64,000 bases of DNA from assembly GCA_903919315.1 (NCBI GenBank), contig CAIXHP010000057.1, positions 1 to 64,000 on the forward strand, written 5' to 3'. The number at the start of each line of letters is the position of its first letter. Position 1 is the first letter of the stretch. Below, one piece after another: positions 1 to 64,000 of this stretch. The position numbers were made by a program, and so were the translations under genes. This stretch comes from an uncultured Pseudomonadota bacterium. GTDB lineage: Bacteria; Pseudomonadota; Alphaproteobacteria; UBA9219. Below the pieces are notes generated by a model. The model searched no databases and had not been told where the DNA came from. It saw nothing but the letters and a program-made list of their open reading frames with translations.

Positions 1-104
1 AAAGGGGAATGTGATTCTCTATCCAACTGGATAGAGCCTTGGACAGTATTCCTTGCATTTTGGATTCCTTCTTTGGTCGGAAAGAATCCTTATCTTGAAT
101 CTCT

Positions 105-590
105 TCAAGGCTTTATCCAACTGCGTCCGGTACTATGAATCTGAATAGAATACTGATCAGGCTTGCGTCCGATACGATCCAACTCGTCGTTGAATCCTTG
201 AATGAGGCAGCCCATCAAGCCTTCACTGCCGCCGCCGTACCAAAGATTGAACCCATGCGAAGCGATGAGCCGCCCCGTGTCGTAGGTCACCTCCCTGACT
301 ATGTCGCGGCAATGCTCGGCACCCTCCTTGGCACCAGCATGCGCGGTGATATGGGGACGACGCAGAAACGGCTCCAGCGTGTTTTTTTGCGGCCTGTGTT
401 CGCATACGTCTTTGGTGTTTGTTAGAAAGAATTCCCTGACGGACACAAACTCCGTGACCTTGTCGATCGCGCGCCAATAGTCGATGACTCTGGGCAGATC
501 GCGCTCATCCACTTCGATCAGCATAGAGGTAAGAATTTGAACGTTCTGGTGCGGCAAATTGTGTCGGTATTTCGGTACGAATATTTTCAT
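105..590 (-). pseudogene. Truncated LOG-family (lysine decarboxylase-like) protein
   Basis: The reading frame gives 161 residues. Residues 80-135 match the start of the LOG/TIGR00730 Rossmann fold: a strand and helix with an HAGAKEGAE segment, then YGGGSEGLMG at about 118-127, the nucleotide-binding glycine loop of the family. LOG enzymes release cytokinin-type bases from nucleoside monophosphates or act as related phosphoribohydrolases, and they need a second motif, PGGxGTxxE, downstream. Here the frame stops about 35 residues after the glycine loop and that motif is absent, so the catalytic half is missing. The first 75 residues do not resemble the family. I infer a decayed or 3'-truncated gene; a frameshift close to the left edge is also possible. 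No neighbour shares its strand. Confidence 0.5.
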
Positions 591-712
591 TTTGACTTTG
601 GCCTTTCAATATATGCGACCATCACGGCCATTCGATTGTCATCAATCCGTATTTTTGTTGCGAACTTAGTATTCGTTAGGAAACTAAAAAAGCAAAAACA
701 ACCGTAAAATAT

Positions 713-827
713 GGTCATCCCCGCGAAGGCGGGGATCCATCTCCCGGTGACGGGATTGGGCACACTTTTTCCAGACCAACGCTATTCATTCTACAGGTGA
801 TGGATCCCCGCCTTCGCGGGGATGACC
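713..827. repeat. Inverted repeat, 29-bp perfect arms (family B)
   Basis: Arms at 713-741 and 799-827 are perfect reverse complements of 29 bases, and each contains an inner palindrome of the type CCCCGCgaaGGCGGGG. About 57 bases separate them. A relative lies at 60041-60154: it also has CATCCATCTCCCG after the first arm, so these are dispersed copies of one REP-like element. The rest of the gap between the LOG remnant and lemA (591-1019) is otherwise empty apart from an AT-rich stretch just upstream of lemA. Confidence 0.8.
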
Positions 828-1019
828 GTTCCTTTGTAACTCGCTGTGAATATACGACAAGTTTCTGGACAGACACTTATATATCCCATCCCCTAAACCG
901 TCAAATAGTTGCATGCCGCTATACCTGCGCGATGGCCCAGGGGCGGAAACGGTTTTCACCTGTTCCTTAGGCGGGAAGACGATTATAGTTAAAACCTGTT
1001 CTCCTTTCGCGAGGTTGCC

Positions 1020-1580
1020 ATGTCCGTTCTTCTTATCGTTCTCGGCGTCGTCGTTCTGTTTGTTATTGTGACTTACAACCGCTTGGTATCCATGCGGCAG
1101 ACGACCAAGAGCGCTTTTGCCGACATCGATGTGCAGTTAAAGCAACGCTATGACCTCGTGCCCAATCTGGTGGCGACGGTGCAGGGGTATGCCGAGCATG
1201 AGCGCGGCGTTTTTGAAAAAGTGACCGAGGCTCGCGCCACGGCGATGCACGCCACGTCGTTGGCGGAACGCGGCGCGGCAGAGGGGGCTTTGTCCGGCGC
1301 GTTGATGCAGCTGATGGCTGTGGCCGAGAATTACCCGCAGCTCAAGGCCAACGCGAATTTCCAACAGCTGCAAAGCGAATTGGGCGATCTGGAAAACAAG
1401 ATCGCGGCGGCGCGGCGGTTCCTCAACAATGCCGTCGCGGAATACAACGGCGCGATCCAGCAGTTTCCCGCCGTCCTGTTCGCCGCTTCGCTCGGCTTTC
1501 AGGAAGCCGAGATGTTCGCGCTGGGCAGCGACGAACGCGCCACCGTCGTGGTGCCGCCCAAGGTATCGTTCGGCGGATAA
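1020..1580 (+). CDS. lemA: LemA family protein
   Basis: A protein of 186 residues. Residues 3-20 form one N-terminal membrane segment. The remainder is the helical LemA domain, with the family's early signature YNRLVSMRQTTKSAF followed by DIDVQLKQRYDLVPNLV and the later LENKIAAARRFLNNAVAEYN. The family topology puts the domain outside the cytoplasm. Its biochemical role is not established, but lemA commonly sits beside an M48 peptidase gene, and here the next gene, six bases downstream, is one, so the two are probably co-transcribed. The start is the ATG at 1020; there is no strong Shine-Dalgarno, only a weak purine run GCGAGG. Length is normal for the family. Confidence 0.93.
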   Translation: MSVLLIVLGVVVLFVIVTYNRLVSMRQTTKSAFADIDVQLKQRYDLVPNLVATVQGYAEHERGVFEKVTEARATAMHATSLAERGAAEGALSGALMQLMAVAENYPQLKANANFQQLQSELGDLENKIAAARRFLNNAVAEYNGAIQQFPAVLFAASLGFQEAEMFALGSDERATVVVPPKVSFGG

Positions 1581-1586
1581 CGCTTT

Positions 1587-2627
1587 ATGCCCGCAGCCCT
1601 CGGCCTTTCCTCATGGCGCTGGAGCAACAACATCAAGTCGATGCTGTTGCTGTTGGCGTTTCCGCTTTTGCTGCTGGGGTTGCTGGGCGGCGTTTTCTTT
1701 GCGGCGGGGTGGTTGAATCTCGACGCGCATGGGGCCGTCGACCCTCGGTTTTTGATGGCTATGGGGTTCGCCACGACGGCGCGGACACCGCTGGATCTGG
1801 CGACGCAGGCGGTCTGGGATTATTGGCCCATCGTTCTGGGCATCGCCGCCGTGTGGACGCTGCTCGGCTATCTGTTCAACGACGCGATGATCCGCGCCGC
1901 GACGGGCGCTAAGCCGATCGAACGCAGCGAAGCGCCCAAACTCTATAACCTTTTCGAGAATCTCTGCATTTCGCGCGGCCTCACCATGCCGCGCCTTTAC
2001 CTGATCGACACCGGAGTCATGAACGCCTACGCGAGCGGCATCGACGAAGCCAGCTATAGCGTCACCGTCACGCGCGGGCTGGTGGAGCGTCTGGACGATG
2101 CCGAGATCGAGGCCGTTTTGGCGCACGAGCTGACCCACATCATCAACCGCGATGTGCGGTTGCTGGTCGTCGCCATCGTTTTTACCGGCATGCTGTCCTT
2201 TGTCGCGCAGATGATGTGGCGGAGCATGCGCTTTGCATCCCATGGCCGTCAAAGCAGCCGCGGCGGCGGCAAGGGCGCGCTGGTGTTGATGTTGATCGCG
2301 GCGGTGATGATGACGGTGGGGTATGGGCTGGCGGTGATGCTGCGCCTCGCGCTGTCGCGGCGGCGCGAATATCTCGCCGACGCGGGCGCGGTGGCGTTGA
2401 CCAAAAATCCCGAAGCGCTGATCGCGGCCTTGCAGAAAATTTCAGGCAACGCGGATCTGCCGGACGTTCCCGCCGAAGTGCGGCAGATGTTCATCGAAAA
2501 CCCGCCGTCGTTCTTTGCCCTGTTCGACACGCACCCGCCTATTCAAGAGCGCATCCGGGTCTTGCGCGCCATCGGCGGCGTGCCGCCGGAGGGCGACAGC
2601 GTCATCCCGCGTGCGGGCCGGGCCTAG
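1587..2627 (+). CDS. M48 family membrane zinc metallopeptidase (HtpX-like)
   Basis: A protein of 346 residues. Hydrophobic segments lie near 19-41, 80-97, 190-210 and 230-255. The zinc site is HELTH at 180-184, with the third ligand Glu in REYLADAGA at about 261. These are the hallmarks of M48B/HtpX peptidases, which degrade damaged or misassembled membrane proteins from the cytoplasmic face. It follows lemA by six bases in the same direction, a recurrent pairing. Compared with E. coli HtpX (about 290 residues) it has an N-terminal extension, so it belongs to the longer LemA-associated group. Its last four bases overlap the end of the convergent gene at 2624-2992. The specific substrate cannot be read from the sequence. 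Confidence 0.92.
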   Translation: MPAALGLSSWRWSNNIKSMLLLLAFPLLLLGLLGGVFFAAGWLNLDAHGAVDPRFLMAMGFATTARTPLDLATQAVWDYWPIVLGIAAVWTLLGYLFNDAMIRAATGAKPIERSEAPKLYNLFENLCISRGLTMPRLYLIDTGVMNAYASGIDEASYSVTVTRGLVERLDDAEIEAVLAHELTHIINRDVRLLVVAIVFTGMLSFVAQMMWRSMRFASHGRQSSRGGGKGALVLMLIAAVMMTVGYGLAVMLRLALSRRREYLADAGAVALTKNPEALIAALQKISGNADLPDVPAEVRQMFIENPPSFFALFDTHPPIQERIRVLRAIGGVPPEGDSVIPRAGRA

Positions 2628-2992
2628 CCGCCGAGGACATCGCGAATTCCCGGCACAAACACCAAAGCGGCGGTGACCAGATTCGCCAGCACCAGAGCGA
2701 AGACCATCCGCTTGCGGGAAAAACCGCAGCCGCGCAGCAGATAAAGCGCCACGCACGCCTCCACCGCCGGAACGACGGCTTCGCCGATCAGGTAAGCGGC
2801 CGCCTGCGTCGCCGTGTCTTGCGGTAAGAACAACAGAATGAGGCAGAACAACGGATGCGTCGCCAGATTGGTCGCCACCGCGTTGATCGCGACCTTACGG
2901 CGGTGCCGCCAGCCCAACACGCTCTGCACGACCAGATATTCGACGCTGAGCGTGATGGCAAAGGCGAACAGCCATTTGAGCAAAAAGTCCAT
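2624..2992 (-). CDS. Small integral membrane protein of unknown function
   Basis: A protein of 122 residues, almost entirely hydrophobic, with about four predicted membrane segments (roughly 5-22, 38-57, 64-88 and 95-115) and short basic loops (HRRK, SRKR) that suggest cytoplasmic ends. I do not recognise a family. It starts six bases after the nrdB stop on the same strand, so it is probably the distal gene of an nrdB transcript, and it ends convergently with the M48 peptidase with a 4-base overlap. Its codon use resembles its neighbours, so I take it as a real gene. Confidence 0.7.
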   Translation of the reverse strand: MDFLLKWLFAFAITLSVEYLVVQSVLGWRHRRKVAINAVATNLATHPLFCLILLFLPQDTATQAAAYLIGEAVVPAVEACVALYLLRGCGFSRKRMVFALVLANLVTAALVFVPGIRDVLGG

Positions 2993-2998
2993 CGTCGT

Positions 2999-3982
2999 CT
3001 ACGCCGCGTCGTCGTCCTTGGCGGCAAAGGCTTCTTCCCATGTGCCTTGGGTGGCGGCCTTGCTGTATTCGGTGGCGCGGGCTTCAAAGAAGTTCGCGTG
3101 TTCGACACCGTTCAGCATGTCGTCCATCCATGGCAGCGGGTTCTTGGCGACGTGATAAAGCGCGTTCAGCCCCAGTTGCGTCAGGCGGCGATCCGCGATG
3201 TAGCGGATGTAGGCTTTGACATCGGCGGGGGTCAGCCCTTCGACCGTGCCCATCTCAAAGGCCAGATCGATAAAGGCATCTTCGTGATCGACGATAGTGT
3301 CGCAGGCGAGATAGAGTTCGCGCTGGAAATTCTCGGTCCAGATGAATTTGTTCTCGTCGATGAACGTGCGGAACAGGTGGATCATCGACAAGGTGTGCAG
3401 CGTTTCGTCGCGCACCGACCAGGTGACAATCTGGCCCATGCCCTTCATCTTGTTGAAGCGCGGGAAATTCATCAGCATCGCGAACGATGCGAACAACTGC
3501 AGGCCTTCGGTGAACGCTCCGAACACCGCCATCGTCCGCGCGATTTCGACCGGGCTGTCGCAGTTGAAGCCCTGCATGTAATCGTATTTGTCCTTCATTT
3601 CCTTATAGCGCAGGAAGGCCGAATATTCGACTTCGGGCATGCCGATGGTGTCGAGCAGGTGCGAATAGGCCGCGACATGCACCGTTTCCATGTTCGAAAA
3701 GGCCGACAACATCATCTGCACTTCGGTCGGCTGAAACACGCGCGCGTATTGCTTCATGTAGCAATTGTTCACTTCCACGTCCGCCTGCGTGAAAAAGCGG
3801 AAAATTTGCGTGAGCAAATTGCGCTCGTTCGGCGTCAGTTTGTGCCGCCAATCCTTGATGTCGTCGGCCATCGGCACTTCCTCCGGCAGCCAATGGATGC
3901 GCTGCTGCTGGTGCCACGCCTCATAGGCCCACGGATAACGAAAGGGCTTGTAGACGGGGTTGGGGGTCAGAAGTCCGGACAT
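2999..3982 (-). CDS. nrdB: Ribonucleoside-diphosphate reductase, beta subunit
   Basis: A protein of 327 residues, the small (R2) subunit of class I ribonucleotide reductase, which holds the di-iron centre and tyrosyl radical used by the large subunit to make deoxyribonucleotides. Visible residues: a first carboxylate in TQADVEVNN (about 67-73), then ETVHVAAY, giving metal ligands Glu99 and His102 and the radical Tyr106 at the canonical E-x2-H-x3-Y spacing. Further on are the helix FTEGLQLFASF and the last ligand pair in RDETLHTLS. I chose the ATG at 3982 because a purine-rich GGAAGAG precedes it and the conserved N terminus starts there; a frame exists 15 codons further upstream. nrdA is not adjacent. 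I saw no NrdR-box palindrome upstream. Confidence 0.95.
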   Translation of the reverse strand: MSGLLTPNPVYKPFRYPWAYEAWHQQQRIHWLPEEVPMADDIKDWRHKLTPNERNLLTQIFRFFTQADVEVNNCYMKQYARVFQPTEVQMMLSAFSNMETVHVAAYSHLLDTIGMPEVEYSAFLRYKEMKDKYDYMQGFNCDSPVEIARTMAVFGAFTEGLQLFASFAMLMNFPRFNKMKGMGQIVTWSVRDETLHTLSMIHLFRTFIDENKFIWTENFQRELYLACDTIVDHEDAFIDLAFEMGTVEGLTPADVKAYIRYIADRRLTQLGLNALYHVAKNPLPWMDDMLNGVEHANFFEARATEYSKAATQGTWEEAFAAKDDDAA

Positions 3983-4206
3983 GGGGTTCTCTTCCAATCG
4001 GTTGGATGGCAAGGGCCATTGTCGCACGGCAACAGCCTCGTCGTCTAACGCTACGTTCCGAATCGATTCGTGCCAAGCCCGCGCACCACAGCCCTCAGGA
4101 CATCATTGCAGAGAAGCTCCAGACAAGGGAAGGCACCATTTTTATGCACCTCAGACGCACCGCAAGGGGCTTTTTCACGCCCCCGTTCCGCTTTCCTGAG
4201 TATGCG

Positions 4207-5490
4207 TCAGCCCTGCCGAACCTTGCCGAGGAAGGCCGCGATTTCCGTTTTGAGAGATTCGGCCTGTTGCATCAGTTTTCCGGCATCGTCGGCGACTTCG
4301 TTGGCGGCGACGTGCGATTTGGTCGCGGCCTCCGTCACGTCGATGATGCTGGAGGACACTTCGTTCGTCCCTGTGGAGACTTGCTGAACGTTCCGCGCGA
4401 TTTCGCTCGTGGCCGCCGTTTGCTGTTCGATGGCTTTGGAAATGATTCCGGCGATTTCGCTGGTCTGTTCGATGGTCGCGCCGATGCGGCGGATCGCGCT
4501 GACGGACTCCTCTGACACATTCTGCACGGTCGCGATTTTTTTCGCGATTTCCTCGGTGGCGCTCCCGGTCTGCTTGGCGAGATTCTTTACTTCGCTGGCG
4601 ACGATGGCGAAACCCTTGCCCGCCTCGCCCGCGCGCGCCGCCTCGATGGTCGCGTTGAGCGCGAGCAGGTTGGTTTGCGCGGCAATGTCCTGAATAAGCT
4701 TGACGACATCGCCGATCTGAGCGGCCGCTTCGGACAGCGTCGAAATCGTGGCGTCGGCGCGGCGCACTTCGACGACCGCTTCGCCGCTGATGCGCGTTGA
4801 TTCGGTGACTTGCCGGTTGATTTCATTGATGGCGGACGACAGCTCGTCCACGGCAGCCACGACCGTCTGGACGTTGGACGAGGTTTGCCGCGTGGCGGCC
4901 GCCACGGTTGAAGACTGCTCGCTGGTACGATCCGCCATATCCGACAGATTGTTGGCCGTCGCCTGCATGTCGCCCGCCGACGTGGCCACAATCTCGACAA
5001 CCGAAGAAACCGTCGCTTCGAAATCGCCCGCCAGCTTTTCCATCATGCGCTTTTTCTCTTCTTTGCTTCGGATTTCTTGCTGCTGTTGCCGTTCTTCCAA
5101 ATTTTTCTTGTCGATGGCGTTCTGCTTAAAGATGGCTACTTTGCGCGCCATGCTGCCGATCTCCGTCGCGCACTTGACGTAGGGCACCTCGACATCCAAC
5201 GCGCCCTCGGTCAGCGCGCGCATCGCTTGGCTCATGGCGCGGATGGGTTTTGTGGCGATGCGATAGATGATGTAGGCGGCGATCAGGTTGAGCGTCACGG
5301 CGATGCCGATCTGCGACATCAGGTCGTGATAGGCGGCAAGGCTTTTCTCCTCGCCGAACTGTTCGCGGATACGAAGAAAGCTGGTCACGCCGAAGGCGAC
5401 CCCAACCAGCGAGAGAAAAATCGTGAGCGCCTGCAACCTCAGCGTGAGGCTGCTGAGCATTTTGGTGAGCGGAGATAGATGGCCTGACAC
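4207..5490 (-). CDS. Methyl-accepting chemotaxis protein with a minimal periplasmic loop
   Basis: A protein of 427 residues starting at a GTG preceded by AAGGAG with 7-base spacing. TM1 is about 21-39 and TM2 about 61-78, leaving only some 20 residues between them, too few for a ligand-binding domain. A HAMP region follows (about 79-130), then a long coiled coil whose hairpin tip [16 protein letters not shown] and following [14 protein letters not shown] are the CheA/CheW-binding signature. Such receptors signal to CheA to bias motility. With so small an outside loop, it more likely senses membrane state, energy or a partner protein than a soluble periplasmic ligand; that is inference. No che genes are in the window, and no C-terminal CheR-tethering pentapeptide is evident. 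Confidence 0.93.
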
Positions 5491-5868
5491 GCGCGTTCTC
5501 CTTGCAGTAACAATGAGTTCTGATGCGTCCGGCCCGACACGGACTCAGCGCGCACCATACTAGCGTAGTCACACATAGCGTTTGCGCGGTTAATAAAGCT
5601 TAAACGAAGTGTATACTCTGAGCGCCTCGGCAACCACACGCCATGCACGCGAAGACTGATCAGGAGATTGTGGCTATCTTATTGATAAGCCTAAACATCA
5701 ACACCGCCATGGCCAACCCGACCCGGCTCTAATCCGGCCCCCAAATACCCCCTAAAAGTGTATGGCTTTCGGCCTCTTTTGCATTAGACTGCAGCTAGCC
5801 GTGGTTGTCTGAGCGCATTCCGGGTTTCGGCGACTGCCGTAATTGTCCTTTATCCATAACGAGGAGAT
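5491..5868. other. Divergent intergenic region, no gene seen
   Basis: This 378-base gap separates the receptor gene (minus) from the helical-repeat protein (plus) and must contain both promoters. I see AT-rich stretches around 5588-5615 and 5680-5700, but no pair of hexamers with convincing spacing, no terminator and no credible small ORF. Confidence 0.6.
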
Positions 5869-6741
5869 ATGATCGTGGCCACATCAGAAAAACCAGCACT
5901 TATCCCCGGAAAGCTTGTCCATGCTTATTTGGAATCACCGGACGACCTGAAACGATCCGCCTTTTTGGTCCAGCTCAAGGAGCAGCTGCCTCTCTATCAG
6001 AATATCACCTCAGAGGCTTTGGACGTTCTGCGCGAGGCTGTGCGCGACGGGAGATCCCTTGTCAAATATTCCGCCGGTCAGGCTTTGACAGCGCTCGCCA
6101 AAAGCTGCGCGGCGGAGAAGGGCGGGGCAACGATCACGGCCTTTGTGCGCCAGATCATCGCGACTCCTGCCGAAGCGGACGCGCAAAGCGGCCAAGACCA
6201 CTCCTTGCCACCCCATATGGGGCCGCTCCTCCAGTCGTTGAGCCGGGAGCCCGCCTACGCCCAAGCCGCCCTACGCGCGGCGGTGAAAATGGCGAATGAA
6301 ACCCCGGACCCGCAGACCGTCGTTAACGTGATGCAGGTGATCCGGCATGTGGTTGATGCCTGTCCTGAGGCGATGGACGGCGTGCTTGTGCAGCGAATCG
6401 CGCAAAGCGCCATCTACAATGACAATTACAACGTACGCAGGAACGCGCTCGGACTCATGAACCGGATGCTCGACCTACGGCCTGACCTGCGTTTTGCCGC
6501 GCGCGACATCGTGGAAACCTACATGCCGCCCGACACCCGAGCGGCGACGCGTAAAGCCGTGCGGGGAAGCTTGTACCGCATGTTCCCGTCGCTGTGGCTC
6601 TCGGCCCCCTACTATCCGATGCAGCGTTTGCATCACTTCGTGGATGCGAAGCTGGAGGTTCTGAAAAGCGGGAACGGTTCTCGGCGTCCGACGACACCCG
6701 CCGCCGCGCCTACGGCCAAGTCTACGCCGCAATTTAAATGA
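5869..6741 (+). CDS. Helical (HEAT-like) repeat protein, function unknown
   Basis: A protein of 290 residues, or 288 if translation starts at the GTG at 5875. The sequence AGGAG ends only two bases before the ATG but eight before the GTG, so the GTG is the better-spaced start. It has no signal peptide or membrane segment. Residues 20-240 are a succession of amphipathic helix pairs, for example YQNITSEALDVLREAVRDG and NYNVRRNALGLMNRMLDL, as in HEAT/ARM solenoids. The C-terminal 30 residues are Pro/Ala/Thr-rich and probably disordered. I do not recognise a family. It is a single gene upstream of, and convergent with, a tRNA gene. A scaffold or protein-protein interaction role is plausible but unproven. 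Confidence 0.72.
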   Translation: MIVATSEKPALIPGKLVHAYLESPDDLKRSAFLVQLKEQLPLYQNITSEALDVLREAVRDGRSLVKYSAGQALTALAKSCAAEKGGATITAFVRQIIATPAEADAQSGQDHSLPPHMGPLLQSLSREPAYAQAALRAAVKMANETPDPQTVVNVMQVIRHVVDACPEAMDGVLVQRIAQSAIYNDNYNVRRNALGLMNRMLDLRPDLRFAARDIVETYMPPDTRAATRKAVRGSLYRMFPSLWLSAPYYPMQRLHHFVDAKLEVLKSGNGSRRPTTPAAAPTAKSTPQFK

Positions 6742-6747
6742 GGAGAG

Positions 6748-6823
6748 TGGTGCCCCCAGAGAGATTCGAACTCCCGACCTACTGATTACAAATCAGTTGC
6801 TCTACCAGCTGAGCTATAGGGGC
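6748..6823 (-). tRNA. tRNA-Thr (anticodon UGU)
   Basis: Read on the minus strand, the 76 bases fold as a cloverleaf: a 7-bp acceptor stem GCCCCTA/TGGGGGC with one G-U pair, a D arm with AGCTCAGCTGGTAGAGC, an anticodon stem ACTGA/TCAGT around the loop TTTGTAA (anticodon TGT), and a T arm with GTTCGAA. The discriminator is A and the CCA end is encoded. It lies six bases beyond the stop of the helical-repeat gene, in the opposite orientation. Confidence 0.97.
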
Positions 6824-6884
6824 GCGGGGGGGGACGTTAGCGCAAAGCGAACGGCTTGTCATTATGGCTGAAGGCGGTTAAGCC

Positions 6885-7298
6885 ATGATTATGCGTTTTT
6901 CAGCCCTTCTGATTCTCTCCCTTGCGTTCGCTCTGACGGCTTGCGGCGGCCCTGAGGTTGTTTTGACCACCATTCACGAACCGGAAACGCCGGGTGGACG
7001 CCTTTGCGCCGTGCAATGCCGCGAATCACACGATCATTGCCTGCAGCGCTGCACGCTGAAGCAACGGACATGCTCTCAGAAAATGCAGACGCAGGCCATC
7101 ACGGATTACGAAAACTACACGCGCCAGCAATACGCCGCCCACGCTCCGGTCGAGCTGCGGCCACGCGATTTCGAGCGTCCGGCAAACTGCGACGCCTCGG
7201 CCTGCCATAAAGATTGTGGCCCGCCCTTTCAGGCATGCTATGAAAATTGTGGCGGACGAATCGACACGGGTACAGGATGCCGGTTCCTCTGTTTCTAG
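6885..7298 (+). CDS. Cysteine-rich small lipoprotein
   Basis: A protein of 137 residues beginning MIMRF. Residues 4-19 form a signal sequence ending in the lipobox LTAC, so Cys20 would be lipidated and the protein anchored to a periplasmic membrane face. The mature part has twelve further cysteines, spaced as C-x3-C pairs in CAVQC and CHKDC with others at the ends of short helices. It is therefore likely a compact disulfide-bonded domain. I do not recognise a named family. It stands alone between tRNA-Thr and pyk. An alternative start at the third codon would not change the mature protein. Confidence 0.75.
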   Translation: MIMRFSALLILSLAFALTACGGPEVVLTTIHEPETPGGRLCAVQCRESHDHCLQRCTLKQRTCSQKMQTQAITDYENYTRQQYAAHAPVELRPRDFERPANCDASACHKDCGPPFQACYENCGGRIDTGTGCRFLCF

Positions 7299-7342
7299 TC
7301 TTTCACGTTTCCGATTCCCTTTGCCTCTAACATTGGTGTTCC

Positions 7343-8812
7343 ATGACCGTTTCGCAAAAAATTCATCGCTCGCGCCAGACCAAGATCGTCGCGACGCTCG
7401 GCCCGGCGACATCCAGCAAGGAAAAGATCAAGGCTCTGTTCGAAGCCGGAGTCGATATGTACCGCTTGAATTTCAGCCACGGCACCGCCGCCGATCATCG
7501 CGCCCGCATGCAGATCATCCGCGAAGTGGAGCAGGAAGTCGGCCGTCCCATCGCCGTTCTGGCGGATTTGCAGGGGCCAAAGCTGCGGCTCGGCACCTTT
7601 GCCAACGGGCCGGTCGATTTGGAAACGGGGCAAGCGTTTCGCCTCGACCTCGACCCCACGCCGGGCACGACGACGCGCGCCCCGCTGCTGCATCCTGAGA
7701 TTTTCGCCGCCCTCACCCCCGACAGCGACTTGCTGCTCGACGACGGCAAGGTGCGGCTGCGCGTCATGCGTTGCGGCAAGGATTTCGCCGACACCGTCGT
7801 CATCGCGGGCCACCGGCTTTCAGACCGTAAGGGCGTGAACGTGCCGAACGTGGTGCTGCCTCTCTCGCCGTTGACGAAGAAGGATCTGGCCGACCTCGAA
7901 GTCGCGCTGGACATCGGCGCGGATTGGATCGCACTGTCCTTCGTCCAACGCCCCGAAGACATCATCGAAGCGCGCAAGCTGATCGGCACCCGCGCCGCGC
8001 TGTTGGCCAAGCTGGAGAAACCGGCGGCGATCCAAAGCTTGCTGCCCATCATGGAGTTGGCCGACGGGGTGATGGTCGCGCGTGGCGATCTCGGCGTGGA
8101 AATGCCGCCCGAAGACGTGCCGCGCACGCAAAAGCTGATCGTGCGCGAAGCGCGGCGCATGGGCAAGCCGGTGATTGTCGCGACGCAGATGCTGGAGTCC
8201 ATGATCACCAACGCCACGCCGACGCGGGCCGAGGCTTCGGATGTCGCGACCGCCGTTTATGACGGGGCCGACGCCATCATGTTGTCGGCGGAAACCGCCA
8301 GCGGCGATTATCCCATCGAAGCGGTGCAGATGATGGATCGCATCGCCACGCACACACAGGCGGACCCGACCTATCACACGGGCCTCGCGTCGCAACATCC
8401 CGACCTGAACAGCACCACGGCGGACGCGATTACTGCCGCCGCGCGACAGGTCGCCGAGACCATCAAGGCTTCGGCCATCGTCACCTACACGACCTCCGGC
8501 TCCACCACGTTACGCGCGGCGCGTGAGCGGCCCGATGTGCCGATCATCGGACTCACATCGAGTCTGGAAACCGCGCGGCGGTTGGTGCTGTCGTTTGGTG
8601 TTCATGCGGTATGCACGGCGGACGTGGCCAGCTTTAGCGAGATGGTGCAAAAGGCAGTGCAGATCGCCTATCACGACGGCATCGCGCAGTTGGGCGAACG
8701 CATGGTGATCACGGCGGGCGTGCCCTTTGGCACCCCCGGCAACACCAATGTTCTGCGCATCGCCCGCGTGGAAGAGAACGGCGACGCTCGGCAAATTTCC
8801 ATGACGGCGTGA
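7343..8812 (+). CDS. pyk: Pyruvate kinase
   Basis: A protein of 489 residues of normal length. It converts phosphoenolpyruvate and ADP to pyruvate and ATP in glycolysis, in the cytoplasm. The N-terminal barrel starts with TKIVATLGPATSS. LADLQGPKLRLG marks the entry to the B domain, and the active-site stretch includes MVARGDLGVEMP and KPVIVATQMLESM. The C-terminal allosteric-type domain begins near residue 350 with the usual Thr/Ser-rich phosphate loop (TYTTSGSTTLRAA). The start is the ATG at 7343, which leads directly into the conserved N terminus; no strong ribosome-binding site is visible. It is followed by repeat-rich DNA rather than another gene. Confidence 0.97.
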   Translation: MTVSQKIHRSRQTKIVATLGPATSSKEKIKALFEAGVDMYRLNFSHGTAADHRARMQIIREVEQEVGRPIAVLADLQGPKLRLGTFANGPVDLETGQAFRLDLDPTPGTTTRAPLLHPEIFAALTPDSDLLLDDGKVRLRVMRCGKDFADTVVIAGHRLSDRKGVNVPNVVLPLSPLTKKDLADLEVALDIGADWIALSFVQRPEDIIEARKLIGTRAALLAKLEKPAAIQSLLPIMELADGVMVARGDLGVEMPPEDVPRTQKLIVREARRMGKPVIVATQMLESMITNATPTRAEASDVATAVYDGADAIMLSAETASGDYPIEAVQMMDRIATHTQADPTYHTGLASQHPDLNSTTADAITAAARQVAETIKASAIVTYTTSGSTTLRAARERPDVPIIGLTSSLETARRLVLSFGVHAVCTADVASFSEMVQKAVQIAYHDGIAQLGERMVITAGVPFGTPGNTNVLRIARVEENGDARQISMTA

Positions 8813-8867
8813 GGTTGGCGCTCCACCTCTTCTGGGGGGCTTGATTTTCTGAGGTTCATCCCTCGCG

Positions 8868-8910
8868 GAACCTACCCCCCACCTAGCCTCCCCCTCAAGG
8901 GGGGAGGGAC
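8868..8910. repeat. Half-copy of family A palindromic repeat
   Basis: This is one arm of the composite repeat described at 8954-9070: a C-rich lead (CCTACCCCCCACCTAGC) followed by the palindrome CTCCCCCTCAAGGGGGGAGG. It lies in the 448-base gap between pyk and rpmJ, about 45 bases before a full copy. Confidence 0.8.
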
Positions 8911-8953
8911 TCTTTCCGCGCTTTCCCAAGACTCCGCGTAAGAGACGACCAAA

Positions 8954-9070
8954 AGCCCCCCCCCTTGGGGGGAGGGTTGGGTGGGGGGTCATGGCCTGTC
9001 GGTGCCGGACTGGCGCGGTCGTACCCAGTGGAACCCACCCCCCCCTAACCTCCCCCCAAGGGGGGAGGGA
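8954..9070. repeat. Composite palindromic repeat, family A, copy 1
   Basis: The element has two inverted arms, each with a G/C-run palindrome (CCCCCCTTGGGGGG type) plus a GGGTTGGGTGGGGGG tail. They flank a conserved spacer of about 45 bases that includes CTGTCGGTGCC and TGGCGCGGTC. The same arms, spacer and order recur at 12923-13040 and 38699-38819. Conservation of the spacer shows these are copies of one unit of about 120 bp. The rest of the pyk-rpmJ gap (9071-9260) has no gene that I can support. Confidence 0.85.
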
Positions 9071-9260
9071 TGCGGGCGGTGATTGCGGGGAGTTTGGGTT
9101 CGGGCATGCAACGATGCGCGGCTTCATCGCTTGGGCGATGGCGCGTTGTGGTGGGGATGCGATGTTGCGGAAAGAGTGGCCCGCGCTTTCGCGCCGTAGC
9201 GCTTGACGGTGCGCGGGATCGAGGAGTCCTGCGGCGGCGCGAACGCCGCCGGGTTCAGCC

Positions 9261-9386
9261 TCAGCCCTGACGCGCCTTGTAGCGCGGGTTCTTTTTGTTG
9301 ATGACGTAAACGCGACCCTTGCGCTTGACGACCTTGCAATTGGCATCGCGCTTTTTCAGCGCTTTGAGTGAATTCGCGACTTTCAT
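9261..9386 (-). CDS. rpmJ: 50S ribosomal protein L36
   Basis: A protein of 41 residues beginning [17 protein letters not shown] and ending [12 protein letters not shown], the alphaproteobacterial long form of L36. Only one cysteine is present, so the zinc ribbon of the classic four-ligand form is absent; this is the zinc-independent type. L36 binds 23S rRNA late in assembly of the large subunit. It is a lone gene, as is common in this class, with its own upstream region on the minus strand. Confidence 0.96.
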
Positions 9387-9730
9387 TGTCTTGGCCCTTC
9401 TATCAAAAGAGGGCGCAACGTAGGAGGTACGGCCTCGGTTGTCAAGTCGAGGGAACGCCAAGACCGCGCCGCCCCTTGGTTTTGCCTTGCCTGATTCGCT
9501 ACCACCCTCAAAAAACGGCGTTTTCCTTGGGAAAACCGGCAAATCCACACCTCGATCCGGGTCGTCGGGACGAAAGCGCCTCTTTTTAAGCGAAAAACGG
9601 CGCAAATCAGGCATCTTGCGCAAAACCCCGCTTGCGTTCCGCATAAAATGCGGGTCAAAATGCCGACGGCAACGGTGGGTTCCCACCGCGCATACGCCTC
9701 ATCAGACCACTCTCAACTGGAGCAACCAAG
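9387..9730. other. Divergent intergenic region between rpmJ and the HU gene
   Basis: These 344 bases hold the divergent promoters of two highly expressed genes. I see a perfect palindrome GGTGGGTTCCCACC near 9675-9688, just upstream of the HU gene, and an AT-rich GCATAAAATGC near 9640-9651 that could contain a -10 element. No gene in it is convincing. Confidence 0.5.
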
Positions 9731-10087
9731 ATGGCCAAGAAGAGCAAGACCGAAGAAAAGACCATTCGTCCGGTCAAGGAAACTCTCACCAAGTCGGCTT
9801 TGATCAATCTGATCGCCGAGCAGAATGAACTGACCCGCAAGCAAGCCATCGGCGCTTTCGCCACGCTGGAAAGCGTGTTCCTCGGTTCCGTGCATCCGCG
9901 CGGCGTCGGCGAGTTCACACTCCCCGGCCTGCTCAAGGTCACGCTGCGCAAGGTTCCGGCCCGCAAGGCTGGCGCGATGGTCCGCAATCCCGCCACCGGC
10001 GAGATGATCCCCGCCAAGGCGAAGCCCGCCTCGGTGCGCGTCAAGATCCGTGCGCTGTCGAAGCTGAAGGGCGCGGCGGTCGCCTAA
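9731..10087 (+). CDS. HU/IHF-family DNA-binding protein
   Basis: A protein of 118 residues. After a lysine-rich tail of about 15 residues comes the HU fold: LTKSALINLIAEQNELTRKQA (helix-turn-helix body), GEFTLPGLLKVTLRKVPA, and the DNA-clasping arm with RNPATGEMIPAKAKP, whose Pro intercalates in the family. The N-terminal lysine extension and the PGLLKVTLRKVPARK variant are typical of the longer alphaproteobacterial HU-like proteins. It acts as a nucleoid architectural factor. It is a single gene closed by a strong intrinsic terminator. Confidence 0.93.
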   Translation: MAKKSKTEEKTIRPVKETLTKSALINLIAEQNELTRKQAIGAFATLESVFLGSVHPRGVGEFTLPGLLKVTLRKVPARKAGAMVRNPATGEMIPAKAKPASVRVKIRALSKLKGAAVA

Positions 10088-10109
10088 GCGAATATCCATT
10101 CGCGACGAC

Positions 10110-10145
10110 GAAGGGCCTGATGCACATCAGGCCCTTCTTGTTTTT
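10110..10145 (+). terminator. Rho-independent terminator of the HU gene
   Basis: A 13-bp perfect inverted repeat (GAAGGGCCTGATG at 10110-10122 with its complement at 10125-10137) is followed by TTGTTTTT. It starts 22 bases after the HU stop codon. Confidence 0.92.
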
Positions 10146-10240
10146 GCGCTCTGCCGCGCGTCACCGAATTCGTGGACACGCTTTTTGTTCTGCATGATAC
10201 TGATCGACGCGACACGTCACAGAAAGTTTCAAGGGCCGCC

Positions 10241-11143
10241 ATGACCCGCCCCGATCCGCATACCGCCGTCGAACTGAGCGCCGTGATTGTTTCGGTTTCC
10301 GGCAACACGCCGCACGTCATGACAACAACGGGACGCGCCCTGCCCTCTGGCGCGTTCGGCACGGATCATCCCACGTTGGAGCAAGGCTTGCGCGCGTGGG
10401 TCGAGGCGCAGAGCGGAATCGGACTCGGCTATGTCGAACAGCTTTATACCTTTGCCGACCGGAATCGCACCGGCCAAGGCCAACGCATTATTTCCATCGG
10501 TTACCTCGCCCTGACTCGCGCGACGCCGGACGGCTCGGCGGGCATGAACTGGTACGCCTTTTTTCCTTGGGAGGATCGCCGCGAGGGCGTGCCCGCCGTC
10601 ACCGATGCCATTCGACGCGCGTTGACGACGTGGAAAAACGCCGCGCCCGATGCCGCCACGCGCCGCGCCCGCGAGGGGCGCATCGCCATCCATTTTCCCG
10701 ACGATCCCCGCGCGTGGAACGACGAGCTTGTGCTGCAGCGCTATGAACTGCTGTGGGAGGCCGGGCTGGTGGAAGAAGCGGTGCGCGACGGCGGCAAAGC
10801 GTCCGCCACGGTGCCAAGCCTCGCCATGCCTTACGACCATCGCCGCATTCTGGCCACGGGAATCGCGCGGCTGCGCGCCAAGATCAAATACCGTCCTGTC
10901 GTGTTCGAATTGATGCCTGCCCGCTTTACGCTGCTGCAACTGCAAAGCACGGTGGAGGCTTTGGCGGGCTTGCGCCTGCACAAACAGAATTTCCGCCGCC
11001 TCGTCCAAAGCCAAGGTCTGGTGGAGGAAACCAAAGGCACCACGCGCGATACGCGGGGCCGTCCGGCTCAGCTGTTCGCTTTTCGCCGTGATGTTTTGCG
11101 CGAACGCGCGGCGGCGGGAACCAAGCTGCCGCGTTCCGGCTGA
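10241..11143 (+). CDS. NrtR/NadQ-like NAD-metabolism regulator (inactive Nudix plus winged helix)
   Basis: A protein of 300 residues from the ATG at 10241, which has AAGGG six bases upstream. The first 150 residues resemble a Nudix fold (ELSAVIVSVSGNTPHVM, then ALPSGAFGTDHPTLEQGLRAWVEAQSG), but the catalytic REUxEE signature is missing, as expected of NrtR-type regulators that bind rather than hydrolyse NAD-derived ligands. Residues of about 205-280 (RPVVFELMPARFTLLQLQ, then LHKQNFRRLVQSQGLVEET) look like a winged helix. In alphaproteobacteria such proteins (NadQ) repress NAD synthesis and salvage genes. I rely on architecture, so the exact subfamily is uncertain. It ends four bases from the convergent glycan gene. 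Confidence 0.7.
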   Translation: MTRPDPHTAVELSAVIVSVSGNTPHVMTTTGRALPSGAFGTDHPTLEQGLRAWVEAQSGIGLGYVEQLYTFADRNRTGQGQRIISIGYLALTRATPDGSAGMNWYAFFPWEDRREGVPAVTDAIRRALTTWKNAAPDAATRRAREGRIAIHFPDDPRAWNDELVLQRYELLWEAGLVEEAVRDGGKASATVPSLAMPYDHRRILATGIARLRAKIKYRPVVFELMPARFTLLQLQSTVEALAGLRLHKQNFRRLVQSQGLVEETKGTTRDTRGRPAQLFAFRRDVLRERAAAGTKLPRSG

Positions 11144-11147
11144 CCGT

Positions 11148-12880
11148 TTATCCGGCGTTGACGACGATGCGCTGGCAGATCAGCGAAAGCTTGCGGCTGT
11201 CGCCCGGCGGCGGCACCGCCGCGCTGGCGCGAATCCACACTTGCGTCACCGGCAACCGGACGAGTTCGCGCGGCACATCGACCTTGAGCGTCATGTTGCG
11301 TTGGCGATCCAGCGTGCCAGTCGCCAGCGTCGTGCCATCGATGCCAACCGCGATGTCCTGTTTGCCGCAGCCGTCATGCGTCGCCACATCCAGCGTAAGG
11401 CGCAAGGCGCGTTGTTCCGCGAGCGGCAGGCGCAACCACGCCTGCGTTCCGTCGATCCAACGGTAGGCTTGCGCACCCGCGCCTTCGCAAAAACTCCAAC
11501 CGCCGCCAAAGCAGCGTTCGTCGGCAAAGTCGAGCGCTTCGTCCTTTCCCGCGCTTCCCAACGCGCGACCAAAGAAATTCACCTGCTGGCCTTGCACGAG
11601 GCCGATAATGGCGGAGGCGATTTCCTCCGGCTCGGCATAGGGCGCGTCGAAATATCCCTTTACGCTATCGCGCCGCCACTGCGCCACGCGTCCCGCCAGA
11701 TATGCCGCCAACCAACCCGGCTTTTCGTTCCATGCCGAGGGTATGCAATAGTGAAAAGCCAACCAAGCGGCGGCGGGACGGGTGTCCGGCGGCGCGTTTT
11801 GCAGCAGGGCCGGAATGTCCTGAACGCGTTCCGCCTGCGCGAAGCGGTTGATCAGATTGCGCCCCATGGCAAGAACGGGTTTGCCCCAAAAGATCGCTTG
11901 CAGCCCGATGCTGGAGCCGACCGTGGCGACGGCGTCGACGTGGCGCAGCAAATGCTGCGAGATCGAATCTTTGCCGATGAAATCCTGATGATGGATGAAA
12001 TTCGGGAACGACCGTGCAGCCATTCCATTTCTTCGGCGCGGATCAGTTTTTGCGCATTGGGGTGTTGTCCCAAAATAACGGCGCAATCCGACGGCGTGTG
12101 TTCCAGCACGTCCAGCAACATGTGGGTTTGCGATCGATAGCCGCAGGTGCCGTCATAGGAAAAGTGACCGTTCACCTGCCCCGCCACCAGAATGGTCTTG
12201 CGGAAGGCCTTTAATTCCTTGGCCAGATAGGGGAAGGGTTCGATGACATCAAAGATGGGAGCGAAATAATCGCGCAGGCGGTCGATCTGGGCCCACGCCT
12301 TGGGGTCATGGCTGACGGTTTCGGGGAAACGCGCGGGCCAAGCTTGCGCGTGCATGCCGCAGGGATCGTAATGGTGCGTGAACGGATAGGGCATCCGCGT
12401 CATCATGCCCACGTCGTTGCTGAGAATCAGCGCCTCAGGAAACAAGGTGCGCAGAAAGGGGATCGGGGCGCGGGCAACGACGACATCCGGCTTGAAGTCG
12501 CCCAAGGCGGCGGCGACGGCTTGTTCCAACCGCGCGTGGACGCGCGAGGCTATGGCCCTCCGCTCGCTATTCTCCGGCCCTGTCAGGCGGCCTTCGCCGT
12601 CGAACTGAGTGTAGAGGAGCGTGTTGACGTTGTCTTGCGGGTCGTCCAGCAGCCTGATCCACGCGTCTTCGTCCACCGGAATCAGCTCGCGGGACGTTAT
12701 GCCGTTGTCAGCCGCCACATCCACGAACCGTCGGTTCAACAGCATGCAGCCTTCCCAGCCCTGATCCCGCAGCGCCCTCAACATAATCCCGTCGTGGCGC
12801 ACATGGCCGATGCGCCACATGAAGCTGTTGTAATCCGTGATGGGGTCTTCGTAGAACAGGATGCGAAGCGGTGAGGTCAT
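11148..12880 (-). pseudogene. Frameshifted capsule/glycan biosynthesis protein (glycosyltransferase-like)
   Basis: Two overlapping frames give one protein. The first runs from the ATG at 12880 (AGGAG about ten bases upstream; MTSPLRILFYEDP) to about residue 290 (LIRAEEMEWLH). Homologous sense continues in another frame with FIHHQDFIGKDSIS and VATVGSSIGLQAIFWGKPVLAMG. That last stretch is the SSxG-x-A-x-xxGKPV motif of capsule polysaccharide (KpsC/KpsS-like) and GT-B enzymes. The frame changes between about 12012 and 12030. The C-terminal 110 residues are beta-rich and may form a carbohydrate-binding domain. Either the gene is broken or the assembly has a one-base error; the clean sense on both sides favours a recent or artefactual event. 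Confidence 0.75.
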
Positions 12881-12922
12881 GCGCTGATTTCTCCTAAATC
12901 CCATCCGCAAGCGCCACTCAAA

Positions 12923-13040
12923 GCCCTCCCCCCTTGAGGGGGAGGGTTGGGTGGGGGGGCATATCCTGTCGGTGCCAAACTGGCGCGGTCGGTTCCGGCG
13001 GAGATCACCCCCCTCCTAGCCTCCCCCTCAAGGGGGGAGG
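12923..13040. repeat. Composite palindromic repeat, family A, copy 2
   Basis: Same structure as 8954-9070: arm with CCCCCCTTGAGGGGGAGGG and GGGTTGGGTGGGGGG, spacer with CTGTCGGTGCC and TGGCGCGGTCG, then the inverted arm ending CTCAAGGGGGGAGG. It fills most of the gap between the aroA stop and the start of the frameshifted glycan gene. Confidence 0.85.
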
Positions 13041-13082
13041 AATACAGGCGGCAGAATTCGGGCTTGGGCTGGGGGGAACGCG

Positions 13083-14414
13083 TCATGGGCGGATGTTGGC
13101 TCCCAGACCGTTCATCAGCGCGACAAAGCAGGGGAAACTGGTGGCGATGAAGCTGCCGTCGTCGATGCGGACAGGCTTTGGCGTGGCCGTGCCGAGGACG
13201 AGGAAGCTCATGGCGATGCGGTGATCCATGGCGGTTTCCACCGTCGCGCCACCTTGCGGAGGTTGGCCGTTGCCGTGGATGATCAAATCGTCGCCTTCGA
13301 TCACGACCGCCGCGCCGCAGGCTTTGAGTCCATCGGCCACCAGCGCCAGACGGTCGCTTTCCTTCACGCGCAATTCACCGAGGCCGCACAGGCGTGACGT
13401 GCCCTCGGCGCAGGCCGCCGCCATTGCCAACACGGGGTATTCGTCGATCATGCTGGGGGCGCGGGCGGCGGGAACGGTGATGCCCTTTAACACACCACCC
13501 TCTATCGTCAGGTCGGCGACGGGTTCGCCGCTTTGCTCGCGCGGGTTGCCGAGCGTGATTTTGGCACCCATTTCCAGAAGCGTGCGAATCAGGCCGTCGC
13601 GGCGCGGGTTGGTGCCGACGTTCCGCAACGTCACCTTCGAGCCGAGCCGCAGAGCCGCCGCCACCATCGGGAAAGCCGCCGAGCTGATGTCCGCCGGGAC
13701 GATGATGGATTGGCCGACAAGGCGCGGCTGGCCCGTCACCGAGATGGCCTCTGCGCCGTCCGGTGTCGGCGCGACCGTTACCGTCGCGCCAAAGTGCCGC
13801 AGCATGCGTTCGGAATGATCGCGCGTCGGCGCGGATTCGATGACCGTGGTGATGCCTGACGCGCTCAGTCCCGCAAACAGGACGGCGGATTTCACCTGCG
13901 CCGAGGCTACCGGCAGACGATACACGACCGGCTGAGGCATAGCCGCGCCCGTGACGGCCAGCGGAAGTTTGCCCCCTGCCCGGCTCACGAACTGAGCGCC
14001 CATCGGCTCCAGCGGCGTGATGACGCGGCCCATGGGCCGTTTGCGCAGGGAGGCATCGCCGGTGAAGAAGCTGGTGAAGTTCCGGCCCGCCAACAAACCG
14101 ATCAACAGCCGCGCCGCCGTGCCGCTGTTGCCCATATCGAGAAAGCCGGAAGGTTCCTTCAAACCCGCGAGGCCGGTGCCGACGATTCGCCAGACATCAG
14201 CCTCGCGCGTCACGGTGGCTCCCAGCACTTTGAGCGCCGCTATGGTGCAGAGGACATCTTCGCCTTCCAGCAGGCCGCGCACGGTCGTCGTGCCTTCGGC
14301 GATGCCGCCCAGCATGACGGCGCGGTGCGAGATGCTTTTGTCGCCCGGCGGCGTCACGTCGCCGGAAAGGGGGCCGGATTGATGGGAAAGGAGGGGCTGG
14401 GGCGTGTGTGTCAT
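13083..14414 (-). CDS. aroA: 3-phosphoshikimate 1-carboxyvinyltransferase (EPSP synthase), class II
   Basis: A protein of 443 residues. It joins shikimate 3-phosphate and phosphoenolpyruvate to give EPSP in the shikimate pathway. Conserved motifs: PPGDKSISHRA at the N terminus, FLDMGNSGTAARLL, RDHSERMLRHFG, NVGTNPRRDG, and LRVKESDRLA. The GDKS, SAQVKSA, RDHSE and NVGTNPR signatures together define class II EPSP synthases, the glyphosate-insensitive group; that last property is family knowledge and is not shown here. In many alphaproteobacteria aroA is followed by cmk and rpsA, but here it is followed by repeat DNA. Start: ATG at 14414. Confidence 0.96.
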   Translation of the reverse strand: MTHTPQPLLSHQSGPLSGDVTPPGDKSISHRAVMLGGIAEGTTTVRGLLEGEDVLCTIAALKVLGATVTREADVWRIVGTGLAGLKEPSGFLDMGNSGTAARLLIGLLAGRNFTSFFTGDASLRKRPMGRVITPLEPMGAQFVSRAGGKLPLAVTGAAMPQPVVYRLPVASAQVKSAVLFAGLSASGITTVIESAPTRDHSERMLRHFGATVTVAPTPDGAEAISVTGQPRLVGQSIIVPADISSAAFPMVAAALRLGSKVTLRNVGTNPRRDGLIRTLLEMGAKITLGNPREQSGEPVADLTIEGGVLKGITVPAARAPSMIDEYPVLAMAAACAEGTSRLCGLGELRVKESDRLALVADGLKACGAAVVIEGDDLIIHGNGQPPQGGATVETAMDHRIAMSFLVLGTATPKPVRIDDGSFIATSFPCFVALMNGLGANIRP

Positions 14415-14474
14415 GCTCGGTTTATAGCAAGCCAGCGCGGCGGCGGCACCGTAAAATTTCGTGGGATTCGCCGC

Positions 14475-15056
14475 TTAACGCAGGCGGAACGTCAGGGCCA
14501 CGGTGGTTTGTGGGGTTTTGTCGCAGGCGGTTTTAACCGACCGGGGGGTTAAGGCGACTGCGACGCGGCCTTCCGCAAGATCGTAATGGGTTTGCCAGAC
14601 GGCTTCGGGCGCGTTGGCGCGGACTTCGATTCGTTGCAGGCCCAACGAAGCCGGAGCGCTGGCGTAGAATTTGGCAAGTCGCAGACAGGCAATCGACGGC
14701 ACCTCCATTTGAAGGCGAAGCTCGCGCATGCCCGCCGACGGCGCTACGCCGGTCAAGCCGCGCCACGGGTTGACGAGCGCGCGCTGTTTCGTCGCGGTGT
14801 CTTCCACAACATGCATGCTGGTCAGGGGGGCGAGCCGATCCAGCACAACCGTCGCGGCTTGATCGTCCCGTCCTTTGTAATCGACCGCGATGTCGCGGGA
14901 CACGGCGACAACGCCCAGAATCTGGTCGGTGGCCTGCGCCAGACGGATGTTTTCATAAGCCGCCGTCGCCGCCAGCCACAGCCCCGCCGCCACCCCCGCC
15001 GCAACAAGCGGCGCGACAAAGATCATGGCCCAAGGGAAGGGAGAGGAACGGCTCAT
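14475..15056 (-). CDS. Pilin-like membrane protein lacking a prepilin cleavage site
   Basis: A protein of 193 residues, last gene of the pil cluster. A hydrophobic segment (about 9-31) is followed by an alpha-helical stretch (AAYENIRLAQATDQILGVVAVSRDI) that parallels the N-terminal helix of the three upstream prepilins. The C-terminal half also parallels them, with a Cys near the middle (PSIACLRLAKF), a second Cys near the end (KTACDKT) and the terminal strand ALTFRLR. The G/A-F-T/S-L-x-x-E processing site is absent, the residues before the helix being SPFPWAMIF. I infer a pilin-family protein that stays in the membrane, perhaps an assembly or minor component; it could also be decaying. A terminator separates it from the gene upstream. 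Confidence 0.68.
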   Translation of the reverse strand: MSRSSPFPWAMIFVAPLVAAGVAAGLWLAATAAYENIRLAQATDQILGVVAVSRDIAVDYKGRDDQAATVVLDRLAPLTSMHVVEDTATKQRALVNPWRGLTGVAPSAGMRELRLQMEVPSIACLRLAKFYASAPASLGLQRIEVRANAPEAVWQTHYDLAEGRVAVALTPRSVKTACDKTPQTTVALTFRLR

Positions 15057-15089
15057 GCCATCTCACTAACAAAAGAAAAGGGGCGGAAA

Positions 15090-15119
15090 GCAAAAAGGCG
15101 GGGAATAACCCCCGCCTTT
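15090..15119 (-). terminator. Rho-independent terminator after the main prepilin gene
   Basis: On the minus strand a 10-bp stem (AAAGGCGGGG/CCCCGCCTTT, 6-base loop) is followed by a run of T. It starts about 35 bases past the stop of the prepilin at 15154-15723, so that gene can be expressed separately from the pilin-like gene below it. Confidence 0.85.
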
Positions 15120-15153
15120 CGCATTATACAAGGCCTAAGTCACCGTCAAGCGG

Positions 15154-15723
15154 TTAGCTCTTCAGCTTGAAGGTGAACGTGATGGGGTTGCCTGCAACGG
15201 CAACGCCCGGGCACATCGCAACTGCCCGAGCAAGCGTTACAGGGAATACAGTGTTAATCGCCGCGGCGGGATCCACACCGAGCAATCCAGAATCACGGCC
15301 CGGCCCCGTCAGCGATGTCGCCAGCGTGACGCAGGCGCTTTGGGGAACACGCCTCAACGTTATTGCGAAAGCATCGCCAGCCACAAGCTGCGTGGCTGCG
15401 GTAACCGTCACCGCGCCGCCCCACAGATCCGTCACGGTCGTGGGGTTGGTCGCGCTGTTAAGCATATCGGTCGGGACACCACCGGCCTTGGCAAGGTTGA
15501 CGGCCGTTATGCCTGTCGCCAACTGCTGCGTCGAGTAAATGGAGCGAACCGATTGCGCGATCGCCAGAATCTGACGCGTCGTCGTCGCAACGCGCTGGTT
15601 CTGATAAACCGCCGCCGCCGCAACCCAGATCGCGCCGAGGATCAAACCGACGATGCCGAGAACGATCGCCAATTCGGTGAGTGTAAAGGCCCGCTTTTTA
15701 GCGGCCTGACGTTGAAGCATCAT
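15154..15723 (-). CDS. pilS: Type IV prepilin, probable major pilin
   Basis: A protein of 189 residues with AGGAG eight bases before the ATG at 15723. A 12-residue basic leader (QRQAAKKRA) precedes the cleavage/helix motif FTLTELAIVLGIVGLILGA, with Ala instead of Gly at -1 and Glu5 conserved. The mature protein has two cysteines that could form the C-terminal disulfide loop (QSACVTLATSLTGPGR and AVAMCPGVA) and ends in ITFTFKLKS. It would be processed by a prepilin peptidase (none in the window) and polymerised by the PilQ/PilR machine encoded upstream. It has the best ribosome-binding site of the pilin genes, a 176-base upstream gap for its own promoter and its own terminator, so I infer the major subunit. 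The symbol follows R64 usage. Confidence 0.85.
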   Translation of the reverse strand: MMLQRQAAKKRAFTLTELAIVLGIVGLILGAIWVAAAAVYQNQRVATTTRQILAIAQSVRSIYSTQQLATGITAVNLAKAGGVPTDMLNSATNPTTVTDLWGGAVTVTAATQLVAGDAFAITLRRVPQSACVTLATSLTGPGRDSGLLGVDPAAAINTVFPVTLARAVAMCPGVAVAGNPITFTFKLKS

Positions 15724-15783
15724 AGTGTGTTCTCCTCGTGGTTTGAGTTCGTCTTTCATGGCCCTACATAGCACACTGAAGCG

Positions 15784-15853
15784 AGTATACAGGGGGCGGT
15801 TTAAGAAGGAAACCGTACCCAAAGTTAACAGCAAGAAGTTATCCAAAGATTAA
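15784..15853 (-). promoter_or_regulatory. Candidate promoter and CtrA-like site upstream of the main prepilin
   Basis: In the gap upstream of the prepilin, the minus strand carries TATACT (15784-15789), a possible -10 box, about 60 bases before the start codon. Further upstream lies TTAA-N7-ATAAC (15838-15853), one mismatch from the alphaproteobacterial CtrA consensus TTAA-N7-TTAAC. No good -35 hexamer is visible. CtrA controls pilin genes in Caulobacter, which makes the match suggestive only. Confidence 0.25.
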
Positions 15854-15899
15854 TAGGGCGGCAAGCCTTAAAACTTTTTCGCGTCATCCGCCCCGAGGC

Positions 15900-16592
15900 T
15901 CAAGATTGCTGCTGGCGCAGCCTGTAAACGAAATCGATGACGGCCCCTTTGTCAAACGGTACGCTGCATTGCGTCTGGGCGGTGGTGGCCGCTGCGCCAA
16001 GCGGCCTGAGCGGCAAAGGCATCACGGCCCCATTGATGACGACATTCAGCAAGCCCGGCGGGCCGCCCGGCCCAGAGAGGTCTGTGGCCAGTTCGATGCA
16101 GGCGGGAACGGACAAACCGCGCAATTCGACCCGAAAAGTTTGGCCCGAGCTTGTCATGTCCGTGGCCCCATCGACCCCGTTGCCATTGCCCAATGAATTG
16201 TTATTGACAAGAAAAGTCCCGCCGAACACAAACACACCATTGGGGTCATTCATCCCCCAGGGAAGATCGACCCTCAGCTGCACCCCATTCAGCCAACGCA
16301 CCGATTCCCGCGAGATGACTCCGCGCTGGATAAGAAAGTCCGTAAGGACGAGAAAGCTGCCGCTGATGGGCATCATGCTGTCGCCTATCCGCGCCTGTCC
16401 CTGATAAAAGGAACGGATTTTTTCGACCGTCGTGATTACCATTTCCTTGGTTTGCTGGCGTCGAACGCTCTCGCGCGCGATGTTGGCGGCGGCCCAAATC
16501 GAACTCATGACCAGCGCGAACACACCCAGCACGATGGCGAGTTCCGCCAGACTAAACCCAGAGCGTTGATCGGATCGCCGTGAACGAAGCAT
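15900..16592 (-). CDS. Type IV prepilin-like protein (minor pilin)
   Basis: A protein of 230 residues from the ATG at 16592, with GAGGTG four bases upstream; a GTG two codons earlier is possible. The leader MLRSRRSDQRSG ends in the classical Gly at -1, followed by FSLAELAIVLGVFALVMSS with Glu5. The C-terminal half shares with the main prepilin the block PACIELATDLSGPGGPPGLL, then a second Cys (TQCSVPF) and the terminal strand IDFVYRLR. The starts are nearly coupled: the upstream prepilin stops eight bases before this ATG. Being larger and less strongly signalled, it is probably a minor pilin or tip subunit. Confidence 0.82.
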   Translation of the reverse strand: MLRSRRSDQRSGFSLAELAIVLGVFALVMSSIWAAANIARESVRRQQTKEMVITTVEKIRSFYQGQARIGDSMMPISGSFLVLTDFLIQRGVISRESVRWLNGVQLRVDLPWGMNDPNGVFVFGGTFLVNNNSLGNGNGVDGATDMTSSGQTFRVELRGLSVPACIELATDLSGPGGPPGLLNVVINGAVMPLPLRPLGAAATTAQTQCSVPFDKGAVIDFVYRLRQQQS

Positions 16593-16599
16593 GGTCACC

Positions 16600-17223
16600 T
16601 CAGTTGCGCAGGGTGAAGTCGATGGCTACGAAATTACTCGGATTCGCGATAATATTGCACCAACCAGCCGCTGTTCCGGCCCTAATCGGCAGAAAGACGG
16701 AACCCGGGTTGGCGATATTGGAAATGTCCACAGCCGTCGTTCCGTTTGTCGCACCGATACGAATCACGCCAAGCTCGGGCATCAGAACAGGGAAGCCCAT
16801 CAGGATACGCATGCAATCTTGCCGTCGCAACGCCAAAAGCTGCAATTGAAACGTGGCGGACGGCGCTGGCCCGACGGACAACACGCGAAACGATCCGCCC
16901 ACCATCGAGGACAGGTCATGGTCGGCCACACCCAGCGATTGTCGCATAGACCTCGGAATAATTCCCAGACCGTCCAACACCGCCGTGATGTCTCCGGGCG
17001 GCGGCAACTGGCCGATGGGGCCGTAATAGTCGCGAATATTCTGCACCACGGTTAGGATTTGCTGGTGAACGCGATAATGCCGGAAATTCTTCCATACAGC
17101 GGACGCGCCCAGCCAGATCGCACCCAGAATGAGCGCGACGACACCCAGCACGATGGCCATCTCCGTCAACGTGAACGCGCGACGCCTTGCGACGATTCGT
17201 TCTTGCGGCAACATCGGCTCCAT
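16600..17223 (-). CDS. Type IV prepilin-like protein (minor pilin)
   Basis: A protein of 207 residues from the ATG at 17223, preceded by GCGGAG. A 16-residue leader ending RRRA precedes FTLTEMAIVLGVVALILGAIW, with Ala at -1 and Glu5 present. Two cysteines lie in the C-terminal half (RRQDCMRILMGF and AGWCNIIANP), and the protein ends in VAIDFTLRN. It shares the helix, the Cys pair and the terminal strand with its two neighbours, so the three are diverged paralogues. It is the first pilin gene after pilR, 37 bases downstream of it. Confidence 0.82.
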   Translation of the reverse strand: MEPMLPQERIVARRRAFTLTEMAIVLGVVALILGAIWLGASAVWKNFRHYRVHQQILTVVQNIRDYYGPIGQLPPPGDITAVLDGLGIIPRSMRQSLGVADHDLSSMVGGSFRVLSVGPAPSATFQLQLLALRRQDCMRILMGFPVLMPELGVIRIGATNGTTAVDISNIANPGSVFLPIRAGTAAGWCNIIANPSNFVAIDFTLRN

Positions 17224-17260
17224 GGGCTTTCTCCGCTTTAATTGGCTCCAGCTCGACAGC

Positions 17261-18367
17261 CTACATCCCTCCGCCCGCGCCGCTGCCCACTTTGGACACG
17301 GCCTCAACGACGGCAAAGACCGACTGCATCGCCCACGCGATGGTGCCGCCCACGACCATCAGACCGACGTTGCGCGCAACTCCGGCCTGCGCCTTGAGTT
17401 CGTCGATCTGGTCGCGGATCCATTCGGTGGTTACCTGCTCGATCACGCTGCCGACGTCGGCGCGTTCCGAAAGAATTTCCAAATCAACCGCCACGGACGG
17501 ATCAGGAAAGTTATACTCGCCGCTGCGCAGCGCCTCGCCCAGATTGCGGCCGCGCAGCACTTCCTGCCGCGCCGAATTGATGCGTTCGCGCAACCACGGC
17601 GTGGCCTGTTCTTCCAAAATTTCCAACGACCGTTTCAACGGCACCTGCGCGCCCAGCAGAGCCGAAAGGCCCAGCAAAAAGCCGCTGCCTTGCAGAATGC
17701 GGTACCACGACCACGGCGGGAACATGTCGAATTTCGAGCGCAGCGGGCCGCGCCAGTGCGGCAGGGTAAAGACGATGAGCAGCAACAGCGCCCCCAGCCC
17801 GCCCAGAACCCAGAGTCCGTAATCGGCGATAAAATCCGACACCGCGCCCACGCTGCCCATGGCTTCCATAACGCTGGGCGGGGCGGTTTTCTTCATGTTC
17901 TGGATCAGATTGACACCGAACATCCACAGCACGAACGACACGAGAAGAATCATGAAAAACGGATAGCCGACGGCATACGTCACCGCCGACTTCATCTCGC
18001 GCGCGCGTTCGCCCATGGTCTGGATCGACGCGAAGGCTTTGGCCATCGTGCCGGATTCTTCGCCCGCACGAATCATGTACAGCTCCGATGTCGGCACCCA
18101 GCCTTCCATCGCCTCGGCCAACCCCGACCCGGATCGGTCGCGCAGGAACCATTCGCGCAGGGCGACGGCGGCCGGACGTTTGGGATAACGCCCCATTTCC
18201 GAAGCGTTTTGATACAGGCGGTCGAGGCTTCGCGACAGAGCCTCGTTCATCCGCAGCATGCCTTCCAGCTTTCGATAGATGCGAAAACGGTGCTTGCGGC
18301 TCATGCGGAACTGCAGCTGCGTGAATTTGCGATCCAGTCCTTCCAGATCGATGCTTTCGAAACTCAT
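17261..18367 (-). CDS. pilR: Type IVb pilus inner-membrane platform protein (PilR/GspF/PilC family)
   Basis: A protein of 368 residues with the two-lobed T2SSF architecture. The first cytoplasmic lobe (about 25-150) contains the signature IRAGEESGTMAKAFASI. Membrane segments lie near 152-173 and 198-220, then comes a second lobe (GLSALLGAQVPLKRSLEILEE and RGRNLGEALRSG), and a last membrane segment near 340-358. This protein couples the assembly ATPase to pilin extraction from the inner membrane. Its ATG overlaps the end of the ATPase gene by four bases, so the two are translationally coupled. Length and position match PilR of the IncI thin-pilus operon. Confidence 0.9.
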   Translation of the reverse strand: MSFESIDLEGLDRKFTQLQFRMSRKHRFRIYRKLEGMLRMNEALSRSLDRLYQNASEMGRYPKRPAAVALREWFLRDRSGSGLAEAMEGWVPTSELYMIRAGEESGTMAKAFASIQTMGERAREMKSAVTYAVGYPFFMILLVSFVLWMFGVNLIQNMKKTAPPSVMEAMGSVGAVSDFIADYGLWVLGGLGALLLLIVFTLPHWRGPLRSKFDMFPPWSWYRILQGSGFLLGLSALLGAQVPLKRSLEILEEQATPWLRERINSARQEVLRGRNLGEALRSGEYNFPDPSVAVDLEILSERADVGSVIEQVTTEWIRDQIDELKAQAGVARNVGLMVVGGTIAWAMQSVFAVVEAVSKVGSGAGGGM

Positions 18368-20343
18368 GTGATCAACCCCAAACGCTGCTCAACTTCGATA
18401 ATATCACGCTCACGCGCCAACGGCCCAACCTCGAATTCGGCATCCAGCGGCGACACCTCGCCGCGCCGGATCTTTTCCAGCGCGTGCCACAGCATGGTCA
18501 CGCCGTTCAACCCATCGGGCGACAACCAATAATTGCTGGCATCCTCCAGCCGATTGTCCTGCAAAAGCTCCATCAGCTTTTGGTCGGTTTCAATCACTTC
18601 GGCGCACACGGTGCGGCCCGACCGGCCTTTGTAGCAGTTGGGGCACCCGTCGGGATTGGCCACATAGATGTTACGCAAGTCCGGCTCGGACAGACGGTCG
18701 TAGACCGTGGCACCACCGCGACTGCGCGAGGCGTCCATCATGGCAAGTCCCGCCCGCGTGCGCCGGATCACGTCTTTGTAGATCGGCCCCAGTTCAGCGG
18801 GCGACTGGGCCAGCGGGATGCGGCATTTGGGGCAAACGCCGCGCAGCAACCGTTGGCAAAACATCCCGCGCAGCAAGTGCTGGTCGTACACCAGATAGGG
18901 TTCAATGCCGATGTCGCGCAAACGCTGGGGAATCGCCAGCGCCGCGTAAACGTGGGTGGTCGTGTAAACCTGACGCCCGGTGAGCGCGAGGCGGAAGGCG
19001 AACTTCGCGGTCTGGATGTCGCGCACCTCGCCCAACATGACGATGTCGGGGTCGAGGCGCAACGCGCAGCGCATAATTTCGACAAAGGATTTCTCGCGCT
19101 GCTCGTCCTTGACCGAGGCCGACACGCCGATCTGGCGCGCGCCGACGACACCGCCTTCGGGCGGGTCTTCGACCAGAAGGCAGTTCAACTGCATGTTCGT
19201 TTCCGCCATGCGGCGGTTGAGCGTCACACGCAACGTCGTGGTCTTGCCTTGATTGACCGGCCCGGCGAATACACGCATGCCGCCCGGCATCTGGCGCAGG
19301 CTTTGCACAACCCGCAACTGCTCCTGCGAAAAGCCCAGCGAGTCCACATCGGCCATGATGAAGTTTTCGCCAAACAAGTGCGCCGAGTCGTACTGTAACC
19401 GCATATCCAGATAGCGCCCGCCGTCCGACAGCGGCACCCATTGGCAGCGCACGCTGAGCACCCCCTTGGGCAACAGCAGGGAATCCGGGCCCTGCGCCGT
19501 AGACGTGAGCATCGCGGCTTGCGGCTCCTGCCAATTGGCGGTGGAGCCGGACTGGCCGACCGAATGCGAATAGACGGCAGACAGCATCTGCTCGCCTTCC
19601 TTTTGGGTCAGCGTCTCCCAGAGGCGCAGGGCGCCGTCGATGCGGAATTCAATGCGGGTGCGGCCTTCGCTGGCCTCAATATGAATATCGTTGGCACCGA
19701 CCTCGACCGCGCGCTCCAAAGTCTCGACGATCTTGCGGCGCACCGAATTGTCATCAAGCCGCGCCGTGACGTTCCGACGGTTGGCGTAGAGATAAGCCTG
19801 TTGGATGATGTTCGGCGTGACATAGCGGGGCGCATCCATCTTGTAGCCCTGCCGCCGCGCCGCCTGCGCCACCGATGTCACCAACGGCGAATTGCGATGC
19901 GACGCGCTGACCAGCCATAGGCCCGTGTCGAGAAGAGCGCACAAATTCCGCGATTCATCCGGGATCTTGAGCGCACCGCCCTCAGCCGTCAGCACCTCTC
20001 CTGCGAAATGCAGGCCGCCGCTTACGGCCAGACTTCGCTCATCCTCGATCTTCAAGTCATTCGTGGCTGACAACGTCGTCTGCGCCGCGCCACTTTTGTC
20101 GTTTTCGGGGGCCGCTTCGGATGTCCCGTTCTTCTCCGCCGTGTCGGCGCGGTCCTGCGCCGTTCGCGAGGCGGTCGAAGCCGAAATCAAACTGGAGGAC
20201 GGGGCGGCTTGCCGAGGATTGGGCGCGGCGGACGCGGTGCGGGATTTGATCTCGGCCTTCGGCGGAGGCGGCTTTACTTGCGCCGTTTTTGTCTGAAAAA
20301 CAGCGTTTAACTTATCGCTCAACTCCGAGATGACATTCCGCAA
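18364..20343 (-). CDS. pilQ: Type IVb pilus assembly ATPase (PilQ/PilB/GspE family)
   Basis: A protein of 659 residues, cytoplasmic. The first 110 residues are Pro/Ala-rich and low in complexity. A C-terminal AAA-like domain carries the Walker A motif GPVNQGKTT (about 361-369), an Asp box VEDPPE, a Walker B region IVMLGEVRD and a His box TTTHVYAALAI. A zinc-binding pair, CPKC at about 504 and CPNC at about 567, is typical of extension ATPases. It powers polymerisation of the prepilins encoded downstream. The start appears to be a TTG at 20343 with no clear ribosome-binding site; an upstream start is not available in frame. In R64 nomenclature this is PilQ, not the secretin of the same name in other systems. 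Confidence 0.9.
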   Translation of the reverse strand: MRNVISELSDKLNAVFQTKTAQVKPPPPKAEIKSRTASAAPNPRQAAPSSSLISASTASRTAQDRADTAEKNGTSEAAPENDKSGAAQTTLSATNDLKIEDERSLAVSGGLHFAGEVLTAEGGALKIPDESRNLCALLDTGLWLVSASHRNSPLVTSVAQAARRQGYKMDAPRYVTPNIIQQAYLYANRRNVTARLDDNSVRRKIVETLERAVEVGANDIHIEASEGRTRIEFRIDGALRLWETLTQKEGEQMLSAVYSHSVGQSGSTANWQEPQAAMLTSTAQGPDSLLLPKGVLSVRCQWVPLSDGGRYLDMRLQYDSAHLFGENFIMADVDSLGFSQEQLRVVQSLRQMPGGMRVFAGPVNQGKTTTLRVTLNRRMAETNMQLNCLLVEDPPEGGVVGARQIGVSASVKDEQREKSFVEIMRCALRLDPDIVMLGEVRDIQTAKFAFRLALTGRQVYTTTHVYAALAIPQRLRDIGIEPYLVYDQHLLRGMFCQRLLRGVCPKCRIPLAQSPAELGPIYKDVIRRTRAGLAMMDASRSRGGATVYDRLSEPDLRNIYVANPDGCPNCYKGRSGRTVCAEVIETDQKLMELLQDNRLEDASNYWLSPDGLNGVTMLWHALEKIRRGEVSPLDAEFEVGPLARERDIIEVEQRLGLIT

Positions 20344-20436
20344 CTGACAACCGCCATCGTTTGATGAACACGAAACAGGACGCGCCCGGCCTGAGCAAAA
20401 TAATCATGTTCCGTAAACTAAACATGAAGACTGCCG

Positions 20437-21246
20437 TCAGCGACCGCCGAATACGGCATCAACGTCCTTCACATTGAGGGTACGCTTCTTTTGATCTTTG
20501 AGCAAGACGACCCCACGCGACGATACGGACAGCACTTCGCTCCCGTCCGCCAGCGTGTCGCCCGCGCGTACCTGCTCGCGCTTGTCTTCGCCGGTCTTGA
20601 CGACGGCGGCAAAACGCCCACGCGCGCCCTGTATGCGCACAACCTCAACCTTCTGTTCCACCGGCGCGGCGACAGGCATGCCCGCGTTAGCAGGCTGTCC
20701 GGGATACGGCTGCATGCCGGGGGCGAAGCTGCCCCCCATGCCCAAAGCGCTTGCCGGAATGGCCGACGACAGGGACTGTCCTTCGCGTTCTTGGCGAATT
20801 TTTTCCAAGTCCGTGAGGCGCTTTTCGATGTCGATCAGCATGTCGAGCTTGGCGACGGCTTCCCGCGCCGAGTTCAAATCGTCCAAAGACACGCCGTCCG
20901 TCGCGGTGTTAAGGCGCTTGATGACACTCTTGACGGAGTCGGGCGTTTTGGGGGCTGCCAGCTCTTCTGGCTTGCCGCCCAGCGAAGCCGGGGCGTTGGC
21001 CAAGGCCACCTCTGGTGCCGCAATATGTGGCATCGCCGATGCTTCGCCCGAACCTTCGGAAGATGAAGGCAGAACGGCCTGCGCCTGCGTCTGAACTTGC
21101 TGGCCCTGCGTCTGGGCCTGAGCCTGCTCTTGCCCCGCAGATGCTACGCCCAAGGCAGCAGATGCAAGATCCTGCGCAAAAACGGGCGAAGCTCCGGCCC
21201 CAAGGCCGATGAGCGCAGTCAGGCATACTTTAGCGGCGATTTTCAT
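20437..21246 (-). CDS. pilP: Type IVb pilus biogenesis protein PilP
   Basis: A protein of 269 residues from the ATG at 21246, preceded by GGAGAG. A signal peptide (MKIAAKVCLTALIGLGAGASPVFAQD) precedes a long low-complexity Gln/Ala-rich stretch, then a coiled coil (SLDDLNSAREAVAKLDMLIDIEKRLTDLEK). A C-terminal beta domain, EVVRIQGARGRFAAVVKTG to VLLKDQKKRTLNVKDVDAVFG, looks like the PilP/GspC homology region that contacts the secretin. It is periplasmic. Its start overlaps the end of pilO by 17 bases. A 93-base gap precedes the ATPase gene. Confidence 0.85.
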   Translation of the reverse strand: MKIAAKVCLTALIGLGAGASPVFAQDLASAALGVASAGQEQAQAQTQGQQVQTQAQAVLPSSSEGSGEASAMPHIAAPEVALANAPASLGGKPEELAAPKTPDSVKSVIKRLNTATDGVSLDDLNSAREAVAKLDMLIDIEKRLTDLEKIRQEREGQSLSSAIPASALGMGGSFAPGMQPYPGQPANAGMPVAAPVEQKVEVVRIQGARGRFAAVVKTGEDKREQVRAGDTLADGSEVLSVSSRGVVLLKDQKKRTLNVKDVDAVFGGR

Positions 21247-22495
21247 AAATCTCTCCGTCGATCGTCCAAGTATCGCTCGCCCCGGATGAGGCATAAGCAA
21301 GGGATGTTATCACGACGCCCGGTAAGTCGCCAAAGAACAAAGGCAACGTCCAAGGCAGCGCGGGTGTCACGAGGTTGAAGGAACGCTTCACCCACGGAAT
21401 GGGGGGCGGGTCCCACGTCCCGGTGAAATCAGGGGGCGGCGGGGGCGGCGGTTCGTCCGGAACGCGGGCGATGGTGCCGGGCCAATCCTGACGCAGATAA
21501 CGCGCTGTGGTTTCGTCGGGATCGGGCAGAGCCTCTGAGCCGCGCGGGGACAGATTCGAGATCGGAACCGACAGAGTAGCCGACAGACCGGTATCCCCGA
21601 CGACAGCGTTGGGCGGCACGGCGGCAAACCCGCCAGACCGCGTCCACGCCACGCTAAGCGCCGATTGATCGCATGAAACCGAGGAAACATTCCAGCCGAC
21701 CACAGCCAACGGCACCTGACTGAGCGCCACGCGGCATGCGGCGATCACATCCATCGGACGCGGATGCTTTTCCCATGTCCGCTCTGGGATGGGGTACTGC
21801 ACCTGATCCGACAAAGAACCAGGCAGCATTTGTTGGGCCTGAAGCTTGGCTTGTTCGAAGGCTTGAAGCCGCGCCAAACGCTCGGCCTCCTCCTTTTCAT
21901 TCTGCTGTTGCACATACCATCCGGCACCGAGGAGGATGAGCAGAAAGAACAGCGCTGAACCGATATAGGTAAGCGTACGCCGCGACATGGCCACCGGACG
22001 CAGGCGGATATCCACGCGGTCGTTGAGAAGCAGGCTGATCGGCATCGAATCGGCGCCGGGAATTCCCCAAGACTCCGGCGCGTAAACGCGCTGGAAACCG
22101 CCTAAGGCCATTTCCTGAAGCAGACGGTCGCGCGCCTCGGTTTCATCCAAAAAGAACTGGTCGCCATCCGGCACGATCAGGTCGTCACGCACCACCACAA
22201 CGGCGGTGCCTTCGCGCAGACGGAAAGCGCCTACCCACGAACCCGGCTGTTGGTTGGCAAGGCACGCCGCCAGCGCGGGCATGCCCGCACTGTGTTCAGC
22301 GGCAGCGTGGCTAAGGCCGAACTGAGGGACGCGGCCCGCTTTGTTTCCGACGCGGACCGCATAGAAATCGGCCTGATGTCCGGGCTGCCGCGCAGCCTCC
22401 TTGGCCGCTTGCGAAATGCGGCCGCTGGGGCTGTTTTCCCAATAGAGGCCTGAAGCGTACGGACGGCGGCCGACTGTGACGATGCCAGATCCCAT
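21230..22495 (-). CDS. pilO: Type IVb pilus accessory protein PilO (Pilin_accessory family)
   Basis: A protein of 421 residues. A cytoplasmic N-terminal domain (about 1-170) is followed by one membrane segment (about 181-198, LTYIGSALFFLLILLGAGWYV), a short coiled coil (QQQNEKEEAERLARLQAFEQAK) and a periplasmic domain with a Pro-rich linker (DEPPPPPPP). This is the bitopic layout of IncI PilO, which links the cytoplasmic ATPase to the periplasmic secretin. The ATG shares one base with the pilN stop (TAATG), and pilN's last codons (GGAGCAGGAG) serve as the ribosome-binding site, so translation is coupled. Confidence 0.87.
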   Translation of the reverse strand: MGSGIVTVGRRPYASGLYWENSPSGRISQAAKEAARQPGHQADFYAVRVGNKAGRVPQFGLSHAAAEHSAGMPALAACLANQQPGSWVGAFRLREGTAVVVVRDDLIVPDGDQFFLDETEARDRLLQEMALGGFQRVYAPESWGIPGADSMPISLLLNDRVDIRLRPVAMSRRTLTYIGSALFFLLILLGAGWYVQQQNEKEEAERLARLQAFEQAKLQAQQMLPGSLSDQVQYPIPERTWEKHPRPMDVIAACRVALSQVPLAVVGWNVSSVSCDQSALSVAWTRSGGFAAVPPNAVVGDTGLSATLSVPISNLSPRGSEALPDPDETTARYLRQDWPGTIARVPDEPPPPPPPDFTGTWDPPPIPWVKRSFNLVTPALPWTLPLFFGDLPGVVITSLAYASSGASDTWTIDGEIYENRR

Positions 22496-24072
22496 TACTC
22501 CTGCTCCGGAAGGGGCACGTCAAGCACCTGCGGCGTGATGGCCATGAACAGCATGGTGTGGGACGTCATCGTATTTGATCCACCACCGAGCAAGTAGTTA
22601 AACGGACTCCATACGCCTTGCGAATCCTGCCCCGCCGTTTCATCATCATACCCACCGATGATCAGCGTCGATCCGCTCTTCAACAAGGACTGCTGAACAA
22701 AGACCCTGTTGGTCGTCGTCGGCAACTGAATCTGGGTCTGGGTGGCCGATGCCTTCTCAGGAAAGGTGTCGACTTTATCGATGTCAATGATGCTGAGCGA
22801 GTATTGCAACATGATCCGGCCATCGTCCAAAAGTCGCGGCGTCAGCTGAAGCGAAAAGCCCTCAGGAATAACAGCGCCTTCATAGGTGACCTGCGTGGAT
22901 GTTTGCGACTGCTCCGACTGAACCGACGCCAGATATGTCCGGTCGTGGCCTATGCGGCGCGAAACCGGACGATTGTTCAGCGTTGTCATGGGGAACTGCG
23001 CCACTTGCGACGTGTCGCCGATGCTCGAAAGGGCAGTGAAAAGTCCCGACACCTCTCCCACAGTATTCGGATTTAGGATTGCTAACGACAAGGTACCACC
23101 ACCGGTGATGGCCTTCGGGGCCCCAGCGAGGCCGGTGACGTTCCCGCCAAGATCCGCCATGCGTCGTAAGACCGTATTGAACTTAAAGCCGAAATCCGTG
23201 TTTTCTTTCAACGCCACCTTGTAAATTTCAACGTTAATCCCAACTTGCCGTGACATGCGCTTGTTTTCTTCTTCGACAAATTTGGCGACCATGCGCATGA
23301 TTTCGGGCGTTGTGGTCACTGTGAGCGTGCCACTGGACGGCGAAACGATAGAGCTGCCTACGCCACCCAACATAGAGGCGACGGATTCACTCAGTTCCTC
23401 CCACACCTTGAATTCGACATCCATGCTGGAGGTCTGCTCAAGCGAGCTGGTGCTGCTGGAGGAACCGGACAGACCGCCGCCACCGCCTGCCGAAGCGTCC
23501 TTGATGCCGTCCTTGACTTTTTGCGTTCCGGGCAAGGCCTCGATCACAAACACGCGGGTTTCGTATTTCGAGAAATTGATCGATGCGCCGTCGTAGCGCC
23601 AGTTGACGCCGAAATGCCCCGCGACTTGATCCAGCAGGCCCGACAACGGCCCTTCGTAGGCCAACGGCATGTCGTTGCCCGACCCGGAAGCCATGGCTCC
23701 GCCAGCGCCCATCGCGACGGTCGTTGTGCCAGCGGCTATCCGTACAGGAATCCCGGTTTGCGAGCTTACCGCGACGGCGATCTCGTTCAGCGTCATGGGG
23801 TCGCTGGCCACCAGCGTCACATCATGCGCCCCTTCGTATTTGCCGGGCAGCGGGAGACCGCGCCGCAGGCGCAGCGAGGACGAACCGGCCCACACCTTGT
23901 CCGTGATCTTGAGCGGGTTGTAGGTCTTCACGGGGGCCGGCTTGTGCACGGCCTCCTGAATGGCCTGCGCCGATTGATCGGCGCGCTGGTCGATTAGGTT
24001 CCGCACCTTTTCATTATTGCAGCCCGCCAAAGCCACAGTCACCAAAGCAAGCGCGCAAAGCCGAACTTTCAT
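22495..24072 (-). CDS. pilN: Type IVb pilus lipoprotein secretin PilN
   Basis: A protein of 525 residues. The signal peptide ends in the lipobox LAGC, so it is an outer-membrane lipoprotein. N-terminal ring-forming domains occupy about 90-250 (DVTLVASDPMTLNEIAVAVS and later NVEIYKVALKENTDFGFKF), interrupted by a Gly/Ser-rich loop near 205-220. The C-terminal secretin domain includes GFSLQLTPRLLDDGRIMLQYS and the SGSTLIIGGYDDE segment, equivalent to the conserved Pro-Leu-Gly strand of secretins. It forms the outer-membrane pore for the thin pilus. Start choice: ATG at 24072 after GTGGGG; ATG 24078 and GTG 24084 are also in frame. Confidence 0.9.
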   Translation of the reverse strand: MKVRLCALALVTVALAGCNNEKVRNLIDQRADQSAQAIQEAVHKPAPVKTYNPLKITDKVWAGSSSLRLRRGLPLPGKYEGAHDVTLVASDPMTLNEIAVAVSSQTGIPVRIAAGTTTVAMGAGGAMASGSGNDMPLAYEGPLSGLLDQVAGHFGVNWRYDGASINFSKYETRVFVIEALPGTQKVKDGIKDASAGGGGGLSGSSSSTSSLEQTSSMDVEFKVWEELSESVASMLGGVGSSIVSPSSGTLTVTTTPEIMRMVAKFVEEENKRMSRQVGINVEIYKVALKENTDFGFKFNTVLRRMADLGGNVTGLAGAPKAITGGGTLSLAILNPNTVGEVSGLFTALSSIGDTSQVAQFPMTTLNNRPVSRRIGHDRTYLASVQSEQSQTSTQVTYEGAVIPEGFSLQLTPRLLDDGRIMLQYSLSIIDIDKVDTFPEKASATQTQIQLPTTTNRVFVQQSLLKSGSTLIIGGYDDETAGQDSQGVWSPFNYLLGGGSNTMTSHTMLFMAITPQVLDVPLPEQE

Positions 24073-24084
24073 CGTCATCCCCAC

Positions 24085-25005
24085 TTAATCGCTGTAATTG
24101 TTGCCGCGTGTCTGGACCACCAACACCGATGCGCCACCCGCAGCCTGATTGCTGTGCAGTTCGGCAACCGGCTGTGGTTGGGCTTCTTGAAAGCCGATCA
24201 ACAGCTTGCGAACCACATCCTCGAACGTTCCCTCTAAGGAGATAGAGGTTTGCAAGGGATAATCATACTCGGCCTGCCAACTGATCTCGACGTTGGCTTT
24301 CCGGCACCAGTCTTCCAGCACCTTGCGCAGCGTGTCGCCACGGCTGGCGAGCCAGCTGTCCGCGACCGGAGCCTGGGCTGGCGGCACCGCCAGAAATTGG
24401 GGCGCAACCTCCGGCACGGAATCCATCGCGACCATCGAAGGCTCCGTCGCGCGCAGGGGCAAAGGCTGATTGTCCGCTTCGGGTTGTACCGTCGGCAAGG
24501 GCGCGGCCGCGCCAACATCCGCAGCGGCAATGATGCTGACCGTCTTGTCCTGCTCGCGCGAAGACAGATTCGCGGACTGCAACACGTCGCGCAGAGTCGC
24601 GCGCCATGGCTGGCCGCCCTTCCACGACACCAACACGCCGAGGTTGATTCCCTGCGCCGTCGTAAAACTATAATCCGCAGGCAAAATCTGGCGCAGAGCC
24701 ACGGCCAACGGCACGTTGCTGGCAAAACCGCGCAGCGGCTGTTCGTCGGCCGCCGCGTCCATTGCGGGCGGCATTATTTCGGGCATTGCTGTCGAACCCT
24801 GCGCGGTGACGATCAACGGCTCAGGGAGATCCATCGCAGGGGGTTGAGGCGCCTCAACGATAACGGAAGGCATCGGCGGGCTCGTCTCCGGCGGCGCAAC
24901 CCACTGAAACCCGGCCATCGCGGGCATGGGAGCCGTCAGCGTGCCGAGAATGATGGAGACGAAACCAAAAAGAGACGCGCGGCGAATAGTCGTACGTTTT
25001 TGCAT
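24085..25005 (-). CDS. pilL: Type IVb pilus protein PilL (TcpQ-like C-terminal domain)
   Basis: A protein of 306 residues from the ATG at 25005, with AAGGGCA upstream. A signal peptide (KRTTIRRASLFGFVSIILGT to PAMAG) is followed by Pro-rich linkers, a first domain with a secretin-ring-like sequence (LRGFASNVPLAVALRQILP, LRDVLQSANL), and a C-terminal TcpQ-type domain, SRGDTLRKVLEDWCRKANVE then YDYPLQTSISLEGTFEDVVRKLL. In TCP and R64 pili such proteins help place or stabilise the secretin. It is the first gene of the pil operon and lies 182 bases after icmT. That gap has a long GC hairpin (25147-25186) but no T tract. Confidence 0.85.
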   Translation of the reverse strand: MQKRTTIRRASLFGFVSIILGTLTAPMPAMAGFQWVAPPETSPPMPSVIVEAPQPPAMDLPEPLIVTAQGSTAMPEIMPPAMDAAADEQPLRGFASNVPLAVALRQILPADYSFTTAQGINLGVLVSWKGGQPWRATLRDVLQSANLSSREQDKTVSIIAAADVGAAAPLPTVQPEADNQPLPLRATEPSMVAMDSVPEVAPQFLAVPPAQAPVADSWLASRGDTLRKVLEDWCRKANVEISWQAEYDYPLQTSISLEGTFEDVVRKLLIGFQEAQPQPVAELHSNQAAGGASVLVVQTRGNNYSD

Positions 25006-25187
25006 GTATCTTGCCCTTTTTGAGGCCATTGCCATATTTTGACCCACATTTTAGATCAGCCTGTATACTCCCACAACAAGCGTGGAGTCTACGCCCATTG
25101 TACGCCTCCACCTGTGGGATTTGGGCAACACACCGTCGGAACAATGCCCACCCTGAAGGAAGATACAGGCTTCGGAAGGGGGTGGGA

Positions 25188-25454
25188 TTACGAGTAGTCC
25201 GTCCAGCGACGGCGGGCGCGGCGGCTGTTGGCCGGGCGCTTCGCGCCCACTGCCCAACTGCGGAACGCGCGCAGTGCTGCGGAAAAGGTTAATCCGCGCC
25301 GCTCCAAGGCTCCAAACACAACGATCACCATAAGCGCGATGGTAAACGTCCAGAGCCGCGCATGCACGAGACAGAGCAAAATCGCAAAAAAGGCGCGCGC
25401 GTCGAACATAAAGAAGCGGGCCGGTTTTTGCGTGTTGCGCCAGTGGATGTCCAT
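25188..25454 (-). CDS. icmT: Dot/Icm component IcmT (TraK-like)
   Basis: A protein of 88 residues. MDIHWRNTQKPARFFMFDARAFF is the conserved start of the IcmT family (HWR, then FF.DARA). Two close hydrophobic segments follow (about 22-32 and 36-50), then ERRGLTFSAALRAFRSWAVG, matching the family's ERxGxxxxxALRxFRS element. IcmT is a small inner-membrane protein required for export and pore formation in Legionella. It follows dotB by three bases and closes the dotD-C-B-icmT run, the same order as traH-I-J-K in IncI plasmids. Confidence 0.88.
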   Translation of the reverse strand: MDIHWRNTQKPARFFMFDARAFFAILLCLVHARLWTFTIALMVIVVFGALERRGLTFSAALRAFRSWAVGAKRPANSRRARRRWTDYS

Positions 25455-25457
25455 CGG

Positions 25458-26720
25458 TCAATACCCGCCAAGCCCGTAATCGTCGGATTCTCCGGCTTCG
25501 GGGGTCGGCTCCACATCAATGTTCGAAATGTCGCCCAAGGCCGAATCATCGGCGGCTTTTTCGTCGGACGAAAGGCCTTTGGTCAGCAACAGATACGTAC
25601 GCCGGTCAATCAGCCCGTCTTTGAACGCCGTGTTGGCCGACTGCTCCATCGTTCGGCCATAGCGCACGAGGAAGCGTTGCGTTTCGGTCGTCCAGCGCTC
25701 GACCGCCATATCCAGCAACTGTTCGCGCACATTGTCGTCAAACACCATGTATTCGCGCAAACCGATGCGCCCGCCGCCGACTTTCGGCACCAACGCCTGA
25801 GTCACAACCATGCGCAAGGTTTCCATCAAGGCGTAAGCGCGTTCGGTGCGTTCGCTCGGTTCAAACACGCTGATCATCCGGCGCACCGAGGCGGCTACAC
25901 CGATTGTGTGCAGCGTCGAAAAGACCAAGTGGCCCGTCTGGCCCGCTTCGATGGCGGCGGACATGGTTTCGCGGTCGCGCGCTTCGCCGACGAGGATGAT
26001 GTTGGGCTTGCGCCGCAAAGCGTTGCGCACACCTGCGGCGAACGTCGGCAGATGGCGCGGAATTTCGGTTTGCGCCACCAGCGAGCGCGGGCCGGTGATC
26101 GCGTCGTACACATATTCGATCGGCGCTTCGTAGGTCAGCATCTTGCCGCAACCCTGTTCGCGTTCGATCAGCATGCGGCATCCGGAAGCAAGCAACGTGG
26201 TCTTGCCGCTGCCGGTCGGCCCCGTCACCAGAATCAGACCCTGACGCGGCGACCAGCTGTTGATGATGGCTTCTTCGATGCCGAGGTCGCGCATGGTGGG
26301 CGGCAGATTGGGCAGGCTGCGCAACGTCACCTGAACCGAATCACGTCCGCGACTCAGGATGGCGGTGATGTTGGTGCGAAAGCGGTAGCGGCTGTTTCGC
26401 TCGGGCCGCACTTCGTAGGACAGATCGAGGTCGCGCCCCGATGCGAGCTTGGCCAGCGCGTCCGGCCCGTACAGGCGCGACAGCACGTTGGCCATGTCCG
26501 CCGAATCAAGACCGCGACGCGTCACGGGATAGAGGATGCCGTCCACTTCGATATAGGCCGGACGATCCGTTTGCAGCGTGATGTCGGTAGCCCGCCTGAG
26601 GGCGCACCACAACAGCAGACCGTCCACGTCCGATTCTTGCATGCGCAAGGGTTCATCCGGCCAGACACCGATGGCGGCCGACGGATCAACAACAACGGTT
26701 ACCTTGGCGCTGTCGTCCAC
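25458..26720 (-). CDS. dotB: Dot/Icm secretion ATPase DotB (TraJ-like)
   Basis: A protein of 420 residues, a cytoplasmic hexameric ATPase of the PilT/VirB11 superfamily. The N-terminal domain (1-150) is followed by Walker A GPTGSGKT (167-174), an Asp box (YEAPIEYVYD), Walker B (NIILVGEARDRETM) and a His box (GHLVFSTLHT). The C-terminal DotB-specific region runs to about residue 390. It starts at a GTG (26720) with GGAG six bases upstream; the first seven codons overlap the end of dotC. DotB is recruited late to the inner-membrane complex to energise substrate transfer. All catalytic motifs look intact. Confidence 0.95.
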   Translation of the reverse strand: MDDSAKVTVVVDPSAAIGVWPDEPLRMQESDVDGLLLWCALRRATDITLQTDRPAYIEVDGILYPVTRRGLDSADMANVLSRLYGPDALAKLASGRDLDLSYEVRPERNSRYRFRTNITAILSRGRDSVQVTLRSLPNLPPTMRDLGIEEAIINSWSPRQGLILVTGPTGSGKTTLLASGCRMLIEREQGCGKMLTYEAPIEYVYDAITGPRSLVAQTEIPRHLPTFAAGVRNALRRKPNIILVGEARDRETMSAAIEAGQTGHLVFSTLHTIGVAASVRRMISVFEPSERTERAYALMETLRMVVTQALVPKVGGGRIGLREYMVFDDNVREQLLDMAVERWTTETQRFLVRYGRTMEQSANTAFKDGLIDRRTYLLLTKGLSSDEKAADDSALGDISNIDVEPTPEAGESDDYGLGGY

Positions 26721-27565
26721 TTGTCGCTCCGAGGAATGAGGACGGACGGACCGGTGATGGTCAGCCCACGATCGCCAACCCGCATCTCGGACCCACCGCC
26801 CGTGACGCCATGGTCTTCGTGCAACGCGTACGGCGGCGAGATCATGCCCTGCGCCAGCAATTCGCGATAGCGGCTCATCCCCACGAAATCGTTGGCCATG
26901 CGATCGAGATCGGCCTCAAAGGTTTCCTCGGCTTGATCCACGCCAGCGTTCCATCCTTCGTCAACCCACTTGCGCCACAGCTTGCGCTCTGTCGCATCGC
27001 GCGGCAGCAGAAGGCTCGGCGGCGGATCGACCCGGCCCCAGTCGCGTTCCAGGTACAAATGCCAATTACGCCCCGCCGTCACGATCCGGGCCGCGCGGTT
27101 GATTCGGTACACACGGTCGGCCACGGCGGCCTCTTGGCCGCCGCCGTTCACGATCACCGCGCGCTGCGCTTCGGACACCACCGGCGGCTCGATCAACAGA
27201 CCGGACGGGACGGAAATCAAAAGACGCGAGAAATCGAACGTTTTCGAGAGGCTGGTGTCGAACTCAGCCAGTCGCCGTTGCACCTCGAACGTACGATGCG
27301 CCAAACCACCGCGCGCGCCGTACGACAGCGCCGCTTCGCGCAAGGCATCCGCGCGTATCTGCAAACCGAGAACCTCGGACTTGCCCGAATCCGCGCCGGT
27401 TTTTTGTTCCTGTAAATCCTGCAACGCGGGCGGCGGCGGTGATGCCGCCAGAGGCGTGTCGTCCGCATGGGCCGCGCCTGCTCCGGCCATCCACGCCAGA
27501 GCCATCAGGGCGACGCAGGTGCGCGACCAGATCTGGGCGTTTTTAAATTTTATCGACAGGGGCAT
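26699..27565 (-). CDS. dotC: Dot/Icm outer-membrane core protein DotC (TraI-like)
   Basis: A protein of 288 residues from the ATG at 27565; a TTG six codons upstream is also in frame. It has a signal sequence (CVALMALAWMAGAGAAHADD), then the DotC family core: LREAALSYGARGGLAHRTFEVQRRL, PSGLLIEPPVVSEAQ, YRINRAARIVTAGRNWHLYLERDWG, and DEGWNAGVDQAEETFEADLDRM. With DotD it helps place DotH in the outer membrane. Legionella DotC is a lipoprotein; here no cysteine follows the hydrophobic core and an AHA-D signal-peptidase I site is seen instead. It overlaps dotD by 23 bases and dotB by 22. Confidence 0.92.
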   Translation of the reverse strand: MPLSIKFKNAQIWSRTCVALMALAWMAGAGAAHADDTPLAASPPPPALQDLQEQKTGADSGKSEVLGLQIRADALREAALSYGARGGLAHRTFEVQRRLAEFDTSLSKTFDFSRLLISVPSGLLIEPPVVSEAQRAVIVNGGGQEAAVADRVYRINRAARIVTAGRNWHLYLERDWGRVDPPPSLLLPRDATERKLWRKWVDEGWNAGVDQAEETFEADLDRMANDFVGMSRYRELLAQGMISPPYALHEDHGVTGGGSEMRVGDRGLTITGPSVLIPRSDKWTTAPR

Positions 27566-28040
27566 AGCTGATCTCAACAACACCGGCTTGACTATCCACG
27601 GTTAAGTTCGCGCGTTGTCCGGCTTGGAACCCGACATCGCGGAGGACTTCGATCAGCGGCTTTTGATACACGTCAACGTTGACGGTCAAAGGCACACCGC
27701 CATGACTGCCCACCTCGCGGAACCGAAGCCCGGCGCGCGTCGCCAAGGTCTGCGTGATTTGCTCGATCGGCCCGGTCCACTTGACCGTGATCGGCTGCGT
27801 CATGTTCGGCGGCGCGGACGCGTAATCGTCCGGCGGCGGGAGATTCGGCGTGCGCTGTTGCTCGATGCCTGCGATGGAGTTGAGCGCCTGTGAGGCCTTC
27901 TCCGCCGCCGCCGCGATACGCGTGCCGACCAGATCCGGTTCGGTGGCCACGGGAACCAGCGTGGTATTGTCGACGCAACCGGCCAAAACCAAGCCCGCCA
28001 ACAGAAACGTCGTCTTTGAAACAAAGCGCTTAGGCATCAT
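27543..28040 (-). CDS. dotD: Dot/Icm outer-membrane lipoprotein DotD (TraH-like)
   Basis: A protein of 165 residues. The signal peptide ends in LAGC with Cys at about 22, so it is a lipoprotein. After a linker, the domain PITVKWTGPIEQITQTLATRAGLRFREVG and the stretch LTVNVDVYQKPLIEVLRDVGFQAGQRANL reproduce the secretin N0-like fold known for DotD, ending GVVEISYAP. DotD targets DotH to the outer membrane. It is the first gene of the dotD-C-B-icmT run. A 154-base gap precedes it; this holds a 6-bp hairpin at 28176-28193 without a T tract. Confidence 0.92.
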   Translation of the reverse strand: MMPKRFVSKTTFLLAGLVLAGCVDNTTLVPVATEPDLVGTRIAAAAEKASQALNSIAGIEQQRTPNLPPPDDYASAPPNMTQPITVKWTGPIEQITQTLATRAGLRFREVGSHGGVPLTVNVDVYQKPLIEVLRDVGFQAGQRANLTVDSQAGVVEISYAPVDKI

Positions 28041-28194
28041 CGTTCACAGCACCGATCGGTTGAGTCCACAATTACCGCAACGCAAAGTTCGGCGGAAGGC
28101 CAATCTCCACACTGCGACAAGCACCATTCAGGGTATAAACCGCTTACGCGCCCCAGACAACAGCTTCCTTCCCGTCGGAGCAAAATCGCTCCGC

Positions 28195-28482
28195 CTAGTG
28201 ATAACGTAGAAAGTACAGCGCAAACCCCATAAAACAGCCGGAGGGCAACAGAAGCAAAAGCGCCGTAACCCACGCCCCGGAAAACAGGGAAAAAAGGCTG
28301 AACACCAGAAAAATGGCCGCCCCTATGCCGTAAACCAGCGAAGCCCTTGGCAAGATATCCGGCACGCCCGCCACCGAGCGCCGTTGTTGCGGCAACCCCG
28401 GACCCCGGACTTCCAAGGTCGGCAAGCCGACCTTTTTCACGGTCTGCAGCGGCGTTTTGATCCGATCGAGCCAGTTTGCCAA
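28195..28482 (-). CDS. Small two-span membrane protein, unknown, in the secretion locus
   Basis: A protein of 95 residues. About 45 polar residues at the N terminus (MANWLDRIKTPLQ, then VRGPGLPQQRRS) are followed by two tight hydrophobic segments (about 48-66 and 70-91) ending FALYFLRYH. I do not recognise a family, and it does not match IcmT or the DotP/DotE pattern. It begins eight bases after the DsbC-like gene, so it is in that transcription unit. A small inner-membrane subunit of the apparatus is the simplest inference. Confidence 0.6.
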   Translation of the reverse strand: MANWLDRIKTPLQTVKKVGLPTLEVRGPGLPQQRRSVAGVPDILPRASLVYGIGAAIFLVFSLFSLFSGAWVTALLLLLPSGCFMGFALYFLRYH

Positions 28483-28490
28483 AACGCCCC

Positions 28491-29486
28491 CTACTTCAGC
28501 AGGTCGCTGAGGACGGCCGCCATGCGATCCGGCTTGCCCTGAACGATCTTCACGCGCCCGTCCTTAGCCCGATAGACGAGATACGGCGTCGAGCGGATGT
28601 TCCAGCGATCCACCAGCGAACTGTTGGCCATCACAGCCTGCACCCTCACCCCGTCCGGCTTGCCGGACAGGACGCTCTTGTCCCCCGCCACATATTTGTC
28701 CCAGTCTTCGAGCGGATTGGCCGACTGCAGCAGGAGCGCACCCGCCGTTGTCTCCTCGCTGGTGAGGCGGGTGATGGGGATCAACTTTACCTGCAAGCGG
28801 TTGGCCGAAACGGATTCGCGCAGCTCGCGCCACGTCGCCTTGCAATGCGGGCACTCAGGAGCCACCACCATCAGCAGCTCGGCGTTGTCGTTGTGGCCCA
28901 GCGTTACGCCCGCCGCCGCCTGCAAATCCTGCATCAGCCGCTCACCCGGCGATACTGTCGCGGACGGCAAAGTGTTGGCCAGAGTCTTGCCCGTCGGCGG
29001 CGCGCTGCCGGGAACCGAGGCGATTCCGCCCGCATCCGCGCCAGCCTTGGTGATGTCATCCTGCTGTTTGGCGGAACCGTTCACCAGATCCGCGACTTCC
29101 TTGTTCGTTTCCGCCAGAGCGTTGATTTGCGGCCCCGTCACATTGTCGCCCGCCCCTGTGAACATGCCGCCGACCAGCGCCGTTTGGCCGTCCGCCGTGA
29201 CGTAGATCATCTGGATCTGACTGTCCTTGACAATAAACCATCCACTCAGGCCGGATCGCTCGCCGAGGTAGTAGAGCTTTGCCCCCGCCTTCACGATGGA
29301 AGCCAAAACCGGAATGTTGTTGATGTCCGGAGGATTGGGGCGGCGATTGAAAAGCCCGTCCGCTTCCATCTTGGAGATGACGCTGCCCACCGGCGACACA
29401 GGTGCCGTCACTTCGGCAAACGCCACGGGAGCGAAGGCCAGCGCGGCCACAACGACCGAAGACAACAAAAGATTCAAGCGCACCAT
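28491..29486 (-). CDS. Periplasmic DsbC/DsbG-like thioredoxin-fold protein
   Basis: A protein of 331 residues from the ATG at 29486, with AGGGA upstream. A signal peptide (MVRLNLLLSSVVVAALAFAPVAFAE) is followed by an N-terminal domain (about 30-110: PPDINNIPVLASIVKAGAKLYYLGERSG, then IQMIYVTADG), a helical linker, and a thioredoxin fold with the redox motif CPHC at about 212 in APECPHCKATW. A cis-Pro loop follows (RSTPYLVY). The layout resembles DsbC/DsbG isomerases, in which the N-terminal domain dimerises, but this N-terminal domain is different and is also encoded alone by the next gene upstream. It probably oxidises or isomerises the cysteine-rich proteins encoded upstream in the same orientation. 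Confidence 0.82.
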   Translation of the reverse strand: MVRLNLLLSSVVVAALAFAPVAFAEVTAPVSPVGSVISKMEADGLFNRRPNPPDINNIPVLASIVKAGAKLYYLGERSGLSGWFIVKDSQIQMIYVTADGQTALVGGMFTGAGDNVTGPQINALAETNKEVADLVNGSAKQQDDITKAGADAGGIASVPGSAPPTGKTLANTLPSATVSPGERLMQDLQAAAGVTLGHNDNAELLMVVAPECPHCKATWRELRESVSANRLQVKLIPITRLTSEETTAGALLLQSANPLEDWDKYVAGDKSVLSGKPDGVRVQAVMANSSLVDRWNIRSTPYLVYRAKDGRVKIVQGKPDRMAAVLSDLLK

Positions 29487-29594
29487 TGGTTCTGTTCCCT
29501 CTCTGAATTCTTTGTCGAGCATGATAGCCGTGAGTCGGCTTCCGTGACTAGCCTTGGACGCGACGGGACGGATTTTTTCTTTCCGCGTCCGTCG

Positions 29595-29996
29595 TTACTT
29601 CCCCGGAGGCACAAGATCGCCGTCCCCGATGTTAGGCCGATCAAAAATATGGATCGGGCTGGTTCTGGGATCCGGCTCCTTGACATAGATGACATTGACC
29701 CTGCCGTCCTGCACATAATACCAAGCGTAGATCTTTCCCCGTTTGCCGATGTAGGTCAATTTTCCGCCCGCCGTCACGATGGCCTTAAGGCTCGGAATCG
29801 TGTTGATGTCGGGGGGCGTGACGCGGTGGTCGAACAACGCCGTGCCTTGGATCATCGACTGTGTGTGGTCTTGGACAGACTGGCCGGGCGTGGATGAAGG
29901 TCGATCCGGCGTTGACGTGGCGAGGGCCGACGAGGCAAAACCCAGAACGACCAATGCGGTCAAGGGCAGCAGAAACTTTGACAGCATCGCGCTCAT
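29595..29996 (-). CDS. Secreted single-domain paralogue of the DsbC-like N-terminal domain
   Basis: A protein of 133 residues from the ATG at 29996, with AGGGAGGA four bases upstream. A signal peptide (MLSKFLLPLTALVVLGFASSALA) precedes one domain, LFDHRVTPPDINTIPSLKAIV, then GGKLTYIGKRGKIYAW and VNVIYVKEPD, which lines up residue by residue with positions 40-105 of the DsbC-like protein downstream. It ends in a Pro/Asp-rich tail. It contains no cysteine. I infer a gene produced by duplication of that domain, perhaps to form heterodimers with the DsbC-like protein or to occupy the same binding partner. Function unknown. Confidence 0.72.
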   Translation of the reverse strand: MSAMLSKFLLPLTALVVLGFASSALATSTPDRPSSTPGQSVQDHTQSMIQGTALFDHRVTPPDINTIPSLKAIVTAGGKLTYIGKRGKIYAWYYVQDGRVNVIYVKEPDPRTSPIHIFDRPNIGDGDLVPPGK

Positions 29997-30012
29997 TCCA
30001 TCCTCCCTCAAC

Positions 30013-30474
30013 TCACCGTTGGGCGTAATAATAGCGCTTTGGCACCTGCGCGTAACCTTGATCGTGTCGAATTAGACCTTTTCGTTCCATAGCCTTTATA
30101 ACCTTGGCGGCGTAGGGGTACCCATGGCGCGGCGTCGCCGAATGATAGTGCGCGATGCCGCCGTAGAGCGATCCCGCCTCGTCGATCTTGTCGCGCAGAA
30201 TCCACGCGGCGACCCGCACGTTGATGCAGCCGTCGTCGCGCACCAGCGCGTGCGCCGTGCGGGGATCCACGCGCCATGCGCGCGCCAGCATCGGAATCCA
30301 GTGCGTGTTGACCTGCATCGGACCCAAGTCGTAGGTGCCGTTGCCGTTGGGCCCGATCTGCTGCCCGACGCGCCCACCTTCCACATGCATGATTCCGATC
30401 ATCACAGCCGGAGGCACACCGTAATTATGCGCGGCCAACATCAGGCATGTCGCGAGGGCTTGGGCGGTGATCAT
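30013..30474 (-). CDS. Lytic transglycosylase (SLT, PilT/VirB1-like)
   Basis: A protein of 153 residues from the ATG at 30474, which overlaps the upstream stop as ATGA; a GTG two codons earlier is possible. The SLT core is clear: the catalytic Glu in MIGIMHVEGG, then TYDLGPMQVNTHWIPML, and a late NVRVAAWILRDKI with YHSATPRHGYPYAAKV. Such enzymes cut peptidoglycan to let a secretion channel or pilus cross the wall. No classical signal peptide is seen beyond a weakly hydrophobic start (ITAQALATCLMLAA), as in other conjugation-type transglycosylases. It could serve either the Dot/Icm core or the pilus; in R64 the pil-encoded enzyme is PilT. Confidence 0.85.
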   Translation of the reverse strand: MITAQALATCLMLAAHNYGVPPAVMIGIMHVEGGRVGQQIGPNGNGTYDLGPMQVNTHWIPMLARAWRVDPRTAHALVRDDGCINVRVAAWILRDKIDEAGSLYGGIAHYHSATPRHGYPYAAKVIKAMERKGLIRHDQGYAQVPKRYYYAQR

Positions 30475-31328
30475 GGCCACCCCTGCGTTTCGAGTTGGGC
30501 CGAAGACGGCACCTCAAGATAAGTCGCCATCGTCGCCAGCATCGCCATGCGCTGGTTGAACGCCTGCCAGACCTGCGTCATCGGCACGATGTTCCCGTGC
30601 TGCGCGAAATAGGCGGCGCGATCATCAGGATTCATATACAAAAGGCGATCGGCTTCGGCGTAGTGGCACTCAGTGTAGATTTGCCCTGCCGCGCGCAGAA
30701 TGTTCCAGCACAGCACACGCCATTGTTCCGGCGTCGAGCCGGGAGCCGCCAGCGCCCGCGTGATCTGGTCGGCGATTTTCACAAGGCGCTCGGCAACTTC
30801 GGCCAGCAACGCGTGTTCGGCCCGGCCAAACGCGTATTGCGCCACTGCGCCGATGACCGGCACCATGGATTCCATCATCTTGGCGCGGAATGTCGCCACC
30901 GTGTTGGGCAGCGACTCGCCGCCCGCCGGGATCTGGCTCTTGAATTTGGACTGAAGCGTCGCGGCGATGCCCGCCAGACGTTGCGCTTCCTCCAACGGCA
31001 TCGCGTGGCCTGTGGCGCGGTAGCTGGCGGCGACGACCTGACTGGCCGATCCGGCCAAAGCCCAACGCACCCACGCGTCGAGCTGATCTTCGCTCGCGCC
31101 CAGTTGCACGGCCAATTCGCGGCACAACACCACCGTACTGTCGATCAGAGCGCCGAACTGCTCCGCGTTCGGGCCGGACGGCGCAGCATCGTTCGGCTTG
31201 CCGCCCTCGCCGCTCGGCGTTTCCGCCAAAGCCTGCAACAGGGGCATGCCCACTTGCCGGAAAGCCGCCAGCAACGTTTGCAGGCGGGATTCCGTTCCAG
31301 CATTTTCGTTTTGCGCTCCGTCAGCCAT
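30471..31328 (-). CDS. Alpha-helical protein of unknown function in the secretion locus
   Basis: A protein of 285 residues from the ATG at 31328. It has no signal peptide or clear membrane segment, so it is probably cytoplasmic. The first 60 residues are flexible (Gly/Pro/Asn-rich). The rest is predicted helical, with blocks such as VVLCRELAVQLGASEDQLDAW, KMMESMVPVIGAVAQYAFGRAEHALLAEVAERL and QIYTECHYAEADRLLYMNPDD. I do not recognise a family. Its stop overlaps the start of the transglycosylase gene, so the two are translationally coupled. Possible roles, by position only: chaperone or adaptor for secreted partners, or an ATPase regulator. Confidence 0.62.
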   Translation of the reverse strand: MADGAQNENAGTESRLQTLLAAFRQVGMPLLQALAETPSGEGGKPNDAAPSGPNAEQFGALIDSTVVLCRELAVQLGASEDQLDAWVRWALAGSASQVVAASYRATGHAMPLEEAQRLAGIAATLQSKFKSQIPAGGESLPNTVATFRAKMMESMVPVIGAVAQYAFGRAEHALLAEVAERLVKIADQITRALAAPGSTPEQWRVLCWNILRAAGQIYTECHYAEADRLLYMNPDDRAAYFAQHGNIVPMTQVWQAFNQRMAMLATMATYLEVPSSAQLETQGWP

Positions 31329-31459
31329 CTTCAAACCATTCCCTTCAAGGGTCCTCTATATTGTCTTACGTCAAATTCGTTTCCGCCGTAGCGGTGCCTT
31401 AGTCTAGTGCCGGAAACACCGCTGCGTCTATAAACTGCCCCGTTTGGGTTGCACAATGG

Positions 31460-33100
31460 TTAATCTCCTTCTTTTGCGTCCCGCCCGCCCGACGCTTTCG
31501 CGTTGGCCGGAATCATGCGCGGAGTTGCCTCGGCGCGATCGCCGCCGCGCGGGCGAACGGCGCGCGGCGCGCTGATCCGGTCAACCGAACGTCCGCCTTT
31601 GGCCGCTACGCCGACGAAGCAGGTTTTGCTTAGCTCTTGCAAACCGGCGGCCGCTTGCTCGATGTTGGCCTTCTCAACTTCGAGCAACGCGCGCCAGTCG
31701 GTCATGGATTTCTCGCAGTCGACCACCTGACCGTTCAGATCGCCATGGTTTGCGCCGGTGTTCACGCTGCTCAGCCAATGCTGACTGGTCTTGCACATCA
31801 ACTGGCCGACGTACTGCGCCTGATACGCGCTCATACCCAAATCGCAAACGACACCCGGCGGCAACTGGACACCCGATGCCTGCGCCGCGTTACAGGCCTG
31901 CATCAAGGGCGTGCATATGGGCGACATATCTCCGTCGCGGCAATAGGGGCGCGTCAATTTGGCCAATCGTTTCAGGCACGGAGTCACGATAGCGGTTTGG
32001 TTGGACAGACAATGGTCGTACTGCGCCGCCGCCGATCTTCCTTGCGGTGACTTCCGTTCTTCACCGCTCGGCGGCGTTGGGCGCGGGCCGACCAGCTGGA
32101 AGCAAAAACGCAACCCGGCGATCCAGCGTTGCTGCGCCACATATTCTTCCTCGCCGCGTCCGCCGCTTTCCGGCGACAACAGCTCAGGATCGGGGGTAGG
32201 AACCTTTATCGTGATCGTCTTGCCGGAGGATGTCTTAACGCTTTTCTCCACGAACATCGGCATTTCGTGCGCCAACGACACGTCCATCAGGGTAGAGGCT
32301 TTGATGTCGGCATCCGTGAGGTTCTGATGATCGACGGAGTGCGGGATCGGTTCGGGAGCCTTCTCGACGCACTCGGGCGGCACCCCATCGATAGGATTCC
32401 CAAACTTCGGGTCGTTGGCACGCGGGCCGGTCAAGGGAGGGCAGCGGAGCGCGTAGGCATCCGCCGCATACTGAGGGCCGGTGCCGTCTTCACCGGGGCC
32501 ACGGTACATGTTGGTCAACGCTTCCGATGCCGCTTTCTCAACCAGATCCGCGAAATAGTCGGCGACGGTGCCCGCTTGTTGTCCGATGATGATATTGCAC
32601 AACTCGACGTTTGTGTCCGGCGGCGGCGCGGTTTGTTGCACGGTTTCAGTGGCCGATTGAGCCTTGGCAGTGTCATGGGCGGCATCGCCTTTCGCCTGCG
32701 CCGTATCGGCCGTGAGCTTGCCGCGCACCGCCGTGGCACCGGAAATGCCGTCGTACTGCTTGCTCTGTTCGTCCATAAACTGTTTTGTGTATTCTTCGTA
32801 GACTTTCTTCATCGCAATCACGCTGTCGTATTTCTCGAACTGCGTCACCCAATCAGCTGCTTCTTGCGCGAATCCTACCGCCCTTTCCACAACGGCGGCG
32901 CTGTCGAAGACAAGCCAGCCACCCGCCATCGTCCGTGATGGAAACGACAGGGTTAAAATCGAAACCACAGCCACAAGAAGCACCCCACGCCGAACGAGCC
33001 TCTTCACGCGGCCTTCTTGACAGGACGCGGAGGCGCACGGAGCCGCGCGCTTAAGTTCCGCCCCCCCCGTCCTCTCCTCGTTCCGTCCGACCTTGGTCAT
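31460..33100 (-). CDS. Cysteine-rich secreted protein with VirB5-like N terminus, paralogue 2
   Basis: A protein of 546 residues if it starts at 33100. A GTG at 33007 would give a normal-length signal peptide (VKRLVRRGVLLVAVVSILTL to TMAGG). The mature N terminus, WLVFDSAAVVERAVGFAQEAADWVTQFEKYDSV, resembles the first helices of VirB5/TrbJ minor pilins. The remainder has 13 cysteines and the blocks MYRGPGEDGTGPQYAADAYALRCP, SGVQLPPGVVCDLG and TGANHGDLNGQVVDCEKSM. Near the C terminus is DRISAPRAVRPRGGDRAEA, then a basic tail. All 13 cysteines have counterparts in the adjacent gene at 33118-34683. Likely periplasmic or surface-exposed and disulfide-bonded. Function unknown. Confidence 0.75.
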   Translation of the reverse strand: MTKVGRNEERTGGAELKRAAPCASASCQEGRVKRLVRRGVLLVAVVSILTLSFPSRTMAGGWLVFDSAAVVERAVGFAQEAADWVTQFEKYDSVIAMKKVYEEYTKQFMDEQSKQYDGISGATAVRGKLTADTAQAKGDAAHDTAKAQSATETVQQTAPPPDTNVELCNIIIGQQAGTVADYFADLVEKAASEALTNMYRGPGEDGTGPQYAADAYALRCPPLTGPRANDPKFGNPIDGVPPECVEKAPEPIPHSVDHQNLTDADIKASTLMDVSLAHEMPMFVEKSVKTSSGKTITIKVPTPDPELLSPESGGRGEEEYVAQQRWIAGLRFCFQLVGPRPTPPSGEERKSPQGRSAAAQYDHCLSNQTAIVTPCLKRLAKLTRPYCRDGDMSPICTPLMQACNAAQASGVQLPPGVVCDLGMSAYQAQYVGQLMCKTSQHWLSSVNTGANHGDLNGQVVDCEKSMTDWRALLEVEKANIEQAAAGLQELSKTCFVGVAAKGGRSVDRISAPRAVRPRGGDRAEATPRMIPANAKASGGRDAKEGD

Positions 33101-33117
33101 GCGACCACCGCTTTCCG

Positions 33118-34683
33118 TTACTGTTCCAGCGTGGCAGGAAGGCTGATTTGATCGGCGTCAATCGGCACGCCGCGCGGCATGGCTCCATCCTTTCGGACGG
33201 ACGGAGCGCGGGCGCTGGCCTTTTTCATGCTGGATGCCTCGACCGGAGCGGCGGCCTCGGCCCGGTCACCGTCACGCGGGCGCACCGCGCGCGGCGCGTT
33301 GATCCGGTCGGTGGACCGCCCCTGCTTGGCACCCGTGCCCGCGTAGCACGTCTCGCTCAACCGCAACGAGCCGATCATCCCGTTCAGAATGTTGGCCTGC
33401 ATCAGGGCTTCCTTCGCCCGCCATTGGTTCATCGCGGCCTCGCAATCGATGGCCTGGCCCGCCAGCGCGGCGTGGTTCGCGCCGGAGTTGGCTCCATCCT
33501 GAAAGTGCTGGTTCGATTTGCACGTCAGGTTTGCCAGATATTCGGCATCGCGCTGGCTCAGGCCATCATCACAGCTTTTGATGTCGGGCGGCAACTGAAC
33601 GCCTGAGTTTACTGCCTGCGTGCAACTGGCCTTGGTCTGTTGGCAGAGTTCCGCATTGTCCGGGTTCGAACAATCGGGCCGCGTGAGATAGCCCAGACGC
33701 TCGGTGCAAGGGTTGGAGAAGGCGCTGCGGTTCGCGGCGCAGTGGTAGAATTGGGCCATCCCCGACCGTCCCTCAGGCCCCTTCGCCTCCTCGCCGAACG
33801 ACGGCGAATCCATAGGCCCCGCCGCCTGAATGCAATAATGGAAGGCGGCCATCCACATCTTTTGGGCCTTCAGCTTCTCGCCCGATCCGCTGGGGGTGGG
33901 CACTTGAACATTGACATTCTGGCCGCCGACCGAGACCGTTGACTTGACCATCTTGGGCAGTTCCAGTTTCACAAGACCGCTCATGATCTTGGAGTAATTG
34001 ATGTCGGCGTCAACAAAGTCCGGGTCCGCGTCGACGCATTTTGGATCCCCGTCGAGCGGGCTGCCGGTTTTAGGATTGGTGCCTTTCTGAGGGCACCGCA
34101 TCGCATGTGTGTCCGCCGCATAGAGCGGTCCTGAGCCGTCTTCGTTCGGGCCACGGTAGAGGCTGTTCAGACCGTCGGAAGCCGCTGCTGCCACGACTTT
34201 CGAGAAATAAACAAGAGCTTCAGGCCCTTGACGCGCGATGACGTTTTGGCAAAGCTGTTTGTTGGCGGGGGGCGGCGCAACGTGGTTTTGGGTGAATTCC
34301 GCCGCCGACTGGGCCATCGCCGTGTCGTGCTGGGCGTCGATTTGGGCCTGCGCCGTATCGACCTGTAGTTTGCCGAGCACCATGTTCGACGCGAACAACC
34401 CCTCAAGCTGGGATGCCGAGTTTTCCATAAATGTGGATGTCAGTTCATTTAGCTTTGAGGCCAGATCGATGACGTTCTGTAACAATCCGAAGTTCTCGGC
34501 CCAGTTTATCCCTTGATCTATCCAGCCCTTGGCTTGTGATGCGAGATTTGCGGCATCGAAGACCGGGGTGTCCGCGCGGGCGGGTCGCAGCGGCGCTATG
34601 GCGAGGAAGGCCGCCAGCAGCAGAACGGGCGAACGCCGCAACCATTTCCGCCCGATGCCTTTGGAACGCAATGTCGTTTCCAT
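33118..34683 (-). CDS. Cysteine-rich secreted protein with VirB5-like N terminus, paralogue 1
   Basis: A protein of 521 residues. A signal peptide (WLRRSPVLLLAAFLAIAPLRPARAD) is followed by TPVFDAANLASQAKGWIDQGINW, close to the VirB5/TrbJ start (VFDxxN then Gln-rich amphipathic helices). A helical region to about residue 140 precedes a long cysteine-rich part with 13 Cys, including LYRGPNEDGSGPLYAADTHAMRCP, SGVQLPPDIKSCDDG and SGANHAALAGQAIDCEAAM. The C-terminal motif DRINAPRAVRPRDGDRAEA is shared with the next gene, 17 bases downstream. VirB5 proteins sit at conjugative pilus tips as adhesins; a similar role here is inference. The Cys-rich part matches no family I know. Confidence 0.75.
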   Translation of the reverse strand: METTLRSKGIGRKWLRRSPVLLLAAFLAIAPLRPARADTPVFDAANLASQAKGWIDQGINWAENFGLLQNVIDLASKLNELTSTFMENSASQLEGLFASNMVLGKLQVDTAQAQIDAQHDTAMAQSAAEFTQNHVAPPPANKQLCQNVIARQGPEALVYFSKVVAAAASDGLNSLYRGPNEDGSGPLYAADTHAMRCPQKGTNPKTGSPLDGDPKCVDADPDFVDADINYSKIMSGLVKLELPKMVKSTVSVGGQNVNVQVPTPSGSGEKLKAQKMWMAAFHYCIQAAGPMDSPSFGEEAKGPEGRSGMAQFYHCAANRSAFSNPCTERLGYLTRPDCSNPDNAELCQQTKASCTQAVNSGVQLPPDIKSCDDGLSQRDAEYLANLTCKSNQHFQDGANSGANHAALAGQAIDCEAAMNQWRAKEALMQANILNGMIGSLRLSETCYAGTGAKQGRSTDRINAPRAVRPRDGDRAEAAAPVEASSMKKASARAPSVRKDGAMPRGVPIDADQISLPATLEQ

Positions 34684-34694
34684 GGTATCCCCCC

Positions 34695-35375
34695 TTAAAA
34701 TCTTGAATTGCCGGACGGGTCAACGAGGCCCCGCGACATGTTGTTCAGAACCGCCGGGAACGGATCATGCACCACGAACAGCGGCGATGGATTTACTCTC
34801 AGCAAGTCGGTTCCCGAAATGCCGTTGCAGGATTCGGCTCCCGGATATTTCAAGTCCCAATTATTAAGACCGAAATTGAAGTCCGGCAGCGGCAAGCATA
34901 TTTTGGAAAGCCCATAGTTAATGATTCCGGCTGCGTATTCACAGACTTGGTTGATCAGGTCCGTGATTATGCGGAGAACAGCCGCCACGATCGCCCCCAT
35001 TATCGATTTAATGCCACTGAGCAAATCGTGAATGGTTTGAAAATACTTCAAAACCGTCGTTAAGCACGTCATGTTGTGAGTGATCGGCTGCTGCGCGTAC
35101 ACGGTGCGTCCCGCCATGATGCCGTAATCGACATAGGCGGCGGTGCTTTGAAGCAGCTTGCGTTGAAAACTGTCCGCGTCATTGGGATCACAGGTCATTT
35201 CTTTCGGCACGCCTGTCGGCTCGGCGGGGGTCGGGGCCGGAGCCGCCTGCGCGGGCGACGCGGCGAGGCCGAGCAGCAGAAACAGCGCCATCGCGAGCGC
35301 GCGCCAAGCCAAACGGGCTTTTCCCCGCCCTTTACGCAAGTCGTTCCGGCCCCTATCCGTGTGCGCATTTTTCAT
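34695..35375 (-). CDS. Secreted protein with the CLPLPDF domain, short paralogue
   Basis: A protein of 226 residues. A basic, rather long n-region and a hydrophobic signal core (RALAMALFLLLGLAASPAQAAP) lead to a segment with GIMAGRTVYAQQPITHN. Next comes a hydrophobic helical stretch (about 103-160, KYFQTIHDLLSGIKSIMGAIVAAVLRIITDLI) and the conserved tail NQVCEYAAGIINYGLSKICL, PLPDFNFGLNNWDLKYPGAESCNG, ending with a NMSRGLVDPSGNSRF motif. The same domain forms the C-terminal third of the upstream gene. Four domain cysteines are conserved between the two. It is probably periplasmic with a membrane-inserting or aggregating helical hairpin. I do not recognise a family. Confidence 0.72.
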   Translation of the reverse strand: MKNAHTDRGRNDLRKGRGKARLAWRALAMALFLLLGLAASPAQAAPAPTPAEPTGVPKEMTCDPNDADSFQRKLLQSTAAYVDYGIMAGRTVYAQQPITHNMTCLTTVLKYFQTIHDLLSGIKSIMGAIVAAVLRIITDLINQVCEYAAGIINYGLSKICLPLPDFNFGLNNWDLKYPGAESCNGISGTDLLRVNPSPLFVVHDPFPAVLNNMSRGLVDPSGNSRF

Positions 35376-35387
35376 GTTTTCCCCCTC

Positions 35388-36641
35388 TCAAAACCTTGAT
35401 CCGCCGGACAAACCCCGCGTTATGTTGTTCAATCCACCCTGAAACGGATCCGGCACCACCAACAGAGGTGACGGTCTCACCTCCAACAAACTGGTGCCGC
35501 CCAAGCCGTTGCATGACACGGCACCGGGGTATTTCAGGTTCCAATTTTTAAGCCCGAAATCGAAGTCCGGCAGGGGCAGGCATATTTTGCTGAGCGCGTA
35601 ATTGATCAACCCGGCTGCGTATTCGCACACGCGATCAATTAAAGTATTGATCAGCGCAAAGATGGCGGCAGAAATCGCCGAGATTCCATTCAACAACTGT
35701 TGGATGACGTTGAAGTAGCCCAAAACCGTTTGTATACACCCCATGCGATAGGCCATCGGCGTGATCGACTGCGCGTGGGCCTTTGAGATGAGGGAAAAGT
35801 CCAGTGCGGCGTTCTGCGTCGTCGGTTCGGACGACGGCAGCGCCTCAGACTTTTTGGTTTCCGGTTGCGGCGCGGTTTGGTTGGTGATCGGTTGCTGCGC
35901 GTACACCGTCCGCCCCGCCTCAACCGCATGACTCGAAAAAACCGCCGAAGCCTGCTGCAACGCCTGCGCTAACTGCAAATCAGGGCAATTGATCGGTCCG
36001 ACCATGCCGGTCGTGTCCTCGACTTGAATGTTGGATTCGCCGGTATAAGGGTTTGTGCCGACCACGCCAGTCATACAGTCGATCCCCATCTTATTACAGG
36101 CGTTCTGAGCGTAGTGATTTACGTACCCCGTTTTTTTTATCGTCCACGAGCAATCGAACCGAGATTCCTTATGCTCGTTCTTACACCAGGCGGCACCGTG
36201 ATTGTAGGCGCATAGTGATGCCCCGAAGACTTTGCATTGCGTCGAATCGCGCTTCAGAATGAAGATACCGCACCGCATGCTTAGCACATGGTCGGTCAGC
36301 ATAGCCTCGCCCAATTGATAAAGCGTACCGCTATAGCCGAGGGCCTTTTTGCAGGCCGCAAAGTTCGTATTCAACACCTGCATAATGCCGGTACTGTATC
36401 TCCCGTCCGGCTCAGTCGCCTTACCACAGGGTGTGCCCCGTTCCGCAAAGGGCTGACATTCCATCGACATAATAGCACGCAGTTGCGCTACCAGATTCTG
36501 GTCGCCTCCGTACCCAAGCTCCTGCGCGACTTGCTGGATAACCGCGTCCGCCTTGGCACTAAACGTGAAGTGGCCAGCCTTGGCGTGGGCGGACGACAAA
36601 GGGAACATCGCAAGGCACACCCACGCGAACAGAAAGCCCAA
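35388..36641 (-). CDS. Lytic transglycosylase-like domain fused to the CLPLPDF domain
   Basis: A protein of 417 residues if read from the TTG at 36641. A signal peptide is followed by an SLT-like domain (about 25-190) with the catalytic Glu in LRAIMSMECQPF, GRYSTGIMQVLNTNF and CAYNHGAAWC. It is unusually rich in cysteine (11). A linker with EAGRTVYAQQPITNQ leads to the C-terminal domain DRVCEYAAGLINYALSKICL, PLPDFDFGLKNWNLKYPGA, paralogous to the next gene. No good start codon fits this frame. A strong ribosome-binding site (AGGGGG) and ATG at 36705 lie upstream in another frame, joined only if one base of the A5 run at 36681-36685 is skipped, so the true N terminus is uncertain. Confidence 0.78.
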   Translation of the reverse strand: MGFLFAWVCLAMFPLSSAHAKAGHFTFSAKADAVIQQVAQELGYGGDQNLVAQLRAIMSMECQPFAERGTPCGKATEPDGRYSTGIMQVLNTNFAACKKALGYSGTLYQLGEAMLTDHVLSMRCGIFILKRDSTQCKVFGASLCAYNHGAAWCKNEHKESRFDCSWTIKKTGYVNHYAQNACNKMGIDCMTGVVGTNPYTGESNIQVEDTTGMVGPINCPDLQLAQALQQASAVFSSHAVEAGRTVYAQQPITNQTAPQPETKKSEALPSSEPTTQNAALDFSLISKAHAQSITPMAYRMGCIQTVLGYFNVIQQLLNGISAISAAIFALINTLIDRVCEYAAGLINYALSKICLPLPDFDFGLKNWNLKYPGAVSCNGLGGTSLLEVRPSPLLVVPDPFQGGLNNITRGLSGGSRF

Positions 36642-36720
36642 GGCCCTGCGGCAGAGAAAATGCGATGTCCTGTCTTTCTTAAAAATGATACGCCCCCATT
36701 ACCATGTAACAACCCCCTTG

Positions 36721-37281
36721 TTATGGCCGCAAGACATCTGTCTTCTTAAGATCATAAGCCTTAATGAGAAGCGCCGCGTCCTCCTCGCAGACCTTGGGCG
36801 GCACAGAACGAACGCTACGGCCTGGACCAAGCCAGAGACTACTAAGTCCTTCCTGCCAACAGACTTGCACTGCGCCATCATCCTGACTGAGGAAGACTGT
36901 GGCCAAGTAATCTCCGTCGTGCTTCCTGACCGCAAAAAAGGCTAAGTAGTTTTCGATGCGCGTAATACTCGTAACAACCGGAGAAGGATCGCCCCATCCT
37001 GTGACAAGACGTTCAAATCGGCCTTCACCCATAGTATCCTTCATGGCCTTAGCCACGGCGGGGTCGTCCCAAAAGGCGGCGCGGGGAGGTTCCTCCATCG
37101 CGTTGCCGGGTTTGCGCTCAAGCGGATCGGTTCCGACCCATTTGGTGGCGAGTTCTTCCCAATAATTTTTTGCTGTGGTTTGTGTTTGCGTCGCGTTCGC
37201 GGGCACATTGTCGCCCGACGCGCAAGCGCTGCCGCTCAGCGCCAGACTTGCCATAATGAATGCCAGAACTAGTTTACGCAC
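36721..37281 (-). CDS. Hypothetical secreted protein
   Basis: A protein of 186 residues from the GTG at 37281, with GAGGAG seven bases upstream. A signal peptide (VRKLVLAFIMASLALSGSACASGD) ends near a Cys, but GSAC is a poor lipobox, so lipidation is uncertain. The mature domain (YWEELATKWVG, PRAAFWDDPAVAKAMKDTMG, YLAFFAVRKHDGDYLATVFL) is of mixed alpha/beta type with two cysteines (VQVCWQEG, PPKVCEED). I do not recognise a family. It precedes the transglycosylase-fusion gene on the same strand and may belong to the secretion locus. Confidence 0.62.
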   Translation of the reverse strand: MRKLVLAFIMASLALSGSACASGDNVPANATQTQTTAKNYWEELATKWVGTDPLERKPGNAMEEPPRAAFWDDPAVAKAMKDTMGEGRFERLVTGWGDPSPVVTSITRIENYLAFFAVRKHDGDYLATVFLSQDDGAVQVCWQEGLSSLWLGPGRSVRSVPPKVCEEDAALLIKAYDLKKTDVLRP

Positions 37282-37419
37282 TGTCGGCTCCTCATCATTC
37301 TTCAAAACTGGCAACATGTTAGCCCTACTGCCTCCGTTTTGCCATAGATTTTGTGGCGGGAACGGGACATGTTACGATGATCGGCTTTTGAGTTTAATGA
37401 AGGCTTAATTCTCGTTAAA

Positions 37420-38640
37420 TCATCGGCAAGGGGCCGGGGACACACTGCCCCGCGCCAGCGCGAAGGCCAAGCCCGTCAGGGCGATGGCCGCCAGCAGGGA
37501 ATCTGCCCAAAAGTTATAGGCCACCAGACTGAGCCCAAACGCCATCGTCCAGCCGCCCAAGGCAAAGGGGATCATCGGCGCGGGCATCCGCCCGATCCGC
37601 CGCAGGGTCAGGAAAACCAGCCCCAACCCCAGCGCCAGCCCCGGCAACCCCAATTCGACCCACAACTGGGTCATAACGTTGTGGGGATGGGAAACCGGCC
37701 CTGTGGTCAGGACATAGAGCGCGCCGTGCGGTTCGGCGGGGAGCAGTTGGCGGCTCCCGCCCAGACCCCAGCCGAGCCAAGGGCGCTCCATGATCCGGAA
37801 CGACATGAAATCCCAAATTTCCATGCGGGCGAGCCACGATGCGGGCAGTTTGGCCACCCAATCGTGACAGCGCAGGAACAGCTCTTGCGCCGCGAACGGC
37901 CACGCCACCGTCACGACCGCCGCCGCGCCGAGCGCGCGCCGCACGAGCGTCGGCGCGATCTGCGCCGCCAGCATCGCCCCCACCGCCAGCACGACCGCCA
38001 TTTGCGTCGCGCGGGAATGCGTGAGCCAGAGCGGCGGCAGCATGATCAAGACGAAAAGCGCCGTTTGCCAGCGCCGCTTCGCTTTGTCGCCCACGCCCAG
38101 CCACAGCAGCGCCAGAGTCGGCCAGACCAGCAGCATCGCGTAGGACAATCCGCGATTGTATTTGGTGAGGAGCCGCTCGTCCAACACCTCAGCTCCGCGC
38201 ATTTTGACCAGCAGCGGCGCGCCCAGCAGCAAATCCACGCCCAGCGCCAGAAAACCGATCCCCAACGTCCATGGCCACAGGCGGAACAAGAGGGGCGAGG
38301 CCGCCCGCGCCTGAACCGCCGGGCAGGACAGCAACAACAGGGGAACGATGATCGATGCCAGTTTGAGCGTGGCATGCCATGAGGTCGCGGGAAACGCCGC
38401 CTGAAGATTCAGCAGGGCGCAGATCGACAAGGTCAAAAACGTTAGGGCGGTCAGCTCTGGATCGGGGCGCGGAGCGCGGCCGTCCGCTCGCCACGCCGCC
38501 AGAAACAGCAGAACGCCACCGCCGATCCCCAGCGCCGCGTAAGTCCCGCCCGACAGCATGCCCAGCGTTCCGGCCAGACCAAAGACCAAGCACACGATCC
38601 ACGGGACGAGGCGGGCGGCGAGGGTTTGGGACGGTGGCAT
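37420..38640 (-). CDS. O-antigen ligase-like polytopic membrane protein (WaaL/Wzy_C family)
   Basis: A protein of 406 residues from the ATG at 38640. A longer frame exists upstream, but it runs through a dispersed repeat. About 11 membrane segments are predicted. The large periplasmic loop before the last group of segments contains WDFMSFRIMERPWLGWGLG and PVSHPHNVMTQLWVELGLPG, with the His-Pro-His-Asn characteristic of O-antigen ligases and polymerases. Such enzymes join polysaccharide to lipid A core or polymerise it in the periplasm. With the glycosyltransferase gene upstream it forms a small surface-glycan pair inside the secretion locus. Whether it is a ligase or a polymerase cannot be decided. 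Confidence 0.82.
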   Translation of the reverse strand: MPPSQTLAARLVPWIVCLVFGLAGTLGMLSGGTYAALGIGGGVLLFLAAWRADGRAPRPDPELTALTFLTLSICALLNLQAAFPATSWHATLKLASIIVPLLLLSCPAVQARAASPLLFRLWPWTLGIGFLALGVDLLLGAPLLVKMRGAEVLDERLLTKYNRGLSYAMLLVWPTLALLWLGVGDKAKRRWQTALFVLIMLPPLWLTHSRATQMAVVLAVGAMLAAQIAPTLVRRALGAAAVVTVAWPFAAQELFLRCHDWVAKLPASWLARMEIWDFMSFRIMERPWLGWGLGGSRQLLPAEPHGALYVLTTGPVSHPHNVMTQLWVELGLPGLALGLGLVFLTLRRIGRMPAPMIPFALGGWTMAFGLSLVAYNFWADSLLAAIALTGLAFALARGSVSPAPCR

Positions 38641-38698
38641 GAGCGGGATTCCGACGTTGAGAGAGCGATCATAAAAACCAAACTTGCCCGCCACCTTA

Positions 38699-38819
38699 AG
38701 CCCTCCCCCCTTGAGGGGGAGGGTTGGGTGGGGGGTCACTTTCCGTCAGCGCCGAACTTGCGCCGTCCCACCAAGCGGAACCTACCCCCCACCTAGCCTC
38801 CCCCTCAAGGGGGGAGGGA
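38699..38819. repeat. Composite palindromic repeat, family A, copy 3
   Basis: Same two inverted arms and spacer (CCGTCAGCGCC, TTGCGCCGTCC) as 8954-9070 and 12923-13040, the spacer being more diverged here. It lies between the O-antigen-ligase-like gene and the glycosyltransferase gene. Confidence 0.85.
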
Positions 38820-38848
38820 TATGGACGGAGCTTGCGGCGAGATGCGTG

Positions 38849-39886
38849 TTACTTGGTATAGGCCTCCAGCAAATCGCGGTAAAGGCGGAGCATGCGTTGG
38901 GTCACCGACTCGCGCGTGTAGTCGCGGATGTAGGTGGCGTAGCCTTGCGCGATCAGACGGCGGCGCAAGGCATCGTCGTCGCGCACCCGGTGGAGCGCGT
39001 CGGCCAGCGCGGCCGGATCGTCGATGGGGGCCAACAGCCCGTTCACGCCGTCTTCGACATGCGCGGCGGGGCCGTCGCTGCGGCAGGCGACGAGCGGGGT
39101 TCCGGCGGCCCAAGCTTCGAGAATCACCGTGCCGAACGGCTCGTAACGCGAGGGCAGCACGCATAGGCTGGCGGCGCGAAGCAACGCGCCGCGATCGGTG
39201 CGCCAGCCGAGGAATCGCACGCGATCGCCGAGGCCCAGTTTTTGCGTCAGTTGTTCCAATTCGGCGCGAAGCGGCCCCTCGCCCGCCAGCCAGACATACA
39301 CATCCGGCAACAGCTTGGCCGCCTGCAACAGCGTGTCGAGGCCTTTTTTCGGATGCAGGCGCGACAGCGCCAGAACAACCGTGGCGTTCGGCGGCGTTGC
39401 CAGCAGGGTGCGATCCAACGGCGATTCGTTTTTTACGTCCGGAAACGTCGGCACAAAATGCGCGTTCGACTCGGGCACGCCTTCCTTGACCATGTGCGCG
39501 ACGATGGCTTTGGTGACTCCGACGAAGGCGGTGCAGCGCTTGAAATGCTTGGGCTTGTAATAGCCGCCGAACCAGCCGATGACGGGGCCTTTGTCCCAGC
39601 GCGGCATCAGACTGGCGGCGCGGCGCATCCAGCAGTGGACGAGGTCCGGTTGTTCCCGTTTCACCAGCTGGCGCAACGCCCACCACTGAAACGGACGGAA
39701 GCGCGAGGCCAGAACTTCGGGCGCGGTGCGGATGCCCGCTGCGACCAGTTCGCCATAGCGCGGCGCGTCTTTCGCCACCACGGCGCACTGATCCACGCCT
39801 TCGGCGTGCAGAGCGAGCATGATGTCGGTCGCGTAGGTTTCCGCGCCGCCGAGGCCTCGGCTGGCCATAATGTGAAGAATGCGCAT
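38849..39886 (-). CDS. Glycosyltransferase, GT4 family (GT-B fold)
   Basis: A protein of 345 residues. The N-terminal Rossmann domain begins MRILHIMASRGLGGAETYA, the Gly-Gly-Ala-Glu acceptor-side motif. The C-terminal domain begins VVLALSRLHPKKGLDTLLQA and contains RVRFLGWRTD and the nucleotide-sugar-binding EPFGTVILEAWAAGTPLVA (E-x7-E). It would transfer a sugar from a nucleotide donor to a lipid-linked glycan at the cytoplasmic face. It lies 96 bases after dotL in the same direction and upstream of the O-antigen-ligase-like gene. Substrate unknown. Confidence 0.9.
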   Translation of the reverse strand: MRILHIMASRGLGGAETYATDIMLALHAEGVDQCAVVAKDAPRYGELVAAGIRTAPEVLASRFRPFQWWALRQLVKREQPDLVHCWMRRAASLMPRWDKGPVIGWFGGYYKPKHFKRCTAFVGVTKAIVAHMVKEGVPESNAHFVPTFPDVKNESPLDRTLLATPPNATVVLALSRLHPKKGLDTLLQAAKLLPDVYVWLAGEGPLRAELEQLTQKLGLGDRVRFLGWRTDRGALLRAASLCVLPSRYEPFGTVILEAWAAGTPLVACRSDGPAAHVEDGVNGLLAPIDDPAALADALHRVRDDDALRRRLIAQGYATYIRDYTRESVTQRMLRLYRDLLEAYTK

Positions 39887-39982
39887 GGAGATCCGTGGAG
39901 GGTCAGAAGATGGAGGGTCAGGACGACTTGTTTACCCGTCCTTGCGTGGTCTTTCCACCCTCATTCTTTCCACAGCCCCGCT

Positions 39983-42409
39983 TTACTCCGCGTCGCCCGT
40001 CGAGGATTTGCCGCTGAGGCCGCGATTGAGCTTGCTCGCCATTTTTTCCAGCAGAGTCGCGACTCCGCCCGGCAATTGCACGGCCATCACGTCTTCGTAC
40101 GACGACTCGGTTTCTTCGCCGGGGCGCGTCACGATGTTCGCATCCAGATCGGCGGCGGCGAAGACGGGTTTCTTGGTGGCGGCGCGCGGCGACTCGAACG
40201 GCTCCAGCTCCATGATGGCGTATTCATCGCCTTCCTGCACCAGCGGGGCTTCGCCGTAGGGAACCGCGATGCCAGATGGAATCTTGGCAGCCATAGCTGC
40301 CGTCGCCGGTTGTTTGTCCGGCGCGACGACGCGGGAACCGGGGGCCGCTTTGCGCGGCGCGGGCGGCATGGCTTCGCCCGCCGCAGCCGCCGCGCCTTCG
40401 GGCAGGGCGGCCAGTCCGGCCAACGCGACGATTCCAGCTTCCAGAGGCGAGAGCCCGCTCTTCTCGGCGGCATCAAAATGCTTGGCCAGCGCTGCGATTT
40501 CAGGGGAAGTCGGCACAGGCGGCGTGCCCGCCGCCGTCCAATCCGCGCTTTTAAGCCGCGACGACAGTTCGTTCAGCGCCCGCTCGCGCGCAGCTGTCGA
40601 GGTCGTGGAAGCGGGGACGGGCAGCAACTTGTGGACACGCAGCGCCCGAACCTGCTCAGGTGTGGCATGGAACATCCGCGCCCGCACGATGTATTCGGCG
40701 AACAGCATATGCACTTCGCCCTCGCGCTGGGTGCGCAGATGGTCATAATCCGCGCGATTGCGCGATTGGGCCGAGCCGACACCACGGTTGTCGTAGAACG
40801 CCGAACTGACAAACAGGCTGCTGATGGTCGAGGTCGGCGCCGACATGCCACTCGATTCCATCACCCAGTTCGTGCCGACGTGCTTTTGGAAGAAATCCTT
40901 GGTGTCGGTCGGATCTTCCAGCTTGCCAAAGATCTTGAGGTTGCAGTTGCCGAGAATGGACTGCGCCTCTTGCTTGACGCGTTTTTCCATCGACGGCAAA
41001 TCCTGCGCCGCAAAGATCAGCGAGAAGCCGAGCGAGCGCGCCTGCGCCGCCATCACGGCCATGCCCGGCGCGGTGTAATAGCCGACTTCGTCGAACACCG
41101 TCATGAAGGACGAGGCCGAGCGCATCTGCTTGCTGCCGATGGCGTTTTCCCACGAGCCTTCGACCGTGTTGCCGAGCGTCGCGCCCATCATGCCCTTTAA
41201 GCTGGCCGCGATAATCTTGCCGAGATTGGCCGCTTCGTCGCCCGATTTCTCAAGCGCCGGAATCAAGGCCACCAGAATGCGCCGGTTGAGCACAACGTCT
41301 AGCACGTCGATGTCGGCAAGTTGGGCCTTGAAAATATAGCCGTATTCGTCGGCCAGAGATTGCAACGAACGCGTGAACTGCATCGACAGATAGCCGTGCT
41401 GTTGCCGCGCCACCTGCATGTCCTGCACCGGCTGATCCGGCGACGGCGCGCGTTCGTTGCCTTCGTCGTCAAACGCGGCATCGGCGTAGCCGGGCAGCGT
41501 GTTCAGGTAGCCTTGCAGACCACGGATGATGCGCTCAGGCAAATCGGCATCGCGCGACAGGCGGATGATGGCCGGAAGCTCGATGTATTCACGCAGAACG
41601 CCGACATCCATCAGCAAACCGCCCTTGTCGCGCTTCCATGTCAGCGCGGGCATCAGCGCACCCAACAGCGCAACGGCGCGTTCTTTCCACATGGCATTGT
41701 CGCCGCCCGCGTCGGGCATCAGGCTGGTGACCATGTTGGTCAGGTACGATGCCGAACCGTTCGAGAACGGATTCATGGTGTTCGAGGTGGCTCCGGCGTC
41801 CGAGTTCGCCGTCATGTAGTTCAAAATCAGCAGATCGTCGTCGCGACCGAAACGGCGCGCCAAGGCAAAGAGCGAGGCCCACAGATCCGTGTCCGCCTTG
41901 CCGTCAACATAGACAAAGCCCGATCCCCACGACAACGAGTTGGTGACGATGGCTTTCAGGCCATCGGTCTTGCCCGAACCGGTGGTGCCGAGGAACAGGA
42001 TGTGCGTGCGCGCGTCCGTGTTGGTCAGCCACAATTCGCGGCCATGATGTTCGACGTTCTCCTTGTCGTCCAGATTGCCGAGATAGAGGATGCCTTCCGA
42101 CTTGCCCGCTCCGGCCTTGCCAGGACGCGGGTTGTGGCTGTCCGGCAAATTCGCATGCTGGGGGAATTTGAAGGGAAGAAAAAAGGGCCGCTTTTTGAAC
42201 CAACGCACGTAAAGCCAGACGAAGATAAGGCTCAGGTCGGCAAACACCGCGTATTGCGGCATCAGCACGAACAGCGCCGTGACCGAAAAGCCGAACATGG
42301 CCAGTGTGTCGTTCTTGCCCCAGAATTCGGCGATACGCTGCCCGGCGGGCCGGACGTCGCGTAAGACTGCCGTTTTTTGCGGCAGTATGTGTTTTGGCAG
42401 AAGCGGCAT
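39983..42409 (-). CDS. dotL: Dot/Icm coupling ATPase DotL/IcmO (TrbC-like)
   Basis: A protein of 808 residues. Two N-terminal membrane segments lie at about 36-52 and 55-70. The P-loop ATPase domain has Walker A GTTGSGKT (141-148) and Walker B region FMTVFDEVGYY, followed by AAQDLPSMEKR. It is the type IV coupling protein that receives substrates and feeds them to the channel. The C-terminal 200 residues (about 600-808) are Ala/Pro-rich and diverge from the core; in Legionella this region carries the adaptor-binding sites, but no IcmS/IcmW genes are visible here. dotM, an unknown gene and dotL run in that order, as trbA-B-C do in IncI plasmids. Confidence 0.95.
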   Translation of the reverse strand: MPLLPKHILPQKTAVLRDVRPAGQRIAEFWGKNDTLAMFGFSVTALFVLMPQYAVFADLSLIFVWLYVRWFKKRPFFLPFKFPQHANLPDSHNPRPGKAGAGKSEGILYLGNLDDKENVEHHGRELWLTNTDARTHILFLGTTGSGKTDGLKAIVTNSLSWGSGFVYVDGKADTDLWASLFALARRFGRDDDLLILNYMTANSDAGATSNTMNPFSNGSASYLTNMVTSLMPDAGGDNAMWKERAVALLGALMPALTWKRDKGGLLMDVGVLREYIELPAIIRLSRDADLPERIIRGLQGYLNTLPGYADAAFDDEGNERAPSPDQPVQDMQVARQQHGYLSMQFTRSLQSLADEYGYIFKAQLADIDVLDVVLNRRILVALIPALEKSGDEAANLGKIIAASLKGMMGATLGNTVEGSWENAIGSKQMRSASSFMTVFDEVGYYTAPGMAVMAAQARSLGFSLIFAAQDLPSMEKRVKQEAQSILGNCNLKIFGKLEDPTDTKDFFQKHVGTNWVMESSGMSAPTSTISSLFVSSAFYDNRGVGSAQSRNRADYDHLRTQREGEVHMLFAEYIVRARMFHATPEQVRALRVHKLLPVPASTTSTAARERALNELSSRLKSADWTAAGTPPVPTSPEIAALAKHFDAAEKSGLSPLEAGIVALAGLAALPEGAAAAAGEAMPPAPRKAAPGSRVVAPDKQPATAAMAAKIPSGIAVPYGEAPLVQEGDEYAIMELEPFESPRAATKKPVFAAADLDANIVTRPGEETESSYEDVMAVQLPGGVATLLEKMASKLNRGLSGKSSTGDAE

Positions 42410-42479
42410 GGCCTCGTTAATCTCCCTTACGTCAATCCGCGCGAACGATATCCCGTTTCACGGACGAATATCGTGCCTC

Positions 42480-42977
42480 TCAGCGGGGCGGTTTCAACAC
42501 ATCGTCGGCCGATTGCGGCACGCCGTATTTCGGCTCTCCCGTTCCCGACGATTCCTCGACCTGCGTCGAAACGCTCGTCGCCATGCGCGGCACCGAACGG
42601 CCTTGGCCGGTCAAAAGCAGCGCGATGAACAAAACGACCGCGAGCGCCGCCAACGACACCACCGCCTTCAGCCATGCTTTGATCTCTATGGGGCGCTTCA
42701 TCAGCGCCCGGCGCACGATCTCGCGGGCTTGTTCGGCATCTTCGCGGCTGACGAAGCGCGCCACGGGCTGAAATTCGCCGCGCGGAAGCGTCACGCCGAA
42801 ATCCCACGCGCCTTCGACACCCTGCAAGCCGAGCGTAAAGCTATGATTTTTTTCCAGATCGAACTGCCACAACAACGGCGGCGCGCTGGCACGAAACGTC
42901 GCGACGAGGCACGGCGACTGGTTGCGGTGTACCAGACGCGCTTCGATTTTCGAGCCATTCAACATGATCGGCAACAT
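42480..42977 (-). CDS. Single-span membrane protein of unknown function between dotM and dotL
   Basis: A protein of 165 residues from the ATG at 42977, with GGGGAG five bases upstream. Residues 1-95 form a cytoplasmic beta-rich domain (MLPIMLNGSKIEARLVHRN, PPLLWQFDLEKNHSFTLGLQG). One membrane segment (about 103-122, WLKAVVSLAALAVVLFIALLL) follows, then a short Ser/Pro-rich tail of about 40 residues ending SADDVLKPPR. I do not recognise a family. Its place between the two coupling-complex genes and the short gaps (24 and 70 bases) suggest a coupling-complex accessory protein; that is inference. Confidence 0.65.
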   Translation of the reverse strand: MLPIMLNGSKIEARLVHRNQSPCLVATFRASAPPLLWQFDLEKNHSFTLGLQGVEGAWDFGVTLPRGEFQPVARFVSREDAEQAREIVRRALMKRPIEIKAWLKAVVSLAALAVVLFIALLLTGQGRSVPRMATSVSTQVEESSGTGEPKYGVPQSADDVLKPPR

Positions 42978-43001
42978 CGTCTCTCTCCCCAAACCCCACG
43001 G

Positions 43002-44243
43002 TTATGTCGGCTGCGTGACTTTCTTGCCGCCTTCGCGCGGCGGGATGACCACCGTGTTCGCGGCCAGATACTGGTTTAGCGTCACGATCGCCGTATCGAT
43101 GCGCGGAATGGGCAGCGCTTTTTGCGCGGCCAGCTCCGCCATGAAATGCGCCATCGAGCCCGCGCCTTCGGTATGAAACGAACGGCGCCCCAGATTATTG
43201 AGAGCGTACCACAAATTTCGGTCAACCGCGCGCAACCACAAGAACGAAGCCGGAGCCAAAACGCCGCCCATAAACCGCCCCCAGCGCAACGCGCCCAGAA
43301 CCGCCGTGGTGCGGTAGGCGTGTTTGTCGGTGCATTCCAAAAGCCTGCCGCCCATCTCAGGGTCCTTGAGAATTTTCCGGATCTCATCGGCCACCGAAGC
43401 CGTCAGTTTCAGCCCGCCTTTTTCCGACCAGCATAGCGCCAAGCGCCCCATAAGCGCGTCGCATTCTTCGCGTTTTTGCGCGCCCTTGAGGGCAAAGGCC
43501 GCCAGCAGCGCCTGAACATGCGGGGGAGTGTCGCCTACACCGGTCCAACGCGGTCCCAACTGCAGCAGAAACGCCCGCCGCACCACTTCGCGATCGGGAA
43601 TGCCGTTCGTCACCGGCACACGGTGAAACGACAACCATTCTTCCGGCGACAACGCTTCGGCAAAGGGCGGCAGCTTGTCCGGCACCGCTTGCCCCAGAAT
43701 GCGGGCGTTCGCTTTGCTGGGGTTGAAATTGACGATCGGGGCGATCACCGGCCAGATCTTCGCCTGAATTTTGATGAAGCTTTCGAGGTTGTACCGCACC
43801 CGGAAGCCGTTGCGCTTTGACACCAAGATCGCGTAATACGCCACCCACAGCCCGACCGCAGCGGTCACCCAGCGCATGTAGCGCGCCACGTACTCGGAGA
43901 TCACGCCCATGCTGGTGGGCGTCAAGTTGTAGTATTGGAGCGCTTCGCGCGCGGAAAGCGGGATCAGGGTATCGGCCCCAAAGCAGGCCACCGCCGCCTG
44001 ATACCCCGGCGTGGAGGGCAGCACATTGTCGCCGATCCGCGCAAGGCGCAGCCAGTCAACGCAAGGCTTCGCCCTGTCATCGAACAAGCCGATCACAAAC
44101 AGCTCGACCATACGGACGTAGCGGAGTCCTTCAAGAATCTGCGTCTGGAACATCGACCAGATAATCCATCCCGCTGCAATCAGAGCCCCAACAAACAGCA
44201 GCAGGGCCCACATCGGTTCTTCTTCGCCTTTTCCTGCGCTCAT
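43002..44243 (-). CDS. dotM: Dot/Icm coupling-complex protein DotM/IcmP (TrbA-like)
   Basis: A protein of 413 residues; an internal start at codon 11 (MWALLL) is an alternative. N-terminal membrane segments lie at about 12-30, and others near 120-140. The family core includes RYMRWVTAAVGLWVAYYAILVSKRNGFR, FNPSKANARILGQAVPDKLPPFAEALSPEEWL and VTNGIPDREVVRRAF. The C-terminal cytoplasmic domain, which in Legionella DotM binds Glu-rich effector signals, runs from about 180 to the end. It is encoded between dotO and the unknown gene before dotL. Confidence 0.93.
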   Translation of the reverse strand: MSAGKGEEEPMWALLLFVGALIAAGWIIWSMFQTQILEGLRYVRMVELFVIGLFDDRAKPCVDWLRLARIGDNVLPSTPGYQAAVACFGADTLIPLSAREALQYYNLTPTSMGVISEYVARYMRWVTAAVGLWVAYYAILVSKRNGFRVRYNLESFIKIQAKIWPVIAPIVNFNPSKANARILGQAVPDKLPPFAEALSPEEWLSFHRVPVTNGIPDREVVRRAFLLQLGPRWTGVGDTPPHVQALLAAFALKGAQKREECDALMGRLALCWSEKGGLKLTASVADEIRKILKDPEMGGRLLECTDKHAYRTTAVLGALRWGRFMGGVLAPASFLWLRAVDRNLWYALNNLGRRSFHTEGAGSMAHFMAELAAQKALPIPRIDTAIVTLNQYLAANTVVIPPREGGKKVTQPT

Positions 44244-44352
44244 GCCCTTAATCCATTCCGTCCTTTGCCGCCCGCGCCATCAACGGGGTGGGGAATTCTA
44301 TCCTGACAGCGGCGGCGCGGCCAACATTATTTCAGAAAGCGTCCGTGCGCCG

Positions 44353-47346
44353 TTAACCATTTAGCGTTGCTTGCGCCTGATGCGCCCGCGCGTAGGTGAC
44401 GAGCTCGCCGACCATTTCATCGATCACCACGCTGGTCGCGCCCTGTTCGATCTCGCCCCGATCCATGCGCATAACGACACGGCGGCGGATTTCGTGCCGC
44501 GCCGAGCCGCCGGGGAAAAACAGCGCCAGAACCTGCCGCGCCACGGCGGCCCCCAACGTCGTGTAGAGCCGGGTGCGCATGTCGACATCTTCCGACGAGG
44601 TCGAAAGCGCCCACAATTCCACCGGCCCCAGCGTGTTAACCAAATGTTGTTCGTAACGCCCTTCGTTCGTGCTGAGCAGCAACAAGACCGGCGCGCCGCT
44701 GGGACGCGGGCCCGTCAGGCGGTAGCGCATGATCCACCGCGCCGTGTCCGACAGGCCGAAACGATCCGCCGTTTCCTTGATGGCGCGTTCCGACACGGCG
44801 GTGCCGCAAATCCACACGCCGGTGGCCAAATCCACCATGTCGTTGCTGAAATCTTCCAACAGCTGCGAGGCGAGAACGATCTGCACGCCCCATTTGCGGC
44901 CTTCGCGCACGTCGCGCACGACTTGCGAGCGGACGGCGGCGGTTTTGCTGGTGCGGTGGAATTCGTCAAAGCAGATGCGTTTCGGGCTTTCGCGCACGTC
45001 ACGAATACGATCTTCGTGGTACGGGCGATAACGCTCAGGCATATTGCGCAGCGAATCCGGCCCCAGCCACCACGAACGCACCAGAACATGGCGCGCCAGC
45101 ATGTACATAATGGCGGTCTGGCGGTCGGCGATGTCGTCGCCTTGCGGCGCGACGTCTTGCAAATCGACGGCGGCCACGCGGGCGCTGCCGACATCGAAGC
45201 GCGTGATGGAAGCCAAAATCGGGAATTCGCGCACCGACGAGGCGATCATGCGCTCAAACGCGTGAATGACCGTTTCCGCCGAAGCGCCGATCTGGGTTTC
45301 TTCCAAAAGTGCGCGAATCTGAGGCCGCCGTGCCGCCGTCACCGCGTCGACCAAGGTCGGCACGGCATGGCGCTGCGCCAAAATGCATTCGTGATAATCG
45401 CCCGCGTCGTACAGCGCGTCCACGACATCCCACCAATAGGGATCGACCGGCAGATGCAGGTTGTGAATCTGAACCGCCTCGTCCACCTCCGGTTCGACGT
45501 GGGGCAGATAGGGACGCGGCTCGGTGTTGGCGCCGCTGTCGTCGCGCCAGCGGTACATCTCGTCGACGCACAACCCGACCAATTGGGTCATGCCGTCATA
45601 GGCCATCGCTTGTCCGGGCGACGTGCAGAGCAACGTCAGCAATTCGGTCAGATAAGAGCGCTCTTCCGGCAGCGGGTAGCGGCAGCCCAGCTGCGTGTCG
45701 AACGGATTGACCGCGTATTCCGGCGTCATGCGCAACTTGAAGTGCATCGTCTCATAGCGCCGCTCCAACGGCAGCGAATCGCGGATCAGCGAGATCAGTC
45801 CCGCCGACGAAGGCCCGATGTCCAAAATCGCGATAAAGGGCAGGCGCGAGTTCCCCGTCGACAGGACAGTCCCCAGATTAAGCGCGTTCATCAGCACCGA
45901 TTTACCAGCGCCCGGTTGCGCAAAGATCAGGTCAAACCATGTCGTCGTCAGGCTGCTGCCCATCTGATAGGGCCAGATGCGCCCGTCGGCGGTGCGGAAC
46001 AAGACCGCGCCTTCGTCGAACGGCGACGACGCGCGTTGCCACGGCAACAGTTTGACCACGTCGCGAAACGGCGCGACGGCGGCCGGAGCCGTGGACGCGC
46101 AGGCGATTCCCAGCGCCGAGGACATGACCGTTTCCAGCGGATCGCCGCCCGCCGACGAGCCTTGGCAATAGCCCCATGCTTCCAGCGATTGGGTGAGCGC
46201 CGCCAGACGGGTCTCGACCAATTTGCGGTCGCTGGCGGGCGCGTAGGTCGACAACGACAGGCGCAGCCGGACAACCGGCTCGCTTTGCGCCAATTGCTGG
46301 AGCGCTTTGAGCGACTCGCGGATCTGGCGGTTCACTTCGTTGCTGAAGGCGAGAATAGCGGTCGCGAAGGACAGGAACGCCGTGCCGCTGGCCCCGCCGC
46401 CTTCGATCAAAAAGGAGATGCGGAACGGCACGTCGTTGTCGATCAGACGCGCCAGCAATTGCGGAAACGGGGCCGGGTCGGCCGGGCCGAGCGTCATGTC
46501 CACCGCCGCCCACATCAATTCGCCGATCCGGACGATCGTCGGCGATACCGTCGTTGCGTCGCCGGTGCAAAGCTGGCGGCGCAACGAGGGCCACAGCACA
46601 TCGGACGCGTCGGACACCTTGGTCGGCTCGCGCGGGATGATGGGATCACCGGGAAGGTTGGCACGCCAGTCATCGTTAGCCTGAAGCGGATACAGGCTGC
46701 TGCGCACACCCGCCAGAGCGTCGTGAACCGGCATGACACGCGCCTTGATGGAAATTTCCTCTAGGGCCGACACCATCGAGGACACAAAGCTTTTGTGACG
46801 GATGCGCAACGGATCCAGCGCCGCCATGGGGAACTGGGATTCTTCAGCCTTGATCCATTTTTGCTTGGAGCGCTGCTTGACGGCCTGATTCATTTCGTTC
46901 TTGGTGAGCGCCGAGGGGCGCGTCCACAATACGAAAACGATGTCCTCGTGCGCGAGGAATTTGGACAAATGGCGGCGGCGTTCGTTGAGCAAGTCTTCCA
47001 GATCAAGGCCCAACACACGCGCGGTGTTGCGATTGCCCCGCATCACCTTGTCGATGTCGCGCCCCACCATCGACGGGTCGCGCATGAAATAGACCTGCAT
47101 CGCGTAACCGGGGCGATCAAACCGCGCGCCGAGCTTGGTGGTCGCCTGATCGACGATCCAGCGGTATTCGGCATCGCCGATGATCTGCTTGGAGCCCAGA
47201 ATCTTGACGAAGGTGATCAGCGAACCGTCGCCCGCCACCAAGGTCGTGGCATCGTCGGCGGTTTCAAGACGGATGAAGGACTCGACCGGCTGCCGCATGG
47301 CAAGCGCCACCGAGGCCAACATTTCATCGAAAAAACCGAGTATCAT
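44353..47346 (-). CDS. dotO: Dot/Icm ATPase DotO/IcmB (TraU-like, VirB4 superfamily)
   Basis: A protein of 997 residues, near the Legionella DotO length. The N-terminal VirB4-like region spans about 1-440. The ATPase domain begins with Walker A AQPGAGKS (476-483) after LTTTWFDLIF. Further motifs are FIAILDIGPSSAGL, a Walker B-like KRICFDEFHRT, and QIVLASQLLEDF near the end. It forms the large cytoplasmic hexamer at the base of the channel and recruits DotB. It follows dotN by 173 bases. A 109-base gap separates it from dotM. Confidence 0.95.
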   Translation of the reverse strand: MILGFFDEMLASVALAMRQPVESFIRLETADDATTLVAGDGSLITFVKILGSKQIIGDAEYRWIVDQATTKLGARFDRPGYAMQVYFMRDPSMVGRDIDKVMRGNRNTARVLGLDLEDLLNERRRHLSKFLAHEDIVFVLWTRPSALTKNEMNQAVKQRSKQKWIKAEESQFPMAALDPLRIRHKSFVSSMVSALEEISIKARVMPVHDALAGVRSSLYPLQANDDWRANLPGDPIIPREPTKVSDASDVLWPSLRRQLCTGDATTVSPTIVRIGELMWAAVDMTLGPADPAPFPQLLARLIDNDVPFRISFLIEGGGASGTAFLSFATAILAFSNEVNRQIRESLKALQQLAQSEPVVRLRLSLSTYAPASDRKLVETRLAALTQSLEAWGYCQGSSAGGDPLETVMSSALGIACASTAPAAVAPFRDVVKLLPWQRASSPFDEGAVLFRTADGRIWPYQMGSSLTTTWFDLIFAQPGAGKSVLMNALNLGTVLSTGNSRLPFIAILDIGPSSAGLISLIRDSLPLERRYETMHFKLRMTPEYAVNPFDTQLGCRYPLPEERSYLTELLTLLCTSPGQAMAYDGMTQLVGLCVDEMYRWRDDSGANTEPRPYLPHVEPEVDEAVQIHNLHLPVDPYWWDVVDALYDAGDYHECILAQRHAVPTLVDAVTAARRPQIRALLEETQIGASAETVIHAFERMIASSVREFPILASITRFDVGSARVAAVDLQDVAPQGDDIADRQTAIMYMLARHVLVRSWWLGPDSLRNMPERYRPYHEDRIRDVRESPKRICFDEFHRTSKTAAVRSQVVRDVREGRKWGVQIVLASQLLEDFSNDMVDLATGVWICGTAVSERAIKETADRFGLSDTARWIMRYRLTGPRPSGAPVLLLLSTNEGRYEQHLVNTLGPVELWALSTSSEDVDMRTRLYTTLGAAVARQVLALFFPGGSARHEIRRRVVMRMDRGEIEQGATSVVIDEMVGELVTYARAHQAQATLNG

Positions 47347-47519
47347 CGTCTATCCTAGCATCTTCCTGCCGCCGCCGGGTGCCGTTCCTTCGCCTTTGCG
47401 ACAAACGGACCAAAGCCGTTCAGGCCAAAGGAAGAGCCGGGCACGAGCACGTTAAGCAATTCCATGATAGGGATCAAGGGGCGCCCTTCGCTTATAGGGG
47501 ATTTTTTATGAACAATTGA

Positions 47520-48212
47520 CTAATGCGCTCCACCGAGCTTGGCGGTCACGGAATCGAACAGCCCCGTCCATTTTTCGACCGGAAGCTTGCCGTAGGGGCC
47601 CTGCGGCGAACGCCAGTATTGCACGAGACGCGGAAACTGGTCGATGTCGCCGCTCGCGCCACGCACCAGCCAGCGATCCAATGGCAAAAGGCGAACGCCG
47701 TCCAGCTTGGTTGTCCGCCGCGCATATTCTTCGTCCGTCAGATTCTCGTGAAGCGCGGTGGCCAGCAAGAGAGGGTCGTCGCTGCCCAGCCGTTTTTTAA
47801 CGTCGGCCCGCCGCGCCATCAGCGCGTCGAGCGCGCGCGTTGCTTGGGAGGCCAGCGCGTGATCGCCGGAACGCGCCACATAAATCGCGCGCATGATATG
47901 ATGAAGGTCGGCTTGCGCGATTTCCGGAAGCCAAATGAGAATCCCCCGGCCCGCCAAGCCCGCGTGGTCGAGATTAAGGCAGAGTTCGCAAAACAGGCAA
48001 ACGGTGACATACGGATCGCCGACACCGCGAAACGCGTCCGCAGAGATGACCCGCTGGTGTCTTTCGGCGCGAAAGCCGCAACAACGACACGCAAAATCGT
48101 CACGCGCTAGCGTTTTGCCAGATTGGGACTTGGAAGGAGGACGGTCCTTAAGAACCGCCCCTCCGGCGCCAGGCTTGCGCCTGACACCGAGAGGGATCGG
48201 GATGAGTGACAC
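47520..48212 (-). CDS. dotN: Dot/Icm zinc protein DotN/IcmJ (TraT-like)
   Basis: A protein of 230 residues starting at the GTG at 48212, three bases after the dotP copy 1 stop. Cysteine clusters FACRCCGFRAERHQ and VTVCLFCELCLNLDHAG match the zinc sites of IcmJ/DotN, which bridges DotL and other coupling-complex proteins. Later parts (LPEIAQADLHHIMRAIYVA, WRSPQGPYGKLPVEKW) also fit the family. The first codons lie inside the duplicated DNA described at 48172-49295, so a decayed copy of this gene start exists after dotP copy 2. Confidence 0.9.
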   Translation of the reverse strand: MSLIPIPLGVRRKPGAGGAVLKDRPPSKSQSGKTLARDDFACRCCGFRAERHQRVISADAFRGVGDPYVTVCLFCELCLNLDHAGLAGRGILIWLPEIAQADLHHIMRAIYVARSGDHALASQATRALDALMARRADVKKRLGSDDPLLLATALHENLTDEEYARRTTKLDGVRLLPLDRWLVRGASGDIDQFPRLVQYWRSPQGPYGKLPVEKWTGLFDSVTAKLGGAH

Positions 48213-48215
48213 GGC

Positions 48216-48605
48216 TTAGAAGGTATGATTTAGCGTGATGTAGTCCGCCTGAGTGGTGCCCAGATGCGTCGTCCTCTGCGCCACGCCGACGAGGTAGGGC
48301 ATCGCGACAAGCGCACCGCCGGTCAGAACGCGCGCAATGCCGGGCGCGATCTTTTCCTGCGCGGGATTTTCCGCGTGCGCCTTCAACTTGAGCGCGCCGC
48401 TGGCCGCCATGGCCGCGCCGCCGATGTAGCACACCGTGCTGATGATCAGCGGGATGCTCGTCGCTTCACTCCCCCTGACCGAGTCGAGTACGCCCGCGAT
48501 GCCGGTGGTTGGTGTCGCCTGCGCCAGATCGGGGAACGCCACGGCCACAATCGCCGCCATCACGCCCCATTGAAAAACGGTGTTCATCAATTTGCTCTTT
48601 GTCAT
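48216..48605 (-). CDS. dotP: Dot/Icm membrane protein DotP/IcmD (TraR-like), copy 1
   Basis: A protein of 129 residues from the ATG at 48605, with AAGGGGGAAG upstream. It has a signal-like first segment (FQWGVMAAIVAVAFPDLAQA), a short variable mature N terminus, then two membrane segments around ISTVCYIGGAAMAASGALKLKAHAENP and VLTGGALVAMPYLVGVAQ. This is the IcmD/DotP pattern: a small inner-membrane protein with a pilin-like hydrophobic hairpin. Copy 2 upstream is nearly identical in the middle. The C termini differ (DYITLNHTF here). Confidence 0.85.
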   Translation of the reverse strand: MTKSKLMNTVFQWGVMAAIVAVAFPDLAQATPTTGIAGVLDSVRGSEATSIPLIISTVCYIGGAAMAASGALKLKAHAENPAQEKIAPGIARVLTGGALVAMPYLVGVAQRTTHLGTTQADYITLNHTF

Positions 48606-48880
48606 GACTTCCCCCTTTGTTGTTTCCTTTTGCCCAAACGATGTTGGCATCTCATGTTACCCCATCATCCTCAGGCCGATCAAGGTCTCCGCAATGAATC
48701 GCCGGGACTTTGCGCCTTCATGATGGTGTCATTTCTCTTATTAATCCGTTAATTTTCCTGCCGTCTATTGTATTCTGTCTGCTCTTCGGCCCCAACCTTT
48801 GAGACCATGCGCTTCAATCCGCCCCCCCCCGACGTCAGTCTTGCGCCTGACGCCGGGAGATCGGAATTAAGCAACACGGC

Positions 48881-49270
48881 TTATTGGAAGCCGTTTTCCA
48901 GCGCAATGTAGCTCGCCTGAGTGGTGCCCAGATGCGTCGTCCTCTGCGCCACGCCGACGAGGTAGGGCATCGCGACAAGCGCACCGCCGGTCAGAACGCG
49001 TGCGATACCGGGCGCGATCTTTTCCTGCGCGGGATTTTCCGCATGCGCCTTCAGCTTGAGCGCGCCGCTGGCCGCCATGGCCGCGCCGCCGATGTAGCAC
49101 ACCGTGCTAATGATCAGCGGGATGCTCGTCGCTTCTTCCGTCCTAATCCCTTGAAGCACAGTGGCGATGCCGTTGGCAGTCGCCTGCGCCGAATCGGGGA
49201 ACGCCACGGCCACAATCGCCGCCATCACGCCCCATTGAAAAACGGTGTTCATCAATTTGCTCTTTGTCAT
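48881..49270 (-). CDS. dotP: Dot/Icm membrane protein DotP/IcmD (TraR-like), copy 2
   Basis: A protein of 129 residues from the ATG at 49270, with the same AAGGGGGAAG ribosome-binding site and leader as copy 1. From IPLIISTVCYIGG to HLGTTQA the protein is identical to copy 1. It differs in the mature N terminus (TANGIATVLQGIRTEEA) and in the last ten residues (SYIALENGFQ). Two subunits that differ only at exposed ends might assemble together. The gap 48606-48880 holds repeat remnants and no gene. Confidence 0.85.
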   Translation of the reverse strand: MTKSKLMNTVFQWGVMAAIVAVAFPDSAQATANGIATVLQGIRTEEATSIPLIISTVCYIGGAAMAASGALKLKAHAENPAQEKIAPGIARVLTGGALVAMPYLVGVAQRTTHLGTTQASYIALENGFQ

Positions 49271-49419
49271 GACTTCCCCCTTTGTTGTTTCCTTTTGCCT
49301 AACCCTCGGCAAGAACCACTATAGCCCTTCCTTGGATCAAGGTCTTGGTCTTTTTAACATCGTCTCACTTTCATTGAACCACTCAATTTACTAGCATTTC
49401 GTTAACACACCCTCCGCCC

Positions 49420-50394
49420 CTAGTTAATTAAAGACATCCCAAACGTGTTATCGAGAATCTTGAGCATCGTGCCCATGTTCATCGCCATGGTGCCGCCGAT
49501 AATGTGCGTCAGACCCTGCGGAACCGTCGCCTGCGACGTTCCCTCTACCGCGCCGCGAAGGATCATCCAACCGCGAATGAAGCCGATGAGGCCGATAATC
49601 TGGACAAAAGCCAGACAAGCCTGAATCGCGTGGTCCACCGCCTCTGTATTGGTCGTGGTTGTTACCCTCGACCAGTTGATCCCGGAAAAGTGGCGCATGT
49701 TGTCCATGACGCCGCTGGGGCTTCCGAAGAGGGATTGTATCCCCAACGAATTAATCATGCCGGTGACCATCGTTCCGCCAGAGATCAGGACGGCACCAAT
49801 GAGGAGCAAGGCGATTATGCCCTGCGGAGCCGAAGCCCTTGGATCGGTGCCGATTTTCGCGCTCTTTGCGAGGCCACGATAAATGAAATAGGTTCCGACG
49901 AGATACATGAGTGCCGTCAGGATCGCGAACATCGGGCCGTATATGTTGCCGACGAAATTCACCATTAGTTGACTCAGATCTGCGCTGCCGCCAACGGTGC
50001 CCGCCGTACATCCCCCACTGCTGGCCGCGCCCAGGTTGCCGTGAAACAGCGTTCTCTGCACGGCCCCCATGAACGCAGGCAAGGAAACCATCGCGCCGCC
50101 GACGAGAAAGTGGACGATGGCCGCCGTGGTCTTGCTGTCGTTGGGGTTGTCAAAATGTTTAACGAAAAGATAGGCGCTGCGCGCCACCAACAAGGCTCCG
50201 CCGATATAGGCCAGCGTGCTCATCATCGGGGCGAAGGGGCCGAGATTTGATTTAAGGTTGCAAACCACGTTACCTAACGTGGTCGCCATCGCATCCGCAG
50301 GCCACGCAACCAAAACGAACAGAGCCGTAACAATCCACCGCCAGCGACGGATGCTGTCATTTGCGTGTGTGTATGGCTCAATTCTCGTTGTCAT
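49420..50394 (-). CDS. dotE: DotP-DotE (IcmD-IcmC) fusion, inner-membrane Dot/Icm protein
   Basis: A protein of 324 residues from the ATG at 50394, with GGGAG upstream. After a signal-like segment, residues 45-120 (MSTLAYIGGALLVARSAYLFVKHFDNP, HFLVGGAMVSLPAFMGAVQRTLF) parallel the DotP proteins downstream. Residues 138-324 match IcmC/DotE: DLSQLMVNFVGNIYGPMF, YLVGTYFIYRGLAKSAKIG, AFVQIIGLIGFIRGWMILRGA and GLTHIIGGTMAMNMGTMLKILDNTFG. In Legionella and IncI plasmids the two are separate proteins. The fusion implies they work as neighbours in the inner membrane. A 177-base AT-rich gap upstream probably contains a promoter. Confidence 0.88.
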   Translation of the reverse strand: MTTRIEPYTHANDSIRRWRWIVTALFVLVAWPADAMATTLGNVVCNLKSNLGPFAPMMSTLAYIGGALLVARSAYLFVKHFDNPNDSKTTAAIVHFLVGGAMVSLPAFMGAVQRTLFHGNLGAASSGGCTAGTVGGSADLSQLMVNFVGNIYGPMFAILTALMYLVGTYFIYRGLAKSAKIGTDPRASAPQGIIALLLIGAVLISGGTMVTGMINSLGIQSLFGSPSGVMDNMRHFSGINWSRVTTTTNTEAVDHAIQACLAFVQIIGLIGFIRGWMILRGAVEGTSQATVPQGLTHIIGGTMAMNMGTMLKILDNTFGMSLIN

Positions 50395-50571
50395 GATAGC
50401 TCCCGTGCAAAAAGCCTAACGCATAATTCGCCGCCGTTTGACAACTTAGCCTCACTTTAGCATTAAATCATTTAAAAATAAGTTTAACTTTTTCGCAATA
50501 TCTGCCGCGCCCGATCGCACGCCCGGGCCGTTCTTGGTAAATGGTTAACGGGTCTTGGAGGGGGCAATCCC

Positions 50572-51852
50572 TTAACGGATTGTCCCCTTGGTGCCCACAA
50601 CGACCCAGCCTTCGCCCAATTGGTTGATCGCCTTAACCGTGCCGATCCCCGGCAGGGATTCGCCCACGGCGACCTTGCGGAGTTCAGGGGCGTTGACATC
50701 AGAGGAAACCCACGCAGCTTCGGGCGTGGCGGCGCGCAGCACCCACGTTTCCTTGCTGGCCGCCTGCGTCGCCTCCGGCTTATCGGACGGTTTGGCCTTT
50801 TTGGTATGGGCGGTCGCGGTGGGTTTGCTGGCCTTGTGGCGTACCGCCGCCTTGGTCGTTGTTTGGGACGCTGCGGTTCCCTGCGCTTGAACCGGCTTAT
50901 CGTCGGAAAGCCCGGCGGAATGGCGGGTTCCGAGTTGCTGTTCGATCCGCGCCAGACGGTCTTCGATCTGTGGCGCAGGGCCAACCTCCATCGGCTTGAT
51001 CGACGCGGCATCGAGGCGGCTCGCCAATTCTGCGGTGTGCTTCACGGTCTGGTCCAGCGTCTTTTGCATCGCCTCCATCCGCGCAGCCAGCGCATCGAGG
51101 CGCGTACCGACTGCGTCGTTGGTCGCGTTTTGGATTCGACCCGCAATCGGCGGCACCGGGACGGCAAGCGTAGGTGCCTGCGCAGGAACGACGGGGGCGA
51201 TGGGAGCGAGAGCCGCAGGCACGGGCGCAGGGGGCACAGGAACAGGCGGCGCGACGGCGGCAATCGGAGCTGGCGCAGGGTTGGGGACCGCGCCCTCGAC
51301 CGCGAGCGCCTTGACTTCGTCAGCGGCTTTTCTGATGCCGTTGTCCATATCGGGCAAGACCGTAGCGTTGTCCGCAGCAGCTGTTTGGTCGCGGGCGGCT
51401 TTGTATATGGCCGAGAGGTCAGCTTCGGATGTCGTCGGGGTGGGTTGCAATTCGGGCGCGTTCGCGCCGGGCAAAGCTCCCTCGATCGATCCCGCCGTGC
51501 TGCCGGGCGCAGAATCGGCGCTCGCAACGACCGGAGGCACCGTTGGTGCCGCGCCGTCTTTTCTGCCGCTCAGTTGCGTGTAGGCGAGACCGCCCATGAC
51601 AACGGCACCTACGACCAAAGCGCCCAATATCAGGCCCGCGCCACCCCTCTTTGCGGGCGCGGCTTGAGCGGATTCCTCAACGACCACGGCATCATCCGAA
51701 GACACCGAAGCCGCCGCCCCCTGATCGTGGAAGTCGTCGTCCGGAGGCAAGCCTTCCTGCCATGTCTCCATCTGTGCTTCGTCGGCGGGCGAGTCCTGAC
51801 CGTTATCGTGCGGTGTTGGCTCCGTCTCCATATCATGCGGATTGTTCGTCAT
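50572..51852 (-). CDS. dotF: Dot/Icm core-complex protein DotF/IcmG (TraP-like)
   Basis: A protein of 426 residues, bitopic. An acidic cytoplasmic N terminus (1-70) leads to one membrane segment (about 72-92, GGAGLILGALVVGAVVMGGLAYT). A long periplasmic Ala/Pro-rich linker follows (about 100-245), then a coiled coil (TRLDALAARMEAMQKTLDQTVKH), a basic linker (AAVRHKASKPTATAHTKKAK) and a small C-terminal beta domain (WVLRAATPEAAWV to GEGWVVVGTKGTIR). This is the DotF/TraP layout, associating with DotG and connecting to the outer core. It follows dotG by 41 bases, the traN-O-P order of IncI plasmids. Family assignment rests on architecture and position. Confidence 0.8.
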   Translation of the reverse strand: MTNNPHDMETEPTPHDNGQDSPADEAQMETWQEGLPPDDDFHDQGAAASVSSDDAVVVEESAQAAPAKRGGAGLILGALVVGAVVMGGLAYTQLSGRKDGAAPTVPPVVASADSAPGSTAGSIEGALPGANAPELQPTPTTSEADLSAIYKAARDQTAAADNATVLPDMDNGIRKAADEVKALAVEGAVPNPAPAPIAAVAPPVPVPPAPVPAALAPIAPVVPAQAPTLAVPVPPIAGRIQNATNDAVGTRLDALAARMEAMQKTLDQTVKHTAELASRLDAASIKPMEVGPAPQIEDRLARIEQQLGTRHSAGLSDDKPVQAQGTAASQTTTKAAVRHKASKPTATAHTKKAKPSDKPEATQAASKETWVLRAATPEAAWVSSDVNAPELRKVAVGESLPGIGTVKAINQLGEGWVVVGTKGTIR

Positions 51853-51893
51853 CGAAAAAGCCTCTCAACTCTCAACATTCTTGTGGATTCAGT

Positions 51894-53411
51894 TTAACGA
51901 CCATAACTTGTCACGCCGGAACCTGTTGGCGTGATCACAACAGCGGATCCGTTGGCAGGCATACGAGGTGTCACCGTCGTATAGGTCGGCCCACCGTAGG
52001 TGCGTACGCCCGGCGTGTCGGGGGATGTCTGGCCGATGCCGGTGATGCCCGCACCCGATTCGGCCCCGGCCTGATAGGCCGCCGGGCGGACACCGCCGAT
52101 GGTTGCGCCCGCAACCGGTTCACGCTCCGGCGGATTGTCTTGTCCTTCGTTGTCCCGGACGCTCGACAGGAAAAACAACCCCATCGGCGTCCCTACGGCG
52201 ACACGCACCAAGGTGCGCGTACGCGCCCCCTGTTCATCCAGAAACCGGCCCACGCTATTGCCGACCGACCCGACACCCGCATACAGCGCATCCTTCATGC
52301 CTTGCTTGGCCTGCAATGTTACGATGGCACCGTTGGTTACAATTGTTTCCGTTTGCGGGCGCGACAACGCGTCGCCAAAGGCCGAGACAAACGATCCGGC
52401 GGCGGGCAGGATGACGCGCGTGAAATAGCGGTGATCCACTTCGGTCGCCATGCCGCCCAGCGTGGTGTCGGGATCCAGCGCCAGCGCGTTGACGCTGTAT
52501 TCCTTGCCTTTTAACGTAATAGTGTTGAATTCGATCACCAAATAATCGTCGGAAACTTGGAAGTGGCCGATGGCCCGTCCGCCCGTCAGAGGACCGGACA
52601 GAACCTGCGCCAGAATGGGGCCGGGAACGTCGGAGTTGGCCTCGGTCAGCATCTGCGCATAGTTCACGGTGCCCGCCATGATCAACGGCTTTTTCGTCAT
52701 GGTGTTCCGTATGTTCGCGTTTGCCGATGAGGCATCATTGCCCGCCGCTCGTTCCGCCAGCCCGTAGTTCGGTTCCTTGACGACTTCGTCTTTCTCGCCC
52801 TTAACCACCCGTATGGATTTTGGCACCCAACTGTCCATCATCTGACGCAGCTGCGCCTGCATGGCCTGCGCGAGACTTTGATCTTCCGGCGCGGGGGGTT
52901 GCTGCGGCGCGGCCTGCACCTGTTGCTGCAGAATTTGAATCTGCTGGCGGCTTTGTTCCTGCTCCTGCTTGACTTCTTGCTTGAGCCGTTCCGTTTCGGC
53001 GCGGAATTCGATCAGCGGATCATTCTTTTTCGGATCCTTGATAACATCGCCGATGTCGACGCTCTGGCCAACCGGAGTCGGGATGGCGCTGCCGCCTTGC
53101 TGTAGCGCCGCCTCAACGCGCTGGTTGGTCGCTTGCTGGTTTTGCTCGATGAAGAAGGGGGAGGCCTTGCTCCCCGGAACTTCGCTGATGCCCGATGGCT
53201 TGACCAGACGGGACTCCGGCGTTGGCTCGCCGCCGGAAAAGGCGCCGAGCGCTCCGGCGATGGCAACGCCGACCACGACCATGATGATCAGAAGTTTGAC
53301 CAAAGGCCGTGAACGCCACGACTCCACGAGTCCGCGCTTGCCGCCTTCCTCGCCCTGCGAGGCATCCGTTTCGATCCCCTCGTGGTCAAATTCGTCCATG
53401 TTATTTGTCAT
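51894..53411 (-). CDS. dotG: Dot/Icm channel protein DotG/IcmE (TraO-like, VirB10 fold)
   Basis: A protein of 505 residues. A cytoplasmic start (MTNNMDEFDHEG) and a membrane segment (about 36-55) are followed by a coiled coil (EFRAETERLKQEVKQEQEQSRQQIQILQQQ). The C-terminal VirB10-like domain (about 245-440) includes NYAQMLTEANSDVPGPILAQVLSGPL, GGRAIGHFQVSDDYLVIEFNTI, and GSFVSAFGDALSR. It spans both membranes and lines the channel. It is half the length of Legionella DotG and lacks its long pentapeptide-repeat middle, like the compact IncI TraO. The start overlaps dotH by 11 bases. Confidence 0.93.
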   Translation of the reverse strand: MTNNMDEFDHEGIETDASQGEEGGKRGLVESWRSRPLVKLLIIMVVVGVAIAGALGAFSGGEPTPESRLVKPSGISEVPGSKASPFFIEQNQQATNQRVEAALQQGGSAIPTPVGQSVDIGDVIKDPKKNDPLIEFRAETERLKQEVKQEQEQSRQQIQILQQQVQAAPQQPPAPEDQSLAQAMQAQLRQMMDSWVPKSIRVVKGEKDEVVKEPNYGLAERAAGNDASSANANIRNTMTKKPLIMAGTVNYAQMLTEANSDVPGPILAQVLSGPLTGGRAIGHFQVSDDYLVIEFNTITLKGKEYSVNALALDPDTTLGGMATEVDHRYFTRVILPAAGSFVSAFGDALSRPQTETIVTNGAIVTLQAKQGMKDALYAGVGSVGNSVGRFLDEQGARTRTLVRVAVGTPMGLFFLSSVRDNEGQDNPPEREPVAGATIGGVRPAAYQAGAESGAGITGIGQTSPDTPGVRTYGGPTYTTVTPRMPANGSAVVITPTGSGVTSYGR

Positions 53412-54612
53412 GATCGTCTTCCCGTAAGAGTCGCGCGCGCACCATCGCGCCGTTATCGGACATCAACAAGACCGGCGCGTCGCCGATTTCGTAAACCGTC
53501 ATCCCGTCCGTCGAGGACGCGCTGGCACTCCACGCGGGCGACAACATGGTCAGAGGTGTACGCACAAACACCTTTTGATCGATTTGCCACGCCATCGTAC
53601 GCGCATCCAGCCCGCCCACCTTCAAGCGTTTTGCCGCCTTCGGCGGGGCGTTTTCGAGGATCATCGTAAGGATTTCGTCGCCTGCGACCGGCCCTTGACG
53701 ACCGCGATCAATCAAAGGAACGCGCGCGTTGGGGCCCATTTTCGGCACCCGCGCGTCATAGCGCATATGGAACGTCGGGCCGCCCGCCGCGAGATGGAAG
53801 ATGACCGGTGTCGAAAGCCCCTTTAACATGATCGACAAGTCGCCGACACCCAAGCGCGTCAACGGGGCCACACGCACCACATGGGAGCCCGCCTGCGTCG
53901 GCGTGACTTCAAAATTGCCGCCGACACCCACATCCAAAATGGGCCACGGCTCGCCGGTCACGTCGATGATGTCGACCGTCGTGACAAAGCCCGCCGCCAG
54001 ATTGATCGTCGGCGGTGCCACGCCCGGATCAAGCGAAAGAGCTACGAATTTCGTCTCACCCTTTGGCGTTCCCGCCGAGGGGGCCTGCGAGGCTTCTTGC
54101 GTCGCCTCAAGGCGGCGCATGAAGTCGTGGATCTGATCCGGCGACAACGGAAGGAGGCCGCCGGAGGCGTTGTTGTAGGATTTGCGGTTATGTTCTTGTT
54201 CGCGTTTGGCTTCTTCCGCAGCGGCACGCGCGGCGGTCTCTTCGGCCTGACGCTCCAATTGCGCCGGATCCGCCGTCAGACTCGGCGGTGCGCCGGGGAG
54301 GTCAATCCCAAGGCTGGTGGGCAAAACGGGCATGCCGGGCGCTTTGCTGGAAGACGCAGCCTCCGACGGTGCGCCGCTCTGCGCCCAAACCGGCATGGTC
54401 ATCCCCGCCAGAACGCCAACGCCGATAACAGCGCTCGCAACGGAGGCTCGCAACGTATGCAGACTGGTTTTTCGTGACAACGTAAATCCCCGAATCAGCG
54501 CGGAACAACCGGCGATGCACCGACTCCTCCACTTAGGCCAATTTGCGGCAAAGTCTATAGGATCGCTCTGGCTTTGCAACTTCTTTCCACAGGCGGGTTT
54601 GTTCGCGCTCAT
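53401..54612 (-). CDS. dotH: Dot/Icm outer-membrane core protein DotH/IcmK (TraN-like)
   Basis: A protein of 403 residues from the ATG at 54612, which overlaps the dotI paralogue stop as ATGA. A TTG at 54480 would give a normal-length signal peptide (SRKTSLHTLRASVASAVIGVG to VWAQS). After a Pro/Ala linker and charged helix come two beta domains: TINLAAGFVTTVDIIDVTGEPWPI, VGVGDLSIMLKGLSTPVIFHLA, then GDEILTMILENAPPKAAKRLKVGG and YEIGDAPVLLMSDNGAMVRARL. DotH forms the outer-membrane ring with DotC and DotD. All core elements appear intact. Confidence 0.92.
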   Translation of the reverse strand: MSANKPACGKKLQSQSDPIDFAANWPKWRSRCIAGCSALIRGFTLSRKTSLHTLRASVASAVIGVGVLAGMTMPVWAQSGAPSEAASSSKAPGMPVLPTSLGIDLPGAPPSLTADPAQLERQAEETAARAAAEEAKREQEHNRKSYNNASGGLLPLSPDQIHDFMRRLEATQEASQAPSAGTPKGETKFVALSLDPGVAPPTINLAAGFVTTVDIIDVTGEPWPILDVGVGGNFEVTPTQAGSHVVRVAPLTRLGVGDLSIMLKGLSTPVIFHLAAGGPTFHMRYDARVPKMGPNARVPLIDRGRQGPVAGDEILTMILENAPPKAAKRLKVGGLDARTMAWQIDQKVFVRTPLTMLSPAWSASASSTDGMTVYEIGDAPVLLMSDNGAMVRARLLREDDHDK

Positions 54613-55358
54613 TTCCAGACCTTAATGGCTATGCCGCCGATGCTTTCCTTTGAGGGGACGCGGACGATCGTTAACGAGACCACGGAGCGGCTGCGGTCGG
54701 TCACGTTGTTGTTGGTGGTGTAGGTCATGACGATGGGCACTTCCACAATCCACTGATAACGATCCTCTTCGTTCGGGCCTTCGGCCACGATGACCGGCAC
54801 GTCGCTCGGCACGGTCGTGAGCACGAGCTGCTGGCTCTTGAAGCTCTCGCGCAGCCCTTGGTTGATAATGGCTTTCAGAAATCCCAGCCAGCCCTCCGGC
54901 GTGAAGCGCGAACGCTGGATCCACAGCTGTTGATCGATGTCACCGAACCCAAAAGTCATCACCTCGGTCACGCTGGTCGCGGCCCAGGACAGCACCGCCT
55001 GACTGGTCAGATTGGACTCGTCCAGCGCCACCATTTCCTTGACCTGATGGCTGGGGTTAACGGCCCGGTATTTGTAGATGGGGCGCAAGGCCGGGGCGGC
55101 GATCATCAAAAGGATGACCATAACGAAAATGGAAATGGTCTGCCACCGCAACAAGGTCGCCAGCCGCCGATGACGCGCCTCGGTCTCGGCGACATCCAGC
55201 GTGTCTTCGGCTTCCACCGGGTCGGCAAAGAGCCGTGTGCGCACACCGAACCAATCGAACGCCCGACGCGGAACGCCTGCAGGCTTCCCGCCGCCCCCGG
55301 CGGGGGAAGGCGCCACAGGGCTCGGCGTGCGCCCGAAAAGGAGTGCGAGGATGTTCAT
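54609..55358 (-). CDS. DotI/IcmL paralogue (TraM-like), second copy
   Basis: A protein of 249 residues from the ATG at 55358, four bases after the upstream dotI stop. It has a cytoplasmic N terminus of about 80 residues, one membrane segment (about 87-107, TISIFVMVILLMIAAPALRPI), and a periplasmic NTF2-like domain (ALDESNLTSQAVLSWAATSVTEVMTFGFGD, RFTPEGWLGFLKAI, VEVPIVMTYTTNN). It is a diverged relative of the preceding gene, with a longer cytoplasmic part. Legionella has DotI plus a short DotJ lacking the periplasmic domain; here both proteins keep it. Confidence 0.82.
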   Translation of the reverse strand: MNILALLFGRTPSPVAPSPAGGGGKPAGVPRRAFDWFGVRTRLFADPVEAEDTLDVAETEARHRRLATLLRWQTISIFVMVILLMIAAPALRPIYKYRAVNPSHQVKEMVALDESNLTSQAVLSWAATSVTEVMTFGFGDIDQQLWIQRSRFTPEGWLGFLKAIINQGLRESFKSQQLVLTTVPSDVPVIVAEGPNEEDRYQWIVEVPIVMTYTTNNNVTDRSRSVVSLTIVRVPSKESIGGIAIKVWK

Positions 55359-55362
55359 GAGG

Positions 55363-55995
55363 TCATGATATGGGCTTGGCGACCCACTGTTCGATGTTGA
55401 TGCCGTCGGGGTTCTGAAGCGTCGAAACGCGCACAACTTGCAGAATCAGCATGGCGTGGATCGAGCCCGGCGCTTCGGCGCCTTCGAATTTAATCATCAC
55501 CGGAAACTGCATATACCATGTGTAGACACCGTCGCGAACAAAGCTGCTTTTGATTTCCGGAGCTGCCTCGATGTCCATCGTGACCACCAAGCGCCGCGCC
55601 TCGACCGTCTCGAGAATACGCGCTTCCTTCATGGCCTTGGTAAAGCTTTCCCAGCCCGTCGGCGTGAAGCTGGTCGATGCTTCCTGCAGACGCTGGCGGA
55701 AATCGTGGTAGCCGAAGCGCATGACTTTTTGCGCCGTGCCCGCCGTCCAAGCGACCACGTCGCCGCGCGAACGGAAGGGCTCGTTCAACGGCACGATGTT
55801 GATGATGCGTCCGTCGGCCGTCGTGGCGAAATAGACATAACGCGTGTCCATCATCACCAGCATGGCGACGAGCGCCATGCCCAGCAGCACGATCACGAGG
55901 CCTTGAATGATGCTGATTCGCAGCATCAGGCGGTAGCCGTCGCGATAGAACGCGTTGCGATTCAGAACGGTCATCAAGGCATCTTTTATCGGCAT
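55363..55995 (-). CDS. dotI: Dot/Icm inner-membrane protein DotI/IcmL (TraM-like)
   Basis: A protein of 210 residues with AGGAG before the ATG. A membrane segment at about 26-48 follows RNAFYRDGYRLMLRISIIQG. The periplasmic domain has ADGRIINIVPLNEP, WTAGTAQKVMRFGYHDFRQRLQEAS, FTPTGWESFTKAM, and the family-diagnostic end LQVVRVSTLQNPDGINIEQWVA. DotI resembles VirB8 and forms rings in the inner membrane. It is the first structural gene of the upstream block. Confidence 0.94.
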   Translation of the reverse strand: MPIKDALMTVLNRNAFYRDGYRLMLRISIIQGLVIVLLGMALVAMLVMMDTRYVYFATTADGRIINIVPLNEPFRSRGDVVAWTAGTAQKVMRFGYHDFRQRLQEASTSFTPTGWESFTKAMKEARILETVEARRLVVTMDIEAAPEIKSSFVRDGVYTWYMQFPVMIKFEGAEAPGSIHAMLILQVVRVSTLQNPDGINIEQWVAKPIS

Positions 55996-56068
55996 ATCAA
56001 GCTCCTGTTCGCGGTCGCTGTTTTAACGCGACTACTGGCTACGTTACGCCCGAAGCGCCGTTCCGCCG

Positions 56069-56536
56069 TCATGATTCGACTCGGTAGTTGATGTCCGGGA
56101 TGCTGCTGCCCGCCGCGTAGTCGGAGGTGCCTTTGCACGCGCTGCAGATTCGGTTGTGCCGCCCTTCGGATTGGAATTTGTTGAGGCACATCAGACAGAT
56201 GCGCGGCCCCAGCTGACCCGGAGCGGACGACTCGGCCGAAGCGCGGGGCAAGGGGCGGGCGCGTGGCGGTACGGTGCGGACAGTCTGGGAATCGGCCAAG
56301 CGATGGCCGGGCTTGCGTCCGGGGGCTGTGCGGCGGGGCAGGCCCAGGCGGACCGCGCGCGTCATGATCGCGGCCACGGAACGCCCCAACTGCTCGGCGA
56401 TCAACGGCGGCGCGAGGTTGCGCGTCCAAAGCTCACGCAGCAAATCGTCTTGATCCTGCCAGTTCAAAACCGGCGGAGCTTTTTCCGTTTCCGGCGCGTC
56501 GAGCGGCGCCTCGGTTGATGCTTCGTCTGTGGTCAC
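56069..56536 (-). CDS. GcrA-like DNA-binding protein with a C-terminal zinc-finger-like motif
   Basis: A protein of 155 residues from the GTG at 56536; a TTG at 56596 would add 20 residues, and neither has a good ribosome-binding site. Residues 25-70 (WQDQDDLLRELWTRNLAPPLIAEQLG, AAIMTRAVRLGLPRR) match the GcrA helix-turn-helix pattern W-x-x-LWxxGxSxxxIAxxLG and RLGLxxR. A basic linker follows, then CLMCLNKFQSEGRHNRICSACK, a two-CxxC arrangement likely to bind zinc. GcrA is an alphaproteobacterial cell-cycle transcription factor acting at methylated GANTC sites. This copy lies 73 bases upstream of dotI on the same strand and could regulate the locus. Confidence 0.68.
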   Translation of the reverse strand: MTTDEASTEAPLDAPETEKAPPVLNWQDQDDLLRELWTRNLAPPLIAEQLGRSVAAIMTRAVRLGLPRRTAPGRKPGHRLADSQTVRTVPPRARPLPRASAESSAPGQLGPRICLMCLNKFQSEGRHNRICSACKGTSDYAAGSSIPDINYRVES

Positions 56537-56725
56537 TCTTAACGCGGCCCCCAACCTGTTGACTTTCGTTCGGACACGCAACGGTTCCGCCGCCAACGCC
56601 TTGCCCGAACTTATGAAAGTATTTTCCCAGATAACGCAGAAACTATCAACTTTCTGTTAACATCACCCCCGCTTCGCCGAAAACGAGACAAAATTCTTAG
56701 CCCCGCGTCGGCCATGGCGTTTTGG

Positions 56726-58141
56726 TCAATGGGGCCGCAGGGCGTGTTTGTGGAGGTACGCCCGAACCGCGTTCGCGTCGTTGGGAAGCACTAGGGTTCG
56801 CTCAGGCCGCGTGTACAGGTCTTTCATGTGTTCCGGCAACGGCGGCTTCTTGCCCGTGCTTATTTCCACATCCTCAGGGAACTTCGCCGGATGCGCCGTT
56901 TTCAGACACACGATCTGTTCCTCGCCGAAGATGCCCCCTTGATTGAGAAGGCGCAACGCCGTCCACAGGCCCGCCCCCGTGTGGGTATCCACGAGCCGAT
57001 TCCAGTTCTGAAAGGCGTGGGTTATGGCCTGTCTCGTTTCCGCGTCGGTGGCGGAACCGGAAGCAATGTGACGGCGCATCTTGGTCATCACGTCGGCGGC
57101 AACGGAGAATTGACCCTCTTCACTCAAGGATTTCATGTGGGCGGCAACGGTGCGCGAATCGCGATCAAGATAGTCGAACAGAATTCGCTCAAAGTTGCTC
57201 GATATATCAATATCCATACTCGGGCTGGGCGACGGGACGATGCCACGCCGCTGCATGGTTCCCGTCTGGACGAAACGATGCAAAATGTCGTTCTTGTTCG
57301 TCGCAAGCACCAGCTTGTTGACCGGCAGGCCCATTTGCATCGCGACGTAACCCGCGAACGCGTCGCCGAAATTCCCTGACGGAACCACGAAGCTGACGGG
57401 CTTGTCCGGCGCGCCGAGCTTAAGCGCCGCGTCAAAGTAATAGACCACCTGCGCCATAATCCGCGCCCAGTTGATCGAATTGACGGCGGTGAGATTCAAC
57501 TCCCGCTTGAACGCGGCATCGTTGGACAGCGTCTTGACGATGGTTTGACCGTCGTCAAACGTTCCCTCGACCTGCAAGGCGTGGACATTCGCGTCCGGCA
57601 CCGTCGTCATTTGAAGACGCTGAATTTCCGACGTGCGCCCTTCCGGAAAGAGGATAAAGATATTAACCGCCTTGCGGCCACGGCAACCTTCGATAGCGGC
57701 GGACCCCGTGTCGCCGGAGGTCGCGCCGAGGATGTTCATCACCCCGCCCGATTGCTTGAGCGAATGATCGAACAATTGACCCAAGAGCTGCAACGCCACA
57801 TCCTTGAAGGCCAGCGTTGGTCCGCGCGTCAAATCCAGCAGCGAAAGCCGGTCGGTCATTCGCTCCAGCGGGGTCACGTCGGGATAGTCGGAAAAGCGCC
57901 GGTAGCTTTGCTCCACCATCGCCCGGAACTCTGGGCGCGGGATGGCATCGCCGATGAAGGGCATCATAACCTCGACGGCCAGATCCACATAGGACAGGCC
58001 TTGCAGGGAGCGGATTTTATCAGCGGAGAATTGGGGCCATGCCTGCGGCACATACAGCCCGCCGTCCGAGGCCAGTCCTGCGCGCAAAACGCCGTCGAAA
58101 CCGAGAATCGGAGCCTCGCCCCGTGTGCTAACATACTGCAT
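56726..58141 (-). CDS. thrC: Threonine synthase
   Basis: A protein of 471 residues from the ATG at 58141, preceded by GAGGCGGG. A PLP enzyme converting O-phosphohomoserine to threonine. MQYVSTRGEAPILGFDGVLRAGLASDGGLYVPQ is the typical N terminus, and the PLP lysine is in GPTLAFKDVALQLLG. Further marks are LGATSGDTGSAAIEGCRG, VVPSGNFGDAFAGYVA and THTGAGLWTALRL. Length fits the long bacterial class. It is separated from the secretion locus by 189 bases and from gltX by a repeat-filled gap. Confidence 0.96.
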   Translation of the reverse strand: MQYVSTRGEAPILGFDGVLRAGLASDGGLYVPQAWPQFSADKIRSLQGLSYVDLAVEVMMPFIGDAIPRPEFRAMVEQSYRRFSDYPDVTPLERMTDRLSLLDLTRGPTLAFKDVALQLLGQLFDHSLKQSGGVMNILGATSGDTGSAAIEGCRGRKAVNIFILFPEGRTSEIQRLQMTTVPDANVHALQVEGTFDDGQTIVKTLSNDAAFKRELNLTAVNSINWARIMAQVVYYFDAALKLGAPDKPVSFVVPSGNFGDAFAGYVAMQMGLPVNKLVLATNKNDILHRFVQTGTMQRRGIVPSPSPSMDIDISSNFERILFDYLDRDSRTVAAHMKSLSEEGQFSVAADVMTKMRRHIASGSATDAETRQAITHAFQNWNRLVDTHTGAGLWTALRLLNQGGIFGEEQIVCLKTAHPAKFPEDVEISTGKKPPLPEHMKDLYTRPERTLVLPNDANAVRAYLHKHALRPH

Positions 58142-58251
58142 GAAAATGACCCGCCTCTGGCAATAGGGTTTGGAAGGGTTCACGGCTAGCAAGGAAAAGG
58201 CTTAAAATCAAGGGGTTCCGGCGCTTTTCGCGCCCCACCCACCGTGACCAG

Positions 58252-58554
58252 CGTCATTCCGGCCTTGAGCCGGAATCCGTCGGCGAGCGTTAGCGAGCGC
58301 ATAGAGCAACAGACAGCAACGCTCGCTCCAGAGCCGTTACCCCATGAAATGATCGTAATAAAAGAAATCAAATGGGATGCCCGCCGCGGGCATGACGGGA
58401 TTTGTGTTTAAATTCTATTGTCTATCGTCATGCCCGCAAGGCGGATCCCATTTTTGAGTCACGCGATCTGGCGTTGGGTATGGCCGTAGCCATAGGGGAC
58501 TCTTTCTCCGCGCGGACGCGCGGTGACGGATTCCGGCTCAAGGCCGGAATGACG
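58252..58554. repeat. Nested inverted repeats between thrC and gltX
   Basis: Outer arms of 30 bases (58252-58281 and 58525-58554) are perfect reverse complements, each an internal palindrome of TTCCGGCnTTGAGCCGGAA type. Inside them lies a second, imperfect pair (58371-58397 and 58427-58453) built on GCCCGCnGCGGGC, related to family B. Short repeats of GAGCGTTAGCGAGCGC occur between. The whole 432-base gap contains no gene I can support. Confidence 0.8.
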
Positions 58555-58573
58555 ATTGTGGTTTGCGGGAAGC

Positions 58574-59998
58574 TTATCCCTCCACCACCGCTTGCACACG
58601 CCCCAGCACCTCGGCGCGGCCCAACAGGGCGGCGGCGGTGAAGATGGGGGGGGAGACATTGGAGCCGGTCAAGGCGGCGCGTAGAGGTTGCGCCACGCCG
58701 CCCAGTTTCAGGGCTTTTTCCTCGGCGTAGGCCCGGAACGCGCCTTCGATGGCTTCCGCCGTGAAGTCCGGCAACGCCTTGAGACGTTCGGCCAGATCGC
58801 GCAGATGCGCCTTGGCTTCGGGGGTCAAAAGCTTTTGCGCTTTTTCATGCAGCGGCAAACGGTGGAAATAGAACAACGTTGCTTCGGCGATCTCGCGCAC
58901 CGTCTGGACGCGGGGCTTGATGTCCGGCAGGGCGCGGATCAGCACATCGCGTTCCGCCGCCGTCAGGTCGCGGCCCAAAGCCTCTTTCAGGAACGGCGCG
59001 GCCAGATCGGCGAGGCGTTCGTTGTCGGCCAAGCCGATGTAATGCGCGTTCACATGCGCGAGCTTGACGAAATCGAACCGTGCCGGAGATTTGCCGATGC
59101 CGTCGAAATCGAACCACGCAACCGCCTGCTCGGTCGAAATCAATTCGTCGTCGCCATGGCTCCAGCATAAGCGCAGCAGGTAGTTGCGGATCGCTTCGGG
59201 AAGATAGCCTTTGTCGCGGTAATCGCTGACCGCCGGAGCGCCATGGCGTTTCGACAGCTTCGCGCCGTCGGGGCCGAGGATCATCGGCAAATGCGCGTAG
59301 ACCGGAACGTCCCAGCCCATCGCGCGGTAAATCTGCACTTGGCGAAAAGTGTTGGTCATGTGGTCGTCGCCGCGAATGACGTGCGTGACCCCCATGTCGT
59401 GATCGTCCACCACCACCGCCAGCATATAGGTCGGCGTGCCGTCGCCGCGCAGCAGCACCATGTCGTCCAACTGGCTGTTCTGCACCGTGATGCGGCCCAT
59501 CACTTTGTCGTCCACGACGGTTTCGCCGGTGAGCGGCGCTTTCAGCCGCACGACGGGTTTGACATCCGCCGGAGCCTCGCTCGCGGGGCGATCGCGCCAA
59601 CGGCCATCGTAGCGTTGGGGCAAGCCCTTGGCCTTTTGCTCGGCGCGCATCGCGTCGAGTTCCTGCGTCGAGGCGTAGCAGTAATAGGCGGTGCCGTTCG
59701 CCACCATCTGCCGCGCCACTTCGGCATGGCGTTCGCGGTGTTCAAACTGCGAGTAATAGGTTTTGCCGTTGTTTTTGGGATCGGTCGTGTTGTCCCAGTC
59801 AAAGCCCAACCACTGCATGCCTTCCAGAATCGTCGCGACCGACTCCGGCGTCGAGCGTTCGCGGTCGGTGTCTTCCACCCGCAGCAGAAAGGTTCCGCCG
59901 GTGTGCTTGGCGTACAACCAATTGAACAACGCCGTCCGCGCGCTCCCAATATGCAGGAAACCGGTGGGGGACGGGGGGAAGCGCACGACGACGGACAT
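58574..59998 (-). CDS. gltX: Glutamate--tRNA ligase
   Basis: A protein of 474 residues, a class I aminoacyl-tRNA synthetase that charges tRNA-Glu (and in many alphaproteobacteria tRNA-Gln, by a non-discriminating or second copy). The HIGH-type motif lies in RFPPSPTGFLHIGSART, the KMSKR-type loop is GAKLSKRHG, and further conserved parts are RVEDTDRERS and VIRGDDHMTNT. The C-terminal anticodon domain ends GRAEVLGRVQAVVEG. Length is normal. Whether this is GltX1 or GltX2 cannot be fixed from the sequence alone. It is divergent from comEC. Confidence 0.95.
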   Translation of the reverse strand: MSVVVRFPPSPTGFLHIGSARTALFNWLYAKHTGGTFLLRVEDTDRERSTPESVATILEGMQWLGFDWDNTTDPKNNGKTYYSQFEHRERHAEVARQMVANGTAYYCYASTQELDAMRAEQKAKGLPQRYDGRWRDRPASEAPADVKPVVRLKAPLTGETVVDDKVMGRITVQNSQLDDMVLLRGDGTPTYMLAVVVDDHDMGVTHVIRGDDHMTNTFRQVQIYRAMGWDVPVYAHLPMILGPDGAKLSKRHGAPAVSDYRDKGYLPEAIRNYLLRLCWSHGDDELISTEQAVAWFDFDGIGKSPARFDFVKLAHVNAHYIGLADNERLADLAAPFLKEALGRDLTAAERDVLIRALPDIKPRVQTVREIAEATLFYFHRLPLHEKAQKLLTPEAKAHLRDLAERLKALPDFTAEAIEGAFRAYAEEKALKLGGVAQPLRAALTGSNVSPPIFTAAALLGRAEVLGRVQAVVEG

Positions 59999-60040
59999 GG
60001 GTTCGTTTCACAAAAATCCAGAGGAAGTTCCAAGACGACC

Positions 60041-60154
60041 GTCATGCCCGCGCAGGCGGGCATCCATCTCCCGTCCTGTTGTTCGCACGAGGCTTTGAAA
60101 CAGGCGCGCCACCGTAAACGGCTGGTGCTGGATGCCCGCCTGCGCGGGCATGAC
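60041..60154. repeat. Inverted repeat, 26-bp arms (family B)
   Basis: Arms at 60041-60066 and 60129-60154 are perfect reverse complements with inner GCCCGCGCAGGCGGGC palindromes. The sequence CATCCATCTCCCG after the first arm is shared with the copy at 713-827. It lies between gltX and comEC, close to the likely promoters of both. Confidence 0.8.
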
Positions 60155-60248
60155 ACAGATCGTGGAGAGATATATTCCTTATATTGTTTATCGTGTAAAC
60201 TTCTTTCGCGAGGGCTTTTCCTCAGCAAAAATCAGGACTGCGCTTTCC

Positions 60249-62432
60249 GTGACCCCCCTCCCCTTCCTCATTCAGAACCTGCTGGAAGAGCGCGAGCGGT
60301 GGTTTTTGTGGATTCCGGTGGGGATCGGGGCAGGGATCGCGTTGTATTTCGCTCTGCCGTTCGAGCCGTCGCGCTTTCTGATGGTTTTGACGCCGTTGTT
60401 GATCGCGTTGGCTGTGGGGCTGCGGCGGCATCCGGCGGCGCTGGTCGCGTTTTCGGCGCTGCTCTGCTTTGCGCTGGGGTTCAACGCGGCGCAGCTTGAG
60501 GCCGCCCTTGTCGAAGCGCCGATGCTGGAGCGTCAAATGGGGCCGGTGGCGGTGACGGGCCGCCTGATGCTGACCGAGGTCATGCCGGACGGCACGCGCC
60601 TGACGCTCAAAGACCCGACCATCGGCCGTCTGCCGCCCGACAAGACACCCGACCTTATCCGCATCAAGACCAAGATGCCGCTCGACAAAATTCCCGAACC
60701 CGGCTCACGGCTTGATCTGTGGGCCGAGGTCGGGCCGTTCAGCGATCCGGTCGCGCCGGGCGGCTATGACTTTCGGCGGCAGGCGTTTTTTCGCCACATC
60801 GGCGGCGTGGGCTGGAGCTATGGCGAGGCGCGGCTGGCCGAAGCCTCGCCGCCGACGGGGTTGTGGGATCGTTTCAATCTGTTGTTCGAACGCGCGCGCC
60901 GCGCTCTGACGCGGCATGTCGATGACCGCCTGACGGGCGACACGGCGGCGATGACCGCCGCGTTGTTGAACGGCGAACAGACCAGCATCGGCAAAGACGT
61001 CATGCAGGCGATGCGAGCCTCAGGCCTCGCGCATCTGCTGTCGATTTCCGGCGTGCATGTCAGCATGATGGGCGTTCTGGTTTATTTTCCGCTCCGCGCA
61101 TTGCTGGCTTTGATTCCGTGGGTGGCGCTGCGTTTTTCGATCAAGAAGTGGGCGGCGTGGGCGGCGATTGTCGCCACCAGCCTTTACACCATGCTGGTCG
61201 GGCCGCAGACACCGACGCTGCGTTCGGCGTTGATGACGGGGATCGTGATGTTCGCCATCATCGCGGATCGGCGGGCGATGAGTCTGCGCCTCGTCACGCT
61301 CTCCGCCGCCGTCGTCATGCTGATCGCGCCGGACGGCGTGGTGGGGCCGAGCTTTCAGATGTCGTTCGCGGCGGTGCTGGGCATGGTGGCCGCGTTCGAA
61401 AAGCCGCTGGATGCCGCGTTGCGCGAGCGGACGTTGCTCGACCTGCCCGGCTGGATCGCCACATTGTGGAAGCATGCCGGAAGTATCGTCCTCACCTCGC
61501 TGGTCGCGACGGCGGCGACGACGCCTTTCACGCTTTACCACTTTCAGACCTTTAGCTTTTACGGCGTCGTGGCCAACATGGTCGCTATTCCGTTGACCAG
61601 TTTTTGGATCATGCCGTGTTTGCTCCTCGTCTATCTCACCGCGCCCTTTGGGCTTGACGGGTGGTTTTTGTCCGGCGCGGGGTGGGGCGTGGATGCTCTG
61701 ATCGCGCTCGCGCAACGCGTCGCCGCTTGGCCCTATGCGTTGCTGCGTCTGCCCGCCATGCCGGACGGCGCGCTGATCGCCATCATTCTCGGCGGGTTGT
61801 GGCTGTGCCTGTGGCAACGCCGGTGGCGCTATGCCGGGTTGCTGCCGATCTTGATTGGCATGCTGTATCCCCTGTATGTCACGACACCGGACGTGTTCAT
61901 GACCGCCGACGGCAAGCAATGGGGCGTGAAGCTCGGCGATGGCCGCCTCGCCGTCGCCACGTTGCGCCGCGAGGCGTTTGTCACTGCGCAATGGCAGCAA
62001 CGTTTGGGCTTGTCGCCGGACGAGGTGGTGGAGGCGGGCGCGGCCCTGCCACCGCTTGCGACGGAGGATCGTGACGGCGACGAAACGGAGACCGAAGGAT
62101 CAGAGCATGAAGAATCTTTGCACCAAGCGGCGCTCCCGCCCGCTCTCGAAGGGGATGGGACGGTGCGATGCGATGGGATGGGGTGCGTTTACCGGCGCGG
62201 GGGGCAGGTTGTCGCGTTTCCGGCGCTGGCGGCGGCGGTATTGGAGGATTGCGAAATGGCAACCATTCTCCTTGCGCCATGGCGGGTGAAGGACTGCGCC
62301 ACGCCCATCGTGATCGATGAGCCGCCGTTGTGGCGGCACGGCGCGTACGCGCTGGCCTTCAAGGAGAATGGCACGGCGGACATCACGTTTGTTCGCCCGC
62401 AACGTGGGCAGAGGCCATGGTCGCCGCAGTGA
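60249..62432 (+). CDS. comEC: ComEC/Rec2-family DNA-uptake channel protein
   Basis: A protein of 727 residues from the GTG at 60249. A longer frame upstream begins inside the family B repeat and is unlikely. The N-terminal membrane part and soluble DUF4131-type domain (RLDLWAEVGPFSDPVAPGGYDFRRQAFF) lead to the Competence membrane domain with TGDTAAMTAALLNGEQTSI, MRASGLAHLLSISGVHVSMM and GPQTPTLRSALMTG. It should form the inner-membrane channel for incoming single-stranded DNA. The C-terminal third lacks the HxHxDH metallo-beta-lactamase signature of ComEC from Bacillus and is instead a degenerate domain, as in many alphaproteobacteria. Transcription converges with lexA nine bases downstream. 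In alphaproteobacteria gltX, comEC and lexA often cluster. Confidence 0.9.
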   Translation: MTPLPFLIQNLLEERERWFLWIPVGIGAGIALYFALPFEPSRFLMVLTPLLIALAVGLRRHPAALVAFSALLCFALGFNAAQLEAALVEAPMLERQMGPVAVTGRLMLTEVMPDGTRLTLKDPTIGRLPPDKTPDLIRIKTKMPLDKIPEPGSRLDLWAEVGPFSDPVAPGGYDFRRQAFFRHIGGVGWSYGEARLAEASPPTGLWDRFNLLFERARRALTRHVDDRLTGDTAAMTAALLNGEQTSIGKDVMQAMRASGLAHLLSISGVHVSMMGVLVYFPLRALLALIPWVALRFSIKKWAAWAAIVATSLYTMLVGPQTPTLRSALMTGIVMFAIIADRRAMSLRLVTLSAAVVMLIAPDGVVGPSFQMSFAAVLGMVAAFEKPLDAALRERTLLDLPGWIATLWKHAGSIVLTSLVATAATTPFTLYHFQTFSFYGVVANMVAIPLTSFWIMPCLLLVYLTAPFGLDGWFLSGAGWGVDALIALAQRVAAWPYALLRLPAMPDGALIAIILGGLWLCLWQRRWRYAGLLPILIGMLYPLYVTTPDVFMTADGKQWGVKLGDGRLAVATLRREAFVTAQWQQRLGLSPDEVVEAGAALPPLATEDRDGDETETEGSEHEESLHQAALPPALEGDGTVRCDGMGCVYRRGGQVVAFPALAAAVLEDCEMATILLAPWRVKDCATPIVIDEPPLWRHGAYALAFKENGTADITFVRPQRGQRPWSPQ

Positions 62433-62441
62433 AGGGCGTTG

Positions 62442-63137
62442 TCAGTATTTGCGCACCAGCCCCACCAGTTTGCCCTGCACCTTGACGCGATCCGGCGCGA
62501 AGACGCGGGGTTCGTAGCGGGGGTTGGCGGCGACGAGGGCCACCGCGCCGTTGCCGCGCTCCAGATATTTCAGCGTGGCTTCGTGATCGTCCACCAGCGC
62601 CACGACGATAGCGCCGTTTTCGGCGGTGTCGGCGCGGCGGATGATGATTTGGTCGCCGTCCATGATTCCGGCTTCGATCATCGAGTCGCCCGCGACTTCC
62701 AGCAGGTAATGCTCGCCCGAAGCGCCGCCCTTGGCGTTGGCCAGCAGACCGATCGGCACGTCCCTGTGCGAAAGCGGTTGATTCAACGCCTCAATCGGCG
62801 TTCCCGCCGCGATGCGGCCATAGAGCGGCAGGCTGATGCTGTTGGCCATCGCGGCCATGTCCGGCATTCCGGCGGGCAGCGGCGTTTTCTTGCGCGAAGC
62901 CTTGGCGGCCTTGCCGTCCAGCCCTTCGGGCAGGCGCAAAATCTCCAACGCCCGCGCGCGGTGCGGCAGACGCTTGATGAAGCCGCGTTCCTCCAGCCCG
63001 GTGATCAGGCGGTGGATGCCTGATTTCGAGCGCAGCCCCAGCGCTTCCTTCATCTCATCAAACGAAGGCGGCACGCCGTCCACGGCCATCCGGTCACGGA
63101 TCAGCAGCAGCAATTCCTTTTGTTTGCGCGTCAGCAT
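62442..63137 (-). CDS. lexA: LexA repressor of the SOS response
   Basis: A protein of 231 residues. The winged helix begins [17 protein letters not shown], with the recognition region [25 protein letters not shown]. The self-cleavage site is the Ala-Gly pair in [12 protein letters not shown]. The catalytic Ser is in [15 protein letters not shown] and the Lys in [10 protein letters not shown]. RecA filaments trigger its autocleavage, derepressing DNA-repair genes. Two candidate operators upstream indicate autoregulation. Length is slightly above E. coli LexA, typical of alphaproteobacteria. Confidence 0.97.
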
Positions 63138-63160
63138 GGCAAACCTCTCGGCACGAGGGA

Positions 63161-63195
63161 GAACAAAACAAGAATATGGTGTTCTACTTTGGTTC
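63161..63195 (-). promoter_or_regulatory. LexA operators (SOS boxes) upstream of lexA
   Basis: GTTC-N7-GTTC at 63181-63195 is a perfect alphaproteobacterial LexA box. Nearer the gene, GAAC-N7-GAAT at 63161-63175 is the same box in the other orientation with one mismatch. The pair lies 24-58 bases upstream of the lexA start, where repressor binding would block its promoter. Confidence 0.85.
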
Positions 63196-63293
63196 CCCGC
63201 CGTCTGTCAAGACATGACTCGCAAAAACGAGGCGTTTCCTCGCTTTACAAGCGCCGCAGCGACGTATCTAATGCCGCACGAGCAGGAGTATCG

Positions 63294-64000
63294 ATGCGCA
63301 GCCCCCCTCAACCCTACGCCCAAACGGCGGCCATTGCCTTCGGCGTGTTTGCCGTCGCGTTTTTGGTGCGCCTGCTTTTCATTTATCAGTGGCACGTAAC
63401 GACACCCTATGGCCCAAACCCAGTTTTGGATGCGGCGGCCTATGATTTCTGGGCGCGGGACATTCTCAGCGGTCATTGGTTGCGCGATGAGGCGTTTTAT
63501 CAATCGCCGCTTTATCCATACCTGCTGAGTCTTGCGTACGCCGTGTCCGGATCGAACCTTTTGGTGGCATCGCTGTTCAATGCGCTGTTGGGGGCTTTGT
63601 CCTGCGCGGTTTTGGCCCAGACTGCAGGACAATGCTTCGGCAAAACAGCCGCCATCGCGACAGGGGTCCTGGCGGCGTTCTATCGTCCCTTTATTTTTTA
63701 TTCGGCCCCCGCAATGAAAGAAACGCTCGGCATTCTTTTGCTCTCGCTGTTTCTGTCATTTGCGGTGGACGCCATCGAGCGGAATCGGGCTCGCTCCTTC
63801 TTTCTCGGAGGACTTTTTCTGGGCCTCGCCGCCCTGACGCGGGGAAATGTCCTGTTGTTGGCGCCGGCCTTTGTCGTTTTCGCAATCGCGCGCGGACGCC
63901 ACGCCGCCCTAAAGGGCTGTATGTTTTTCCTTATAGCCAGCGGGCTTGCGATTATTCCGGCCACGTTCCACAACGCCGTCGCCAGTCATGACTTTGTGCT
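63294..64000 (+). CDS. GT-C glycosyltransferase (GT39/ArnT-like), 5' part
   Basis: The frame is open to the right edge, giving the first 235 residues. ATG at 63294 has AGGAG five bases upstream. After a first membrane segment (about 12-31) comes a periplasmic loop with DAAAYDFWARDILSGHW and AFYQSPLYPYLL. This is the Asp and Tyr-Pro pattern of the dolichyl-phosphate-mannose/ArnT superfamily, in which the acidic residue is catalytic. More membrane segments follow. Such enzymes move sugars from polyprenyl carriers onto lipids or proteins in the periplasm. It is divergent from lexA. The substrate cannot be told from this part. Confidence 0.8.
   Translation, partial: MRSPPQPYAQTAAIAFGVFAVAFLVRLLFIYQWHVTTPYGPNPVLDAAAYDFWARDILSGHWLRDEAFYQSPLYPYLLSLAYAVSGSNLLVASLFNALLGALSCAVLAQTAGQCFGKTAAIATGVLAAFYRPFIFYSAPAMKETLGILLLSLFLSFAVDAIERNRARSFFLGGLFLGLAALTRGNVLLLAPAFVVFAIARGRHAALKGCMFFLIASGLAIIPATFHNAVASHDFV

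Follow-up and report, generated by a model that had tools for sequence, protein, structure and literature searches.

IcmX of the Legionella Dot/Icm system (NF038225; PDB 9ngy) occupies the VirB5 position of a T4BSS. Two articles reporting Yue et al. 2025 describe it as the VirB5 counterpart: together with DotA it makes up a central channel, a pentamer, which on activation reaches beyond the cell (PMC12857230, PMC12981334). Transfer of R64 and of IncM pCTX-M3 requires TraW (PMC6112013). In Bartonella, trwJIH, encoding VirB5, VirB6 and VirB7 counterparts, have been amplified, and TrwJ1 and TrwJ2 bind erythrocytes via band 3 (PMC3406051). The kib T4BSS of Pseudomonas putida kills bacteria (PMC9519443). 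No type IV secretion system was reported in the 2011 genome paper on M. aeruginosavorus (PMC3189940), and a MAG of the order studied here has been described as a photoheterotroph (PMC9933672).

We analysed a 64,000-nt stretch of DNA (the window) from genome G000 of that order. On the minus strand, starting at ~56 kb and running towards 15 kb, it encodes two DotI/IcmL proteins (54609-55995), the outer-membrane core protein DotH (53401-54612), the TrbI/VirB10-like DotG (51894-53411), a 997-aa ATPase at the DotO position (44353-47346; labelled by locus order, its Pfam match being weak), DotM (43002-44243) and a DotL-like coupling ATPase (39983-42409). A glycosyltransferase, an O-antigen-ligase-like gene and a 198-aa putative lipoprotein follow, then a lytic-transglycosylase-like (SLT) domain fused to a second x226 domain (35388-36641), the stand-alone x226, a secreted four-Cys helical protein (34695-35375), and genes A and B. 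After B come x287, a conserved 287-aa protein (30471-31334), a TrbN/VirB1-like lytic transglycosylase (30013-30480), a 138-aa protein, a DsbG/DsbC-like thiol:disulfide isomerase with a CPHC motif (28491-29522), the DotD lipoprotein (27543-28040), DotC (T4SS_TraI; 26699-27583), the DotB ATPase (25458-26720) and an IncI-type type IV pilus set (15154-25047) comprising a TcpQ-domain protein, the PilN secretin, PilO, a PilP-position protein, PilQ, PilR and pilin-like genes. DotB, DotC, DotD, DotG, DotH, DotI, DotL, DotM and, by gene order, DotO identify the machine as a T4BSS. Both DotA genes lie on other contigs of the genome, away from the main dot locus (C36:18625-20661 and C4:1091-3046). Since housekeeping genes (aroA, threonine synthase, gltX) lie on the flanks, the locus is chromosomal. 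The placement of A and B within a secretion locus, proposed in an earlier note made from the DNA letters, holds: the pair lies among the dot genes.

Two features of the surrounding genes are recorded here as observations. The glycosyltransferase and O-antigen-ligase-like gene occupy 37420-39886, between DotL and the A/B array; an O-antigen-ligase-like gene is also found upstream of the corresponding position in G008, G009, G012, G017, G025 and G031, accompanied by a glycosyltransferase in G025 and G031. An SLT-x226 fusion adjoining a stand-alone x226 also occurs elsewhere (L028:1076-2368).

Gene A (33118-34683, minus strand) encodes a 521-aa secreted protein consisting, in order, of a signal peptide, a VFDxxN start, a helical N-terminal part, a 13-Cys domain, a linker and a conserved C-terminal tail, GVPIDADQISLPATLEQ. 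Gene B (31460-33100, minus strand) is its tandem paralogue, 546 aa as listed, likewise with a VFD-type motif after its signal peptide. Their alignment has 214 identical residues in 497 aligned positions (43%), and all 13 Cys of A pair with Cys of B. The motifs RGPNEDGSGPLYAADTHAMRCP / RGPGEDGTGPQYAADAYALRCP are seen in A/B, and SGVQLPP in both, so that the description of the pair as tandem secreted proteins with 13 aligned Cys was confirmed in its coordinates, strand and motifs. B as listed has 15 Cys; the two additional ones (22 and 27) sit ahead of the signal peptide. The true start of B is likely the GTG at 33007, which has AAGAAGG upstream, lies just ahead of the signal peptide and would give a protein of 13 Cys.

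In the A/B family alignment, Cys is the majority residue in all 13 columns, and Cys 354, 371, 388 and 414 (A numbering) are invariant in the 24 near-complete members. Losses are paired: 338 and 347 vary together (15/24 members), as do 315 and 446 (16/24), each with phi 1.0, and 197 and 216 do so with phi 0.8. This is the pattern expected of disulfides, though kinship among members inflates such counts. An AlphaFold model of the Cys domain, of moderate confidence (pTM 0.72, pLDDT 70.6), comprises a helical bundle and a beta hairpin. Separately, we noted that a tail of the form ~GxPxxADExxxPxxVxQ, placed after a poorly ordered linker, closes one paralogue class (A residues 504-521; L028:6129-7682, L033:2805-4352, L037:10955-12538 and L036:6092-7774) and is absent from the class formed by the last genes of the arrays.

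Searches of Pfam, NCBIfam and PHROGs with A and B, as single proteins, and with 23 family members gave chance-level matches only, including one member that matched TrbJ_Ti (E 0.011) and one that matched DUF4141 (E 0.006). No family member scored against the NCBIfam TraW and IcmX models, and none of the TraN families matched, which places A and B outside F-type TraN. The PDB yielded no match by sequence, nor by fold with either the full AlphaFold model or the Cys domain; fold matches that involved long helices were rejected as coiled-coil artefacts. IcmX does have solved PDB entries (9ngy, 9nh0), yet the modelled Cys domain matched no PDB fold. No matches were returned by tblastn against plasmids with A, x287 or the g4 protein described below, or by a first scan of genome contigs with A alone. 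Thus, no characterised family unrelated to secretion claims the Cys-rich domain in Pfam, NCBIfam, PHROGs or the PDB. The suggestion that this part belongs to no known family survives for curated families, but divergent homologues occur at the same place in other genomes of the order, and a distant link leads to TraW. We conclude that A and B represent a real, unannotated, fast-evolving family outside the curated TraW and IcmX families.

The proposed VirB5/TrbJ-like N termini were borne out over a short distance. In VirB5 and TrbJ, as in A and B, the signal peptide gives way to a V[FY]DPxN-type motif and helices; TrbJ differs in being about 250 aa long with 0-2 Cys. With hhalign, the A family matched TrbJ over 46 columns (P 1.9e-7), and over 19 columns once the signal peptide was removed (P 1e-4). 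Beyond these 19-46 N-terminal columns the likeness ends, and we found no full-length homology to VirB5/TrbJ. Among 385 genomes sampled across the class, matches outside the order were N-terminal only, and three of them were trbJ genes beside trbE in three unrelated genomes. As far as sequence can tell, the TrbJ-like start is genuine but small, at about 20-45 N-terminal residues.

Within the order, which we take to be the Micavibrionales (NCBI places the genus Micavibrio elsewhere), a chromosomal T4BSS is almost universal, with DotH in 29 of 33 genomes. Relatives of A and B form tandem arrays of 2-4 genes at one fixed place in the locus in 9 of the 33, a recurrence that makes the pair more than a chance arrangement; G008 contributes one gene at a contig end, and a tenth genome, G025, an N-terminal match only. 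The named relatives of the array come mostly from Micavibrio MAGs. All seven arrays with a continuing contig run on through x287, TrbN, DsbG, DotD, DotC and DotB, so that A/B-family orthologues lying commonly away from dot loci, which the earlier note would have counted against its reading, were not seen. Other genera carry a single gene in the same slot, and the order x226, A/B-type gene(s), x287, TrbN, DsbG, DotD, DotC, DotB recurs across the order. In most genomes x287 follows the array or slot gene, and x226 lies directly upstream of the slot gene in most genomes where this stretch was read; none was recognised beside the slot genes of G003 or G007. In the stretches that were read, some more distant single-copy homologues from genus g4 (G003, G010 and one copy in G020) are found apart from dot genes.

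The slot proteins are related to A and B through the Cys-rich part. The A family matched the slot proteins of g4 and its kin with P 5.6e-18, and still with P 6.6e-14 after the N terminus had been cut off, compared with P of at least 0.0024 for 15 unrelated families of the locus. Against the A family, P was 3.7e-7 for the slot protein of f3 and 1e-4 for one slot protein from family f2. A second large protein in the f2 slot (G024/G026) was considered as a relative, and homology was not found.

A more distant relationship connects the slot to TraW. In plasmid T4BSSs of Acetobacteraceae and Beijerinckiaceae, a 174-195-aa Cys protein and then a 376-405-aa protein are encoded close upstream of DotA. 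The larger protein is TraW: this is the annotation that one of them bears, members match NF033888 at 3.6e-6 to 2e-7, and Pantoea TraW matches the TraW-type profile with P 2.5e-10. All slot proteins together matched this profile with P 1.4e-5 over 297 columns (14 control families gave P of at least 0.029, and reversed profiles 0.73-0.87); taken separately, the A family gave P 2.9e-5 and g4 P 8e-5. The link is a distant one and varies with the depth of the profile, since an early TraW-type profile built from the first 6 sequences gave only P 0.02 against the slot. The gene before the slot points the same way. x226 is small and secreted, with three invariant Cys and one nearly invariant, and it matched the protein directly before the TraW-type genes with P 2.2e-7 (controls at least 0.022). 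In g4, the pair of x226 and a single-copy slot homologue adjoins DotA in G016 and G020, which is not so in the window's genome. A 458-aa protein beside DotA in Lichenicola was also compared as a candidate relative and ruled out. TraW-type proteins in turn matched IcmX with P 7e-5, and one matches the IcmX model at 0.015; a single IcmX sequence compared directly with the A family gave nothing (P 0.7).

Like A and B, TraW is a secreted T4BSS component, and the profile similarity extends over ~300 columns. However, TraW proteins are about 375-405 aa long with 2-7 Cys, whereas A and B have 13 conserved Cys in a domain of helices and a beta hairpin. TraW belongs to the DotA/TraY neighbourhood and adjoins DotA, and many plasmids encode an x226-like protein before it; A and B adjoin x287-TrbN-DsbG-DotDCB. 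IcmX, tied to A and B through TraW, is single-copy, has 2 Cys in the compared sequence, and matched them directly neither in sequence nor in fold.

No proteins of the locus have diverged further than A and B, whose median identity to relatives is 28-29%, compared with 61-81% for DotD, DotH, DotC and DotB (DotB 80%). A tree of genus g2 resolves three old paralogue classes that keep the same order within the array, with A and B as mutual closest relatives (99/99). In G014 and G007, adjacent copies have in common a block of ~540-630 bp whose DNA identity is at or near 100%, with strongly diverged sequence on either side (L033:3-2736 and L038:1909-4589, respectively); these blocks look like gene conversion, the other explanation being a MAG assembly artefact. 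DotA is present in 2-3 copies in several genomes of the order. Across 13 genomes, copy numbers correlated with rho 0.94 for DotA and x226, 0.81 for DotA and slot genes, and 0.92 for x226 and slot genes, the points being related genomes, several of them drafts, with counts tabulated by hand.

These data are consistent with A and B being T4BSS components in the TraW/IcmX (VirB5) position, diversified duplicates that form, with x226, the outer end of the channel on DotA, and we consider this the probable arrangement. A and B would be exported by Sec and oxidised in the periplasm, probably with help from the neighbouring DsbG-like isomerase. Together with the x226 protein they would assemble atop DotA, where they would make up the outer portion of the central channel or stalk, and firing of the machine would push them outward to meet a target cell. 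The gene would have duplicated and its copies would have diverged while DotA and x226 gained additional copies in parallel. We infer the oligomer, its contact with DotA, its exposure at the surface, the binding of a target and the identity of that target as prey. Duplication with divergence suggests that a cell could make the channel end in several versions, in the way of Bartonella with its trwJIH copies. There too, in the amplification of trwL and trwJIH, the copies of a VirB5-type gene multiplied and diverged alongside those of a VirB6-type gene; unlike the system described here, Trw is a T4ASS that binds erythrocytes, and it is not known to carry the Cys-rich domain of A and B.

Of the two roles that had been suggested for the pair, tip adhesin or surface effector, a tip-type role is the best reading, given a homology to TraW that is distant and leads on, via TraW, to IcmX. 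Nothing points to effectors. Delivery of A and B by the T4BSS as effectors or toxins would suit secreted, variable, multi-copy proteins encoded inside a secretion locus, but we regard it as very improbable: A and B carry Sec-type signal peptides and belong to a structural gene module, no catalytic family was found, and across the family that structural operon retains a homologue flanked by conserved partners. It is also unlikely, if less so, that A and B act outside the channel, as accessory outer-membrane or surface proteins stabilising contact with a partner cell in the manner of the Cys-rich TraN of the F plasmid. Such a role would fit secreted Cys-rich proteins that diverge fast and share an operon with a DsbG-like isomerase; however, TraN families gave no match, and both their placement with x226 and the match to the TraW-type profile point to the channel module.

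What the machine is for is a separate matter. A and B might have the same identity in a T4BSS that is the conjugation machine of an old integrated element, with the array serving mating rather than predation. The IncI-like gene set with its coupling protein and the occurrence of TraW runs on T4BSS plasmids speak for this, as does some PF03432 relaxase in 16 of the 33 genomes. However, no relaxase was found in the window; in a survey covering PF03432 and TrwC-type relaxases, 14 of the 29 DotH-bearing genomes had no PF03432 and none of the 33 had a TrwC-type relaxase, and in G029 the relaxase on the DotH contig lies about 346 kb away. This scarcity makes protein delivery likelier, and we consider a conjugation machine rather doubtful. 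A chromosomal T4BSS aimed at other bacteria has a parallel in P. putida kib, which differs in being a recently acquired island with an effector-immunity pair and no reported A/B array. We advance only tentatively the possibility that a chromosomal T4BSS, so far unreported, is carried by putative epibiotic predators in the Micavibrio order, and that the tip in its VirB5 position has grown into an ordered array of diversified variants, braced by disulfides, which would recognise different prey bacteria and dock on them. If so, it would be, to our knowledge, the first T4BSS with a multi-variant set of receptor-binding tips for killing or feeding. Micavibrio-type attachment to and feeding on prey are poorly understood, and a variable, multi-copy tip component would be a concrete candidate for the contact. 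It would also suggest that VirB5/IcmX/TraW components have been amplified as a recurring strategy across T4SSs.

Consecutive TraW-type genes are also present near DotA in T4BSS plasmids, where we know of no description of them. Runs of 2-3 TraW-type or TraW-like genes are carried on plasmids of Pseudomonas juntendi and probably also of Teredinibacter and some others. Similar-looking runs occur in Bosea, Alteromonas and Methylobacterium, whose members were not confirmed one by one. The Alteromonas members, two of three from Bosea and two of three from Teredinibacter were not significant singly against the TraW profile, making these three runs weaker evidence. Runs of 2-3 near DotA were seen at L156:28427-32540 (the Teredinibacter plasmid), L162:1487-4215 and L164:3756-7563.

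A further observation concerns the pili of the order. In G005, a pilin-like protein is encoded after DotM (27160-28551; L087:7160-8551). Its C-terminal part, SDQRLKKDVTTIEDGLDNV, resembles an S74-type chaperone domain of tail spikes, and the protein is a possible pilus tip adhesin.
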